Source: Arion vulgaris
Taxonomy: Eukaryota > Mollusca > Gastropoda > Stylommatophora > Arionidae
Length of the DNA: 64,000 bases
Assembly (NCBI GenBank): GCA_020796225.1
Contig: CM036762.1
Span: 16,358,786-16,422,785, forward strand
Direction of reading: 5' to 3'
Within the stretch, counting starts at the first letter, position 1; every line of letters starts with the position of its first letter. The translations under genes and the position numbers were made by a program. A model generated the notes under the pieces. That model was not told the origin of the DNA. It did not search any database and saw nothing but the letters and a program-made list of their open reading frames with translations. Positions 1 to 64,000 of this stretch are shown here, piece after piece.

Positions 1-3000
1 TGATCACGTTTATATTGTTGATCTCGTTTATATTAGCTTGTGATCTCGTTTATATTGTTGATCACGTTTATATTGTTGATCACGTTTATATTGTTGATCA
101 CGTTTATATTGTTGATCACGTTTATATTGTTGATCTCGTTTATATTGTTGATATCGTTTATATTGTTGATCTCGTTTATATTGTTGATCACGTTTATATT
201 GTTGATCACGTTTATATTGTTGATCACGTTTATATTGTTGATCTCGTTTATAATTGTTGATCCTTTTTATATTGTTGATCTCGTTTATATTGTTGATCTC
301 GTTTATATTGTTGATCTCGTTTATATTGTTGATCTCGTTTATATTGTTGATCTCGTTTATATTGTTGATCACGTTTATATTGTTGATCACGTTTATATTG
401 TTGATCACGTTTATATTGTTGATCACGTTTATATTGTTGATCTCGTTTATATTGTTGATCTCGTTTATATTGTTGATCTCGTTTATATTGTTGATCCGTT
501 TATATTGTTGATCTCGTTTATATTGTTGATCCGTTTATATTGTTGATCCGTTTATATTGTTGATCTCGTTTATATTGTTGATCTCGTTTATAGGCTTTGT
601 TGATCATTTTACGTATATTGTTGATCCGTTTATATTGTTGATCTCGTTTATATTGTTGATCTCGTTTATATTGTTGATCACGTTTATATTGTTGATCTCG
701 TTTATATTGTTGATCACGTTTATATTGTTGATCTCGTTTATATTGCTGATAGATCACGTTTATATTGTTGATCACGTTTATATTGTTGATCTCTGTTATA
801 TACATAATTGTTGATCACGTTTATATTGTTGATCTCGTTTATATTGTTGATCACGTTTATATTGTTGATCACGTTTATATTGTTGATCTCGTTTATATTG
901 TTGATCACGTTTATATTGTTGATCACGTTTATATTGTTGATCTCGTTTATATTGTTGATCACGTTTATATTGTTGATCACGTTTATATTGTTGATCACGT
1001 TTATATTGTTGATCTCGTTTATATTGTTGATCTCGTTTATATTGTTGATCACGTTTATATTGTTGATCTCGTTTATATTGTTGATCACGTTTATATTGTT
1101 GATCACGTTTATATTGTTGATCTCGTTTATATTGTTGATCACGTTTATATTGTTGATCACGTTTATATTGTTGATCACGTTTATATTGTTGATCACGTTT
1201 ATATTGTTGATCACGTTTATATTGTTGATCACGTTTATATTGTTGATCACGTTTATATTGTTGATCACGTTTATATTGTTGATCACGTTTATATTGTTGA
1301 TCACGTTTATATTGTTGATCTTTTGTTTATATTGTTGATCACAGTTTATATTAGTTGATCCGTTTATATTGTTGATCTCGTTTATATTGTTGATCACGTT
1401 TATATTGTTGATCTCGTTTATATTGTTGATCTCGTTTATATTGTTGATCACGTTTATATTGCTGTTTTGATCACGTTTATATTGTTGATCTGTTTATATT
1501 GTTGATCTCGTTTATATTGTTGATCACGTTTATATTGTTGATCTCGTTTATATTGTTGATCTCGTTTATATTGTTGATCCGTTTATATTGTTGATCTCGT
1601 TTATATTGTTGATCTCGTTTATATTGTTGATCTCGTTTATATTGTTGATCCGTTTATATTGTTGATCTCGTTTATATTGTTGATCTCTGTTTATATTGTT
1701 GATCCGTTTATATTGTTGATCTCGTTTATATTGTTGATCACGTTTATATTGTTGATCTCGTTTATATTGTTGATCTCGTTTATATTGTTGATCACGTTTA
1801 TATTGTTGATCTCGTTTATATTGTTGATCTCGTTTATATTGTTGATCTCGTTTATATTGTTGATCTCGTTTATATGTTGATCACGTTTATATTGTTGATC
1901 TCGTTTATATCATTGTTGATCTGTTTATATTGTTGATCACGTTTATATTGTTGATCTCGTTTATATTGTTGATCTAGTTTATATTGTTGATCTCGTTTAT
2001 ATTGTTGATCTCGTTTATATTGTTGATCCTGTTTATATTGTTGATCTCGTTTATATTGTTGATCTCGTTTATATTGTTGATCTCGTTTATATTGTTGATC
2101 ACGTTTATATTGTTGATCTCGTTTATATTGTTGATCTCGTTTATATTGTTGATCCGTTTATATTGTTGATCTCGTTTATATTGTTGATCTCTGTTTATAT
2201 TGTTGATCTCGTTTATATTGTTGATCCGTTTATATTGTTGATCCGTTTATATTGTTGATCACGTTTATATTGTTGATCTCGTTTATATTGTTGATCACGT
2301 TTATATTGTTGATCTCGTTTATATTGTTGATCCTTGCTTTATATTGTTGATCACGTTTATATTGTTGATCTCGTTTATATTGTTGATCACGTTTATATTG
2401 TTGGATCTGTTTATATTGTTGATCTCTGTTTATATTGTTGATCTCTGTTTATATTGTTGATCCTCTTTATATTGTTGATCCTGTTTATATTGTTGATCCG
2501 TTTATATTGTTGATCTTGTTGTCATATTGTTGATCCGTTTATATTGTTGATCACGTTTATATTGTTGATCACGTTTATATTGTTGATCTCGTTTATATTG
2601 TTGATCACGTTTATATTGTTGATCTCGTTTATATTGTTGATCTCGTTTATATTGTTGATCTCGTTTATATTGTTGATCACGTTTATATTGTTGATCACGT
2701 TTATATTGTTGATCACGTTTATATTGTTGATCTCGTTTATATTGTTGATCTTGTTTATATTGTTGATCTCGTTATATTGTTGATCACGTTTATATTGTTG
2801 ATCACGTTTATATTGTTGATCACGTTTATATTGTTGATCTCGTTTATATTGTTGATCTCGTTTATATTGTTGATCACGTTTATATTGTTGATCTCGTTTA
2901 TATTGTTTGATCTCTGCTTTATATTGTTGATCTCGTTTATATTGTTGATCTCGTTTATATTGTTGATCACGTTTATATTGTTGATCTCGTTTATATTGTT

Positions 3001-6000
3001 GATCTCGTTTATATTGTTGATCTCGTTTATATTGTTGATCCGTTTATATTGTTGATCCGTTTATATTGTTGATCCGTTTATATTGTTGATCCGTTTATAT
3101 TGTTGATCTCGTTTATATTGTTGATCTCGTTTATATTGTTGATCCGTTTATATTGTTGATCACGTTATATTGTTGATCTCGTTTATATTGTTGATCCGTT
3201 TATATTGTTGATCCGTTTATATTGTTGATCTCGTTTATATTGTTGATCTCGTTTATATTGTTGATCCTCGTTTATATTGTTGATCACGTTTATATTGTTG
3301 ATCTCGTTTATATTGTTGATCACGTTTATATTGTTGATCTCGTTTATATTGTTGATCTCGTTTATATTGTTGATCTTGTTTATATTGTTGATCTCGTTTA
3401 TATTGTTGATCACGTTTATATTGTTGATCACGTTTATATTGTTGATCTCTTTTATATTGTTGATCTCGTTTATATTGTTGATCACGTTTATATTGTTGAT
3501 CCTGTCTTATATTGTTGATCTCGTTATTTGATCGTTAGTTGATCACTGTTTATATTGTTGATCTCGTTTATATTGTTGATCTCGTTTATATTGTTGATCT
3601 CGTTTATATTGTTGATCCGTTTATATTGATCTGTTTATGGATCTCGTTTATATTGTTGATCACGTTTATATTGTTGATCACGTTTATATTGTTGATCTAT
3701 ATTGTTGACGTTTATATTGTTGATCCGTTTATATTGTTGATCTCGTTTATATTGTTGATCTCGTTTATATTGTTGATCACGTTTATATTGTTGATCACGT
3801 TTATATTGTTGATCTCGTTTATATTGTTGATCACGTTTATATTGTTGATCACGTTTATATTGTTGATCTCGTTTATATTGTTGATCTCGTTTATATTGTT
3901 GATCCGTTTATATTGTTGATCTCGTTTATATTGTTGATCACGTTTATATTGTTGATCACGTTTATATTGTTGATCTCGTTTATATTGTTGATCACGTTTA
4001 TATTGTTGATCACGTTTATATTGTTGATCTCGTTTATATTGTTGATCTCGTTTATATTGTTGATCACGTTTATATTGTTGATCACGTTTATATTGTTGAT
4101 CTCGTTTATATTGTTGATCACGTTTATATTGTTGATCTCGTTTATATTGTTGATCACGTTTATATTGTTGATCTAGTTTATATTGTTGATCTCGTTTATA
4201 TTGTTGATCACGTTTATATTGTTGATCTCGTTTATATTGTTGATCACGTTTATATTGTTGATCACGTTTATATTGTTGATCTCGTTTATATTGTTGATCT
4301 CGTTTATATTGTTGATCCGTTTATATTGTTGATCACGTTTATATTGTTGATTCCGTTTATATTGTTGATCTCGTTTATATTGTTGATCACGTTTATATTG
4401 TTGATCTCGTTTATATTGTTGATCTCGTTTATATTGTTGATCTCTTATTGTGACGTTTATATTGTTGATCCGTTTATATTGTTGATCTCGTTTATATTGT
4501 TGATCTCGTTTATATTGTTGATCTCGTTTATATTGTTGATCTCGTTTATATTGTTGATCCGTTTATATTGTTGATCTCGTTTATATTGTTGATCCATGCC
4601 GTTTATATTGTTGATCCGTTTATATTGTTGATCTCGTTTATATTGTTGATCTCGTTTATATTGTTGATCCGTTTATATTGTTGATCCGTTTATATTGTTG
4701 ATCTCGTTTATATTGTTGATCTCGTTTATATTGTCTGATTGATCCGTTATATTGTTGATCCTGTTTATATTGTTGATCCTGTTTATATTGTTGATCTCGT
4801 TTATATTGTTGATCCGTTTATATTGTTGATCTCGTTTATATTGTTGATCTGTTTTATATTGTTGATCTCGTTTATATTGTTGATCTCGTTTATATTGTTG
4901 ATCTTGTTTATATTGTTGATCCGTTTATATTGTTGATCCGTTTATATTGTTGATCTCGTTTATATTGTTGATCCGTTTATATTGTTGATCCTGTTTATAT
5001 TGTTGATCTCGTTTATATTGTTGATCTCGTTTATATTGTTGATCTCGTTTATATTGTTGATCTCGTTTATATTGTTGATCCGTTTATATTGTTGATCCGT
5101 TATATTGTTGATCTCGTTTATATTGTTGATCTCGTTTATATTGTTGATCACTTTTATATTGTTGATCCGTTTATATTTGATCCGTTTATATTGTTGATCC
5201 GTTTATATTGTTGATCCGTTATATTGATCGTTATTGTTGATCCGTTTATATGTGTTGATCTCGTTTATATTGTTGATCTCGTTTATATTGTTGATCTCGT
5301 TTATATTGTTGATCTCGTTTATATTTTGATCTGATTTTGATCCTTATATTGTTGATCTCGTTTATATTGTTGATCTCGTTTATATTGTTGATCTCGTTTA
5401 TATTGTTGATCCGTTTATATTGTTGGATCAACGTTTATATTGTTGATCACGTTTATATTGTTGATCACGTTTATATTGTTGATCACGTTTATATTGTTGA
5501 TCTCGTTTATATTGTTGATCTCGTTTATATTGTTGATCCGTTTATATTGTTGATCCGTTTATATTGTTGATCACGTTTATATTGTTGATCCGTTTATATT
5601 GTTGATCTCTGTTTATATTGTTGATCTCGTTTATATTGTTGATCTCGTTTATATTGTTGATCCGTTTATATTGTTGATCACGTTTATATTGTTGATCCGT
5701 TTTTTAGTATTGTTGATCCGTTTATATTGTTGATCTCTGCTTTATATTGTTGATCCGTTTATAGTTATGTTGATCTCGTTTATATTGTTGATCTCGTTTA
5801 TATTGTTGATCTCGTTTATATTGTTGATCCGTTATATCGTTAGATCTCGTTTATATTTGATCTGTTTATATTGTTGATCTCGTTTATATTGTTGATCCGT
5901 ATATTGTGATCCGTATTGTTGATCCGCTTATATTGTTGATCTCGTTTATATTGTTGATCTCGTTTATATTGTTGATCTCGTTTATATTGTTGATCTCGTT

Positions 6001-9000
6001 TATATTGTTGATCTCGTTTATATTGTTGATCTCGTTTATATTGTTGATCTCGTTTATATTGTTGATCTCGTTTATATTGTTGATCTCGTTTATATTGTTG
6101 ATCTCGTTTATATTGTTGATCTCGTTTATATTGTTGATCCGTATAGTTGATCTCGTTTATATTGTTGATCTCGTTTATATTGTTGATCCGTTATTATTGA
6201 TCCTTAAGTTGGATCTCGTTTATATTGTTGATCTCGTTTATATTGTTGATCCGTTTATATTGTTGATCCGTTTATATTGTTGATCCGTTTATATTGTTGA
6301 TCTCGTTTATATTGTTGATCTCGTTTATATTGTTGATCCGTTATATTGTTGATCCGTTTATATTGTTGATCTCGTTTATATTGTTGATCCGTTTATATTG
6401 TTGATCTCGTTTATATTGTTGATCCGTTTATATTGTTGATCTGTTTATATTGTTGATCCGTTTATATTGTTGATCACGTTTATATTGTTGATCCGTTTAT
6501 ATTGTTGATCCGTTTATATTGTTGATCTCGTTTATATTGTTGATCCGTTTATATTGTTGATCCGTTTATATTGTTGATCCGTTTATATTGTTGATCTCGT
6601 TTATATTGTTGATCACGTTTATATTGTTGATCACGTTTATATTGTTGATCACGTTTATATTGTTGATATTGTTGATCTCGTTTATATTGTTGATCTCGTT
6701 TATATTGTTGATCTCGTTATCATTGTTGATCCGTTTATATTGTTGATCTCGTTTATATTGTTGATCCGTTTATATTGTTGATCTCGTTTATATTGTTGAT
6801 CCGTTTATATTGTTGATCCGTTTATATTGTTGATCTGTTTATATTGTTGATCTGTTTATATTGTTGATCACGTTTATATTGTTGATCTCGTTTATATTGT
6901 TGATCTCGGTTATATTGTTGATCACGTTTATATTGTTGATCTCGTTTATATTGTTGATCACGTTTATATTGTTGATCCTGTTTATACTTGTTGATCTCGT
7001 TTATATTGTTGATCCTGTTATATTGTTGATCTCGTTATATTGTTGATCTCGTTTATATTGTTGATCCGTTTATGATTTAGTTGATCACGATTTGATCTAT
7101 ATGTTGATCTCGTTTATATGTTGATCTGTTTATATTGTTGATCCGTTTATATGTGATCTTTTATTGTTGATCTGTTTATATTGTTGATCCGTTATATTGT
7201 TGATCTCGTTTATATTTGATCCGTTTATATGTTGATCTCGTTATATGTTGATCTCGTTTATATTGTTGATCCTGCTTTATATTGTTGATCCGTTTATATT
7301 GTTGATCTCGTTTATATTGTTGATCCGTTTATATTGTTGATCTCGTTTATATTGTTGATCCGTTTATATTGTTGATCCGTTATATTGTTGATCCGTTTAT
7401 ATTGTTGATCCGTTTATATTGTTGATCTCGTTTATATTGTTGATCTCGTTTATATTGTTGATCCGTTTATATTGTTGATCTCGTTATATTGTTGATCTCG
7501 TTTATATTGTTGATCTCGTTTATATTGTTGATCCGTTTATATTGTTGAATCTACGTTTATATTGTTGATCCGTTTATATTGTTGATCCGTTTATATTGTT
7601 GATCTCGTTTACGTTTATATTGTTGATCTCGTTTATATTGTTGATCCGTTTATATTGTTGATCCGTTTATATTGTTGATCCGTTTATATTGTTGATCCTG
7701 TTTATATTGTTGATCCGTTTATATTGTTGATTCATTTTATTTGTTGATCCGTTTATATTGTTGATCCGTTTATATTGTTGATCTGTTTATATTGTTGATC
7801 TCGTTTATATTGTTGATCCGTTTATATTGTTGATCTCGTTTATATTGTTGATCTCGTTTATATTGTTGATCCGTTTATATTGTTGATCTGTTTATATTGT
7901 TGATCCGTTTATATTGTTGATCCGTTTATTTGTGATCCGTTTATATGTTGATCTCGTTTATATTGTTGATCCTGTTTATATTGTTGATCCCGTTTATATT
8001 GTTGATCCTGTTTATATTGTTGATCCGTTTATATTGTTGATCCGTTTATATTGTTGATCTCGTTTATATTGTTGATCTCCGTTTATATTGTTGATCCTGT
8101 TTATATTGTTGATCCGTTTATATGTTGATCTGTTATATTGTGATCCGTTTATATTGTTGATCTCGTTTATATTGTTGATCCGTTTATATTGTTGATCCGT
8201 TTATATTGTTGATCCGTTTATATTGTTGATCTCGTTATATTGTTGATCCGTTTATAGTTGACCGTATATTGTTGTCCTTTATATTGTTGATCTCGTTTAT
8301 ATTGTTGATCCGTTTATATTGTTGACTCCGTTTATATTGTTGATCCGTTTATATTGTTGATCTCGTTTAATATTGTTGATCCGTTTATATTGTTGATCTC
8401 GTTATATTGTTGATCCGTTATATTGTTGATCACGTTTATATTGTTGATCATCGTTTATATTGTTGATCCGTTTATATTGTTGATCCGTTTATATTGTTGA
8501 TCCGCTATATTGTTGATCCGTTTATATTGTTGATCCGTTTATATTGTTGATCTCACGTTTAATTGTTGATCACGTTTATATTGTTGATCCGTTTATATTG
8601 TTGATCCGTTTATATTGTTGATCCGTTTATATTGTTGATCCGTTAATTGTGATCTCGTTATATTGTTGATCTCACGTTTATATTGTTGATCACGTTTATA
8701 TTGTTGATCCGTTTATATTGTTGATCCGTTTATATTGTTGATCACGTTTATATTGTTGATCCGTTTATATTGTTGATCCGTTTATATTGTTGATCCGTTT
8801 ATATTGTTGATCACGTTATATTGTTGATCCGTTTATATTGTTGATCCGCTTTAATTGTTGATCCGTTTATATTGTTGATCACGTTTATATTGTTGATCCG
8901 TTATATTGTTGATCACGTTTATATTGTTGATCACGTTTATATTGTTGATCACGTTTATATTGTTGATCCGTTTATTGTTGATCCGTTTATATTGTTGATC

Positions 9001-10181
9001 CGTTTATATTGTTGATCCGTATATTGTTGATCAGTTTATGTGTTGATCCGTTTATATTGTTGATCCTGTTATATTGTTGATCACGTTTATATTGTTGATC
9101 TGTTTATATTGTTGATCACGTTTATATTGTTGATCACGTTTATATTGTTGATCACGTTTATATTGTTGATCACGTTTATATTGTTGATCACGTTTATATT
9201 GTTGATCACGTTTATATTGCTGATCCGTTTATATTGTCTGATCTGTTATATTGTTGATCTCGTTTATATTGTTGATCTCGTTTATATTGTTGATCCGTTA
9301 TATGTTGATCTGTTTATATTGTTGATCCTGTTTATATTGTTGATCCGTTTATATTGTTGATCCTCGCTTATATTGTTGATCCTGTTTATATTGTTGATCT
9401 CGTTTATATTGTTGATCCGTTTATATTGTTGATCCGTTTATATTGTTGATCCGTTTATATGTTGATCCGTTTATATTGTTGATCCTCGTTTATATTGTTG
9501 ATCCGTTTATATTGTTGATCCGTTTATATTGTTGATCCTGTTTATATTGTTGATCCGTTTATATTGTTGATCTGTTTATATTGTTGACTTCTGACGTTAT
9601 ATGTTGATCACGTTATATTGTTGATCTGTTTATACCGTTTATATTGTTGATCTTATATTGTTGATCCGTTTATATTGTTGATCCGTTTATATTGTTGATC
9701 CGTTTATATTGTTGATCACGTTTAGTGATCACGTTTATATTGCTTGATCTCGTTTATATTGTTGATCACGTTTATATTGTGATCCGTTTATATTGTGATC
9801 CGTTTACTGTTGACGTTTTATGCACTTTATATTTGATCACGTTTATATTGTTGATCGTTATTGTGATCACGTTATATTGTTGATCTGTTTATATTGTTGA
9901 TCTCGTTAATTGTATCCGTTATATTGTTGATCACGTTTATATTGTTGATCACGTTATATTGTTGATCACGTTTATATTGTTGATCTCGTTTATATTGTTG
10001 ATCACGTTTATATTGTTGATCACGTTTATATTGTTGATCACGTTTATATTGTTGATCACGTTTATATTGTTGATCTCGTTTAATTGTTGATCACGTTTAT
10101 ATTGTTGATCTCGTTTATATTGTTGATCACGTTTATATTGTGATCTGTTTATATTGTTGATCTGTTTATATTGTTGATCTC
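1..10181. repeat. 17/18-bp satellite array, about 10.2 kb, LINE-seeded
   Basis: Head-to-tail copies of the monomer GTTTATATTGTTGATCTC fill the first 10 kb, roughly 570 units. Three main classes differ at the dinucleotide after GATC: TC and AC (18 bp) and a single C (17 bp). TC and AC units dominate to about 4.7 kb; the 17-bp class and irregular indels become common after about 5 kb. Homogeneous runs exist, for example about ten AC units near 1140-1320 and about eleven TC units near 5935-6140. Each unit carries a GATC, and AC units carry TGATCA. Because 18 is a multiple of three, four of the six frames stay open for long stretches, giving meaningless hexapeptide-repeat ORFs. The array begins beyond the left edge. 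Its last monomer (10165-10181) is also the start of the adjoining LINE fragment, and 17 bases (GAGATCAACAATATAAA on the minus strand) are identical to 39728-39744 in another copy of that LINE. Confidence 0.97.
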
Positions 10182-10435
10182 TGTCTACAAATCTCGTACC
10201 ATGTATTTTTAGGCCTCATTTCTTTCGCTGTCCCTGCGGTTCCAAGACAAGGACCTCTTGTTATATTATTCTCAGGTTGCAAAGTGTGTCCTATCCAGCG
10301 TCTTTTTAAAACCCTTGGTTCACTGGAATCTGTCTTGTTCTCTCCATAACTTCCACGTTTATGACCCTATCATACCATATCAGTCTCTATTCTGGAGACA
10401 CCAGTTGATGAAATGTTTCAATGTATGAGTGGATT
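10165..10435 (-). mobile_element. LINE group 1 3' fragment (RT C-terminal tail), degenerate
   Basis: Read on the minus strand this gives a degraded version of the tail found after the reverse transcriptase of non-LTR elements: a segment like FIN.CL, then RTRQIPV, then RWIGHT-like, then a region matching the 39575-39850 and 22840-23350 copies. It is frameshifted and carries no intact ORF. Its left end overlaps the last satellite monomer in the correct LINE register, which is the key evidence for the origin of the satellite. Assignment to a named clade is not possible from this fragment. Confidence 0.8.
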
Positions 10436-10890
10436 GTATTATTCTTTCCGGTTGAAATCTGACGCGATATTTTTTTAGTGATATTATAATGCGCAATGAA
10501 ATATTGATATGAAAGTGAGACTGAAATATTTCAATTTTATGATTCATTTTGAAAAGTTTGCTTAAAAAAGTTTATGTAAGAAAAACTAACATCAGCAGCA
10601 ACAACAAAAAAGTAATGATGAAGCAAAAAAAAATAATAATTTGCTGTCTTGGTACATATATTTTAACTGGAATATTTAAATGCCTTCTGGTATGGTTCTA
10701 TCTGGGCATGGCCAATGAGTCATTCGTATGTACAATTCATTTCCGCAAATAAGGGCTGACACATACCGTTTCTGAGGAAATCTTGGTTTTTTCGTTTTTT
10801 TCTAGATAATTGCAGTCCTCGCCAACGAGATCTAACTTCTGGTTTATCTGGAGCGTTCTACTCTAAGCAGAACCGTGGCCTTCGACAAAT
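10436..10890. other. AT-rich stretch, no gene recognised
   Basis: The only ORF (10549-10752) is Lys/Asn-rich, lies in A-rich sequence and resembles no protein I know. I see no clear repeat family here. Confidence 0.5.
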
Positions 10891-11381
10891 ATACGAACGG
10901 CGGGCTCGGGTAACAATTTTAGGAAATCAGACCACAACTGTCGAGTGATCCTCGCATTCCAGTGTTGTTGTATATAGACGAATTCATTTCTTCTTCTTTG
11001 CGTTCGTTCTTTACGACCAATTTTAATCATTCTTTGTGATATGCTTGATCTTTGCCAAGAACGTGTATACGTTGCACATTGGTTTGGTAGGCCCCTAAAC
11101 GCATAAGACTTCACGTTTAGGACACATGCATCCGATTTCAGCCAAACCTCCTTAGTCGCCTCTTACGACATGCGTGGAAGGTAACAGTGGTTCTATTCTT
11201 TACACCCCAAATTTGGGCCCGGAAACCACTCGGGCGACGAATTCATTTTAAAATAACACAACATGCTAAATCAATGTTATATTATGTTACCTCAAGTTTA
11301 AAGCTTAGGAAAATCAGTATTACTAACATTTTTTTAATCAATAAATAACAATGAACGCACAGAATTGAGTAAAATTGCACA
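10891..11381. repeat. Repeat M, copy 1, interrupted by a SINE A insertion
   Basis: The flanks of the SINE at 10990-11235 (about 10891-10989 and 11249-11381) match 25905-26133 with modest divergence. That second copy has the site unoccupied. The repeat is noncoding and unclassified. Confidence 0.8.
10990..11235 (-). mobile_element. SINE family A, full copy with TSD
   Basis: A minus-strand copy of the (GAA)n-tailed family A: the tail reads TTCTTCTTTG on the plus strand at 10990 and the head ends near ACCACTCGGGC. It is flanked by an exact 13-bp target duplication GACGAATTCATTT at 10977-10989 and 11236-11248. The internal module ATGTCGTAAGAGGCGACT (here with a few substitutions) is shared with family B. 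The head resembles the box A part of a tRNA-Ser/Leu (CGAGTGGTTA), but I see no convincing box B. Confidence 0.92.
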
Positions 11382-11393
11382 ATAGCGTACATT

Positions 11394-11590
11394 GTTCTAT
11401 CAAACATATACAAAAACCAACCCATACCTAACAGGAATTTCCAATTTATCGACTAAGCTGTTCGGCCTAATGTTACCATCGGCAGCGGTTCTCTATCAAA
11501 CACATGTAAAAGTGGGACCATTTAAACGGGAATTTCCGATTTAACGACTGAGCTGGACCTACTTATGTTACAGGAGGCAGTGGTCGCTAG
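11394..11590. repeat. Imperfect direct duplication, about 98 bp x 2
   Basis: Two diverged adjacent units share blocks such as TCTATCAAACA, GGAATTTCC.ATTTA.CGACT and GGCAG.GGT. The surrounding sequence (11591-12004) has nothing else I recognise. Confidence 0.55.
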
Positions 11591-12017
11591 TATGACATCT
11601 TATATTATTCTCATGAACCTGTTACATTGACATAAATTGTATGGAGAAATAGATGTGTAATCTCAAAACGAATCTGACACAATGTCGTACTGGGGAATAA
11701 ATAATTCAAAACCTTCAGACCAAGGCCACTGTAATGAATACATCACATAGAAAACATACTAGATGCTTCAGGGTAAACCGAGTTAAAATCTAGTTTTTCT
11801 CATCTAATTTTATTCAGGATATGTTTACAAGTAAAGGTCAGGAAAGTAAAAACTAAGAACCAGTAATAAACTAATGAAAGGGAGGCAACAAAATACCAAG
11901 TAGTTTTCATATAGCAAGAGATTGGACTTGTAATCCAGCTTTATAAATTATTAATCATTGTGTTGAAGATGGTTTTTTAAATAAATTTCTGGTCCATTTT
12001 AGATTTATGCCTAAATC

Positions 12018-13317
12018 TTCTTCTTCTTCTTCTTCGATCGTTCTAGGCCTGTTTTAATCATTCTCCTTGTGATATATAAACAGCCAAACGTCCGAACGTA
12101 ATGTACGTGCACCAGCCTTCAGCACCTATTGGAGCCCAGTTGCTTATCCTTCGGTGGGGTGTTCGTTTTCAGCCAGCTTTTGATTTACTAGGGTGAGCTT
12201 TCCTAGGGTACGATCCGCTTTGCCGTATTTTTGGGCTTTGTGATCTACGCCGGGACAGTGAGTTACGCTGTTCATGCCCGTTCTGACTGAGAAATATTTC
12301 TCGGGGCTTGTAAGCTTATCCTCGGACGGCGTCTTACTCGTATAAGACACCGTGTAAAGTATCGGCCTTCGCCAATGTTCAGACCCGGACTTCCTGTCAG
12401 GTCCGTACATTGTCGGCCTTGCTTTACCGTACATTTTGAGTCTGATCCGGAGAAGGAACATTCTCAGCCTTTTCTAGACGCGCATTGGTACGTGGCAATT
12501 TGCAATTAACGTCGAAAGCACTGGCATGGGGCCGAGTACAAACAATGTAGAGGGTCGTTTCAGTCGGCGCTATCAGCGTAACTGTGTATTTTTTCGCTCG
12601 CCGCCATCACCCGCCCCAGTTATTCCGGGATGTTAGTTACGACTGCAATCGAACATTGCCCGGTTGCCCCATGGCTGGCAGTCCCGTTAGGAATCACCAA
12701 CCTCAGTTCTTCCGGGGATGTTAATTTTTAGTCGCACAGTACCTTGCACGGTTTTCCCAGGGCGGGTAGTTTCGTTATGCACTAAACGCAACTTGTTCTT
12801 TTGCGCTCGGCAAACCTTGCCCAGTACATGTGTCTGCACCAGGCTACCAATGCTAGGTCAGCTGCAATCTTCTCTCGCACCAACACGAGGGTAGACTTTT
12901 ATTCGTTACGGTCCTGTCTTATTTATTCTTGCCGACGGGCTGGCAATGTTTGCCCTCTCCTCAGGGCTTCGAGCTTCGCCCTACGTGGGCATACGTTTGG
13001 TCACTGGATGCACCTCTCATCCATGTCTGAGACGTTTCGTTGCTGTTTCTTTGCGTTCAGTGACTTGGGCAATATCTTGTTGGACATCGGTCAGGAGATT
13101 AGTGCATTTTGTTTGTATGTATCTTTATCGTGTTTCCGTACTTGCACTGCTACCACTACCAGTAGTTTTCTCTCCCCGATCCCTGCCCTCTTAGCCAGAC
13201 CGGAACCAGAGTCTGTTTCCAGGGTCACCGCGTGGAGGTTGGGGGCAGGGTCTTGGTAGCGCGCCCTCGCTAACCCTGGCTCATGTTACCACCATGACCT
13301 CATGAGCCTTTGACCCC
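12018..13317 (-). mobile_element. 1.3-kb (GAA)n-tailed retroposon (family C)
   Basis: A GC-richer insertion flanked by an exact 13-bp duplication TTATGCCTAAATC (12005-12017 and 13318-13330). Its plus-strand left end is a TTC tract, so the element is minus-strand with a (GAA)n tail, like SINE A and B. The tail-proximal 160 bp recur at 63505-63670. ORFs at 12144-12461 (minus) and 12801-13259 (plus) have no recognisable domain. It is too long for a normal SINE and has no visible reverse transcriptase, so it is probably a non-autonomous element or a heavily deleted LINE. Confidence 0.75.
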
Positions 13318-13330
13318 TTATGCCTAAATC

Positions 13331-13580
13331 CTTCTTCTTCTTTGAACGCCCCCTATCAACCACTTGTCAACCACCCTGTGTGATTTGTATATGATCTGAG
13401 CCTAAGAGCGATTGTACGTTGTGCCAGTTATGCGCCTACAAGTTGGTCAGCACATCCGATTTCTGAGAAGTTTTTTATTTACTAGGGTAGCTTCCTAGGT
13501 CCTACATCAGTCGCCTCTTACGACATGCTTTGTAGGTCGCAGTGGTACTATTCTTTGTTTCTCTTGCGGGCACCGGCACC
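13331..13580 (-). mobile_element. SINE family B, minus-strand copy
   Basis: It starts with a TTC tail directly against the right duplication of the 1.3-kb retroposon and ends near GGCACCGG. The outer flanks (11972-12017 and 13581-13627) are similar over about 45 bp with several mismatches, as if this SINE arrived first with an unusually long duplication and the 1.3-kb element later inserted at its tail. Confidence 0.85.
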
Positions 13581-13627
13581 GGTTTTAAAATTACATTTCT
13601 GGTCCTTTTTACGTTTATGTCTAAAGC

Positions 13628-13833
13628 CGATGGATAAACTTGATTGCATAGGGTTTTATCCCATATTACTTGGTCTCTCTCTGCAAAAATAACATGTCAT
13701 CTGCCGAGAGTATTGCACAAAGTACGAGCTTCGTAGCTTCGGCAACAATCCTAGGGATCTCTGGGAAAAAATGCACCAGTGAACAGAACGGTGCAGTCCG
13801 GATTCAAGCCCCCGACCTTCCGAATCCTTGGTG

Positions 13834-13834
<1 letters not shown>
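13628..13834 (-). mobile_element. tRNA-derived SINE F, minus-strand copy
   Basis: It shares the blocks GCCGAGAGTATTGCACAAAG and TGAACAGAA.GG with 57809-58067, where the tRNA-like head is complete. Here the head end runs into a (TA)n tract. The ORF crossing it is spurious. Confidence 0.75.

Positions 13835-13836
<2 letters not shown>

Positions 13837-13873
<37 letters not shown>
13837..13873. repeat. (TA)n microsatellite
   Basis: Uninterrupted AT dinucleotides. Confidence 0.98.
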
Positions 13874-13874
<1 letters not shown>

Positions 13875-13889
13875 GTGCAGAAAGCAAGT

Positions 13890-14230
13890 TGAATGCATTT
13901 GAAAATTGATGTTTGTTAATAATAATGAACATAAAATGGGACGAATTCATGAGAAGTGATGAAATCAGAGAAATGTCTGGTCAACCACTAGTAGCAATTG
14001 TTATGAGAAGGAGAAGATGGAGATATGTTGGGCATACCTTGAGAATGAAGTATCAAAGAATATCAAAGCAGGCGTTGAAATGGGATGAAAAGGGTTAAAG
14101 AAAGAGAGGACAACCTAGGGAGACCCTGAAACGAACTTTGCTAAGAGAGGCAAGAAATACCGGTTTCAGTTCCGTGGAGGAGATTGCGCGAGTTGCCCAG
14201 GACAGAGCGGTATAGATAAATTACTTACAC
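13890..14230 (+). mobile_element. LINE group 2 fragment (RT C-terminal tail)
   Basis: One frame reads MNIKWDEFMRSDEIREMSG, then RRRRWRYVGHTLRM, then KRGQPRETLKRTLLREA, then EEIARVAQDRAV. This is the region after the polymerase domain of a non-LTR element. A stop after EKG and the missing upstream polymerase show it is a dead fragment. The same family occurs at 34390-35350 and 23880-24195. Confidence 0.85.
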
Positions 14231-14649
14231 CCTGTGTAACGTAATAACGTTACAAGAAGAATATACGTGTATGTATATACGTGCGTATAAGGACAAGACG
14301 TAGACTATACACTAAGTTCAGTTTTATTATAGTAACTCTTTGTTTACTTTAGATTTACTTGTCATTGTTGACACATTCACAAGTTAGATGGCAACTCTGG
14401 GGACAAGAATTAAGGGCATCTGGGGAAGGGGCAAGCTCTTAGCTCCTCCTACTTAGTAAACTAATGTTTTATATCTGAGAGACAGGTCAAGTCACATTTG
14501 ATAAAGTTCATGTCGTTAGAGAGTAAATATGGCACAGATAGAAGGAGATATGGGAATAGAGATTAGAACACAAGCAAGCGAGAAGTAAACATATATGTGT
14601 GAAACTTGATCATACATCGCGAGGAAGCGTCGAGGTAGTCACTCACGTG
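14231..14649. other. No gene recognised
   Basis: Unique-looking AT-rich sequence. I see no ORF of interest and no repeat shared with the rest of the window. Confidence 0.5.
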
Positions 14650-14885
14650 AACTTATTTTAGATAAGGACACACTTTGTGAAAACAGGAGGAAAATATAAC
14701 AAGATAGCTCCTTTTCTGGAACCCGCAGGGACAGCGAAAGAAGGGAAGGCTGAGAAATACATGGAGATGGGATTTGGAGGTGGAGATCAACAATGTAAAG
14801 AAGAGCTGTAGTGGGCTGCAGGAGATAGCTAGAGGTAGGAAGATTGGCATGAGTTGGTTGAGGGCCAATCCAAGTTAAAAAGGCA
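14650..14885 (+). mobile_element. LINE group 1 3' tail fragment
   Basis: Nucleotide match to 39600-39840: GGACACACTTTG, GAACCCGCAGGGACAGCGAA, GAGATCAACAAT.TAAAGAA and GGCATGAGTTGGTTGAGGGC. It has several indels and no open frame. It contains a diverged single copy of the sequence that seeded the 18-bp satellite. Confidence 0.88.
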
Positions 14886-14971
14886 GAGAGAGGAGAGAAG
14901 ATAATAGTGAACTAAATTTGTTATCTTACTTCAAAATAATAAACATTACTTATAACATTACTTATATTGTT

Positions 14972-15089
14972 ACTTTTCTTCTTCTTCTTTCTCGAATCAT
15001 GTTTGCCTCACAGCGTCAGGTCAGGAAGAGATTTCTAAAACGGGCCCTAGTATGCGCTTTATAAATAGTCTCTTTCGTAGCCTCTGTTA
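14972..15089 (-). mobile_element. LINE group 3 3' end with (GAA)n tail
   Basis: The TTCTTCTTCTTTCTCGAAT start is followed by a segment matching 49615-49730 (CATAGAGTCAGGATAAGAAG-like). This is the extreme 3' end of the LINE family seen at 17300-17660 and shows that this LINE ends in a GAA-rich tract. Confidence 0.7.
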
Positions 15090-15325
15090 TTCTTCAAACG
15101 CCCAATATCGACCACTTGTTAACAACTCTTTGTGATTTCTATGTGATCCGAGACCGTACATTGTGCCAGTTATGCGCCAACAAGTATGCCAGACCATCAG
15201 ATTTCTGTGACGCTTTTTATTTACTAGGGTAGCTTCCCTAGGCTTCTACCACAGTCGCCTCTTACGCCATGCCTTATAGGTCGCAGTGGTACTATTCCTG
15301 GCTCCCCTTCCGAGCCCCGGCTTGT
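15090..15325 (-). mobile_element. SINE family B, minus-strand copy
   Basis: Tail side TTCTTCAAACGCCC, then TTTTTATTTACTAGGGTAGC, then GTCGCCTCTTACGCCATGC, then GGTCGCAGTGGTACTATTC. It is joined directly to the LINE end on its left, so it is probably an insertion into that LINE. Confidence 0.85.
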
Positions 15326-15406
15326 TAATTGTAATATGGGTTGTGTTGTTCTTTCTTAATGACTTATGTTGTTACTTATAATGTGGGACATATTAGTGTA
15401 ATGCAT

Positions 15407-15702
15407 CGCTCGAGTGGTTACCGGCACCCAAATTTGGGGTGTAAAGAATAGAACCACTGTTACCTGCCACGCATGTCGTAAGAGGCGACTAAGGAGGTTT
15501 GGCTGAAATCGGATGCATGTGTCCTAAACGTGCAGATGTCTATGCGTTTAGGGGCCTACCAAACCAATGTGCAACGTATACATGTTATTGGCAAAGATCA
15601 AACATATCACAAAGAGTGATTAAAATTGGTCGTAAAGAACGAACACAAAGAAGAAGAAGAAGAAGAAGAAGAAGAAGAAGAAGACGAAGAAGAAGAAGAA
15701 AA
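15407..15702 (+). mobile_element. SINE family A with long (GAA)n tail and TSD
   Basis: A full copy from the CGCTCGAGTGGTTACCGG head to a long GAAGAAG tail of about 55 bp. It is flanked by the exact 12-bp duplication AGTGTAATGCAT (15395-15406 and 15703-15714). The poly-Arg ORF through it is the translated tail, not a protein. The target lies at the head of another SINE-like repeat (family G). Confidence 0.93.
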
Positions 15703-15835
15703 AGTGTAATGCATAAGCGTCACCTATAGACTCGGACACACGAGGGTTGTGGGTTTAACCCTACACTTGACGCTCCTCCTGTGAGGACAGGAATTTGCCC
15801 TCCTATCTCCTGCACACTATGTGCTAGAAATGTGA
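15703..15835 (+). mobile_element. tRNA-like SINE G, partial
   Basis: The sequence AATGCATAAGCG, a box-A-like region, then GTGGGTTTAACCC (box-B-like), then CCTCCTATCTCCTGCAC. The same arrangement occurs at 62420-62520. It was split from its 5' flank by the SINE A insertion. Confidence 0.6.
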
Positions 15836-15934
15836 AGTGAAGCCACTACACACCTTAAGGTCTGAAAAGACTAACGGAAATTATATTTGTTATACTACTT
15901 ATAATATTAGTTAAAGCACTAATTTTAAAGTTAA

Positions 15935-16160
15935 CTGATTGAATGATATGACCATCATCATTGCACTTCGGCGAGCAACCATGTGTGCTTCGATCTCTTT
16001 CTTACACAGGAAGATTTCAGCTGCAGTGCGCAAACTCCGTAGCACCGGCTAGGGTCCTCGGTGTAATTTTGAAGATGGTGAAGAGATTTTTGTAGGAATT
16101 TTATTTTTAATCATTTCTAATGAATTTTACTCGGGCTGCAGCTTTCCAACCTGCTCTTCT
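15935..16160 (-). mobile_element. SINE N copy
   Basis: It shares ATTGCACTTCGG, CTCTTTCTTACACA, GATTTCAGC and GGAATTTTATTTT with 29040-29240 and 58228-58350. All three have a TTGA/ATTG-type tract at the left end, suggesting a minus-strand element with a (TCAA)n tail. Confidence 0.6.
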
Positions 16161-16375
16161 CTATTTTGAACTGCCGTGGGTTCAAATTGAACACAGGACC
16201 TACGTTTTATCGTCCGTCTCCGATAGGACTAGGAACTAGATCTCACCTACACTAAGATCAGGAAGCCTGGGAAAATATCCAGATGGCTCCACGAGGGAAC
16301 GAACCTGATACCTTTGGTACTAGAGATGAGCACGTAGCCTCTACGCTACAGAGACTTCTCACATCGACTTTGATG
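16161..16375 (-). mobile_element. tRNA-like SINE remnant
   Basis: The minus strand from 16360 reads CTCTGTAGCGTAGAGGC (box-A-like) and then GGTTCGTTCCCTC (box-B-like) at tRNA spacing, followed by SINE-like sequence. It is not a functional tRNA because no acceptor stem is seen. The gap to 16694 holds nothing I recognise. Confidence 0.5.
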
Positions 16376-16694
16376 CATAATGGTATAAATGAAAAACTTT
16401 GTGACTATGTTCTTCACGTACGAATCTCTCTTTAATGTATATTAGTGATTCTTCAAGCATATATTCGCTATAATAATTTTACAGTTGATTTTCAAGTCAA
16501 TACCCTCCCTGTAACAAACTTACACTTTAACATTCACGTTTTGTGGATTAAGTTCTGTTTGCTTAATGCAAATATCCAAATGCTACTAACAACATAACCC
16601 ATTGAATCGATGAGGCACACAAACCACATTCAACAGTCGTGCACAGCAAATTTGATTTCTACCTGTCGTTTGCCATATTTTCTGCTACCATCTG

Positions 16695-16985
16695 CATTTC
16701 TACTATTCATAATTGTCCATCCGTCTTTCTACAATTCATAATTGTCCATCCGTATTTCTACAATTCATAATTGTCCATCCGTATTTCTACAATTCATAAT
16801 TGTCCATCCGTATTTCTACAATTCATAATTGTCCATCCGTATTTCTACAATTCATAATTGTCCATCCGTATTTCTACAATTCATAATTGTCCATCCGTCT
16901 TTCTATAATTCATAATTGTCCATCCGTATTTCTACAATTCATAATTGGCCATCCGTATTTCTACAATTCATAATTGTCCATAGAA
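16695..16985. repeat. 29-bp tandem repeat, about 10 copies
   Basis: The unit contains TTTCTACAATTCATAATTG followed by TCCATCCGTA. Copies differ by one or two bases. The core AATTCATAATT is partly palindromic. Confidence 0.96.
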
Positions 16986-17023
16986 TGTCTCCTTTTCCAT
17001 AGTACCTGTATCATATATGCATC

Positions 17024-17173
17024 CACTCTGAAGTCGGAGAAGGCTAGCCTGAATGACGAGGGACATTGGTGAAAATGAAAGCAAGCCTTCACGCAAAAAT
17101 CAGTCAGAAGCGCCATACTGAACGCCCTGATTACACCTGAATTCACAGCGGGCGAACGAGAAGAAGAAGAGAT
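17024..17173 (+). mobile_element. Short retroposon D with (GAA)n tail and TSD
   Basis: A 150-bp element starting CACTCTGAAGTCGG and ending GGCGAACGAGAAGAAGAAG. It has an exact 11-bp duplication ATATATGCATC at 17013-17023 and 17174-17184. The related copy at 28185-28311 also has a duplication; partial copies lie at 23405-23510 and 44617-44760. Confidence 0.88.
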
Positions 17174-17299
17174 ATATATGCATCTTCTTCTTTTTATTTG
17201 TCGTCCTACTGCTACCAGGTTGCAAGCCATTGTCGTGATCTTTATTTTGTGTCTTGTACTTCTTGGATGGCTTGAGTGTTGGATGTCTGCATCTTTTGA

Positions 17300-17665
17300 T
17301 ATGATGTAGACATTCACGACAGAGATAAAGTGTCTACGCAGAAAGCTGGGAGTAACAAGAAGAGTCCGGTTTAGAAAGGAAGACATCAGGAAAGAAGTGG
17401 ATACAACATCAGTACTGAACTTCATTAAAAAAAACCAAATTAAATGGTCCGGCCACATAATCAGATTACCAACAGACAGTGCACCTCAAAGAGCAATGTT
17501 ACTCCGATACAGTGGATACAAAGCAAAAGGCTGTCCACGCAAAATGTGGATTTCATAGATAACAGAGGCGACATAAACACTGTTTATGAAGCACACACAA
17601 AAGCCCGTTCTAGAAATATCATCTTATCCTGGCGCTGTAAAGCAAAACATGATTAGAGAAAGAGA
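17300..17665 (+). mobile_element. LINE group 3 fragment
   Basis: The frame reads RKLGVTRRVRFRKEDIRKEV, then VLNFIKKNQIKWSGHIIRLP, then APQRAMLLRYSGYKAKGCPR. This is the C-terminal region after reverse transcriptase. The same family on the minus strand is at 18180-18575 and 49615-49975. It breaks down after the tryptophan of KMW. The preceding 17185-17299 contains TGCATCTT on both sides of about 100 bp and could be another small insertion. Confidence 0.85.
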
Positions 17666-17902
17666 GAAATTATAAGCATTCATCTATCCATCTTTTTCTT
17701 GGTCCACCTCTCGCTTTTCGTTCTCATATTCTGTTGTAGATGGCTTTATAGACACTATGGCCGTGTCTGCATTATTACCTGGTTGCCAAACCATGTATAC
17801 ATGCTATACATCTTGTATTTCGTTAATTTTCTCATTTGCTTGGACACTGAAAACCTACCGAGTTCATGATGTTTACGTCTGTCAAGGAGCGAGCTGCCAT
17901 GG

Positions 17903-18135
17903 TTATTTAGTGTTTATTGTGTTTATGTGTCTCTTTGAAAAAGACCTATAGTCGAAACGTGGGATGGTCGTTAGTTTTATATTTATTTAAAATCTTTCTT
18001 ACTTATGTGATATTATACACACGTGTCTTTGTCTTTAAAAGCCATTTTACTTACTATCACCGCAGCCTACCCACGGTTTTCTCCAGATCTGGTCTGATCT
18101 GATCATCTCAGTTTTGTAGATTTCCGTACATCGCC
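17903..18135 (+). repeat. Repeat family E, plus-strand copy
   Basis: It matches 60556-60990 on the opposite strand: TTAGTGTTTATTGTG, CGAAACGTGGGAT, GTTAGTTTTATATTTA, ACACGTGTCTTTGTC and CTCCAGATCTGGTCTGA. The ORFs at 17757-18102 fall in this repeat and show no domain. It is unclassified. Confidence 0.75.
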
Positions 18136-18179
18136 AGTTCTTCTTCGTTTTCTCTTCCACCATTTACTTCTTTATGGAA

Positions 18180-18575
18180 GTGTTGGGAAGGGGGCGTAGT
18201 GTGTGTGCTTGTTATAAGGCACTTTATAAGCTGATATTCATGTTCGTAAGGCTGTTCTTGATGCCGTCGCTCTATCTGTTGCGTGGTCTTCCTCTTGCTT
18301 TGTACTCATTATACTTTTTCTGTATGGCTCTCTGTGGTAGGCGAAACCAGGGCATTCTTGTCAGGTGTCCAAACCATTTAATCTGTTGTTCTTTTATGAA
18401 TTGCATGACTGGTTTCACATCCAGTCTTCTTCTGATTTCTTCATTTCTAATTTTGTCTCTTATTGTCACACCTGCAGCTCTTCTAAAACACCTCATCTCT
18501 GTGGTTATGATTTTCCGCTCATTAGCTTCTGTTATTGGTCATGTTTGACACTGGTAACATAGTGTTGGCCAGAAA
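18180..18575 (-). mobile_element. LINE group 3 fragment, minus strand
   Basis: The minus frame reads AAGVTIRDKIRNEEIRRRL, then MQFIKEQQIKWFGHLTRMP, then QRAIQKKYNEYKARGRPRNR. These are LINE C-terminal motifs collinear with 17300-17560, with no polymerase domain. Confidence 0.87.
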
Positions 18576-18639
18576 ATCGTTCTTATGAGATTTGCTTTAG
18601 TTTTTAGCGGTATCTCTTTATGTCAGAACTGATTACATG

Positions 18640-18708
18640 CACCAAGCAAAGAGAGTTGTGGAGAGACATGATCGCATACGCCGGCAGGCATGGCACTTGA
18701 TTGATCTC
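18640..18708 (+). mobile_element. LINE group 5 terminal fragment
   Basis: It encodes ELWRDMIAYAGRHGT and then a stop, matching the end of the 50395-50630 fragment. The sequence from 18709 to 18952 has no feature I recognise. Confidence 0.65.
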
Positions 18709-18960
18709 TTTATGTAACATCGCCAGTTACAGTTAGTAAACCCGACAGTGCATACTGTAGCGTTAGAATTTGAGTACCCAAGCTCACATTACAAGATCAT
18801 ACTTCTGTATAGCAGTTTATTTTGTTGTATTTGCTTCGTGCCGTTATACATTACATGTGACCTGCAAATAATTTCCTCCCTACCGCTTTATCATAGACAA
18901 CTAGTTTAATCTTTTCTATGAAATTGAGTTGGATATTTCATTCCTGAAGTTCACCTATAG

Positions 18961-19404
18961 TAGCGTTTCCCAAAGTGGACGGTACTGCCCCCAGTGGGCG
19001 CTGAAGCGTTCTAGGGGCGATAGTGGGTTCAGAAGAATTTGGGGTTGTTCATGCGATTAGGGGTCGGTGGCTTCTTAAAGAAGAAATTAATAATAAATAT
19101 TTTAAAATAAATTATTGTTGCGATGAAATAATCATTTAAAATTTGATTTCTGCATTTTAATTCATCTTATGCCCGTCTTAAACCATCCATTTTTTCATCA
19201 AGTTTCTATTTCATGCATTTAATCATTTATAAATTGACCATGAAATATAGAAATATATATCAATTTTCTATGTTAAAGAGAAAATAGAGCATTTATACAT
19301 GTTGGAGAGGTGGGCGTTGGCAAGCTGTTATAATGTGGAGGGGGCGTTACAAAGTTTATTTTGTGCAAAGTGGGCGGTGGGCCGAAAAATTTTGGGAATC
19401 TATG
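18961..19404 (+). mobile_element. hAT-like MITE 2, copy 1, with 8-bp TSD
   Basis: A 444-bp noncoding element with ends TAGCGTTTCCCAAA and (inverted) CATAGATTCCCAAAA. It is flanked by the exact 8-bp duplication ACCTATAG (18953-18960 and 19405-19412). TTCCCAAA termini and 8-bp duplications are typical of hAT elements. No transposase is present, so it is non-autonomous. A second copy lies at 44006-44386. Confidence 0.85.
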
Positions 19405-19447
19405 ACCTATAGTATACAAGTCAAGGATTCTGAATATTAAAATAGAA

Positions 19448-20037
19448 CAGTACTGTAAACATTGCCATGCTGACATAGACTGCATGCTGACATAGACTGT
19501 ATGTTGGTTGACATAGACTGCATGCTGACATAGACCGTATGTTGGTTGACATAGACTGCATGCTGACATAGACTGCATGCTGACATAGACTGTATGTTGA
19601 CATAGACTGTATGCTGACATAGACTGTATGTTGGTTGACATAGACTGCATGCTGACATAGACTGCATGCTGACATAGACTGTATGTTGACATAGACTGTA
19701 TGCTGACATAGACTGTATGTTGACATAGACTGCATGCTGACATAGACTGTATGTTGACATAGACTGCATGCTGACATAGACTGTATGCTGACATAGACTG
19801 CATGTTGACATAGACTGCATGCTGACATAGACTGTATGTTGACATAGACTGCATGCTGACATAGACTGTATGCTGACATAGACTGCATGCTGACATAGAC
19901 TGTATGCTGACATAGACTGCATGCTGACATAGACTGTATGTTGGTTGACATAGACTGTATGCTGACATAGACTGTATGTTGGTTGACATAGACTGTATGT
20001 TGGTTGACATAGACTGCATGCTGACATAGACTGTATA
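19448..20037. repeat. 17-bp minisatellite with 21-bp variant, about 34 copies
   Basis: The basic unit is CATGCTGACATAGACTG or the TGTATG form. Variant units carry an extra TTGG, giving 21 bp. All three minus frames stay open because 17-bp units rotate through the frames; the predicted proteins of about 200-250 residues are artefacts. Confidence 0.97.
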
Positions 20038-20057
20038 ATAAATAATTATAACATCTT

Positions 20058-20300
20058 AATGGTCTTCTTCTTCCAACGCTCCATATCGACAACACGTTAA
20101 CCACTCTTTTTGATTTGTATGTGGCCTGAGACTAAGATCGATTGTTCGTTGTGCTAGTTATGCGTCTAAAAAAAGGGCCATCACATTCAATTTCTGCGAT
20201 GCTTTTTATTTACTAGGGTAGCTTCCTAGGTCGTCTCTTACTACATGCATTGTAGGTTGCAGTGGTATATTCTTGCCTCCTTGCGGCCCCGGCACCACAC
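20058..20300 (-). mobile_element. SINE family B, minus-strand copy
   Basis: TTCTTCTTCCAACGCTCCATA tail side, TTTTTATTTACTAGGGTAGC and GTAGGTTGCAGTGG, ending near CCCCGGCACC. It abuts the 17-bp array on one side and a LINE tail on the other. Confidence 0.87.
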
Positions 20301-20430
20301 GGAGGCAGAGATCAACATTATAAAGAAGAGCTGGAATGAGCTGCAGGAGATAGCTAGAGATAGGAAAACTTGGCATGAGTTGGTTGAGGGCCTATGCCCT
20401 AATCTGAGTTAAAAAGGCAGAGCGAGAGAG
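20301..20430 (+). mobile_element. LINE group 1 3' tail fragment
   Basis: GGAGGCAGAGATCAACATTA, AAGAAGAGCTGGAATGAGC and GGCATGAGTTGGTTGAGGGC match 39721-39840. The sequence from 20431 to 20759 shows nothing I recognise. Confidence 0.88.
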
Positions 20431-20767
20431 AGAGTGTTACTATTCTTTTCTCCCTGGCGCCCGACATCACACGGGCGTGCACACCTTCTGAATGTAACAT
20501 TAGAGTCTACTGCAAGTTACAAAACTGTTCAATGCAGGTCAGACAGATTTGGCATGCTCTTCCATCCCGGCCCTACTAGACGAAAGGTACTTAACTCTAC
20601 TTAACATGAGACAAGCATACTTAGAACCGAGCCCTTGTTTATCTTACCTCATTCCTGTTACTGTTTATATTTGTCTGCCCATTTCAGATGATTGACACAA
20701 CAGAGATTAATTATGACAGAGTAACAGGCACAATTACAGACACGTATTCCTGTTAGATCGACTAGAT

Positions 20768-21334
20768 CAGAGTTTCCCAAACTGGGGTTTGCGGTTCACC
20801 GCGAGGTACTCACCGCGAGGCTCTCAAGAGCTTGAAGAAATATTATGCCCTTTGACATTTCAAACAGAAAAATAAATTTAAAAAACATGCAAAAAAATAG
20901 TAGTAAACTAGTTCCGCTATGAAATCAAAGTACCGGAACCAGACCAAACCAGAGACCAAACCAAACCAAACCAGACCAAACCAGAGACCAAACCAGACCA
21001 AACCAGACCAAACCAGAGACCAAACCAGACCAAACCAGACCAAACCAGAGACCAAACCAGAGACCAAACCAGAGACCAAACCAGACCGGAGTCCACAAAC
21101 CAAACCAAACCAGAGACCAAACCAGAGACCAAACCAGACCGGAGTCTAAATGACTGACAGATCAAAATGAAAGATCATATGAAGTTTCCTACAGTCTAAG
21201 AACATTGTTTACTATTGTAACTCACAGATAATTAATTTCTGTCAATTTTCATATATAGAAACTTGTTGGAGATCCACGGCAGCAAAATGTGTTTAAAAGT
21301 AGGTCCGCAGTAATGCAAAGTTTGGGAACCACTG
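20768..21334 (+). mobile_element. hAT-like MITE 3 with exact 8-bp TSD
   Basis: Terminal inverted repeats CAGAGTTTCCCAAACTGG and (right end) AGTTTGGGAACCACTG, with exact 8-bp duplications GACTAGAT at 20760-20767 and 21335-21342. It is 567 bp with no transposase ORF. An internal 10-bp tandem array (20937-21143) explains the repetitive ORFs in both strands. Confidence 0.93.
20937..21143. repeat. 10-bp minisatellite inside hAT-like MITE
   Basis: ACCAAACCAG and AGACCAAACC units with occasional GACCGGAGTC interruptions, wholly inside the MITE body. Confidence 0.95.
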
Positions 21335-21342
21335 GACTAGAT

Positions 21343-21765
21343 AAATAGATAAGAATTATTACTAGATGAGATCGTTAAATAGATAAGAATTCATACGAGA
21401 TGAAATAGATAAATAGATAAGAATTCATATGAGATGAAATAGATAAATAGATAAGAATTATTACTAGATGAGATCGTTAAATAGATAAGAATTCATACGA
21501 GATGAAATAGATAAATAGATAAGAATTCATATGAGATGAAATAGATAAATAGATAAGAATTATTACTAGATGAGATCGTTAAATAGATAAGAATTCATAC
21601 GAGATGAAATAGATAAATAGATAAGAATTCATATGAGATGAAATAGATAAATAGCTAAGAATTCATATGAGATGAAATAGATAAATAGATAGGAATTCAT
21701 ACGAGATGAAATAGATAAATAGATAAGAATTATTACTAGATGAGATCGTTAAATAGATATACATT
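21343..21765. repeat. Approximately 35-bp repeat with higher-order structure
   Basis: Units starting AAATAGATAAGAATT alternate between ATTACTAGATGAGATCGTT and CATACGAGATGAAATAGAT endings, forming a super-unit of about three monomers repeated several times. It begins at the right target duplication of the MITE. Confidence 0.9.
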
Positions 21766-22230
21766 TATGCTAGAAAGACTAGTTAGATAGACAGGTTAGA
21801 TAGACTAGATAGACAGGTTAGATAGACTATTTAGATGGTCTCGCCCGAGTGGTTACCGGGCCCAAATTTGGGGTGTCAAGAATAGAACCACTGTTACCTG
21901 CCACGCATGTCGTAAGGTGACGACTAAGGAGATTTTGCTGAAATCGGATGCATCTCTCCTAAACGTGTAGAAGTCTATGCGTTTAGGGGCCTACCAAACC
22001 AATGTGTAACGTATACACGTTCTTGGCAAAGAACAAACATATCACAAAGAGTGATTAAAATTAGTCGTAAAGAACGAACGCAAAGAAGAAGAAGAACAAA
22101 GAGTGATTAAAATTGGTCATAAAGAAGGAACGCAAAGAAGAAGAAGAGATGGACTGACTAGATAGACTGGTTAAATAGACTATTTAGGTGAACTATCTAG
22201 ATAGACTGATTAAATAGACTGGTTAATTAG
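21766..22230. repeat. GATA/GACT-like simple repeat split by a SINE
   Basis: Short imperfect units such as TAGATAGACTGGTTA occur on both sides of the SINE A copy at 21838-22150. Confidence 0.75.
21838..22150 (+). mobile_element. SINE family A with duplicated tail
   Basis: A family A copy from CCCGAGTGGTTACCGGGCCC to GAAGAAGAAG. The 3' segment CAAAGAGTGATTAAAATT through the tail is present twice in tandem (about 22036-22096 and 22097-22146). No clear target duplication is visible in the simple-repeat flank. Confidence 0.88.
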
Positions 22231-22839
22231 GCAGAATAAAATGTTTTTTAAGCAGTTCTTGTATATAAATGTCGCCTTTAAACAATCCTTTCTTGCGTAC
22301 GTCACATTACCACGAAGCCTTTTTTTTTTGCTGTCACTTTCTGAACGAATTCTATATATCATTGTTAATTCTAATATATCTACTGTCACATTGTTTTCGC
22401 GATCTGTAATTTATAGTGAGAGTATGGTCTCATTTCCTTCTTCATGACTTGCTACAATAGAGAGCGCTACAAGTTGATATATATGAAAGTTGTAAGATAG
22501 ACGAATGAATTATGATGTTCGCTTTCAGACGTCCATAACTTGTCTCATTCTTTGCGTGGGTGTAAATCTGTCTGGTATAATCTTCTGAAGAATAAAGCGT
22601 GTCTAGCAAGGGATTATAAGTACGTGACACCGCTTACCTTAGGTAGATAATCATGCTTAGTGTACAGCGGCGTGTAGTTATCATTTCTAAAGTTTGAAAT
22701 TACAGTCAATCAATGCTGACGTGTGCCTTGATGAAAACTGTTATTCACTCCTTTTGTTATATTTTTCAGTGTTTTGGAAGAAAATAAAATTAACACTGCC
22801 TGTTCTGTTTCAAGATTTCCAAGTGTAATTAATTTCTTT
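22231..22839. other. No gene recognised
   Basis: AT-rich sequence with only short ORFs lacking motifs. I see no internal repeats. Confidence 0.5.
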
Positions 22840-23350
22840 CTTCTTCTTCACATTTCAACTCTCAACGGAGCACAGTTTTCAACAAACTTCTTCCAACTCT
22901 CTTCCTCTCTCTTGCCATTCCTATCAATTATTTCCATGTTTTACTTATCCTTTTAATATCAGTCTTCAGCTCTCTTCTTCAGGTATGTCTAGGCCTTATC
23001 CTACTCCTCTTTCTATACGGGTTCCAAAACAGTGTCTGTCTTGCAATGCTTCCAGTCGATCTTCTCAATGTATGTTTTATCCATCGCCGGCGTCTCTTCC
23101 TTAGCTTTTTCTCCACTGGTATCTGCTTTGTTCTTTCTCTGAGTTCCTCGTTCGTAATCTTTTCATACCATCTCAGTTCCTCTATTCTACGTAAGCATTC
23201 ATTTATGAAGGTCTGTAGTTTTCTGGTGGTTTCTTTTGTTGTCTTCCATGTTTCGAGCCATAGAACAGCACTGACTTCACATTTGATTGAAAGATTCTCA
23301 GCTTTGTGTTTGTGTTTAAGTTTGCACAATCATTTCTTGTGTGCATACGA
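22840..23350 (-). mobile_element. LINE group 1 fragment (end of RT and tail)
   Basis: The minus frame gives VLWLETWKTTKETTRKLQ, then FINECLRRIEELRWYEKI, then RTKQIPVEKKLRKRRRRW, then RRSTGSIARQTLFWNP. This is the most readable copy of the family whose 3' end seeded the satellite. A related fragment upstream (22845-22920) encodes a segment like WKKFVENCAPLRVE, cognate with 55126-55385. Confidence 0.9.
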
Positions 23351-23404
23351 TACGCAGTTTTACTACGGGAAACCTTGATCCTTTACTTGAGTATTTAAAT
23401 TACA

Positions 23405-23510
23405 AGCACATCTGAAGTCAGAGTAAGGCTCGCCTAAATGGCGAGGAACACTGGTGATAAGGAAAGCAAGGATTCACGCAAAAAATCAGTCAGAAGTACC
23501 ATCTTAGGCG
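23405..23510 (+). mobile_element. Retroposon D, 3'-truncated copy
   Basis: CATCTGAAGTCAGAGTAAGG through AAATCAGTCAGAAGTACCAT matches 17024-17130. Confidence 0.75.
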
Positions 23511-23595
23511 TCAAAAATACGATTTATTTAATAGAGAGTGAACGAGGGAAAAACAATTATCGTAAACCAACAGTCGATGATTTACATCAAAATGA

Positions 23596-23682
23596 GGTGA
23601 AACAGCAAGTGAAACAGCAAGAGAAACAGCAAGTGAAACAGCAAGTGAAACAGCAAATGAAACAGCAAGAGAAACTGGTTGA
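23596..23682. repeat. 12-bp minisatellite
   Basis: About seven GTGAAACAGCAA units, translating as repeated VKQQ or EKQQ. It is short and not supported as a gene. Confidence 0.85.
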
Positions 23683-23879
23683 TTAGTTAGTCTGTTTAAT
23701 CAGGCATTGTGGCACATGAGACTTTTGTAAGAGCTCTCCAAGCTCCCATGTCTTTTGCAACCTTCGGCTCAGTATTCCATGTCGTAGATGATTCGTGCAT
23801 TTGGCTAATATTGTGCGTCTTCAAATTATATTTGGTCTTCTTTACATTTTTCTTCCCTCCGGTGTCCAAGTGATGGCTG

Positions 23880-24195
23880 TAATTGTTTTATTCCTCTAGT
23901 ACTGTCACACATCTTATACGATCTGCAACCAATTTCTCCATTCCTCTTTATCCTGGGCAACTCGTGTATTCTCTTCAATGGAATAGAGTTTGATATTTCT
24001 TGAATCTTTCAGTAAAGTTTGTTTGAGGGTTTTTCTATGTCATCCATTCTTTTTTGTAACACGTTGTTTTCAACTTCAATGTCTGCATTGTGACTCTTTG
24101 ATCATTTATTCTCAGCGTATGTTCAACATACCTCCATCTTCTCTTTACTATAATTGTTGTTAGTGATGTGTGTAATGAAGTGGAATACCAATTAA
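23880..24195 (-). mobile_element. LINE group 2 fragment, minus strand
   Basis: The minus strand encodes RRWRYVEHTLRINDQRV and then a tail collinear with 34390-34640 (CTGGGCAACTCG, AGTAAAGTTTGTTTGAGGGT). It is degenerate. Confidence 0.8.
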
Positions 24196-24205
24196 GTGTA
24201 ATGAC

Positions 24206-24463
24206 CACCCGAGTGGTTACCGGGGCCCAAATTTGGGGTGTAAAGAATAGAACCACTGTTACCTGCCATGCATGTCGTAAGAGGCGACTATGGAGGTTTG
24301 GCTAAAATCGGATGCATGTGTCCTAAACGTGTAGAAATCTATACGTTTAGGGGCCTACCAAACCAATGTGCAACGTATATACGTTCTTGGCAAAGATCAA
24401 ACATATCACAGAGAGTGATTAAAATTGGTCGTAAAGAACGAACGCAAAGAAGAAGAAGAAGAT
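24206..24463 (+). mobile_element. SINE family A, full copy with TSD
   Basis: It runs from CACCCGAGTGGTTACCGGGG to GAAGAAGAAGAAGAT and is flanked by the exact duplication GTGTAATGAC (24196-24205 and 24464-24473). It was inserted next to a LINE fragment. Confidence 0.92.
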
Positions 24464-24559
24464 GTGTAATGACAGAACACCAATGGTGCAAGAGACATCA
24501 CATCTCTATAATTAAGGGAAGGTACCTTGTTACTTTTTCACTTTAATCACTTGGACACA

Positions 24560-24823
24560 TCAAATGACATGATTGCCTGGAGAAATTAACTTTGGAAGGA
24601 ATGGTGCCTGGAAGAAGAACGAGAGGAAGACCTAGAAGAAGAATGAGAGGAAGACCTAGAAGAAGAATGAGAGGAAGACCTAGAAGACGATGGGTGCAGG
24701 ATGTCATTGACAATCTGAGAATGACTGCTGCTGACGCCGGTCAACTTGCACAAAACAGAGTTTTTCAGGAATGCTGTCATGGGAGCCAAGTTCCGGAAGG
24801 AACAAGCTACTTGATGATGATGA
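24560..24823 (+). mobile_element. LINE group 6 3' fragment with in-frame triplication
   Basis: The frame reads LEGMVPGRRTRGRPRRR, then WVQDVIDNLRMTAADAGQ, then LAQNRVFQECCHGSQVPEG. A 24-bp segment coding for RGRPRRRM is repeated three times in frame at about 24610-24685. The tail ends in a GATGATGATGA tract. The sibling copy at 48624-48819 has a single copy of that segment. Confidence 0.85.
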
Positions 24824-25268
24824 CCCTCGTTAAACAGTCATCACACTCTATAATTAAGGGGAAGGTACCCTCGTTAAACAGTCATCACAATCTTTAATTA
24901 AGGGGAAGATACCTCGTTAAACAATCATCACACTCTATAATTTAGGGGAAGATACCTCGTTAAACAATCATGACACTCTATAATTTAGGGGAAGAAACCC
25001 TAGTTAAACAATCATCACACTCTATAATTTAGGGGAAGAAAACCTAGTTAAACAATCATCACACTCTATAATTAAGGGGAAGGTACCCTCGTTAAACAGT
25101 CATCACAATCTATAATTAAGGAAGGTACCTAGTTAAACAGTCATCACAATCTATAATTAAGGGAAGGTACCTAGTTAAACAATCATCACACTCTATAATT
25201 TAGAGGAAGAAACCCTAGTTAAACAATCATCACACTCTATAATTTAGGGGAAGAAAACTTAGTTAAAC
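24824..25268. repeat. 43-44-bp tandem repeat, about 10 copies
   Basis: The unit includes CTCGTTAAACA.TCATCACA then CTCTATAATT.AGGGGAAG. A single diverged copy (CTCTATAATTAAGGGAAGGT) lies upstream at 24501-24531, on the other side of the LINE tail, so the LINE appears to have inserted at the edge of the array. Confidence 0.95.
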
Positions 25269-25419
25269 ATGTCCAACCTACTTTCATGTAACCCACCATC
25301 TCACTTTATAGAAAAGCTATGAGAGACAGAAAACGCTACCAGTTTTGTAGAAGGCAGACTATGTAAGCTATAACCAAAAAATCTAGATAAATCTGATCTC
25401 GCACGCAAATACAGTAATG

Positions 25420-25530
25420 CGATAAGTGGTCAAGCAGTTTGTCTTACGTCCTGTAGGACGTAGGTTCGAACCCGAACCACGTCGTTCGGTTCATTGTGCA
25501 TTTTCCTAGCAATCCTTAGATTCGTTGTTG
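25420..25530 (+). mobile_element. tRNA-like SINE head (F-related), degraded
   Basis: GTGGTCAAGCAGTTTGTC followed by GGTTCGAACCC at box A/box B spacing. No acceptor pairing is seen, so it is SINE-derived. The stretch 25269-25419 is unremarkable. Confidence 0.5.
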
Positions 25531-25552
25531 GTGATACGTAATTTTTTTTAAA

Positions 25553-25822
25553 AGTCAAGCAACCCTTTTATACCACGTAATATAAAATGTAAGACGGTGT
25601 TAGGTCCGTATTTATTATTGACTGTCGGCACATGATGAGTGATGTTGTCAATAAAACACCGGTCTCTTACTTCTCGGTGATTTTCCTGGTACCCAATTGA
25701 GGTTGGGTCGACGTGAGAGCTGTTACGGTCAGGAAAATGCCACGCCCACTATGGAATTGAACCTGCATGGAACACTAGCTTAAGAGGTGAGTTCACTAAC
25801 AACTACGTTACTGTGGCTCTCT
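25553..25822 (-). mobile_element. tRNA-derived SINE J, minus-strand copy
   Basis: It matches 34869-35149 reversed: CTTTTATACCACG, TTAGGTCC, GTCTCTTACTTCTCGG, GGTACCCAATTGAGGTTGGG, and a tRNA-like head ending ACTACGTTACTGTGGCTCT. Confidence 0.85.
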
Positions 25823-25904
25823 ACATAGTTTGTACTCTGTGCAATACTTTCGTTATGGGGCATGCTATTTTAGCTGAGAAGGATCAGAGCCAACTATAAA
25901 CTTA

Positions 25905-26133
25905 TGGGCCTTCGGACTTAGGTAAAAATTATGGGAAATCAGACCCCAACTACACCACGTGACCTCGCATTCCAGTATTGGTGTATATAGACGAATTCAT
26001 TTTAAAATCAACACAAAATGCTAAATCAAAGTTATATTATGCAACAAGTTAAGTTTAACAATAAGGAATATCAATATTATGAATATTTTTCACTAATAAA
26101 TAACCATAGACTCACATAATTGAGTAAAATTAT
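25905..26133. repeat. Repeat M, copy 2, with empty SINE site
   Basis: Collinear with 10891-10989 joined to 11249-11381. The site GACGAATTCATTTTAAAAT is present once here, whereas copy 1 has a SINE A between two GACGAATTCATTT copies. It is a natural pre-insertion comparison. 26134-26639 has no feature I recognise. Confidence 0.85.
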
Positions 26134-26639
26134 CTAGTTATCTAGAGTTTACTGTGGAAGGACCGAGCAATATGGGGGTAGACGCAGTTCAATGCTCGTA
26201 AACCCCGTTTTATATACTAGAAAGAACACAAGAGTGACATATTACACCCACAAACGAGTACAGTTTGCTTAATCTAGCAGATAACGAGGTTACCTGCACA
26301 GAATTAGCAAACTCGACCACTGAATGGATCAGAGAGGTTACCGGAACCAGGAGGAGTAGTGGATGAGCCTTGCGTTATTCACCCAAACTTTGTGACACAT
26401 TAAAGCAAGAAGGCGGGCCAAGATTTAGGAAATAGCTTCACGTTGTATTGACTCCACGCTACATACAAAATAGCAAATTCTTAAAGGTTTGGAATTCAAG
26501 TTGAAGGGGCTTGTAAAGAGTCCGTTATTCAGCACATCAAGTATTTGTATTGCGTAACTGTGATTTCAATGTGTCAGTCCTGTTGGTCTTATCATAAGAC
26601 ATCAGATTATATAGTGACAGTTTGTTTTATTATTCTGGA

Positions 26640-28905
26640 AGTGTTTGATAACTTGAAATTTGTTACATTATTTCTAGCAATTATTTGTGTTAGTTTGACG
26701 TTTGTATAGAAGTAAGATTTGCTACATTATTTGTCCCTTCATTATTTATGTTAGTTTGACGTTTGTATAGAAGTAAGATTTGATACATTATTTGTCCCTT
26801 CATTATTTGTCCCTTCATTATTTGTGTTAGTTTGACGTTTGTATAGAAGTAAGATTTGATACATTATTTGTCCCTTCATTATTTGTCCCTTCATTATTTG
26901 TGTTAGTTTGACGTTTGTATAGAAGTAAGATTTGATACATTATTTGTCCCTTCATTATTTATGTTAGTTTGACGTTTGTATAGAAGTAAGATTTGATACA
27001 TTATTTGTCCCTTCATTATTTGTCCCTTCATTATTTGTATTAGTTTGACGTTTGTATAGAAGTAAGATTTGATACATTATTTGTCCCTTCATTATTTGTG
27101 TTAGTTTGACGTTTGTATAGAAGTAAGATTTGATACATTAATCCCTTCATTATTTGTGTTAGTTTGACGTTTGTATAGAAGTAAGATTTGATACATTATT
27201 TGTCCCTTCATTATTTGTGTTAGTTTGAAGTTTGTATAGAAGTAACATTTGATACATTATTTGTCCCTTCATTATTTGCGTTAGTTTGAAGTTTGTATAG
27301 AAGTAAGATTTGCTACATTATTTGTCCCTTCATATTTGTGTTAGTTTGAAGTTTGTATAGAAGAAAGATTTGATACATTATTTGTCCCTTCATTATTTGT
27401 GTTAGTTTGAAGTTTGTATAGAAGTAAGATTTGATACATTATTTGTCCCTGCATTATTTGTCCCTTCATTATTTGTGTTAGTATCAGGTTTGTATAGAAG
27501 TAAGATTTGATACATTATTTGTCCCTTCATTATTTGTGTTAGTTTGACGTTTGTATAGAAGTAAGATTTGATACATTATTTGTCCCTTCATTATTTGTGT
27601 TAGTTTGACGTTTGTATAGAAGTAAGATTTGATACATTATTTGTCCCTTCATTATTTGTCCCTTCATTATTTGTGTTAGTTTGACGTTTGTATAGAAGTA
27701 AGATTTGATACATTATTTGTCCCTTCATTATTTGTGTTAGTTTGACGTTTGTATAGAAGTAAGATTTGATACATTATTTGTCCCTTCATTATTTGTCCCT
27801 TCATTATTTGTGTTAGTTTGACGTTTGTATAGAAGTAAGATTTGATACATTATTTGTCCCTTCATTATTTGTGTTAGTATCAGGTTTGTATAGAAGTAAG
27901 ATTTGATACATTATTTGTCCCTTCATTATTTGTGTTAGTTTGACGTTTGTATAGAAGTAAGATTTGATACATTATTTGTCCCTTCATTATTTGTGTTAGT
28001 ATCAGATTTGTATAGAAGTAAGATTTGATTCATTATTTGTCCCTTCATTATTTGTCCCTTCATTATTTGTGTTAGTTTGACGTTTGTATAGAAGTAAGAT
28101 TTGATTCATTATTTGTCCCTTCATTATTTGTCCCTTCATTATTTGTCCCTTCATTATTTGTGTTAGTATCAGATTTGTATAGAACTTCTTCTCTTGCGTT
28201 CGCCCGCTATGAATTCAGGCATAGTCAGGGCGCTTGGCACGTCTGGCTGATTTTTTTGCGTGAAGACATGCTTTTCTTATTATCAGTGTCCCCCATCCGA
28301 CTTCAAAGGTATGTATAGAAGTAAGATTTGCGACTTTCCTCCATTATTTACGTTAGTTTGAAGTTTGTATAGAAGTAAGATTTGCGACTTTCCTCTATTA
28401 TTTACGTTAGTTTGAAATTTGTATAGAAGTAAGATTTGCGACATTATTTCTATCAATTATTTGTGTTAGTATCAGGTTTGCATAGAAGTAAGGTTTGTGA
28501 CATTATTTGTGTTAGTTTGAAGTTTGTATAGAAGTAAGATTTGTGACATTATTTCTATCAATTATTTGTGTTAGTATCAGGTTTGTATAGAAGTAAGGTT
28601 TGTGACATTATTTGTGTTAGTTTGAAGTTTGTATAGAAGTAAGATTTGTGACATTATTTCTATCAATTATTACGTTAGTTTGAAGTTTGTATAGAAGTAA
28701 GATTTGCGACTTTCCTCCATTATTTACGTTAGTTTGAAATTTGTATAGAAGTAAGATTTGCGACATTATTTCTATCAATTATTTGTGTTAGTATCAGGTT
28801 TGCATAGAAGTAAAGTTTGTGACATTATTTGTGTTAGTTTGAAGTTTGTATAGAAGTAAGATTTGTGACATTATTTCTATCAATTATTTGTGTTAGTATC
28901 AGGTT
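26640..28905. repeat. Approximately 61-bp tandem array, 2.2 kb, two sub-families
   Basis: The first part repeats TTTGTATAGAAGTAAGATTT, then GATACATTATTTGTCCC, then TTCATTATTTGTGTTAG. Units vary by one or more extra 15-bp ATTTGTCCCTTCATT blocks and by GTTTGACG, GTTTGAAG or GTATCAGG. From about 28321 a second sub-family uses GCGACTTTCC and TATTTCTATCAATTATT. It is interrupted once by retroposon D. Confidence 0.96.
28185..28311 (-). mobile_element. Retroposon D inserted in the 61-bp array
   Basis: A 127-bp minus-strand element with a CTTCTTCTC tail. The duplication TGTATAGAA is at 28176-28184 and 28312-28320; these bases are part of the array unit, so the duplication is supportive rather than independent. 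It separates the two sub-families of the array. Confidence 0.85.
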
Positions 28906-29039
28906 TGACAGCAACAGAAGCAGTGCTTTCGTAACTTATAAGACGGCAAGCCTTACTGGTCAAAAGCTAGCACATAAATAATTTTTGATTTTTACGAAAT
29001 GGTATATTGGATTATATTTCTCTCTTCCATTGTTGGATT

Positions 29040-29240
29040 AAATTGATTGATTGATTAATAAGACCATTATCGTAGCATTGAAATGAATAAATTTGTCTGC
29101 TCTGATCCCTTTTTTTACCCAGAAAGATTTCAGCGGCGGTGAACGAACTCCGCACAACCCGGGGGATGTTGTAATTTTGAAGGTTGTGAACACCTTAGCA
29201 AGAATTTTATTTTAATTATTTTAATGAGTTTTGCAGTGAC
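29040..29240 (-). mobile_element. SINE N copy with TTGA tract
   Basis: The ATTGATTGATTGATTAAT tract, then CAGAAAGATTTCAGCGGCGG and AGAATTTTATTTTAATTATT, collinear with 15935-16160. Confidence 0.6.
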
Positions 29241-29339
29241 AGCGACCTTGCGTTTTACTGTTGACAAATTTTAAACTAAGAAGATTATTTTACGTTCTCA
29301 GATGTACTTGTAATTTAGATTTCCAAGTTGATATAGTTT

Positions 29340-29610
29340 TACAAATAAAAGTTAATTGCATATCCTTTACAGGACTTTGCGAATCAACCCCAGCTTTTTA
29401 ACACTGTTTGTGATTTTTCTAGGCATTATTACGTTCAGTAGTTTGCCATTGCTTTCTGAACGGGTGGTGTCATCGTCCTTTTGTTAAAATCCACGCGAAA
29501 CAATTTGCCACCAAACTGTCCGCAGCGTGATTCGAACTCAGAACGTCGGGGTTAATAGACCGAGTCACTATCCCCATTCCACAGATGCCACCAGGTTTTA
29601 CAAATAGGAA
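29340..29610 (-). mobile_element. tRNA-derived SINE L, minus-strand copy
   Basis: The minus-strand head has GGATAGTGACTCGG (box-A region) and GAGTTCGAATCAC (box B), then a body with a self-complementary core CGTTCAG...CTGAACG around AAGCAATGGCAAACTA. The same core occurs at 52030-52290 and 57544-57791. Confidence 0.8.
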
Positions 29611-30457
29611 ACCTAATTTCACAGTACCACATTCACTTATAACATTGTGTCCGTTCTGATTGGTCAACTTTAGTTTAGTTTAATCGTCGTATCATCCTCA
29701 CTGCACATCGAAACGATTAGTCCATACGTACTCCATCTTTTCAGTATGTCTTTCAGTGTGTGGCAACTAACGACATTGGTTCTTTGCTGGTTTTGCTATT
29801 CTTCTTTGGTTACCAGTAGAGTACTGTCTCATTCATTGGTCTCTTTGTCTCAGGAGACAATAGGTCTTGCGTCACGTAGTATGTTCTGCGCTGAATTACA
29901 ACGTTTCTTGTGGCTGTAAAGGTTCTCCAGTCTAGCTACACCATATTTGACTTGGTATTTGTGAAGTCTAGTTCTGGTTGTAGATTCACCACTATTACTT
30001 TAATCATTTACACGACCTCTCTCCCTTAGGGAATTCAGAATATCACACTGGTCCACTGCTCGACATCATTTTACAGCAACCATACCTGCAAGTCCACTGA
30101 CCCGTTCGATTACGCCTTACACCTGTATGCACTGGCATAAAAATACAATTGATTTTTCTCAGCCTAGACCTCATCAGCGACTCAAAACATTGTCTCCATG
30201 CCCAGCCTTGTTCAAACTTCCTGAGCATACTCATTGCGTCACCAGAAAAACATCCATGTATACAAGTCTGACTCCAGCCAGATCATCGCTTTAGTTACTG
30301 CCATGATTATAATAGAGGTCAATCAATATGAAACTAGACTTGTTTCCCAGAACTCAATAGTCAGTATAGCATATTAATAATACATACTTTTAAAAAAAAC
30401 CACCAGAACTCAACAAACCAGTATAGCAAAAATGTGTCATTTGTTGTTTATCAGAAA
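29611..30457. other. No gene recognised
   Basis: Mostly unique sequence with short motif-free ORFs (for example 30043-30234, minus). It could hold old LINE remnants, but I cannot demonstrate one. Confidence 0.4.
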
Positions 30458-30720
30458 TCACAAAAATGAAATGTAATCTCTTTATCATAAATCAATAAAA
30501 TGTAATTTCTTTATCATAAATCAATAAAATATAATTTCTTTATCATAAATCAAACAAAATGTAATTTCTTTATCATAAATCAATAAAATGTAATTTCTTT
30601 ATCATAAATCAATAAAATGTAATTTCTTTATCATAAATCAATAAAATGTAATTTCTTTATCATAAATCAATAAAATGTAATTTGTTTATCATAAATCACT
30701 AAAATAAAATATAAATTATT
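30458..30720. repeat. 29-bp tandem repeat, about 9 copies
   Basis: Unit CATAAATCAATAAAATGTAA followed by TTTCTTTAT; very AT-rich. Confidence 0.95.
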
Positions 30721-30784
30721 TATCAGAAAAAAAGAAATAATAATTGTCATGTATATTTACTCTATGAACAAACTTTCGAAGTGT

Positions 30785-31090
30785 TTATCTCTTGACTATG
30801 GCGCCCTTGAAACTTAGGATATCAATACATTCCTGCCATTTTTCTCTGTTCTTGACCGTTTTCTGTACTGTGTTCCAGCTATGATACATTTCTTCCAGTT
30901 CTTGTTCTGTTGTTCTCCTCAATGTCTTTTGAGGTCTTTCCCGTTGTCGTTTACCCTCTGGTATCCATTTCAGTGCAGTTTTCGTGACAGAGTTAGTCTC
31001 CATGCGTATCACATGTCCGATCAATCTCCAGCGTCTCTTTTGGATGATGATGTTCCTATTCTGTTGCCGACGCTTTTGAAGCAGTTCTTT
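30785..31090 (-). mobile_element. LINE group 7 C-terminal fragment
   Basis: The minus frame reads MIGHVIRMETNSVTKTALKW, then IPEGKRQRERPQKTLRRT, then NREKWQECIDIL. This is the tail after the reverse transcriptase, with the polymerase missing. Confidence 0.85.
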
Positions 31091-31204
31091 GTTAATTTTG
31101 TCAAGTTAACTTTTTAATTTAAGAGATAATTATTGGTCAGAACACGAGTAAGATCTTCTCATACAGGTTGTATGGAAGGTGGAAAGTTTGGATATTTCTT
31201 GTTT

Positions 31205-31914
31205 GTCATTCTCCAGTGTTCTGATCCCCATTCTCCAGTGTTCTGATCCTCATTCTCCAGTGTTCTGATCCTCATTCTCCAGTGTTCTGATCCTCATTCT
31301 CCAGTGTTCTGATCCTCATTCTCCAGTGTTCTGATCCTCATTCTCCAGTGTTCTGATCCTCATTCTCCAGTGTTCCGCTCCTCATTCTCCAGTGTTCCGC
31401 TCCTCATTCTCCAGTGTTCTGCTCCTCATTCTCCAGTGTTCTGATCCTCATTCTCCAGTGTTCCGCTCCTCATTCTCCAGTGTTCCGCTCCTCATTCTCC
31501 AGTGTTCTGCTCCTCATTCTCCAGTGTTCTGATCCTCATTCTCCAGTGTTCGGATCCTCATTCTCCAGTGTTCTGATCCTCATTCTCCAGTGTTCGGATC
31601 CTCATTCTCCAGTGTTCTGATCCTCATTCTCCAGTGTTCTGATCCTCATTCTCCAGTGTTCTGATCCTCATTCTCCAGTGTTCTGATCCTCATTCTCCAG
31701 TGTTCTGATCCTCATTCTCCAGTGTTCTGATCCTCATTCTCCAGTGTTCTGATCCTCGTTCTCCAGTGTTCTGATCCTCATTCTCCAGTGTTCGGATCCT
31801 CATTCTCCAGTGTTCCGCTCCTCATTCTCCAGTGTTCTGCTCCTCATTCTCCAGTGTTCTGATCCTCATTCGCCAGTGTTCTGATCCTCATTCTCCAGTG
31901 TTCTGATCCTCATA
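31205..31914. repeat. 22-bp minisatellite, about 32 copies
   Basis: Unit CTCCAGTGTTCTGATCCTCA plus TT. Variant classes CTGATC, CCGCTC, CTGCTC and CGGATC occur in patterns suggesting block duplication. The 22-bp period gives rotating open frames; the ORF at 31414-31620 is an artefact. Confidence 0.97.
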
Positions 31915-32095
31915 GTAAAGTTTCAAAGTGTACATCTATTCATTTATCAAACGTTTGAAATATATATATCTACACTATTGGCAAACTTTCAAAGTGTAAG
32001 TTCTAGTTTCCTACAAAGTTAACTACATGTTTAAGTAACGAGTTAAATATGAGTGTTATCAGTTAATTATTAGCGTACGCTGTAATCAGTTCATT

Positions 32096-32317
32096 TGCCA
32101 GCCTGCCCAGCGTGTTCGTAGCACGTAGGACGACGGGTGACAAGCCTCCTGTGAGTGCAGTTCAATTCCGCGGGCTGGTAGAAAAGCCACAGGTTCTTCA
32201 GATTTACGGTGTTAGTGGCACCGAGCCGAAGGGTTACATACAATACGATGTCCATGGCACCGAGTCGAAGAGCTGAAAGCTCAAGTGCTTCTGGATGGAA
32301 AAAATATTTAAAAAATA
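32096..32317 (+). mobile_element. tRNA-derived SINE I, copy with TSD
   Basis: The head GCGTGTTCGTAGCACG (box-A-like), box-B-like GTTCAATTCCGC, then the body GGTTACATACAATACGATG with CACCGAG repeated, ending TCAAGTGCTTCTGGATGG and an A-rich tail. The duplication AGTTCATT lies at 32088-32095 and 32318-32325. Confidence 0.87.
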
Positions 32318-32484
32318 AGTTCATTATCAGAGAATGATGTATTTATTAAAATGACATTTAATGTCAGCATCACAACAGCAACTTATTATTAGTATGTCTT
32401 AGACAATTTCTGTGTGGTTTCCAGAGTATAGCCAAGAATAGAAGTAAAGTCTCATCTAGATTGTTATAAAAAGCGTGTAAGAGA

Positions 32485-32690
32485 GGTAGTATGGGGGCCG
32501 GCAACCCCACACTGTAATCGCCTGTGTGTTGACGAGGCTTGCAAGGGGAGCAAAAGAATAGCAACACTGTGTCCTACAAGGCATGGCGTAAGAGGCGACT
32601 GATGTAGGGGTCTAGGAAAGCTACCCTAGTAAATAAAAGCGTCGCAGAAATCGGATGTGCTAGCCTACTTGTAGGCGTCTAACTGGCACA
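32485..32690 (+). mobile_element. SINE family B, 3'-incomplete copy
   Basis: GGGGAGCAAAAGAATAGCAA, ATGGCGTAAGAGGCGACTGA and AGCTACCCTAGTAAATAAAA, ending at CTAACTGGCACAAAG without the GAA tail. Confidence 0.82.
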
Positions 32691-32694
32691 AAGA

Positions 32695-32810
32695 AAACTC
32701 CTAGCCTGAACGGTTTCGTGGCGACTGAACTAGCCATGCGGCCTTTAACTTCCTCAGACTCTCGACTCACATTTCCTACACCGCCCTGAAATACGGTACT
32801 ACGTGCAGTA
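32695..32810 (-). repeat. Repeat K, minus-strand copy
   Basis: Reverse of 36850-37010: GAACGGTTTCGTGGC.ACTG, ACTAGCCATGCGGCC and TACACCGCCC. Unclassified interspersed repeat. A short CATACAGTAACGA repeat follows at 32800-32875. Confidence 0.65.
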
Positions 32811-33154
32811 ACGACATACAGTACATACAGTAACGACATACAGAACTACATACAGTAACGACAGTAACGACATAAAAAATAGACTTCTGTTACTTTAGTT
32901 GTCTCTAGTTCTCATGGATAACCATTCTAAGTTTGCCAAACCTCAGCCCCAGTAACGTATGTTTATCGGAGACCACGACCAAACTTATACATTCTCAAAC
33001 CAAATTTGTTTCGATTCTCACCATTGCTTTCTTTTCCTCGTTGTCTTTTTCTTCCTTGTTGTCTCTTGATTCTCTGTCTCTATTCTCTGTCCATCTTCCC
33101 TTTTTCCTTTTGTCTTTTCTGTAGGTGCCGTATCTTTTGCTACCTCTTTCTCCC

Positions 33155-33603
33155 TAACTGCTTTCTCCTAACTGCTTTCTCCCTAACTGCTTTCTCCCTA
33201 ACTGCTTTCTCCCTAACTGCTTTCTCCGTAACTGCTTTCTCCCTAACTGCTTTCTCCCTAACTGCTTTCTCCCTAACTGCTTTCTCCGTAACTGCTTTCT
33301 CCCTAACTGCTTTCTCCCTAACTGCTTTCTCCGTAACTGCTTTCTCCCTAACTGCTTTCTCCCTAACTGATTTCTTACTAACTGCTTTCTACCTGCTTTC
33401 TCCATAACTGCTTTCTCCCTAACTGCTTTCTCCCTAACTGATTTCTTACTAACTGCTTTCTCCCTAACTGATTTCTTACTAACTGCTTTCTACCTGCTTT
33501 CTCCATAACTGCTTTCTCCCTAACTGCTTTCTCCCTAACTGATTTCTTACTAACTGCTTTCTACCTGCTTTCTCCATAACTGCTTTCTCCCTAACTGCTT
33601 CTT
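33155..33603. repeat. 15-bp minisatellite with 86-bp-class higher-order units
   Basis: CTAACTGCTTTCTCC is repeated about 15 times, then a composite block containing TGATTTCTTACTAACTG, CTTTCTACCTG and CTTTCTCCATAACTG recurs three times. The 15-bp period keeps frames open in both strands, producing spurious TAFSL and RKQLG repeat proteins. Confidence 0.96.
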
Positions 33604-33991
33604 CCCGAAGTGCCATTTCCATATCTTCTCTCTGTCGCTGTCTCCTATCTGTTATCTCTGACGTTTTCTCAATTTTTCTGTTTGCTCTCTCCATTTAAAA
33701 ATATGTTTCTATCTGTAACTTCTTTCTCTGTGTATTTCCACTGTCTTCACACTCTGTTTGCGCTGTGTTTATGTTTTTTTCTCTATATTCTTTCTCTCTA
33801 TAATTCTCTCTTTTTTATTTACTAAACACAGTCAGAAAACGAGACGTAAAACTACAGTAAATAAAATTTAGGTCTCTCAATTTTTTTTTCAAAGAAAAAA
33901 AAAAGCAAACAGGTGTGGAGACAGACCCTTTAAAATATGTAATTTTGTAAAACAAAGACCACCACTGCCTAGCCACTACTGCCTAGCCACT

Positions 33992-34045
<54 letters not shown>

Positions 34046-34389
34046 CCTTGAGAAATGACATGCCCAGTGAGTCAGACGGTACACATTGACACAGTTGGGT
34101 GTTGGTGTGTATATAGGCTAGGAAATAGGACCAATTTATATGAGTGTCCGTGTTTAAACAAGGAAATAAAATCAACGTAATGTGTTGTACAAAATTTAAT
34201 GAAGACACACGGAAGGAGGTAGACAAAACACAAATTTGAATTTTAATGGGTAGTTTTTACATGGGTAGTTTTTATAGTTGCTACATGCGAGTATTACAAC
34301 TGTGAGATCTGAACACTTAGTAATTCTGAGAAGCAAATGAATAACTTTAAATACAAATACTATAAAAGAATCATTAATGTAATAATTCT
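33604..34389. other. Pyrimidine-rich then AT-rich stretch, (TA)n at 33995-34040
   Basis: A CT-rich segment to about 33815, poly-T/poly-A near 33880-33905, and an uninterrupted AT microsatellite at 33995-34040. No gene recognised. Confidence 0.7.
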
Positions 34390-35350
34390 CCTGGTACCGT
34401 TATACGTTACATAGGGCATGTAATTAATTTCTTCATACCGCTCTATCCTGGGCAACTCGCTCAAACTACTCCATGGAGCTGAGGCCGATATTTTTTGCCT
34501 CTCTCAGCAAAGTTTGTTTCAGGGTCTCCTTAGGTCGACCTCTCTTTCTTGAACCTTCGGTATCCCAATTCAATGCCTGATTTGATATTCTTTGATCATT
34601 TTTTCTCAAGATGTGTCAAACATATCTCCATATTCTCCTTCTTATAACAGTTGTCATTAGTGGTTGACCAGACATGTCTCTGATTTCATCACTTCTTCCG
34701 AATTCGTTCCATTTTATATTCATTATTTTTCGCAGACATCTATTTTCTAATGCATTCAACTTGTTTTCTATATCTTTAGTCATTTTCCAACTCTCACTGG
34801 CATATGTTAGGATTAATACAACATTTGAATTGAAAATTCGTAATTTAATTTTAATACTATATAACTTGAGAGCCGCTGTAGCGTAGTTGTTAGTGAACTC
34901 GCTTCGCAAGGCTGGTGGTCTAGGTTCAGCTCCTGCAATGCGTGTGGAATTTTTCCCGACCACGACGGCTCTCAGGTCGACCCAACCTCAACTGGGTACC
35001 AGACATGCTCTGGGAAAGTAAAGGCGGCCGGCGTGATGCTGACCACATCACCCATTGTGTGCCGACGGTCAATGAAAAATACAGGCCTAACACTGTATTG
35101 ACCTATATACCACGAGGTATCAAAGGGTTCCTTTACTTTTTTTACTTTTACTATATAACTTGCAGTTCTATATCTTATTTAGACACTTAAAAACTTATGT
35201 TGCTTTGCCAATTTGTATCATAATTTCCTTGTTAACATTTCCTTGGCAATCAAAATTTCTACCTAAATAGGCGAACTGCTCTGCTATTTTTATAATATTC
35301 CAAATCATTAATGCACCACTTTATATTAATTTCGACACTTTAGTTGACAG
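34390..35350 (-). mobile_element. LINE group 2 fragment (RT end plus tail), split by SINE J
   Basis: The minus frame reads KLRIFNSNVVLILTYASESW, then ENKLNALENRCLRKIMNIKW, then SDEIRDMSGQPL, then RRRIWRYV, and after a break LNWDTEGSRKRGRPKETLK. Upstream LINE sequence continues at 35163-35350, the other side of the SINE. Stops and frameshifts make it non-functional. Confidence 0.87.
34869..35149 (+). mobile_element. tRNA-derived SINE J, full copy with 13-bp TSD
   Basis: The head AGCCGCTGTAGCGTAGTTG (box A region) and GGTTCAGCTCC (box B), a body containing CGGCGTGATGCTGACCACAT, and a T/A-rich end. Exact 13-bp duplication ACTATATAACTTG at 34856-34868 and 35150-35162. The body can be read as a protein-like frame in the antisense copies, but this is coincidental. 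Confidence 0.93.
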
Positions 35351-35383
35351 ACAATCAAAACGGCACAGCTAACCAGTTAGTCT

Positions 35384-35634
35384 TCTTCTTCTTTGCGTTC
35401 GTTCTTTACGACCAATTTTAATCACTCTTTGTTATATGTTTGATCTTTGCCAAGAACGTATATACGTTGCACATTGGTTTGGTAGGCCCCTAAACACATA
35501 GACTTCTACACGCTTAGGACACATGCATCCGATTTCAGCCAAACCTCTTTAGTCGCCTCTTACAACATGCATGGCAGGTAACAGTGGTTCTATTCTTTAC
35601 ACCCCAAATTTAGGCCCCGGTAACCACTCGGGCG
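35384..35634 (-). mobile_element. SINE family A, full copy with TSD
   Basis: TTCTTCTTCTTTGCGTTCG tail side to CCCGGTAACCACTCGGGCG head. Exact 12-bp duplication ACCAGTTAGTCT at 35372-35383 and 35635-35646. Confidence 0.93.
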
Positions 35635-35646
35635 ACCAGTTAGTCT

Positions 35647-36078
35647 ATCAGTGCCCCGATCTCCATCTCTGTGACATATATATATACATACATACATACT
35701 AAAGACATACAAATAACAAATAAACCAATGCTACAATGACTAAACATTGACGGTGGTTTGCTAATGAAAATGAAAATGTCAACGAAAAGTCAAGTATTTT
35801 GGTCATATAAAGAAAGTCATAAAGGATTAAGAAGACAATCATGAAATGGTATACACAAGAAAATAGAGAAAAATTAAAGACAAGGAGAAGATGATTGGAA
35901 GTTGTGATTGTCGAACTGTAAAATGGATGCGTCTAGATGTGTGATTTCTTGTATATGATACCGAGTGTTTTTTTTTTAAGGAGAGCTGTCATGGAAGAGA
36001 GCGAAGTTCCATAGTGAACAAGCTACAGAATGAATAACAGTGGTGATTGGCGTAGATGATCATATCACTCGACAGCTT
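35647..36078. other. No gene recognised
   Basis: Degenerate sequence. A segment near 35780-36030 contains GTCAAGTATTTTGGTCATAT and GAAGTTCCATAGTGAACAAG, which could be an old LINE tail, but frames are too broken to assign. Confidence 0.4.
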
Positions 36079-36089
36079 GTTATTTGAAC

Positions 36090-36342
36090 TTCCCGAGTGG
36101 TGCCGGGGCCCGCAAGGGAAGCAAAGAATAGTACCACTGCAACGTACAAAGCATGTCGTAAGAGGCGACTGATGTAGGACATAAGGAAGCTACCCTAGTA
36201 AATAAAAAGCAGCGCAGAAATGGAATGTGCGGACCTACTTGTATGCGCATAACTGGCACAATGTACAACCGCTCTTAGGCTCAGATCACATACAAATCAC
36301 AAAGAGTGGTTAACAAGTGCTCGACATGAAGCGTTCGATGAA
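36090..36342 (+). mobile_element. SINE family B, full copy with TSD
   Basis: The complete head CCCGAGTGGTGCCGGGGCC shows that family B shares its 5' end with family A. The body has ATGTCGTAAGAGGCGACTGA and the end GAAGCGTTCGATGAA, where the GAA tail is very short. Exact 11-bp duplication GTTATTTGAAC at 36079-36089 and 36343-36353. Confidence 0.92.
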
Positions 36343-36414
36343 GTTATTTGAACATTAAAATGAACACGAGTCATAAACAAATCATTTTGATCGGGAATGA
36401 GGAATGAGGAATGG

Positions 36415-36650
36415 GGGAGAGTCTTTGTGATGAAGTGTTCAAGCCGTTTGCTTTACGTTCTAAAAGTCATCGGTTCGAATCCTGATAGTGTCATGCAGTT
36501 CTCAAGTGAATTTTTTCAGAATACATATAGGAAGTTTAAAAGTTCGTGCATTGTGGAATATTCTAGAAATATGGTGTATTATTTCTTGGAAGAGGTACAT
36601 AGTCATATGGGAAATACCGGGTATAATAAAACGAATCCTTGGCCAATAAC
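36415..36650 (+). mobile_element. tRNA-derived SINE F, plus-strand copy
   Basis: Head GTGATGAAGTGTTCAAGCCG and box-B-like GGTTCGAATCC, then a body that is the reverse of 57830-57990 (GTTCGTGCATTGTGGAATAT; CATATGGGAAATACCGGGT). The 126-residue ORF across it is therefore not a gene. Confidence 0.8.
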
Positions 36651-36849
36651 GCCTTTCATTTGTATCACGTTGGCTGACAATGTAGCGTTGTCGTCATATC
36701 GTATCGACAATCGTGTCTTCGTCGTGAGTCAGATACAGCAAAATGACAAATATCACAACTATAAAACTTGGTATTGAATACTTAACCAATATAAAGTTTA
36801 CATAAATAAATCAAGATAAGAGGCACTGATAATGTCAAATAATAAATAA

Positions 36850-37015
36850 ATAAAAACTGTTCTTACTGGCTTTAATATCGCTTGGTAGGGCGGTGTAGGA
36901 CAGGGGGGAACATGAGCCTAAGGAATTTAATGGCCGCATGACTAGTGCAGTTGCCACGAAACTGTTCAGGTTAGGATTTTTGTATGCCCCAGACAGAAAA
37001 AAAATCCTTGACCTA
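36850..37015 (+). repeat. Repeat K, plus-strand copy
   Basis: GGCGGTGTAGGACAGGGGGG, CATGAGCCTAAGGAATTTAA, GCATGACTAGTGCAGT and CCAGACAGAAAAAAAATCC, shared with 45255-45400. Confidence 0.75.
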
Positions 37016-37169
37016 GTAATGTAACAGGATACATATTTAGTGTATGATATCAAATATATTTCTGTAATACAATTGTAGTTCTGTTATCTACCTAGATTTA
37101 GGATGTGAAAAGGTATGGGAAGCATAGAATTCCGTTTTGGATTGCGCATGTCACAATGGTTGTTGAGGA

Positions 37170-37539
37170 TCCAGATAGCCTTAGTATTTTTTATTTATTA
37201 ATAAGTAACATAACGTTTAGAAGAAAAGTCGGAACAACACCTGCTATTAGATTTATTGAAAAACAGAGACTCAAATGGTTTGGCCACTTGGTCAGAATGA
37301 ACCCGAATACACCAGTTGCAAGAGCGTACAACCTGAAAATGGAATCATCAAGAGGAAGGGGCAGACCAAGAAAAAGATGGGTTGATGGAGTTACAGACAT
37401 CTTCAAACACAATTCCCCACAACATATCAAGCGATCGAGCGTGCATTATCTCGGAAACCGATCATCAGTTAAACCTGCTACGCCTAGCGGCAAAAAAGCA
37501 GAGAAGGACAAAAGAAGAAAGAACATAACGTTATTGTTG
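37170..37539 (+). mobile_element. LINE group 3 fragment, 3' cut by SINE B
   Basis: The frame reads RRKVGTTPAIRFIEKQRLKW, then FGHLVRMNPNTPVARAYNLK, then SSRGRGRPRKRWVDGVTDIF. This is a C-terminal LINE region. Its continuation is displaced by the SINE B composite that follows. Confidence 0.87.
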
Positions 37540-37755
37540 GTGAAATATAACTCACGTGTAGTACCGGAACCCGCAAGGGAAGCAAATAATAGTACTACTG
37601 CAACCTACAATGCATGTCGTAAGTGGCGACTGATATAGGCCCTAGGGATGCTATCCTAGTAAATGAAAAGCAGCGCAGAAATTGAATGTGCTGGCCTAAT
37701 TGTAGGCGCATAACTGGCACAACGTACAATCACTCTTAGGCTCAGATCACATACA

Positions 37756-37918
37756 CTGCAGGATTGTCAACTGCTAGCAGACCGGAGAAACGAAACCTGG
37801 CCGGAAAATATCGATTTGAATGAGAAGCTGTACGGAGGGACGGAGTCCCTAAAAACAAAAGCAGAATTTATGAGGAAATCTGTTACATCAGTCTAAGCAG
37901 ATTACGTGAAGAAGAAGA
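37756..37918 (+). mobile_element. LINE group 4 tail inserted in SINE B, with 12-bp TSD
   Basis: The frame reads LQDCQLLADRRNETWPENID, then LNEKLYGGTESLKTKAEFM and a stop shortly before GAAGAAGAAG. This is the C-terminus and 3' end of a non-LTR element of the FRLRTGH...LQDCP type. Exact duplication AGATCACATACA at 37744-37755 and 37919-37930 marks it as a 5'-truncated insertion. Confidence 0.92.
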
Positions 37919-39074
37919 AGATCACATACAAATCACACGGAGTGGTTGACAAGTGGTCGATATGGAGCGTTTCAAGAAGAAGAAGATCACATACAAATCA
38001 CACGGAGTGGTTGACAAGTGGTCGATATGGAGCGTTCCAAGAAGAAGAAGATCACATACAAATCACACGGAGTGGTTGACAAGTGGTCGATATGGAGCGT
38101 TTCAAGAAGAAGAAGATCACATACAAATCACACAGAGTGGTTGACAAGTGGTCGATATGGAGCGTTTCAAGAAGAAGAAGATCACATACAAATCACACAG
38201 AGTGGTTGACAAGTGGTCGATATGGAGCGTTTCAAGAAGAAGAAGATCACATACAAATCACACGGAGTGGTTGACAAGTGGTCGATATGGAGCGTTCCAA
38301 GAAGAAGAAGATCACATACAAATCACACGGAGTGGTTGACAAGTGGTCGATATGGAGCGTTCCAAGAAGAAGAAGATCACATACAAATCACACGGAGTGG
38401 TTGACAAGTGGTCGATATGGAGCGTTCCAAGAAGAAGAAGATCACATACAAATCACACGGAGTGGTTGACAAGTGGTCGATATGGAGCGTTTCAAGAAGA
38501 AGAAGATCACATACAAATCACACGGAGTGGTTGACAAGTGGTCGATATGGAGCGTTCCAAGAAGAAGAAGATCACATACAAATCACACGGAGTGGTTGAC
38601 AAGTGGTCGATATGGAGCGTTCCAAGAAGAAGAAGATCACATACAAATCACACGGAGTGGTTGACAAGTGGTCGATATGGAGCGTTCCAAGAAGAAGAAG
38701 ATCACATACAAATCACACGGAGTGGTTGACAAGTGGTCGATATGGAGCGTTTCAAGAAGAAGATCACATACAAATCACACAGAGTGGTTGACAAGTGGTC
38801 GATATGGAGCGTTTCAAGAAGAAGAAGATCACATACAAATCACACAGAGTGGTTGACAAGTGGTCGATATGGAGCGTTCAAGAAGAAGATCACATACAAA
38901 TCACACAGAGTGGTTGACAAGTGGTCGATATGGAGCGTTCCAAGAAGAAGATCACATACAAATCACACAGAGTGGTTGACAAGTGGTTGATATGGAGCGT
39001 TCCAAGAAGAAGATCACATACAAATCACACAGAGTGGTTGACAAGTGGTCGATATGGAGCGTTCCAAGAAGAAG
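37919..39074 (+). repeat. 65-bp tandem array of the SINE B 3' end, about 18 units
   Basis: Each unit is GATCACATACAAATCACAC then GGAGTGGTTGACAAGTGG then TCGATATGGAGCGTTCCAAG and GAAGAAGAA. Early units are 65 bp; some late units are 61-62 bp with a shorter GAA tract. Variant positions (CACGGAG or CACAGAG, TTTCAAG or TTCCAAG) are distributed in blocks. The many 63-residue ORFs beginning MVDMER are periodicity artefacts. Confidence 0.98.
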
Positions 39075-39087
39075 TTTGTGAAATATA

Positions 39088-39220
39088 GTAACTCCATACA
39101 ACAGTACCAGCAAGAGAATATGAGCACCATCATCTAAAAGAGACGCTGGAGATGTATGATACATATGATAAGAATGGAGACTCTCTGTCCTGAAAACATG
39201 AGAACAGAAAGGTTTAATAA
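39088..39220 (+). mobile_element. LINE group 7 fragment
   Basis: Sequence AAAAGAGACGCTGGAGATG then ATAAGAATGGAGACTCTCTG resembles the RRW...IRMET region of 30785-31090 on the opposite strand. Short and degenerate. Confidence 0.55.
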
Positions 39221-39225
39221 AACAA

Positions 39226-39442
39226 AGTTTGTTTTTTTCCGATCCAGAAGCACTTGATCTTTCAGCTCTTCGGCTCGGTGCCATGAACATCGTAACCCTT
39301 CGGTTCGGTACCACGAACACCGTAGATCTGGAGAACATGTGGCTTTTCTGCCAGCCTGTGGAATTGAACCGCACTCACAGGGGCTTGTCACCCGTCGTCC
39401 AACACGCTACGAACACGCTGGGCAAGCGGGCTAATACCACTA
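39226..39442 (-). mobile_element. tRNA-derived SINE I, minus-strand copy
   Basis: Poly-T then CCGATCCAGAAGCACTTGA, CGGTTCGGTACCACGAACAC, GGAATTGAACC (box B reversed) and CACGCTGGGCAAGCGGG. ORFs on both strands lie within it and are spurious. Confidence 0.88.
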
Positions 39443-39574
39443 ATAGGTTGGGACGGATTAGCGCACTGCGTAGGTTGTATCATTGATTGAGACACAAAGG
39501 ATTGTGAGCTCATTTCCTGTACCCTATGTTTTACAAGATAATAAAGTACTGTCACTCCTAGCTCCTATTCCAGT

Positions 39575-39850
39575 GAATGAACAGGTTAAAAAAAGACACT
39601 GGCGCTGGATAGGACACACTTTGCGAAAACCGGAGGGAATATAACAAGAAGGGTCCTTGCCTGGAACCCGCAGGGACAGCGAAAGAAGGAGAGGCCGAGA
39701 AATACATGGAGACGAGATTTGGAGGCGGAGATCAACAATATAAAGAAGAGCTGGACGGAACTGCAGGAGATAGCTAGAGATAGGAAGACTTGGCATGAGT
39801 TGGTTGAGGGCCTATGCCTCAATCCGGGGTAAAAAAGGCAAAGAGAGAGA
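39575..39850 (+). mobile_element. LINE group 1 3' end, best nucleotide copy
   Basis: KRHWRWIGHTLRKPEG, then (after a frameshift) a tail equivalent to EAEINNIKKSWTELQEIA and WHELVEGLC. Positions 39728-39744 are identical to 17 bases of the satellite monomer. The preceding 39443-39560 resembles SINE G. Confidence 0.9.
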
Positions 39851-40079
39851 GAGACTCCTACCTCCTGCATACTTGGACCTAGAAATATGATGTCGCAGGC
39901 TCTTTATATCTCTTGTCGGCAAACACTACGAGACATTTTTTATCAATAGGAAAGCGACAGTCGCTACTTGTTGTTTTCCTTGGAACATAATTAGTTGTCA
40001 TGGTTAACAGTAATTAGATGTCAAGTAATCTGCTTCTTCTTCCAACTTTTTAAGACATCGATTTGTTTATTTTTAAAGT

Positions 40080-40381
40080 AGTTAGTAGTTAGTGGTCAAC
40101 CGGAGTCAATGTACATCTCCGTATAGCATGTATTGCATTGATATGGAGATTAGTTATATGTTTTCTCTCTTTTCACTGTATGTTGGACATTCTTGCAGTA
40201 CGTGTGTCTCTGTCCTTTCGGTGGTGCCACATGTAGATATGTCAGAAGGGTCTATTTTGAACTTATTAAACAGATGGTACCTCAGCTTATTGTGCCCTGT
40301 TCGTAGATTAGAAATGACAACCTGTTCTTCTCTACTTAGTTGGTAGGATGCATTATCCTTTTCATGACATGGTGATCTCTC

Positions 40382-40419
<38 letters not shown>

Positions 40420-40861
40420 ACTGCAGTAAAAATATTTGATTGGCAAAACACGTAATCACAAAGTGCTGTAGTTTTACAAATTACAAAAACAATGACAAAA
40501 TACAGCAACGTTTCGATCAACTCCTGTTATTCGTTTGCTTAATAAAGGCCTTGTTGATCGAAATATTGCTGTACTTTGTCATTGTTTTTTTAATTGTAAA
40601 ACTAAAGTACTTGTGATTACGTGTGATCTCTCACCCATTTATTCTTGTAGACAATTTTTATCCATACTTTTGTTTCTTCATATGTCATACTGTGTCTTTC
40701 TGTAGTGCTGCTTTCATATTCATACTGGTGTCTTTCTGTGGTAGCCTGTCGCCCGCTTTTGCCAATATATCTCGTTGCCAGGTATTTTGCAGTGAGATGG
40801 TATCCACGGTATTACTACTCTATAAAAAAAAGTTTGCATTCTTGGTTGTCAAGTACTGATT
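40080..40861 (-). mobile_element. LINE group 4 fragment with RNase H region, split by an insertion
   Basis: On the minus strand 40861-40635 gives a degraded WIPSH-like RNase H segment (DTISLQNTWQRDIGKSGRQA). After the insertion, 40372-40154 gives YQLSREEQVVISNLRTGH, then NKLRYHLFNKFKI, then THVLQECPTYSEKREN. This is the C-terminal order of I/Jockey-type LINEs carrying RNase H; the clade is an inference. It is inactive. Confidence 0.82.
40384..40623 (+). mobile_element. Foldback-type insertion with (TA)n, 11-bp TSD
   Basis: A 240-bp insertion into the LINE, with exact duplications TGATCTCTCAC at 40373-40383 and 40624-40634. It begins with an AT microsatellite (to about 40417). The rest is an inverted repeat: about 40446-40525 against 40549-40621, arms ACACGTAATCACAAAGT...TTTCGATCAAC. 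One arm recurs at 51143-51230. Confidence 0.85.
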
Positions 40862-40869
40862 GTAAGGGT

Positions 40870-41034
40870 CAGTGGCGGCTCGTGGTCAGTTTTCTTGGTG
40901 GGGCCAGACACAAATGTTCGGAAAAATCATGGTTTTGGGGTATTTACTATTATTTTTCTATTCCTGGAAGTTATTCTCCCTTTTGATTATTGGTGGGGCC
41001 GGTCCCCACTGGCCCTCAGTGACGAGCACCCCTG
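40870..41034 (+). mobile_element. hAT-like MITE 1, copy with exact 8-bp TSD
   Basis: 165 bp. Starts CAGTGGCGGCTCGTGG and ends GACGAGCACCCCTG (a decayed inverse). Duplication GTAAGGGT at 40862-40869 and 41035-41042. The body contains TTGGTGGGGCCAGACA and GGAAAAATCATGG. No ORF. Confidence 0.93.
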
Positions 41035-41042
41035 GTAAGGGT

Positions 41043-41644
41043 TATATTCGTTATTGTAACTTATCTCAGCTGCTGTCATATCGTTACTCATAAGAAACAC
41101 ATACGTAGGTGTGTTGTCTTAAAGTAAATACACGCCTACCTACCAACATAGTAATTCATTTCGCCAATACATGCACCAAACAAGCAGCACACCCCTGCTG
41201 CTTTATGTGTATACACTACTAATGAACTCATTTTTGTATGTATTTCCAAGACGTCCACGATTTCTGTAAAGAGATGTTTGCCTTACGCGCTTCAAAAACG
41301 GCGAGATTTGCATAACGCTTAATAGTATTTGAAGACGAAAAATATTAAGTAGTACTAAGTATTCAGTGTTTAACTCATCCTATACCATGATCCACTACAG
41401 TGGCCTACACATGTGCACCAATTACATCCCCAGCCACTACACTTTTTAGGGTATGTTATGCTATCGACGTCATGGCACATTGGGTATCCCCGGGCGTGCT
41501 CTCTCCTCCACTGCAAAAGCCATCCCAAAGTCCACTTGCTCACCGTAAAAAAGAGAAGTTGATTATCCCTTCCTGTCAGTAATTGTTTTCTTTACCCCGG
41601 ACGCATTTTTATTGCAATGTATACTAACTTTAGTTAGTTTAGTT
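41043..41644. other. No gene recognised
   Basis: Apparently single-copy sequence. The ORF at 41400-41582 has no motif. Confidence 0.45.
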
Positions 41645-42257
41645 AGTTTGTTCCTTTCGTGCCAAAGGCGGCAAATAGGGCAGAGGTTTTAGATCTCCAT
41701 GTGATTCGGTTCTTTGCTGGCAGTTGGAGATCTTGTATGGTTTTACATCCCAATACTTTACTTTCTTGTTGGATTGTTCTTCGAAGAGTGGTCTTAGGTC
41801 TCCCACGTTTTCTTTTCCCAATTGGTGACCACATAAGGACTTGTCGATTTAGTCTCTTTTCGTCTGATCTAAGAACATGACCTAAATATTTTCACCTTCG
41901 TTTCCTTATAATATTTGATACGAGTTGTTGGTGTGTTCTATCTCGCAATGTGTTGTTAGAAACGAAATCACTCCATTTTACATTTAATAATTTTCGGAGA
42001 CATTTATTCTCAAAGCTGTCCAGTTTCTTATCAATTTTCTTTGTTGATTTCCAACTTTCACAACCGTAGGTCAGTATACTGACTTTGCGACATCTTAAAA
42101 AATACTGCGAGCCAGTAGATTGGCTTGGAAGGACGATTGGGTTAATATATCTTCTCTTTCTACTACGAAGACGGCACTGTCCATATATATATATTTTTGT
42201 TCTCTTCTCTGTCCATGATATACGAGGACTTCTGTAATCACTTATATTAAAAAGCAC
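41645..42257 (-). mobile_element. LINE group 8 fragment (end of RT to C-terminus)
   Basis: The minus strand gives VSILTYGCESWKSTKKIDKK, then LDSFENKCLRKLLNVKWSDF, then RTHQQLVSNIIRKRR, and after a frameshift SPIGKRKRGRPKTTLRRT. This is a long but broken reverse-transcriptase end and tail. Confidence 0.87.
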
Positions 42258-42380
42258 ATGTATGTTTTTCTAGTGTCTTGTTAAATGTCCATGCTTCACA
42301 CCCATAAGATGCCACTGGGAATGCGTATGCTCTTAGTATTCTGATCTTTGTCTGATTACTGTAATACCTAGTGCATACAA
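42258..42380 (-). mobile_element. Second LINE RT fragment
   Basis: The minus strand encodes ILRAYAFPVASYGCEAWTFN then KTLEKHTC, the block just after the polymerase domain. It lies beside the group 8 fragment but repeats the same protein region, so it is a separate insertion. Confidence 0.7.
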
Positions 42381-42539
42381 CGTAAATTCAAATATTTCTT
42401 GTGATAAAAAGTTGGTGCCATAAAACAGTTGTGATCAAACTCAGTAACATTCATGGTGTAGAAAGAGTTAAGTACTAACATCTTTGGACTGTAGGCGTAA
42501 ATCACGGGTAAATCAAGCTGTACGATCAGCAAATCTACT

Positions 42540-42777
42540 TTTTCTTCTTCTTGAATGCTCCGTATCGACGACCCATTGTTAACCCCTCTTTGTGATTTGT
42601 ATGTGATCCGAGCCTAAAGATGATTGTACGTTGTGCCAGTTGTGCGCCTACAAGTAGGCTAGCAATTCTGCGACTCTTTTTATTTACTAGGGTAGCTTCC
42701 CTAGGCTCCTAAATCAGTCGCCTCTTACGATATACCTTGCAGGTCGCAGTGTTACTATGCTTCCTTGAGGCACAGGT
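42540..42777 (-). mobile_element. SINE family B, minus-strand copy
   Basis: TTCTTCTTCTTGAATGCTCCG, TTTTTATTTACTAGGGTAGC and GTCGCCTCTTACGATATACC. A (GT)n tract follows at 42857-42873. Confidence 0.85.
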
Positions 42778-43111
42778 AATGCACGGACATAAAATACGAT
42801 AAGTAAATTAAATACGATATGGTAACATTTGACGGCGAGAACAATTTTAATTTTGTGTGTGTGTGTGTGTGTGGAATTATCGACATTTTGTTCATAGTAA
42901 TTTATAATAGCATGTGTTTGTGAATAGACACAACGATGAGATATATTGTTAATTCCATCACGGTTGATCATGCCCACTCACTACATCCATTGTAGGTGAT
43001 AGAAGTGAGAGTTTTGTGTGTCTCTGACGCAGCCGATTTGGACGGGAACATTTTGGTGGGATTGGAATGGAATTTGGTCGTAACAGCTGGGAAGGGTTTT
43101 AAGTAAATAAA

Positions 43112-43322
43112 AGCCCACCTGCCCATCGTGTTCGTAGCACGTTGGACTGCGGGTGACTAGACCTCGGCGAGTGCGGGTTCAATTCTGCGGGCTGGCAGAA
43201 AAGCCACAGGTTCCCCAGATTTACGGTGTTCGTGGGAACGAACCGAAGGGTTACGATGTCCATGGCACCGAACCGAAGAGCTGAAAGCTCAAGTGCTTCT
43301 GGATCGGGAAGAAAAAAAAAAG
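43112..43322 (+). mobile_element. tRNA-derived SINE I, plus-strand copy
   Basis: GCCCACCTGCCCATCGTG head, GTTCAATTCTGCGG box B, AGGGTTACGATGTCCATGGC and AAGTGCTTCTGGATCGGG, then poly-A. The ORF at 43226-43465 is spurious. Confidence 0.88.
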
Positions 43323-43427
43323 TAAATAAAGGTACTGCATTTTTCTGTTGTTACACTTCTGTGGCTAACTTGCGTGTCTACGAGTGCCACGCTGAACTAG
43401 TTCATAGGTTTTTCCAAAATAAAAATA

Positions 43428-43499
43428 TTCCCATGCCGGGAATCGAACCCGGGCCGCCTGGGTGAAAGCCAGGAATCCTAACCACTAGACCACATGGGA
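43428..43499 (-). tRNA. tRNA-Glu (anticodon UUC)
   Basis: A 72-nt intronless tRNA on the minus strand. The acceptor stem TCCCATG pairs perfectly with CATGGGA. Box A is TGGTCTAGTGG and box B GGTTCGATTCC, both exact consensus. The anticodon arm is CCTGG-CTTTCAC-CCAGG, giving anticodon TTC. A TTTTT run lies immediately downstream (complement of 43421-43425), a normal RNA polymerase III terminator. Complete pairing and a terminator distinguish it from the decayed tRNA-like SINE heads nearby. The gene decodes GAA/GAG. Confidence 0.96.
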
Positions 43500-44005
43500 A
43501 GGTGACGATTCTGAGCAAATTAATGGTATTGTGTGTTTTACTTCAGACCGGTTTAAATTTTACATAGGTCGTGCAAGTAATTTGTCCATACCACTCTATC
43601 CATAATAATCAAGGTTGATTTTTGTTAACAAAAATAATAATGACCTTGTTTGCAAATCAGAAAAATTATATGATAAGGGTTTACAGATTAAATCAATGTT
43701 TTCTCGATTTACTGAATGAAAAATCATGAATAGTATCTGTATTACTCGGTGCTAACTGCGTCTAAGTGCTAGCTGAAATAGTTCAAGGTTTCAAAATAAA
43801 TTTCTGAATGCTCGGCTTGCAGATCAAACATGACATGAAGTGACGTTCTACAATTAATGGTATATGTTGATTCTTCATTTAATTTCATGTCGGACATAGT
43901 AATTATCCATCCCTCTATGCCATTTCAGGTTGTTTTTAACCCAAAAAGCCGTTTCCACAAATTTGTGGGGTTTCTAGAAAACATGAGGGGAGAAGAGAAA
44001 GATCA
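43500..44005. other. No gene recognised
   Basis: AT-rich sequence. The ORF at 43857-44090 runs into the MITE and has no domain. A segment at 43550-43615 (CGTGCAAGTAATTTGTCCAT) resembles LINE tail flanks, weakly. Confidence 0.45.
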
Positions 44006-44386
44006 GATAGTGGGTTCAGAAGAATTGGGGGGTGTTCAGGAGATTAGGTATTGGTTAAAGAAGAAATTAAAAATAAATATTTTAAAATAAATTATTTTCT
44101 TGACTTTGCGATTGAATAATCGTTTAATTTAACTTTTAATTTATCTTATGCCCGTCTAAGCGTCTTACACGATCCATTTTTCATCAATTTTTTTATTTAT
44201 GTATATAATCATTTGAAAATTGACCAAGTATTACATAAATATATATCAATTGTCTATGTCAAGAGAAAATAAAGCATGTATATATGGGGAGGGCGTTGGC
44301 AAACTGTTATAATGTGGAAGGGGGGTGTTACAAAGTTTATATTGTGCAAAGTGGGCGGTGGGTCAAAAAGTTTGGTAATCTCTGGT
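44006..44386 (+). mobile_element. hAT-like MITE 2, copy 2, 5' end lost
   Basis: Collinear with 19020-19400: ATAGTGGGTTCAGAAGAATT, AAATATTTTAAAATAAATTA, TTATAATGTGGA.GGGG and GTGCAAAGTGGGCGGTGGG. The left terminus is not recognisable and no duplication is seen. Confidence 0.82.
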
Positions 44387-44616
44387 TTAAAGCTAACAAC
44401 CCCCCGTTCTGTGTTTATCGAAGTATCTATTGACATGTCTCTCGTGGTTTTGTTGTCTTGCCGCACCTATCGGTATGCACAACTTGCGCAACCGGATAAG
44501 AATACATTTATCTTTTCTGGCTTTCGTCCTCGTGAGAGTAGCTTTCTTTCGGGTCATCAATTCCAGTCATACGAATCAATGACTACAGTAGACATTCGTG
44601 CCCCTGAATAGATAGT

Positions 44617-44760
44617 ATTTTCCCCCGTCCGCCCACTACGAATTCAGACGTAGTCAGGGTGACAAATATAACACTTCGTGACTGATTCCTGCGTGAAGGC
44701 TAGCTTTCCTTATCATCAGTTCTCATCGACATTCAGGCGAGCTTTTCTCCAACTTCTGAG
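44617..44760 (-). mobile_element. Retroposon D, minus-strand copy
   Basis: GTCCGCCCACTACGAATTCA, GACTGATTCCTGCGTGAAGG and TTCCTTATCATCAGT match 28185-28311. Confidence 0.78.
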
Positions 44761-44854
44761 GTAGAGTTGGAGTGTCTTTGATTGTCATTTACTGTAGCTT
44801 ACCCAGCTTTTTAGCATATGCAGAAATCGGACCACGTAAGTCGCTTGTGTGTTG

Positions 44855-45105
44855 CCGGGACTAGCAAGGGAAGCAAAGAATAGTAACACTACAACCTACA
44901 AGGCATGTTGTAAGAGGCGACTGAGGTAGGGGCCTAGGAAGCTACCCTGCTAAATAAAAAACGTCGCAGAAATTGATGTGCTGGCCTACTTGTAGGCGCA
45001 TAACTGGCACAAAGTATAATCGCTCTTAAGCTCAGATCACATACAACTCATAAGAGTGGTTTAACAAGTGGTCGATAAGGAACGTTCAAGAAGAAGGATC
45101 ATAAA
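44855..45105 (+). mobile_element. SINE family B, plus-strand copy
   Basis: AGCAAGGGAAGCAAAGAATA, ATGTTGTAAGAGGCGACTGA, GGCGCATAACTGGCACAAAG and GAACGTTCAAGAAGAAGGAT. Confidence 0.88.
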
Positions 45106-45254
45106 GAAGATTTACAAAATTACTGTACTAAACAGGACAGACATTTTGACCAGAAGATCTTTATCAAAAACAAGTCATGCGATAAAAGAACAAATCATGT
45201 GTCACTGCGCTGTTTCCAGGAATATCTGGCTGTTGAGAAACAAAGACAACAAAT

Positions 45255-45400
45255 AACTGTCTTTACTGCCTGTGATTAAAGCGGTGTAGGACAGGGGGCA
45301 TGCGCCTGAGAAATTGAATGGTCATATGGCTAGTGCAGTCACAGCAGAACTGTTAAGATTACGATTTGTTATGCTCCCGACAGAAAAAAAAACCTACTCT
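45255..45400 (+). repeat. Repeat K, plus-strand copy
   Basis: GCGGTGTAGGACAGGGGGCA, CATATGGCTAGTGCAGTC and CCCGACAGAAAAAAAAACC. Confidence 0.72.
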
Positions 45401-45486
45401 GCCATACTGGAGATTGAATAGAGGTCTGTCGAATAGGAGTCCGTGCTCTAATCCAGTCAGACGCCAGAAGCTCCTCTATCGGGGTG

Positions 45487-45735
45487 TAAAAGTAAAGGAA
45501 CCCTTTCATACCTCGTGGTATATAGGTCAATACAGTGTTAGGCCTGTATTTCTCATTGACCGTCGGCACACGATGGGTGATGTGGTCAGCATCACGCCGG
45601 CCGCCTTTACTTTCCCAGAGAATGTCTGGTACCCAGTTGAGGCTGGGTCGACCTGAGAGCCGTCGAGGTCGGAAAAATTCCACACGCATTGGGGAGCTGA
45701 ACCCAGACCCCAGCCTTTCGAAGCGAGTTCACTAA
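45487..45735 (-). mobile_element. tRNA-derived SINE J, minus-strand copy
   Basis: Reverse of 34869-35149: TAAAAGTAAAGGAACCCTTT, ACGCCGGCCGCCTTTACTTT and GGTACCCAGTTGAGGCTGGG. Open frames here are accidental. Confidence 0.88.
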
Positions 45736-45972
45736 GGGATTGATTATAGCAAGCCATGATATTTAGACACTTTTGTAACTCGTTATCAGGAGCACAGACT
45801 TAAAAAAAATTCTCTAATAATTAACAATCCAGTCTTCGACATGCCAACTGTGTTGTATGGTTTCATCATCAAGGTGCGTATCCTTTATAGGACGTTGCTC
45901 TCTTTGCAGCACATCTGAAATTCACTCATATACTTATTACTTATCTCTTGATATTCACACATAAAGTAAAGC

Positions 45973-46136
45973 CAGCGGCGGCTCGTCATTAAGGGACAGT
46001 GGGGCCCGGTCCACAAAAACCGAAAGGGAATAACTTCCCGGAATAGACAAATAACAGTAAATACTAAAAAAAGCCATGATTTTTCCGAAAATTTGTGTCT
46101 GTCCCCACCAAGAAAAATGACCACGAACCGCCACTG
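45973..46136 (-). mobile_element. hAT-like MITE 1, copy with exact 8-bp TSD
   Basis: 164 bp. Starts CAGCGGCGGCTCGTCATTAA and ends CGAACCGCCACTG. Duplication AGTAAAGC at 45965-45972 and 46137-46144. Inverted relative to the 40870 copy. Confidence 0.93.
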
Positions 46137-46998
46137 AGTAAAGCCAACCATTTCCAGAACTTTCTGAACCGTCAAAGTACAAGATATTCATACACACAAA
46201 AATACAAGAAAACTCACACAAAAGTGAGGAAGTTATATTTTATTATGTATTTTGTTTTTTACTACTGGAAGAGTCGGAAATTTATTTTGATTTAAATAAA
46301 ATTGAAAACATACCAGTTTGAAAACCCTTATGCTACTGTTATAAGAATTGATGTTTACGTATGAAACTCGTGACCGCATTACAACTAGTTTACACACGCA
46401 TGATGTACGCATAAGCGTATCTTCTCGTTCACACACGAACAATGTGCGCATAAGCGTATCTGATCGTCTTATTTCAAATGCTTTCAATGTGTAGGAGCCA
46501 ACGTTTCTGGAACCCTGCGTCAAAGCATTGTATGATATAGTACACCAGTATTTTATTCATTTTAGGTAATAGTGTATACGATAAATCTATTAGCGAAACG
46601 ATAAATCCTTAATTGCTGTCTTTTACTAGCATGCTATGTGGAACATATTAATTCTATGTGCATGAGAGTTTCTACAGTCGCTATGAGCATACATTTTAAT
46701 ATATTTCATTTGGTTTGACATGTGTTATTTCCAACTATAGTTTGACACTCGGTGTCAGTTACCTGTAATAATGTTTCTGAAACTTGAAGATATTAGAACA
46801 TCACGGATATTTTAAGCAGTGTAGCTTTAAGTATGATATTAAGACTACTAAGAAGCTGTTCATGTTTGGAGATGTTATCTTACATACAAATGACAGTGAA
46901 GCTTCTAAAACACTGATCAGATTTGGATTCTGTGCAATCTGAAACAAGTGACGTTGAAGCTTCCAAGAAACTATTCATTTTTGGATTATATGTAATTT
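46137..46998. promoter_or_regulatory. Upstream region of the 47006 exon, promoter not identified
   Basis: AT-rich and largely free of recognised repeats, unusual for this window, apart from two short imperfect repeats: GTGAAGCTTCTAAAACACTG (46899) and GTTGAAGCTTCCAAGAAAC (46953). I cannot point to a TATA box or initiator with confidence. A run ending TGTAATTTAG at 46991-47000 could be a splice acceptor, in which case the transcription start is further upstream. Confidence 0.35.
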
Positions 46999-47005
46999 AG
47001 CACAA

Positions 47006-47818
47006 ATGGCATTCTTTTCACGTTACAAATCAGCTCCACAACTTCATCTGATGAGTGGTAACACTAGCATTGTTCTCAATGCAGGCACTCCATCAGATGA
47101 AGAATATACAGAAGCAAGCGAGGGAGTTTCATCCGAAAGGGAGGATGGAGAAAACATGATCAGAGAAAAACCTTCCTTCTTCGCGTACATTACCAACACT
47201 ACACAGTCACATAAAGGAACTTCACTGCTGCCTGCTGTGAGTGAGTTTAATGATGCCTCAGAAGTTATGTTAAGAAAGACTAGATTGACACCAGTGCTGC
47301 CGGGAATGTCATCAAGAGCTGCTTCAAGACATAGCTATGCTTGTGAATTGGATGTGTTTGGTTTTCAAGCTTCCAGCAGTATAGAATCAACGGCTTCTGA
47401 TTCAAAACTTGTCTATCAAACTTCAACAGATAGCGATTCTGTATCGCTGGAACCTGGTCGTGGTTCCAATTTTCCTGGCGAACTTGCTGGTGCTGACAAT
47501 TTATACACACACACGGCACTCGGAGACAGAGCTCTAGCTGGGTCCCCCAGATCGCGTTCTAGACTTATCAGGCTTCGAGAAGCATTCCGCTCGCCTCAGA
47601 TTGGTCGCAAAAAGGCATTAAAACAGAAAAGTGATGAAGACAGTTCGCCACGTTTAAGAAAAGCAAGATCTGAAGATGGCACATTTGTGAAGATGAAAAA
47701 GTCCAAAACAGATGGCTGGAACAAATCTCCAAATGGTAGTTTCGAACCTATTCCTGAAATGTCTGACACAGTTATAGCCCTTGGATACGAGTTGCTGGTC
47801 CCTGATCAAGAATTTGAA
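47006..47818 (+). CDS. First coding exon of an unrecognised protein (271 codons, incomplete)
   Basis: The ATG at 47006 has a good context (CACAAATGG) and is the first in frame after an in-frame stop at 46955-46957. The frame is open for 271 codons and reaches a consensus donor, GAA|GTAAGT, at 47818/47819, in phase 0; the following codons read into a T-rich intron. Composition is non-repetitive and codon use is unlike the surrounding repeat ORFs. The product begins MAFFSRYKSAPQLHLMSG. It has an acidic Ser/Glu-rich patch at residues 29-50 (SDEEYTEASEG), long Ser-rich stretches, a basic segment at about residues 183-240 (RSRSRLIRLREAFRSPQ; RLRKARSED; KMKKSKTDGW) with RxxS-type sites, and a more hydrophobic end, DTVIALGYELLVPDQEF. 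No signal peptide or membrane segment is seen. It looks like the disordered N-terminus of a larger cytoplasmic or membrane-associated regulator, with folded domains in later exons. I do not recognise the family and give no function. Confidence 0.8.
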
Positions 47819-47824
47819 GTAAGT
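47819..47824 (+). promoter_or_regulatory. 5' splice donor GTAAGT
   Basis: Perfect match to the metazoan donor consensus directly after codon 271. No downstream coding exon is recognisable up to 64000, so the intron probably exceeds 16 kb. Confidence 0.75.
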
Positions 47825-48519
47825 TTTAGTTTTTGTTTAGTTATCAATTTTTATGATTTGTTGAATCAAATATTTTTCTGTGTCTTCAATTTTATTAGTT
47901 TTTTTAAAAAATGTTCTGTTACTTCTTAATTTCAGATCTTATCTTAATTTTATATCTTATCTTAATTTCAAATTTTAACTTAATTTCGTTCCTCGCTGAC
48001 TCATATCTTACCACTTTTATTGCGGTTGTCTCCCCATCCCATTATTTAGACATCCCAAACTATTACTATAGTTTAGTTGCTATTTCATTAATTACTTCCC
48101 TTCGTATGGGTAATAGCCATCCATCGCAGTCGATATGTCAACAGTCTCAGACGTATGTTGTTGAACCTCCCTGATGTGTATGGATGTGTCCGTAGTGTCA
48201 AATTCTGAAATTCAGTCCTGCACCCCAAGGTTAGGCCCTTAAGTATTGTGTTCTCGGCCTTTTCTGTCCTCTGCCCCCTCAGCAGTACGTCAATTCTCAG
48301 CCACGCAAGATTCTCATGTTACAACGTCACATTTTACGATTTTGCGCAAAGGATTCCCATCACTTGGTGTCTATTATCGAAACATTTTAAAGACAATTTT
48401 AAGAATGTCTTTGGAGTGTTTTTTCTGTCCAAATAGTGTCGGCATTTAGCTCGCTATACATCAACTGTTTTGAAATGCGTTTATCAGGCGTCTGCGCAAC
48501 GTGATCGACCCGTCTCACT
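47825..48519. other. Start of putative intron; small repeats only
   Basis: AT-rich. ATCTTATCTTAATTT is repeated imperfectly at 47936-47985. A 60-bp segment at 48115-48175 (CAGACGTATGTTGTTG) also occurs at 50935-50995. No coding evidence. Confidence 0.5.
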
Positions 48520-48623
48520 GGGCCTTCTGCACCAGAGTGTAGATACGTGTAATCTGGTCTCTCATGAGGACTTCGGTATCTGGAATTTTGTTCCGCCAGT
48601 ATATTTTGAGTAATCTGCGGAGA

Positions 48624-48819
48624 AGATAATTTTGGAGGGAATGGTGACTGAAAGAAGAATGAGAGGAAAACCTAGAAGACGATGAATGCAAGATGTCATT
48701 GATGATCTGAGAATGACTACTGCCGATGCCGGTCAACTTGCACAGAACAAAATTTTTTTCAGGATTGCTGTTATGGGAGCCAAGTTCCGGAAGGGACAAG
48801 CTACTTGATGATGCTGATG
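48624..48819 (+). mobile_element. LINE group 6 tail inserted in LINE group 5, with TSD
   Basis: The plus frame reads LEGMVTERRMRGKPRRR, a stop, then MQDVIDDLRMTTADAGQLAQ and GAKFRKGQAT, ending GATGATGCTGATG. The duplication AATCTGCGGAGA (48612-48623) versus AATCTACGGAGA (48820-48831) has one mismatch. Sibling of 24560-24823. Confidence 0.88.
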
Positions 48820-49066
48820 AATCTACGGAGACAGCTTGTGTATAATTGGTTTAGTTTCCTTGCGTGTCCGTTATACACTGTCCTTGTCTTACTGGCGTGC
48901 AACATGGTGGTGAGCACTATGGCCTGATAAACTTTCAGCTTCGTGGCGACGCTAATCCCTCTCCGCTCCCACACAGTGACGTGTAATCTTCCAAATGCAA
49001 CACTGGCTTTAGCTATTTTACTGCTGACCTCAGAGTCAATATTTGTCGTTCTGGATAGGATGCTGT

Positions 49067-49376
49067 CAAGATAGGCACAGCTTTCTGTTGGCAAGAAACG
49101 CACAGCTTTCTGTTGGCAAGAAACGCACAGCTTTCTGTTGGCAAGAAACGCACAGCTTTCTGTTGGCAAGATAGGCACAGTTTTCTGTTGGCAAGAAACG
49201 CACAGCTTTCTGTTGGCAAGATAGGCACAGCTTTCTGTTGGCAAGAAACGCACAGTTTTCTGTTGGAGAAGCACACAGCTTTCTGTTGGCAAGAAACCAC
49301 AGCTTTCTGTTGGCAAGAAAGGCAAGTTTTCTGTTGGCAAAGAAACGCACAGCTTTCTGTTGGCAAGAAACGCTGG
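49067..49376. repeat. 25-bp minisatellite inside a LINE RT
   Basis: About 12 units of AAGAAACGCACAGCTTTCTG plus TTGGC, with GATAGGC variants. The LINE frame continues on both sides, so the array expanded inside the element. The many NRKLCVSCQQK-type ORFs are artefacts. Confidence 0.96.
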
Positions 49377-49614
49377 TGTTTAATATTGATGACTGGGCCA
49401 TGGTACTACTCTCTGGAGGCAGGCTAGAACATGACCTCAGTTTTCCTGGTGTTAAGGGTAAGGCCAAACTTATCACAAGGAGTGTTATAAACTGTCATCG
49501 GAAGTTCAAGTGGATATATTTTACCTGTTGTAATTTATTATGATGGCCAACATTCCTCTGAAAACGTCGACTGTCCATTCAATTTAAACTTTTTTTTTGG
49601 CTTTGTTCTTCTTC

Positions 49615-49975
49615 TTTTCTTCAATTCTGTTTTGCCTCATAGAGTCAGGATAAGAAGATATTTCTAGAACTATCCCTTGTGTGCGGTGCGTTTCGTAAAT
49701 AGTGTCTTTCGTCGTCTCTGTTATCTCTGGGGTTCACCTTTTGCCGGTCTTTTGCTTTGTATCCATTGTATCGGAACAACATTGCTTTATGAAGTGCACT
49801 GTCTGTTGGTAATCTGCTTATGTGACCGACCCATTTAATTTGTTGTTTCTTGATGAAGTTCAGTACTGATGTTGTACCCACTTTTTTCATGATGTCTTCA
49901 TTTCTAAACCGGTCTCTTCTTGTTACCCTTGCTTTGCTATGTGACCTAATTTCGAACACACCAGCACACAAACTA
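49615..49975 (-). mobile_element. LINE group 3 fragment with 3' end
   Basis: The minus frame reads KARVTRRDRFRNEDIMKKV, then VLNFIKKQQIKWVGHISRLP, then ALHKAMLFRYNGYKAKDRQK, and the TTCTTCTTTTCTTC tract marks the 3' end. Collinear with 17300-17660. Confidence 0.88.
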
Positions 49976-50394
49976 CATGATAAGATTCATGCTTCGTCTT
50001 GTTCGGTTTTTAAAAGTATTTTTATGAAACCTAAAAAGCTGTTATCTCTCAAGTTCTGGGGTGCAAAATGATAAGATACCAAACTGCGCCCCGTCCAACA
50101 GCAATTGAATGCGCTATTAAAACAGTTGTAGTGATTCCCCGATAGTTAGTGGGTTCACATGTCGCACCCAGGTAAACACGTCAGGTGTGTCGAAATGCAC
50201 TTTTAGATAGCAATTGTCACATGGACAAAAATAAGCGTAACCCATTTAAGACTGTATGTGTACCGTGCACAATGTCAAGAATGCCATTAAGAAATATTTG
50301 TTTTGAGGCACAGTCGACCATACCCCTAGCATACCTTCGTGTTTGTGGTGAGTTTGACACTTACGAAAGATTATAAATAGTTATTCTCAAATTC
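49976..50394. other. No gene recognised
   Basis: Short ORFs without motifs; no recognised repeat. Confidence 0.45.
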
Positions 50395-50630
50395 GAGGCC
50401 ACGGATAGAAAAAATACATCGCCGTACAATGCTCTTAGAACACATTGTGACAACCGGTAAAATCGAGGGTAGACGAGACAGAGGAAGACAGAGAGATAAC
50501 ACTTTAGATAGTCTGACATCATGGCACGGTAGAGAGTCAACATCTGAGTTGATAGTAAACAACAACGACATAGATTTGTGGAGATCCATGATCGCCTACG
50601 CCAGCCGGCACGTCACCTGATGATGATGAC
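50395..50630 (+). mobile_element. LINE group 5 C-terminal fragment
   Basis: The frame reads LLEHIVTTGKIEGRRDRGRQ, then LDSLTSWHGRESTSELIVNN, then DLWRSMIAYASRHVT and a stop, followed by GATGATGATGA. This is the natural C-terminus of the LINE family. Confidence 0.85.
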
Positions 50631-50639
50631 AATACTCTC

Positions 50640-51135
50640 AGAAGGCGGTGTGCCATTTCTGCGGAGAGAGACCGATCCATTTGGGGAAACTGGTGTAATG
50701 AAGACAATAATTCGTCGTTAATCCCTCTTTATAAGAAATATATTCAACGATTTGACACGCTTTAAAAGAGTTGTCATAGAAACAGCATATACATATCTGC
50801 AGTCTGGTTAAACGAGTAAGAATCGAGTGGAAAGGAAAAATCAGTCCCCGTCATGACAAACAAAGAAGAAGAACAAAAAAGAGTATGAACATCTCGGTTG
50901 CCTTGGTTTTTGTTTGTAGCTCCATCACTAATAATAACCGTCCATCGTAAGCGATGATGGCAACAACCTCAGACGTATGTTGTTGCACCTCTCATCGACC
51001 ACTGACTACTTTTTACATTACTACAAGACGTCACATCGACCACTGCCTACTTTTGGCACGAGTCCGTTCTGAAGGCGCCCCTATGACCAGTCAGTTCTGA
51101 TACCATGCTACAGTGTAACTCCAGATGTGGTAGTT
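50640..51135. other. Degraded repeat pieces
   Basis: 50640-50700 matches the SINE F body (GTGCCATTTCTGCGGAGAG). 50935-50995 duplicates 48115-48175. 50995-51060 has an imperfect duplicate of CATCGACCACTG.CTACTTTT. No gene. Confidence 0.55.
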
Positions 51136-51300
51136 TAAAGTTGGCAAAACACGTAATTACAAAGTACTGTAGTTTTACAAATTACAAAAACAATGACAAA
51201 ATACAGCAACGTTTCGACCAACAAGGCCTTTATCAAGCAAACGAACAAACAGGAGTGACAAATTAAAATGAAACACAAATGGACGACCAAATACAAACGT
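51136..51300 (+). repeat. Single arm of the foldback element
   Basis: TTGGCAAAACACGTAATTAC, ACAATGACAAAATACAGCAA and GTTTCGACCAACAAGGCCTT match 40441-40530, but no opposing arm follows. Confidence 0.75.
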
Positions 51301-51429
51301 ATCTAAATAACGTACTGAATATTTAGTTTAAAGTTGTGGTTTTCTGTGTGTAGAATCTTAGTTACTAGTTTAAACAAATTTGTATTCTGTTGGATAATAT
51401 GTATACTTTTTTTTGCCGAAATTCGGATG

Positions 51430-51559
51430 TACCTGACGTACATGTCGTTGGGGCCTAACAAGTGCGCAACGTATTCACGATCTAGGCACAAAACACACAG
51501 ATCACAAAGAGTGGTTAGCCTGGTTGATAAGAAAAAACCGCAAACAAAAAGCAGCAAAC
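51430..51559 (+). mobile_element. Degraded SINE A/B-like 3' part
   Basis: GTTGGGGCCTAACAAGTGCG, GCAACGTATTCACGATCTAG and AGATCACAAAGAGTGGTTAG correspond to the 3' half of family A, without a clear GAA tail. A still older copy may lie at 52620-52790. Confidence 0.55.
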
Positions 51560-51965
51560 AAACATATCAAACAAGAGATCAAAACCCTCATACAGAGAAA
51601 ATCTACAGTAGACTGAAAGATAAACACTGGATATGATTATGGAAAAGATTTCCTCAAAGACCTAAGCAGAACAGACCAGGTCATTATATTTCGCCTACGT
51701 ACCGGACACTTCAGACTCAATAAATACTTATATAGACCAGGAATAAGTCAAACAGCTTTCTACCAGTGCCAACAGGCGGAACAGACACCGGATCATGTCC
51801 TGCAAGACTGTCCTCTCCTGTGTGAGCTGAGAAGCAATGTGTGACCACACTCAGTTGACCTAAAAACTAAGCTTTGGGGACACCTGACAGATCTAAAGCT
51901 GACTGCCTAGTTTGTGATCCACAGTAAACTAGGCGCTTGACCAGAGATCGCTGAAGAAGAAGAAT
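51560..51965 (+). mobile_element. LINE group 4 C-terminus and (GAA)n-tailed 3' end
   Basis: The frame reads SRTDQVIIFRLRTGHFRLNK, then YLYRPGISQTAFYQCQQAEQ, then TPDHVLQDCPLLCELRS, followed after stops by KLWGHLTDLKL and ending GATCGCTGAAGAAGAAGAA. This is the C-terminal His/Cys region that follows RNase H in I/Jockey-like LINEs. The tail type matches SINEs A to D. Confidence 0.85.
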
Positions 51966-52029
51966 GTTCTTGTTACTTCTTTTATATGTCGAAATTCATA
52001 TCTACTTGTTCGTGTTCCGTTTGTTTATT

Positions 52030-52290
52030 ATGAAGGGGATTGTTAAAGTTAATTACATATCCTTTACATGACTTTGCTAATCAACTCCAGCTTTCTAACG
52101 CTGTTTGTGATTTTTTCTAGGCATTATTACTTTCAGTAGTTTGCCATTGCTTTCTGAACGGGTAGTGCCATCGTCCTTTGTAAAAATCCACTCGAAACAA
52201 TTTGCAACCAAACTGTCCGCAGCGTGATTCGAACTCAGAACGTCGGGGTTAATAGACCGAGTCACTATCCCTAAGCCACAGGCGCCACAC
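52030..52290 (-). mobile_element. tRNA-derived SINE L, minus-strand copy
   Basis: Nearly identical in layout to 29340-29610, including AGTAGTTTGCCATTGCTTTC, GATTCGAACTCAGAACGTCG and GAGTCACTATCCC. Confidence 0.83.
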
Positions 52291-52325
52291 TGTAGGGATT
52301 ACATGATCTTTAAACTGAGACAAAC

Positions 52326-52539
52326 CCGCGTGCCCGTCGTGTTCGTAGCGCGTTGGACTACGGGTGACTAGTCCTCTGTAAGTGCGGGTTCAACTCCGCG
52401 GACTGGCAGAAAAGCTACAGGTTCCCCAGATTTACGGTGTTCGTGGCACCGGGCCGAAGGGTTACGATGTCCATGACACCGAGCCGAAGAGCGTTCAGCT
52501 CAAGTGCTTCTGGATCGGAAATTTTTTTTTAAAACAACC
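52326..52539 (+). mobile_element. tRNA-derived SINE I with TSD
   Basis: Head GTGTTCGTAGCGCGTTGG, box B GGTTCAACTCC, body AGGGTTACGATGTCCATGAC, end AGTGCTTCTGGATCGG then T/A-rich. Exact duplication GAGACAAAC at 52317-52325 and 52540-52548. Confidence 0.9.
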
Positions 52540-52799
52540 GAGACAAACATGTTTCAACCTATGGGCGAACCTTGTTTATCAGAGCGTATAGGCTAACTAA
52601 CATGAAAAATAAGAAGTATCTCGTTTCGGAGACTCCAAGTACGATTAACTACCTACCTGTTCGAAATGTCGCAGAAGCTTCTGAATGAATCGGTTAGCAA
52701 CGTATTTCTGTTCTCGTTACAAACCACATATATCATAAAGACTGATTTACTTTGTTGATAAAAACAAACGCAAAAAGATCAGTAGAAGATTACTTTTGT

Positions 52800-53133
52800 T
52801 TTCCCAAAGGAAACAGAAGAATATAAATCTCCCGTTGTAAGTCCTGTTTCAGAATTTAATTAGCTCTTTTCGCTAACAGATCTGAGCAATCAGATATGGA
52901 CTATATGTAAAGTATACCACTAGAAAGTACAAAGCTTTATGTTCGTGACCTCAACTTAATTACGATGCGGTCAAAAGATGTTATATTCCTGGTCAGTACA
53001 TAAGTAAGAGTTCAGTACAAGTGGATACTTGAGCTGTGAGTGGCAGGCGACATCTGTTGATTATTGAGAGGGAGGGTGGAGAGAAGATGGTTTAAATTTA
53101 GCTCTACTTAATCGTCCTCAAATTACCAAACAA
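52800..53133. other. No gene recognised
   Basis: Unremarkable AT-rich sequence. Confidence 0.45.
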
Positions 53134-53220
53134 ATTGTTATGAAGTTGACAGAGCTAATTTTCACTAAGTTGACAGAGCTAATTTTCACTAAGTTGACAG
53201 AGCTAATTTTCACTAAGTAA
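53134..53220. repeat. 24-bp repeat, 3 copies
   Basis: AAGTTGACAGAGCTAATTTT then CACT, three perfect or near-perfect copies. Confidence 0.93.
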
Positions 53221-53377
53221 GAAAAACCTGTCAAGATCAAAGATTACCTTACGTAGAACAGCGTAAGATGATGCCAGTGATTATATACGCTGGATGCTGC
53301 TGGATTTATTGAGGCCGAGATCGAAGCAACTTTGGACATGTCCGGAGTGTTATGATGATAGTCCTGTTATAACTTAT

Positions 53378-53379
53378 GA

Positions 53380-53423
<44 letters not shown>
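53378..53423. repeat. (TA)n microsatellite
   Basis: Pure AT dinucleotides; the target of the adjacent MITE. A second AT tract follows the MITE at 53820-53843. Confidence 0.97.
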
Positions 53424-53426
<3 letters not shown>

Positions 53427-53811
53427 TGGCGGCTCGTCATTAAGGGCCAGAGGGCCGGGCCCCACCAAAAATAATGCGTAACGTATATTTATTATTTAAT
53501 AAGATAAAACATATTTTTTTTCGATCCAGAAGCACTTGAGCTTTTCAGCTCTTCAGCTCGGTACCATGGACATCGTAACCCTTCGGTTCGGTGCCACGAA
53601 CACCGTAAATCTGGGGAATCTGTGGCTTTTTCTGCCATCCCGCGGAATTGAACCCGTATACACAGAGGGATAGTCACCCGTAATCCAACGCGCTACGAAC
53701 ACGCTGGGCAGACGGGCATTATAAGATAAAATATAACTTAACCCAAAGCCATGATTTTCCCGAAAATTTGTGTCTGGCCCTAGCAACAAAAACGATCACG
53801 AGGCGCCACTG
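53424..53811 (-). mobile_element. hAT-like MITE 1 in (TA)n, carrying a nested SINE I
   Basis: Starts CAGTGGCGGCTCGTCATTAA and ends GAGGCGCCACTG. Flanks TATATATA and TATATATT are compatible with an 8-bp duplication in the AT tract. Without the SINE the element is about 166 bp, like the other copies. Confidence 0.9.
53510..53720 (-). mobile_element. tRNA-derived SINE I nested in the MITE, with TSD
   Basis: Poly-T, CGATCCAGAAGCACTTGAGC, GGAATTGAACCCGTA and CACGCTGGGCAGACGGGC. Exact 11-bp duplication ATAAGATAAAA at 53499-53509 and 53721-53731. Confidence 0.92.
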
Positions 53812-53843
53812 TATATATTCATATATATATATATATATATATA

Positions 53844-54386
53844 CATATATATAAAGCTTTCGTCTAGGAACCTTCAGATCTTAAAGCAATTCAAAACCCC
53901 CTGATATGGTGGAGCTTCTTAAGTGGGAAAGAAAAGCTCTGGACATCCTTCACAACACTTCTTAGAAGAAAGAGAATAAACTCGAAACTCCATGGGGCTG
54001 AAATAATAACAACAAAAACATAATACATACACACACATATACATAAATACACACATACATATACATATATATATATAGTTTATGATCTCGTCTCTCTTTG
54101 TTGGCTACAAAAACTTCTATGAGTTGTTTTTCCCCCGTCTTAAGTGGCATAGAAGATTAATTAAATTGTACATTTCGACACTAACATCAAGCGCCGCAAT
54201 CATGTTCTATGATGCATAACAAACGAATATAATTTGTTCATCTGGTATGTGGCTTGTCTCGTGCTGTCTCTATATTGTTGTCTTCTCCTTCGTCTTCTTC
54301 GCCCACTGGAGCGGTACCACCCACTTTGGGAAACTCTGTTCTAAACAAATCTCTGAAATTATTATTACATTCTTCACGTACCGTTA
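53844..54386. other. No gene recognised; (CA/TA)-rich at 54020-54078
   Basis: Contains an ACACATACAT-type simple repeat. ORFs are short and motif-free. Confidence 0.5.
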
Positions 54387-54645
54387 TATCTTCTTCTTCT
54401 TCGCGTTCGTTCTTTACGACCAATTTAATCACTCTTTGTAATATGTGTGATCTTTGCCAAGAACGTGTATACGTTGCACATTGGTTTGGTAGGCCCCTAA
54501 ACGCATGGATATCTACAAGTTTAGGACATGTACATCCGATTTCAGCCAAACCTCCTTAGTCGCCTTTTACGACATGCATGGCAGGTAACAGTGGTTCTAT
54601 TCTTTACACCCCAAATTTGGGCCCGGTAACCACTCGGCGTATATT
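54387..54645 (-). mobile_element. SINE family A, minus-strand copy
   Basis: TTCTTCTTCTTCGCGTTCG to CCCGGTAACCACTCGG. Flanking duplication not clear. Confidence 0.9.
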
Positions 54646-54819
54646 GTTATTATTACTGCTTCGTCGTTTCTTCTCTGCCCTGCAGTGTGAAAATGATCCA
54701 AAAAGTACCTCTCACAACACTGTTAGCTGTATGTACTCTAGCCTAGATCTAATCCTAGGATTAATCCTTCATGGTTTATTCCATCCTATAAATCCATGGT
54801 TTTATGAGAACTTCCTTGT

Positions 54820-55047
54820 CAGTGTGTTGCTGGGGCTCGCAAGGGGAGCAAAGAATAGTAGCATTGGACGGCTGTGGTAGAGGCCTAGGGAGGCTACCCT
54901 AGTAAATAAAAGCGTTGCAGAAATCGGATGTGCTGGTCTACTTGTAGGCGCATTATGGCACACCGTACAATCGTTCTTAGGCTCGGATCACATACAAATC
55001 ATAAAGAGTGGTTAACAAGTGGTCGTTATGGAGCGTTCGATGAAATT
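54820..55047 (+). mobile_element. SINE family B with internal deletion
   Basis: GCTCGCAAGGGGAGCAAAGA then a deletion of the ATGTCGTAAGAGG module, then AGGCTACCCTAGTAAATAAA, CTACTTGTAGGCGCATTATG and GGAGCGTTCGATGAA. Confidence 0.82.
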
Positions 55048-55107
55048 TCCACTTGTGTTATTTGTTATTTATCTTTCTCTAGAAATTCTCGTATTTGTCT
55101 GTTATTT

Positions 55108-55400
55108 CTTCTTCTTCTTCATCACCTTTCAACTCCCAGCGGAGCACAGGTCTTCAACAAATCTGCCTTGATGGCCTCTACTGGAATGTTGTCTGGCCCA
55201 GCTGCATTTCTTTCAACTCCCAGCGGAGCACAGGTCTTCAACAAATCTGCCTTGATGGCCTCTACTGGAATGTTGTCTGGCCCAGCTGCATTTCTTTCAA
55301 CTCCCAGCGGAGCACAGGTCTTCAACAAATCTGCCTTGATGGCCTCTACTGGAATGTTGTCTGGCCCAGCTGCATTTCTTTCAATATTTGTAATTATTTG
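55108..55400 (-). mobile_element. LINE RT fragment with 84-bp in-frame triplication
   Basis: The minus frame encodes NAAGPDNIPVEAIKAD then LLKTCAPLGVER, the AGPD.IP motif at the start of the reverse-transcriptase domain. The 28-codon block occurs three times in perfect tandem (starts near 55126, 55210 and 55294). A diverged single copy of the CAPLGVE side is at 22845-22910. Confidence 0.88.
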
Positions 55401-55455
55401 CCATAGACCTCAAGCATAGAGAACCACTTTAAGAAAATGGAATGGATCTATAAAT

Positions 55456-55700
55456 CAGTGTTTCCCAGCCTTTTTTCAATGCCCCACCTAAGCTGTTCTA
55501 AAATTGCCCGGATGCTCCTATGTTACTCTACATGCATATATATATAAATAGATAAATATATAAAAATATATAAATGATAAGCTATAAATAGATATATAAA
55601 TATAAAAATATATAATAGATAAATATATAAATATTATACATAAATGCATATTTAAATCCTTAACAATCAAATTGCCTGGATGGCCAATTTGGAAACACTG
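55456..55700 (+). mobile_element. hAT-like MITE 4 (probable)
   Basis: Ends CAGTGTTTCCCAGCC and TTTGGAAACACTG are inverted and hAT-like. Flanks CTATAAAT and CTAAATAG do not match as a clean 8-bp duplication. The interior is AT-rich with ATATAAATA-like repeats. Confidence 0.65.
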
Positions 55701-56539
55701 CTAAATAGACTGAGCGAGCCTTCTTGAGACTGAAAGATGTTAAACTATACTGCGAAGTTTAAAAACAGCAGAGACTGGAAAAGTACTAGCAACTGTTGAG
55801 GCCATGTTCCACGACAAGCGGAGAGAGAAGATGAGGAAAAGGAGGATCTAATTGATCGTATGTATGGCTATTATTGTACAGGTGTTCAACTTAAAGCAGG
55901 CCCAGTGATAAATAATTGCCAGGTACGCATTTCATCTCGTCTACTATTTGAACTGGTTCTGGCTAGCTGTCACGTCATTTGTTCATCGTCCCTTCCGCAC
56001 AAGTCTTCACAACACAACTGACCTATATGTCATAAATGAACCTTCCATTCATACTAATAGATTGCTCATTCACAGTCTGCTTTTGTTCAACACCCTGTAG
56101 CTCTTCTTCAACAATCCCTTTTTCTCTTGAAATATGTCTATACTTCAATGTTGTTCTGGAACTTCACTGTCTTTTGTAGCTCATACAGAGTCCGTAGTTC
56201 GTCGAGTCCATTATTGTAGTTTTATACACATGATGAGTGCCGTCTACACAATAATGTTATCGTAAACCTTCGCTCTCTCTGAATTAATTTGATTCAACTT
56301 TAGTCTTCACAAACGCACTGAGGGCATCTGCAGGGGCTTTTCATCTGAGCACTTAAAAAAAAAAAAGCGTGAAGTAAATAGTTTTAAGAACCCAGGGAAG
56401 CAACGGAGCAGATGAATAAGGTGAATAAATAGACTGTAAAGAAATATTAAGGGCCTCCGAACAAAAACACAAATTTACCAAATACAATATTCGAACAACA
56501 AAAATGTATTTCTTACGGTCCCTATTGCCTAGTCCTGTG
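55701..56539. other. No gene recognised
   Basis: Possible very old LINE residue near 56030-56280 (minus) but frames are too broken to show it. Otherwise unremarkable. Confidence 0.4.
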
Positions 56540-56550
56540 GACGAGCGTGT

Positions 56551-56759
56551 GTTTTTTTAAAAAAACCGATCCAGAAGCATTTGAGCTTTTAGCTCTTGGG
56601 CTCGGTGCCATGGACATCGTAACCCTTCGGTTCGGTGCAAAAACACCATAAATCTGGAGAACCTGTGGCTTTTCTTCCAGTCCGGGGAATTGAGCCCGCA
56701 CTCACAGAGGACGTGTCACCCGTCGTCCAACGTGCTACGAACACGCTGGGCAGGCGGGC
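56551..56759 (-). mobile_element. tRNA-derived SINE I with TSD
   Basis: CCGATCCAGAAGCATTTGAG to CACGCTGGGCAGGCGGGC. Exact 11-bp duplication GACGAGCGTGT at 56540-56550 and 56760-56770. Confidence 0.92.
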
Positions 56760-56770
56760 GACGAGCGTGT

Positions 56771-57189
56771 TTCAAAGCTGGCTCTCCAAAACAAGGGCTT
56801 TGCATAGTCGTGTCTTCTTTAAACAGCATCGACTTCAGAACACAGAAAATCAGGTCAGATTCGATTGAACACATGCGATAAGCTTTGTGTATGTGTATAT
56901 ATGAGACAAAACAACATCATAAGAAAAATCATCAGTAGGAATAGTCAAAAGAATAGAAGAAAGACAAAATAAAGGTTTACCGAAAGATGCGCATACATAA
57001 AGAAGCACTGATTTGTCAGAGGTTGTCAGAACACACATAAGTGATGTTGACTTACGTTTGTGATGAGTAAATAGAAGCAGAATGTGTGTTTAATGTTTGC
57101 TTGGACAGAAATAGAAAGTTCGTTTCTGTTATTAGTCCTTGTCTTTCTCTGCATGTGTTTCCTCTTGTTTTGTTCCGCATGTGTTTTTG
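56771..57189. other. No gene recognised
   Basis: Short ORFs without motifs; no repeat identified. Confidence 0.45.
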
Positions 57190-57232
57190 TTGGGGGATAT
57201 TGGAAGAGGTAGAGTCTTCGCGATGGATAGGA

Positions 57233-57397
57233 TCAGTGGCGGCTCGTGATCATTTTTTTGGTGGGGCCAGACAGAAATTTTCGGAAAAATCATGGTTTCG
57301 GTTAGGATATATTTTAATGTATAAAATAATATATACACGTTAAACCTTATTTATGGTGGGGCCCGCCCCATTGGCCCTTAATGACGAGCCGCCACTG
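57233..57397 (+). mobile_element. hAT-like MITE 1 nested in a LINE, with TSD
   Basis: 165 bp with near-perfect inverted ends CAGTGGCGGCTCGT and ACGAGCCGCCACTG. Duplication GATAGGAT (57225-57232) versus GATAGGAC (57398-57405); the LINE consensus reads GATAGGAC, so the left copy has mutated. Confidence 0.95.
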
Positions 57398-57543
57398 GAT
57401 AGGACATACTTTTAGAAGACCGACCGGAAGCATTGCAAGACAGGCACTGTTTTGGAACCCGCAGGGAAAGAGGAGTAGGGAAGGCCTAGACAGACCTGGA
57501 GAAGAGAGCTGGAGGCGGATGTTAAAAGGATAAGTAAAACATG

Positions 57544-57791
57544 TGAGCGTCTGTAGCTCAAGCGGTAGTGAGCTCGATCACAGACCCAAGCGTACCTGGT
57601 TCAAACCCCACGGTGGACAAGTTTGAAGCAAATTCTTTACCGTGGGATTTTTACGAAAGGTAAAATAGACCTCACTGTTCAGAAAGCAATGGCAAACTAC
57701 TGAACGTATAAGTGGGGCCTAGAAAATCAACGACTTGTTTACTGTGGTTGATGACTACGTCCTTTGGGATATGCCACGATTTTCGATTTCG
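57544..57791 (+). mobile_element. tRNA-derived SINE L nested in a LINE, with TSD
   Basis: Head GTCTGTAGCTCAAGCGG (box A) and GGTTCAAACCCC (box B), core CTGTTCAGAAAGCAATGGC then AAACTACTGAACG. Duplication AAAACATG at 57536-57543 and 57792-57799. Confidence 0.9.
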
Positions 57792-57808
57792 AAAACATGG
57801 AAAGAATT

Positions 57809-58067
57809 AAAGGTTTAAAACCGAAGGATTGACTTCATTGCACCGGGTTTTACCCCATATGGCTCAGTCCTCTCCGCAGAACTGGCACGCAACCTGCCGA
57901 GAGTATTGCACAAAGCACGAACTCCGTAGCTCCAGCACAATCCTCGAGGCCTTTCTGGAAAAACTGCACTCGTGAACAGAATGGCAGCGGTCCGACTCGA
58001 ACCCACTGACCTTCGACTCACACTGCAAAGGGCTTAACCACTTAGCCACAGAGACCCCCACAGAGAC
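57809..58067 (-). mobile_element. tRNA-derived SINE F nested in a LINE, with TSD
   Basis: The minus-strand head GTCTCTGTGGCTAAGTGGTT (box A) and GTGGGTTCGAGTC (box B), then the F body. Duplication CATGGAAAGAATT (57796-57808) versus CATGGAAAAAATT (58068-58080). Confidence 0.9.
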
Positions 58068-58227
58068 CATGGAAAAAATTGGAAGGGATGGCAGGAGAGA
58101 GGAAGAGCTGGTAGAAGTTTGTTGAAGACCTGTGCTCTGTTGGGAGTTGAAAGTTGAAGAAGAAGAAGAAGGACTTGTCTGTGTGTTTGTAAGTTAGTTT
58201 ATTATCATTGTTTCTTTTAGCAGAGAC

Positions 58228-58273
<46 letters not shown>

Positions 58274-58350
58274 CTATCGTTATTGCACTTCGGTGAATAA
58301 TCATGTGTGCTCCGATCTCTTTCTTACACAAACACAAGAATATCTTAGCG
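58228..58350 (-). mobile_element. SINE N copy with (TTGA)n tract
   Basis: An ATTG tetranucleotide tract at 58229-58271, then TTATTGCACTTCGGTGAATA and CTCTTTCTTACACAAACACA as at 15935-16160. Confidence 0.65.
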
Positions 58351-58450
58351 GTAGTGAGAGTTCTGCTTTGTGTAATACTCTATGTTGGTGGAGTGTCATT
58401 TCTGCGGAGAGCAACCAAACCATTTGGGAAAACCCGATGCAGTTTTGTTT
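58351..58450 (+). mobile_element. SINE F body fragment
   Basis: GTGTAATACTCTATGTTGG, GTCATTTCTGCGGAGAGCAA and CATTTGGGAAAACCCGATGC match the F body in plus orientation. Confidence 0.65.
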
Positions 58451-59329
58451 GTTATCTAGAGAATTAAAGCCTCTTTAATGGGGGGATTCGATAGTGTGGG
58501 GATCATGAAGCTATTTTCGTTGTTTTCATATTAATGTAAAATTTGTATAGCCATTTTGAAAGATTATAACTTAGAAGAGTAGACAAAAATTAGTTTTAAA
58601 AAAATGTCAAAGTGTTGCCATGGAAACAATACAAAATGGCCGCCAAAAACAAAATTTCAAATCCCTAAGGCTCGGAATCAAATGAATGTCAATGAATTCT
58701 GCTTTAACTCTAAGGTGCTCAATTGTAATATCTAAAATATATTAAATATTACATTTTAAAAATAAATATTTGGTAAAAATGCCCTCAAAATTCGGTCAAA
58801 AGAAGCTGTTTTGGGAGGGGGGTGTTTACCCAAACCCAAACAAGAGGCGAGGAACGCCCCTTTCAATCTAAGAAAAAGTATTTTGTGGTTATATCAGAGT
58901 GTGCCGGCCAACAAACATTTATTTTTAATGTAACTCCTTTCCGAGATCAGACTTTTTAAAAAAAAAAATGAAAACAACATTGGCTATGTTTGTTTTATTT
59001 GAAATAAAATCCCCTTAAGCCAAACATGTTCTTTTTACATTAAGAAAGAGTCTTGTTATATGTGTTGGACCATGTCAACTTGAAAGATAAGAATTAATTT
59101 CTTGAGGATAATTTTAGAAGTTGAACAATATTGTATCGGATATGTGTGTTGCGACCTTACGTCAATCAATAATGTGCCATCTCCACACTACAGGCAGATG
59201 TAATGGCTCTCCACACGGCGTATCGACATGAAACAGGTTCTGTACCTTGTCCCGACAGTACACTGTCGATGTCAGACTATGTTGTCGAGTGTTGTATGTC
59301 AGACTGTTGTATGTCAACTTTTTATGCCC
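58451..59329. other. No gene recognised
   Basis: AT-rich. Contains CCATGGAAACAATACAAAATG and a short G-rich stretch (GGGAGGGGGGTGTT at 58815). Not shared with other parts of the window. Confidence 0.45.
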
Positions 59330-59590
59330 CTTCAATTTTCTCATGATCCTCTACCAATTGAATATATATCTTCCTATTACTTTGTTCCCACATTCCTTCC
59401 ATACTGGTTTTCAACATGGTGTCGCGACTTTTAATGTGACCAAAATATCTGAAGTTTTCCCATTTCTATCTCCCACCCTGAGCAGTTGACTGTACATTCA
59501 CTACTCCTCTGGTTTTTGTAGTTCACCTTTTGCGTGAACGACCTTTCGCTTTGTATCCACTACATATACGTGACCTATTCATATCGTGCA
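59330..59590 (-). mobile_element. LINE fragments (two adjacent), minus strand
   Basis: 59330-59470 encodes FGHIKSRDTMLKTSMEGMWE on the minus strand. 59515-59585 matches the YKAKGRPRK region of LINE group 3 (CTTTCGCTTTGTATCCACTA). Both are short. Confidence 0.6.
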
Positions 59591-59996
59591 ATCAATCGAT
59601 TGATCCACATATGACCTTTGTGCGATCTTTGACTAACATTCCATGGTCAATAAATATTTGGACCAGACAATAAAATGAATTTGACAACAGGCTAAATTAA
59701 GTTACACGAGTTACTAAATAAGACCAAAGTAGAATCAAGTCTGTAATGACATTCAACTGTCCCTTCGACCTGGCCAGCGTCAAGCTTAAACATGGTCAGA
59801 AATTAAATGAACTCACTCGATGCGAGAGAAACAATTCCGATAATGTTTCTGGCGTTGGATATTTACGTGTCATTTTGTTTCACTTTGGATGTTAATTTCG
59901 TTTGATTGTATCGTTACTTATTTGCGTGAAACGTAAGCCAATTTAGAAGAAATTATAAGAATATTTTCATTTTGAGAATCTTTTTTTCTTGTTCTT

Positions 59997-60033
<37 letters not shown>

Positions 60034-60215
60034 CTCTGTCTCCGAAAATATCATCATTAAACAGCTTGTCGTGAGAAATCTGTGTAACCATAGCAATCAA
60101 TATGAATTTCTCTCTCTCTCTCTCATATGCCAGATGTCTGTTAAGGTAGTAAATGTTTTAAGCTCAGGGCAAGCTGATAATGAACTACAAGAAATAGCAC
60201 GTACACTTGGTTTAA
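59591..60215. other. No gene recognised; (CT)n at 59998-60030
   Basis: A TCTC microsatellite and a second short CT run at 60109-60125. Flanking ORFs are driven by it. Confidence 0.6.
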
Positions 60216-60480
60216 CATAAATCAATTTTTACTATTGAGTTAACTAATGAAAAAAGCAATTGCTGAGTTAACTAATGCAATTGTAACAATTTACTATTGA
60301 GTTAACTTGCAATTGGGAAAATAATTACCACGGTTAACTAATAAATAATTTACTATATTGAGTTAACTAATGAAATAATACTGGTAACAACAATTTTTAC
60401 TATTGAGTTAACTAATGAAATAACACCGGTAACAATAATTTTACCACTGAGTTAACTAATGACATAATACAATATCAAGA
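60216..60480. repeat. Irregular 40-60-bp tandem repeat, about 6 copies
   Basis: TTTACTATTGAGTTAACTAA then TGAAATAATAC.GGTAACAA, with unit lengths varying by internal deletions. GTTAAC is in every unit. Confidence 0.88.
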
Positions 60481-60555
60481 CTACACTAAATAAACACGGA
60501 TTTAACACAACAATGGCGACTCATCTGGCCCTGGAACTCAAATTAAAGCTCCCAC

Positions 60556-60990
60556 CCCTACGCTGATGTACGGAAATCTACTAATCTGAGATGGTCAGAC
60601 CAGATCTGGAGACAACCGTGGTAGGCTGCGGTGATACTAAGTAAATTGGCATTTAATGACAAAGACGCCCGCGTGCCCAGCGTGTTCGTAGCGCGTTGGA
60701 CTGTGGGTGACTAGCCCCTCTGTGTGTACGGGTTCAATTCCGTGGGCAGGCAGAAAAAGCCACAGATTCCCCAGATTCACGGTGTTCGTGGCACCGAACC
60801 GAAGGGTTAGATGGGCCAGACCAGATCTGGAGACAACCAGTGCTTCGTGATCGGAAAAAATGACAAAGACACGTGTGTATTGTATCACATAAGTAAGCTC
60901 AAATTAAATTAAATATAAAACTAACAATAATCCCACGTTTCGATCATGGATCTTTATCAAGAAGACACATAGACACAATAAACACTAAAT
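60556..60990 (-). repeat. Repeat family E, minus-strand copy split by SINE I
   Basis: GTACGGAAATCTACTAATCT, CAGACCAGATCTGGAGACAA and CCGTGGTAGGCTGCGGTGAT up to 60666, then resuming GACACGTGTGTATTGTATCA to CACAATAAACACTAAATAAA. Collinear with 17903-18135 reversed. Confidence 0.82.
60667..60858 (+). mobile_element. tRNA-derived SINE I with a foreign internal patch
   Basis: Head GCGTGTTCGTAGCGCGTTGG, box B GGTTCAATTCC, then AACCGAAGGGTTA. The normal body is then replaced (about 60808-60838) by GATGGGCCAGACCAGATCTG and GAGACAAC, after which the SINE end GTGCTTCGTGATCGG resumes. Exact 12-bp duplication AATGACAAAGAC at 60655-60666 and 60859-60870. Confidence 0.9.
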
Positions 60991-61619
60991 AAACTAGAAC
61001 ATAGATATAAATAGGAAGGATAACTGGAGATTTGATACGCTTAGCGGCAAGAGTGGACAACCAATTCCATCATCCATCTTGGGAAAGAGAATAGACATTA
61101 GTACTACAATATAAATACTACAATTATTGAGTTTGAGTATTACTAAATTGTAGAAAAATAATCTAAATGACATATTACACAAACAAGAAATGTAAGAACC
61201 CCGGATGTAGATGTATATTGTATAAAAAAGACGGTTCGCTAACAACCACTTGAGATATAAGTGTTGTGTTTCTTAGATATAAGGTGACATGGCGCGTATC
61301 ATTTACCAGCTGTTGTTCTGCTGAGATATTGGATTTGTATGTGTACGTTATATATTATGTGTTAGATTATCGTGTATAGAAACAATATAAAAAACATCAC
61401 ATCAGGCACTGTTCATGAACACATATTCTACAATTTATAAGATATATACATTGATATTTAAATACGATATGATATGCAAGCGGTTTATTCTTCCTTGTTC
61501 GCTTTGAGACTGTTTGTGATTAAGTTGTGTCGTCGTAGTCTGTAACAATGCTTCCATTTCTAAATAGTTTGGATACGACAAGTAACATGAATTTTCAGCT
61601 TGCATTTTTGTATGTTTGG
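60991..61619. other. No gene recognised
   Basis: AT-rich. The ORF starting at 61548 is hydrophobic but runs into the palindromic repeat and has no domain. Confidence 0.45.
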
Positions 61620-61694
61620 ATTGGGTTCGCTTTTGCCTTCCTGCTTAGTCAAACTACAGTTGTACAGTCTGTTACCAGTGTATTTGCTTTGCCA

Positions 61695-61760
61695 CGGTTG
61701 TCTCCAGATCTGGTTTTGTCTGACCACCTCAGATCTGTAGATTTCTGTACATTGCCTTCT
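61695..61760 (+). repeat. Repeat family E fragment
   Basis: ACGGTTGTCTCCAGATCTGG then ACCACCTCAGATCTGTAGAT and TTCTGTACAT. It forms the junction of the adjacent palindrome. Confidence 0.7.
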
Positions 61761-61959
61761 TGCTTAGCCAAACTACAGTTGTACAGTCTGTTACCAGTGT
61801 GTTTGCTTTGCCTTCTTGCTTAGCCAAACTACAGTGGTACAGCCTGTTATCAGTGTACCACTGTACCACTGTAGTTTGGCTAAGCAAGGAGGCAAAGCAA
61901 ACACACTGGTAACAGGCTGTACCACTGTAGTTTGACTAAGCAAGAAGGCGATGTACAGA
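61743..61959. repeat. Near-perfect palindrome, arms about 98 bp, loop about 20 bp
   Basis: Left arm 61743-61841 and right arm 61862-61959 are inverted copies with few mismatches. Each arm contains CTTGCTTAGCCAAACTACAG twice (once as a TTAGTC variant). A further direct copy of this block lies at about 61640-61690. Confidence 0.9.
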
Positions 61960-62035
61960 AGGCCAGTATACTGGCTTTGCGTCATCTTAAAAAGAAACAC
62001 CGTTGGCCAGTATATCAGCTTAGAAGCTAGAAAGG
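61960..62035 (-). mobile_element. Short LINE group 8-like fragment
   Basis: CCAGTATACTGGCTTTGCG then TCATCTTAAAAA match 42068-42130, next to the RT end there. Confidence 0.55.
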
Positions 62036-62404
62036 GTTAAGTGAATCTTGTGAAATTGTTTATTTAAATATTACATTTTTATACTTGACGTGGCCTGTTG
62101 GAGAATTGGTATTGCCCAAACGGTTTGTCAAACAACAAGTCGTATTGTAAGAGTTAACACCACCGACTTAAAGTATACATCCTTGACATTTTTGTTGTTC
62201 TCAGTTAATTATGTAGAGTATTTTTTTGTATTTACCTAGAGGAGATATATCGGTACAGCGCAACAAAATCTACCTTTATGTTTGTTTTTGTTACGGTCCT
62301 TGTGATCTGTTATACAGTTCCGGTTTCCTGTTGCACTTTTTTCCTTTCACAGTAATTTGTTTTGCTTTCTGACACGAGTTTATGTATTTTAATTATACGT
62401 TTGT
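62036..62404. other. No gene recognised
   Basis: Unique-looking AT-rich sequence. Confidence 0.45.
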
Positions 62405-62540
62405 TCTGTGTAGGATGGGTTAGTGTAATGCGTAAGCGTTAGACTATCGGCTCGGACCCAAGAGAGTTGTAGGTTCAATTCCACACGTGTAGAAACGAAT
62501 TGGCCATCCTACCTCATGCACACACACACACACACACACT
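62405..62540 (+). mobile_element. tRNA-like SINE G with (CA)n
   Basis: AGTGTAATGCGTAAGCGTTA (box A region) and GTAGGTTCAATTCCACAC (box B), then CATCCTACCTCATGCA and a CA tract at 62514-62538. Confidence 0.65.
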
Positions 62541-62569
62541 CTCTCTGGGTTTTTTTAAAACTCGAATTG

Positions 62570-62775
62570 GGGTATAAACCCTCAACCAACTCATGCCAAG
62601 TCTTCTTATCTCTAGCTATCGTCTGCAGCTCCCACCAGCTCTTCTTTATAGTGATCTCTGCCTCCAAATCTCGTCTCCGTGCATTTCTCGGTCTCCCCTT
62701 CTTTCGCTGTCCTCTGCGGGTTCCAGAAAAGGACTCATCTTGTTATATTCCCCTCCGGTTTTCGTTATGCACACT
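62570..62775 (-). mobile_element. LINE group 1 3' tail fragment
   Basis: CCAACTCATGCCAAGTCTTC, CTCTTCTTTATAGTGATCTC and CTTTCGCTGTCCTCTGCGGG are the reverse of 39660-39800. The satellite seed is shortened here to TTTATAGTGATCTC. Confidence 0.88.
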
Positions 62776-63500
62776 AGGGCCTAGCAAATGAAGTAACTGG
62801 CACTTCATATCTTCAAGTCTGACAAGGCTACAGGAAATTGTATCTATTTTGTCCTGTACATTTTGAGTATGTTCTCTTTCCCTGACCAGGAAGATTTGTA
62901 CGCTGTTTTGTTGTTTACTTTCGAAGGTGCCCAAGAAGAAAATGGATGGAGGACATTCGAGATATATTTCAGCCACTTGGCATAACTATAATCATTGACA
63001 CACTTCGGCTGCTTAATCATCAAATATCCCTCCACACGACGCTTAGCGAGAAAAGTGGAAACATATACAGACACAGAGGCGGATGGACTAACAGAAAGAC
63101 AAGCAGATATATAAATATACGGATATATAGATTTTTCAGAGAGACAGAAAAACAGATGGACAGATGTAGTGGCTTTTTTTTTACTTTGAGACGCTGATAT
63201 CTGTCCCTTTTGGTTCGACACATCCGTTTTCAGTACATTTTTGACACTGGGTTTGTCTTTCCTTCTTCGATCCCTACTCTGTTAGTTATACTGCAGTGTT
63301 GAAGCATGTTATCATGACCACTACTTGGATGCGGAGTAGAGTCTTTGTTAGTTCTGATTCGCTGATTCTTTCTTCTGCCATCTTATTCACTAAAATATTG
63401 GCCTCTTTGTGTATATAAATATATGTTTCATAAATACTGTTTGACTGTTTATCTATGCACCGTATGGACAAATATTGCTCATTTCTTACTGTACCAAACT
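62776..63500. other. No gene recognised
   Basis: Contains a degenerate AGACAGA/GATATA purine-rich stretch near 63060-63160. ORFs are motif-free. Confidence 0.45.
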
Positions 63501-63504
63501 TAGT

Positions 63505-63810
63505 CTCTCTCTCGCGATCGTTCTTAAGCCGTTTTTATCATTCTATTGTGGTATATAAACAGTCAAACATCAAGAACGGAATGTACATGCACAGCCTTCA
63601 GTACCAATTGGAGCTCAAGTGCTTATCTTTCGGTGGTGTGTTCGATTTCAGCCAGTGTTTACTGGGTTCGCTCTCCGTTAGCCTGTTGCTGTCCCCAGTC
63701 AAAACTCACAAGGCAGCAGGCTGTTATTTTCTTTCAGGGCAGCGACCCGTAGACGACCTGCCCTCCCGGGCATATGAGCGTCATCTGCCCAGCCCAAACT
63801 TAGTTTAAAA
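63505..63810 (-). mobile_element. Family C retroposon copy, tail-proximal part
   Basis: GATCGTTCTTAAGCCGTTTT, TATAAACAGTCAAACATC, GCACAGCCTTCAGTACCAAT and TTCGATTTCAGCCAG match 12035-12180. Beyond about 63670 similarity to the first copy fades. Nothing is recognised from 63811 to 64000. Confidence 0.72.
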
Positions 63811-64000
63811 CTCTTTTCCCATCAACATAATAATCTAGTCACATCGGAATTTCCCATCAACAAATTTCTTGATATAATCTCAACAAACTTTACAAAAATA
63901 TACCGTTTCGGTGAAAAGTGGTTTCAACAGTTGAACTGTCAGTATTCTTCTATTGAAATGTTGACAAAAACACACTTTGTCTTCGTAGGTGTGAAAAATA

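Follow-up and report, generated by a model that had tools for sequence, protein, structure and literature searches.

Satellites often no longer reveal the sequence from which they arose. Several tandem arrays have been traced to transposable elements (TEs). A human survey, limited to arrays with a unit over 20 bp and a G+C content of at least 40%, identified 7,276 of 31,472 minisatellites and satellites (23%) as TE-derived, with 601 tied to L1 and L1PA counted separately; human Alu-derived arrays had a mean of 2.3–2.4 units, and a long example contained 17 units of 52 bp (PMC3389668). LINE-derived satellites include the common cetacean satellite (from the L1 3' end), Phodopus PROsat (L1 ORF2), and chicken HinfI (CR1) (PMC9659126). 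The pericentromeric PcH-sat of the limpet Patella caerulea derives from Nin-SINE, with 118 bp of its monomer matching the element (PMC11121367). In Lathyrus sativus, short arrays inside the retrotransposon Ogre seed long satellites, the source being an LTR element with a 3' UTR that is already tandem (PMC7004042). Two models of minisatellite birth, those of Haber and Louis 1998 and Taylor and Breden 2000, involve tandem duplication between short repeats followed by expansion (described in PMC6947457 and PMC3389668).

The window, which is the whole 64,000-nucleotide stretch of Arion vulgaris DNA analysed here, contains an array of about 570 units of 18 bp that adjoins a LINE-like fragment (Table 1). 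This element, studied through its ORF tail, is putatively an RTE-like non-LTR retrotransposon. Our main reading, to which we give a probability of roughly 80%, makes the array a young satellite or minisatellite that started from a segment of this element's C-terminal coding end; the segment would first have been duplicated in a LINE copy, most likely the one that the array still adjoins, and then have expanded.

Table 1. Coordinates of the tandem arrays and related element copies, in window positions.
Feature	Position	Strand	Remarks
18-bp tandem array	1..10181	−	reaches window position 1, left end beyond window; monomer in LINE orientation GAGATCAACAATATAAAC
Last monomer, in-register continuation of the LINE	10165..10181	−	17 bases
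LINE-like retrotransposon ORF tail fragment	10165..10435	−	frameshifts and stops; protein similarity as far as 10421
Sister LINE copy	14665..14842	+	site once, one mismatch
Sister LINE 3' piece	20301..20412	+	site once, one mismatch
Two-copy tandem array of the final 52 bp of a family A short dispersed repeat	22044..22147	+	family A copy starts near 21841
18 copies of 65 bp, the 3' end and AAG tail of a short dispersed repeat (family B)	37909..39074	+	
Sister LINE copy	39567..39829	+	exact 17-mer at 39728-39744 (100% identical); ORF tail 39590-39829
Sister LINE copy	62575..62764	−	site without three bases

The right edge of the array, on the 5' side of the element, passes in register into the minus-strand LINE-like fragment, as expected on that side for an array inside a TE copy. 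The initial annotation had proposed that the last monomer is also the correct next sequence of the LINE, and alignment to the sister copies bears this out. The alignment runs from the LINE body through GAGATCAACAATATAAA, past which the array reads CAGATCAAC... and the LINE reads GAAGAGCTGG. The fragment end that it placed near 10435 is about right, since tblastn places a protein relative (P0001) on the minus strand between 10421 and 10199, in three pieces with stops present. A search of the LINE ORF tail against Pfam gave only DUF3293, at 18.7 bits and under the cut-off of 25.

All four close sister fragments that reach the motif site hold it as a single copy: one exact, at 39.7 kb, two with one mismatch each, at 14.8 kb and 20.3 kb, and one without three bases, at 62.6 kb. 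These agree with the single identical and single diverged versions reported previously. The peptide EINNIN of the array was also correctly seen to mirror EINNIK of the LINE; EINNIK is read in the 39.7-kb copy, and the EINNIN frame is open in the array because 18 is a multiple of 3. The further claim that the satellite came from 17 bases of a LINE 3' end stands for the LINE source but not for the very end of the element, as the motif sits within the coding tail, with about 85 bases between it and the stop codon in the 39.7-kb copy. More diverged LINE tails within the window have a different sequence at this site, and P0001 has EAESKNIKKSW in place of EAEINNIKKSW. Given these differences, the exact 17-mer is evidently confined, among the sequences compared, to the LINE subfamily of the close sister copies. 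A scan of viral contigs with a two-row alignment of the LINE tail gave pattern matches in 564 stretches and no tblastn match, and none of the papers searched contained the DNA words or LINE-tail-type peptides queried.

Within the window, the array is long and variable in unit length. Tandem Repeats Finder (TRF) assigned positions 1-10181 a period of 18 and 576.4 copies, with 90% matches and 7% indels, in keeping with the earlier estimate of a more than 500-fold expansion. GATC anchors (567) define 566 spacings, with 18 bases in 322 and 17 bases in 145. The commonest unit is CGAGATCAACAATATAAA, and the G+C content is 28%. Edits were concentrated toward the LINE: the two bins next to it had 36 and 33 per 500 bp, compared with a range of 5–22 across the last ten bins (the final bin having only 181 bases). 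No higher-order repeats were found in the array. The longest repeated string of units was 10, a run of the commonest unit, which exceeded 50 global shuffles of the array (mean 6.6, maximum 9) and fell within 50 shuffles in 60-unit blocks (mean 7.4, maximum 11). Adjacent units were mildly alike, with a similarity of 0.28 versus 0.18 expected, which indicates some local clustering. Since 324 of 362 edits are indels, reading of the array's history is clouded.

The proposed course of events would begin with a 17–19 base piece of the C-terminal coding end of the element, tandemly duplicated in a LINE copy. The copy adjoining the array is the most likely birthplace, since the LINE sequence still runs on in register at the array edge. 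The 18th base could have come from LINE sequence at CAGAGATC just upstream, giving a 19-bp unit with the linker CAGA, which is present in 5 of 477 scored linkers. Alternatively, if 14 bases between the two GAGAT copies in the LINE were deleted, the commonest unit would result directly. Unequal exchange, local duplication, or slippage may then have acted repeatedly, bringing the array to more than 560 units and homogenizing its interior more than its edge. We infer the birthplace, the type of first event, the mechanism of expansion, and the absence of function. Replication slippage or unequal exchange, the mechanisms suggested in the initial annotation, may have acted. However, in a test sequence whose last 10 bases were taken from a sister copy, the original context lying outside the window, no direct repeat of at least 4 bases flanked the motif at lags 17–19, which leaves the simplest slippage model of the first step unsupported. 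Lags 10–21 gave only GAGAT (lag 14) and AGAG (lag 20), and the 5–10 bp direct repeats that bound the unit in the Haber and Louis model, as described in PMC6947457, were not found at the spacing of the unit. With regard to the incomplete terminal unit of the Taylor and Breden model, as given in PMC3389668, 17-base units are present both at the LINE-side edge, the one edge in the window, and throughout the array.

The monomer and LINE tail are identical at 17 of 18 bases, and we regard the monomer as homologous to part of a TE. The longest stretch common to the 18-mer and the LINE tail, on either strand, is 17 bases; none of 20,000 composition-preserving shuffles reached this length, with one reaching 16 and one 15, and this test leaves out the further coincidence that the match falls exactly at the junction. 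Chance identity was ruled out by these shuffles. In each of the four close sister fragments the site occurs a single time, within a coding tail that aligns; the LINE is thus the source rather than the recipient, and gain of the motif from the satellite is likewise rejected. We therefore consider it extremely improbable that the satellite is older and unrelated, matching the LINE by chance or having lent it sequence. The exact 17-mer not being implied by P0001 or by the more diverged tails would accord with an older satellite, but the shuffles, the coding context, and the in-register junction argue against one, and derivation from the LINE appears well supported by sequence comparison. Also unlikely, in our view, is birth from another copy of the same LINE family followed by later arrival, through recombination via the 17 common bases or insertion of an extrachromosomal circle. 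Later arrival would be consistent with one array edge being visible in the window, with 17 common bases that would permit such a junction, and with an adjoining LINE that has decayed (15 substitutions plus 10 indel events in 182 columns aligned to the 39567 copy), whereas the exact common 18-mer persists in 178 of 566 units. For the satellite to arrive later in perfect register would, however, take an extra step, and no other satellite locus was seen, though with one pattern scan of viral contigs (0 matches) this is weak evidence. Birth inside the adjoining LINE copy seems most likely, but it counts against this reading that just one of its two predicted junctions, which is in register, lies in the window. 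The earlier proposal that the array arose from a LINE segment inside a LINE copy is thus upheld for the LINE-derived monomer and the abutting, in-register LINE, whereas expansion in this very copy is a probable reading. Inside the array, no match to the LINE 3' remainder or 5' part was found at E up to 1.

We give slightly less than even odds to another possibility, which concerns the detail of the array and not its origin and is compatible with LINE seeding: that an array does exist here, but that the number of copies and the 17/18/19-bp and CGA/CGT/CG variants reported for it largely reflect artefacts of assembly or base calling. Unit-length differences may be partly sequencing error because the array has 324 indels and 38 substitutions, compared with 25 indel events and 189 substitutions across 15 pairs of six family A copies (Fisher p = 6e-83, with the pairs non-independent). 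Deletions are most frequent at the linker G and in the AAA run, 94 of the 566 units belong to types that occur a single time, and the LINE fragment beside the array differs from its sisters by 9–12 indel events, against 6–8 among the sisters themselves. On the other hand, the CGA, CGT, and CG linkers are graded by region (chi-square 106.5, 18 d.f.), which uniform error would not produce. Among eight other arrays, self-comparison one unit on gave 0 indels in the 22-bp, 29-bp (16688), and 102-bp arrays, and 2 and 6 in two others, which also counts against this possibility. The array is not alone in having indels, as TRF gives 3–6% indels for the remaining three (25-bp, 17-bp, and 15-bp).

Other arrays in the window were compared with dispersed elements, using 23 arrays hand-picked from 82 TRF rows; dinucleotide runs, the same array under another period, and other short rows were excluded, and for the 10-kb array the comparison covered the flanks only. 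Among the matches listed, monomers were clearly pieces of dispersed elements in three of the 23 arrays, including the 10-kb array. The 52-bp segment duplicated in one family A copy is single in five other copies found. This pattern suggests repeated seeding of arrays by 3' ends of dispersed non-LTR-like elements in this genome. More tentatively, non-LTR retrotransposon 3' ends could be regular seeds, with arrays of 2 × 52 bp, 18 × 65 bp, and more than 560 × 18 bp, from three different element tails within 64 kb, as successive stages of a process tied to insertion or repair (coupled to the 3' end) instead of random later slippage; we find this possible but doubtful.

Several arrays showed partial or ambiguous matches. 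The 84-bp array at 55126 has 36 bp in common with 58118-58153, the 44-bp array at 24823 has 38 bp in common with 24490-24526, and the 24-bp array at 24607 shares 31–35 bp with 48648-48682, the start of another dispersed repeat. The 34-bp array at 21338 weakly matches sequence at 55549, and for the 45-bp array at 60356 a match lies close by at 60223-60277. Those at 26680 and 28312 match one another. The AAG run at 15648 belongs to a family A copy and forms its tail. The rest of the 23 arrays had no monomer match elsewhere in the window among the matches listed, with those at 30465, 33146, and 49067 lacking any match.

Since the source, one junction, and single-copy sisters all lie within 64 kb, the first steps of satellite birth are open to examination at this locus. 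If the left flank proves to be the remaining LINE, comparison with the orthologous site in relatives could provide a date and an order of events for the expansion.

Compared with described systems, the array combines familiar and distinct features. As in human TE-derived arrays, a piece of a TE copy would have become tandem and grown by local duplication, but this array has about 570 units, and its unit length and G+C content place it outside the limits of that survey (PMC3389668). Like the cetacean, PROsat, and HinfI satellites, it draws its sequence from a LINE, in those cases as here from the 3' region or an ORF, and it differs in a monomer of only 18 bp and in a junction with the source element that is kept at one array edge (PMC9659126). 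PcH-sat similarly has the 3' part of a non-LTR element in its monomer, although no in-register birth junction is described in the available text (PMC11121367). Like the Ogre-derived satellites, this long array was probably seeded from within a retrotransposon; unlike them, its source is single copy and in coding sequence (PMC7004042). Tandem duplication followed by expansion would match both birth models, whereas no short repeats with the required spacing were found on either side of the unit (PMC6947457, PMC3389668). TE-derived minisatellites are well known, and this array is an unusually long and well preserved example in which the probable birth junction is still visible.

A LINE-like fragment on the minus strand (10165-10435) enters, from the right side, a tandem array at positions 1-10181 (TRF: period 18, 576.4 copies, 90% matches, 7% indels), whose length and copy number are those of the part in the window, as it extends up to the window's left end. 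BLAST paired this fragment with copies at 39567-39744, 14665-14799, and 62652-62760, and MAFFT placed a copy at 20.3 kb with it as well. The last 17 bases of the LINE alignment, GAGATCAACAATATAAA, are the first monomer of the array. The copies at 39.7 kb and 14.8 kb stay aligned through these bases, and array and LINE are thus in register, as the initial annotation had held. Beyond GAGATCAACAATATAAA, the sister copies continue with GAAGAGCTG or a sequence near it, and the array continues with CAGATCAACAATATAAA. The site at 39728-39744, said to be identical to the monomer, matches GAGATCAACAATATAAA at 17/17 bases, and the diverged versions reported for the other copies were also found, with one mismatch each at 14.8 kb and 20.3 kb and three bases missing at 62.6 kb. 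None of 20,000 shuffles of the monomer had 17 bases in common with the LINE tail, the best being one shuffle at 16. A single junction supports the birth of the array in this LINE copy.

The array had been ascribed to a LINE 3' end. The match to the LINE tail bears this out, with the correction that the 17-base motif lies inside the coding tail, about 85 bases ahead of the stop codon. This tail, which at 39590-39829 reads KKTLALDRTHFAKTGGNITRRVLAWNPQGQRKKERPRNTWRRDLEAEINNIKKSWTELQEIARDRKTWHELVEGLCLNPG, we take to belong to a putative RTE-like non-LTR retrotransposon. Its sole relative from a protein search was P0001 (80% identity, 83% of the query), and the only Pfam hit was DUF3293, with a score under its cut-off. 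Since P0001 reads EAESKNIKKSW at the motif and the more diverged tails in the window also differ there, the motif in its exact 17-base form is specific to this LINE subfamily. A tblastn search with P0001 picked up many further LINE tails across the window, some of the aligned pieces falling within 10421-10199, and the number of diverged tails among them indicates that several LINE subfamilies are present.

Parsing the array at GATC gave 566 units, of which 322 measured 18 bp and 145 measured 17 bp, and the common unit reads GAGATCAACAATATAAAC in LINE orientation (minus strand). Linkers scored with a strict core pattern (n = 477) were mostly CGA (186), CGT (118), and CG (117), followed by CA (15), CAG (13), CAGA (5), and rarer forms; the first three vary in a graded way with position in the array (chi-square 106.5, 18 d.f., p = 1.4e-14). 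Neighboring units are mildly alike, and no higher-order repeat was found beyond the level of shuffles in blocks of 60 units.

Differences from the monomer, whose variable place was allowed to be A, T, or nothing, comprised 173 insertions, 151 deletions, and 38 substitutions. For comparison, pairing six copies in the window of a short dispersed repeat, family A, with their 3' tails trimmed off, gave 189 substitutions against 25 indel events; the 15 pairs are not independent. The excess of single-base indels in the array resembles unpolished long-read sequence, and we are therefore cautious about the array's copy number and its differences in unit length; real slippage would also give indels, and other arrays in the window are indel-free in some cases and contain indels in others. 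Edits peaked at the LINE edge, where the first two 500-bp bins held 36 and 33; the ten bins farthest from it held 5 to 22. Under homogenization of the interior by exchange, edits are expected to be densest at an array's edge. The gradient could reflect this process, and sequence quality that changes locally could also produce it.

The likeliest course is a single duplication of a short LINE-tail segment, with later expansion through exchange, local duplication, or slippage. Replication slippage, proposed initially, stays among these candidate modes, although direct repeats of at least 4 bases at a lag of 17-19, which its simplest model needs, were absent around the motif. For all 18 bases of the unit, two derivations from LINE sequence are proposed. 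A contiguous 19-base unit, CAGAGATCAACAATATAAA, may have been shortened afterwards, or CGAGAT (found in three of four LINE copies compared) may have been joined to CAACAATATAAA with loss of the 14 bases between the LINE's two GAGAT. An unexplained first step is usual, since models known in 2012 accounted for only 6% of human TE-derived arrays (PMC3389668).

Two further arrays in the window also derive from short dispersed repeats, in both cases from the 3' end. Among 23 arrays hand-picked out of 82 TRF rows for a test of element origin, three, including the 10-kb array, were clearly element-derived, and several more were partial or ambiguous. The doubling found in one family A copy represents this kind of event at the stage of two copies. 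A copy of a second short repeat, family B, is broken off at ~37755 and separated from its 65-bp array by ~150 bp of other sequence, so the two are not continuous. These cases suggest a possible bias of array seeding to element 3' ends. By length and tail, our guess is that both families are SINEs.

Coordinates of arrays, dispersed repeats, and other features in the window
Feature	Position	Remark
Doubled 52-bp 3' end of one family A copy	22044-22147	Single in the five other family A copies found
18 copies of the last 65 bp of family B	37909-39074	With AAG tail
Family A copies	10988-11237, 15406-15664, 21841-22096, 24198-24460, 35381-35635, 54389-54637	AAG-rich tail
84-bp array	55126-55384	100% matches (TRF); monomer has 36 bp (94%) in common with 58118-58153, an interval overlapping a weak match to a LINE-like ORF tail (58070-58135)
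P0001-related LINE-like ORF tails, diverged (i)	13889-14212, 17331-17549, 18278-18490, 22901-23218	tblastn
P0001-related LINE-like ORF tails, diverged (ii)	30806-31093, 34409-34759, 41700-42023, 49708-49914	tblastn
tRNA-Glu (TTC) gene	43427-43500	Minus strand; ARAGORN and Rfam
Open frame	46958-47926	323 residues, without Pfam match; could be a host-gene exon
Inverted repeat	61743-61960	Arms of 100 nt, 95% complementary, 18 nt in between; possibly a foldback element

The open-access literature searched yielded no paper on the monomer or the LINE-tail peptides, and we imply nothing beyond that search. LINE-derived satellites are on record in reviews from cetaceans, hamster, and chicken, as are Alu- and LTR-derived minisatellites (PMC9659126, PMC6947457), and a limpet satellite has been traced to a Nin-SINE (PMC11121367). 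In a genome survey, human minisatellites were assigned to TEs in 7,276 of 31,472 cases, including 601 assigned to L1, a figure separate from that for L1PA (PMC3389668). TE-derived arrays are thus a known kind, of which this one, by its length and its preserved junction, is a good example.
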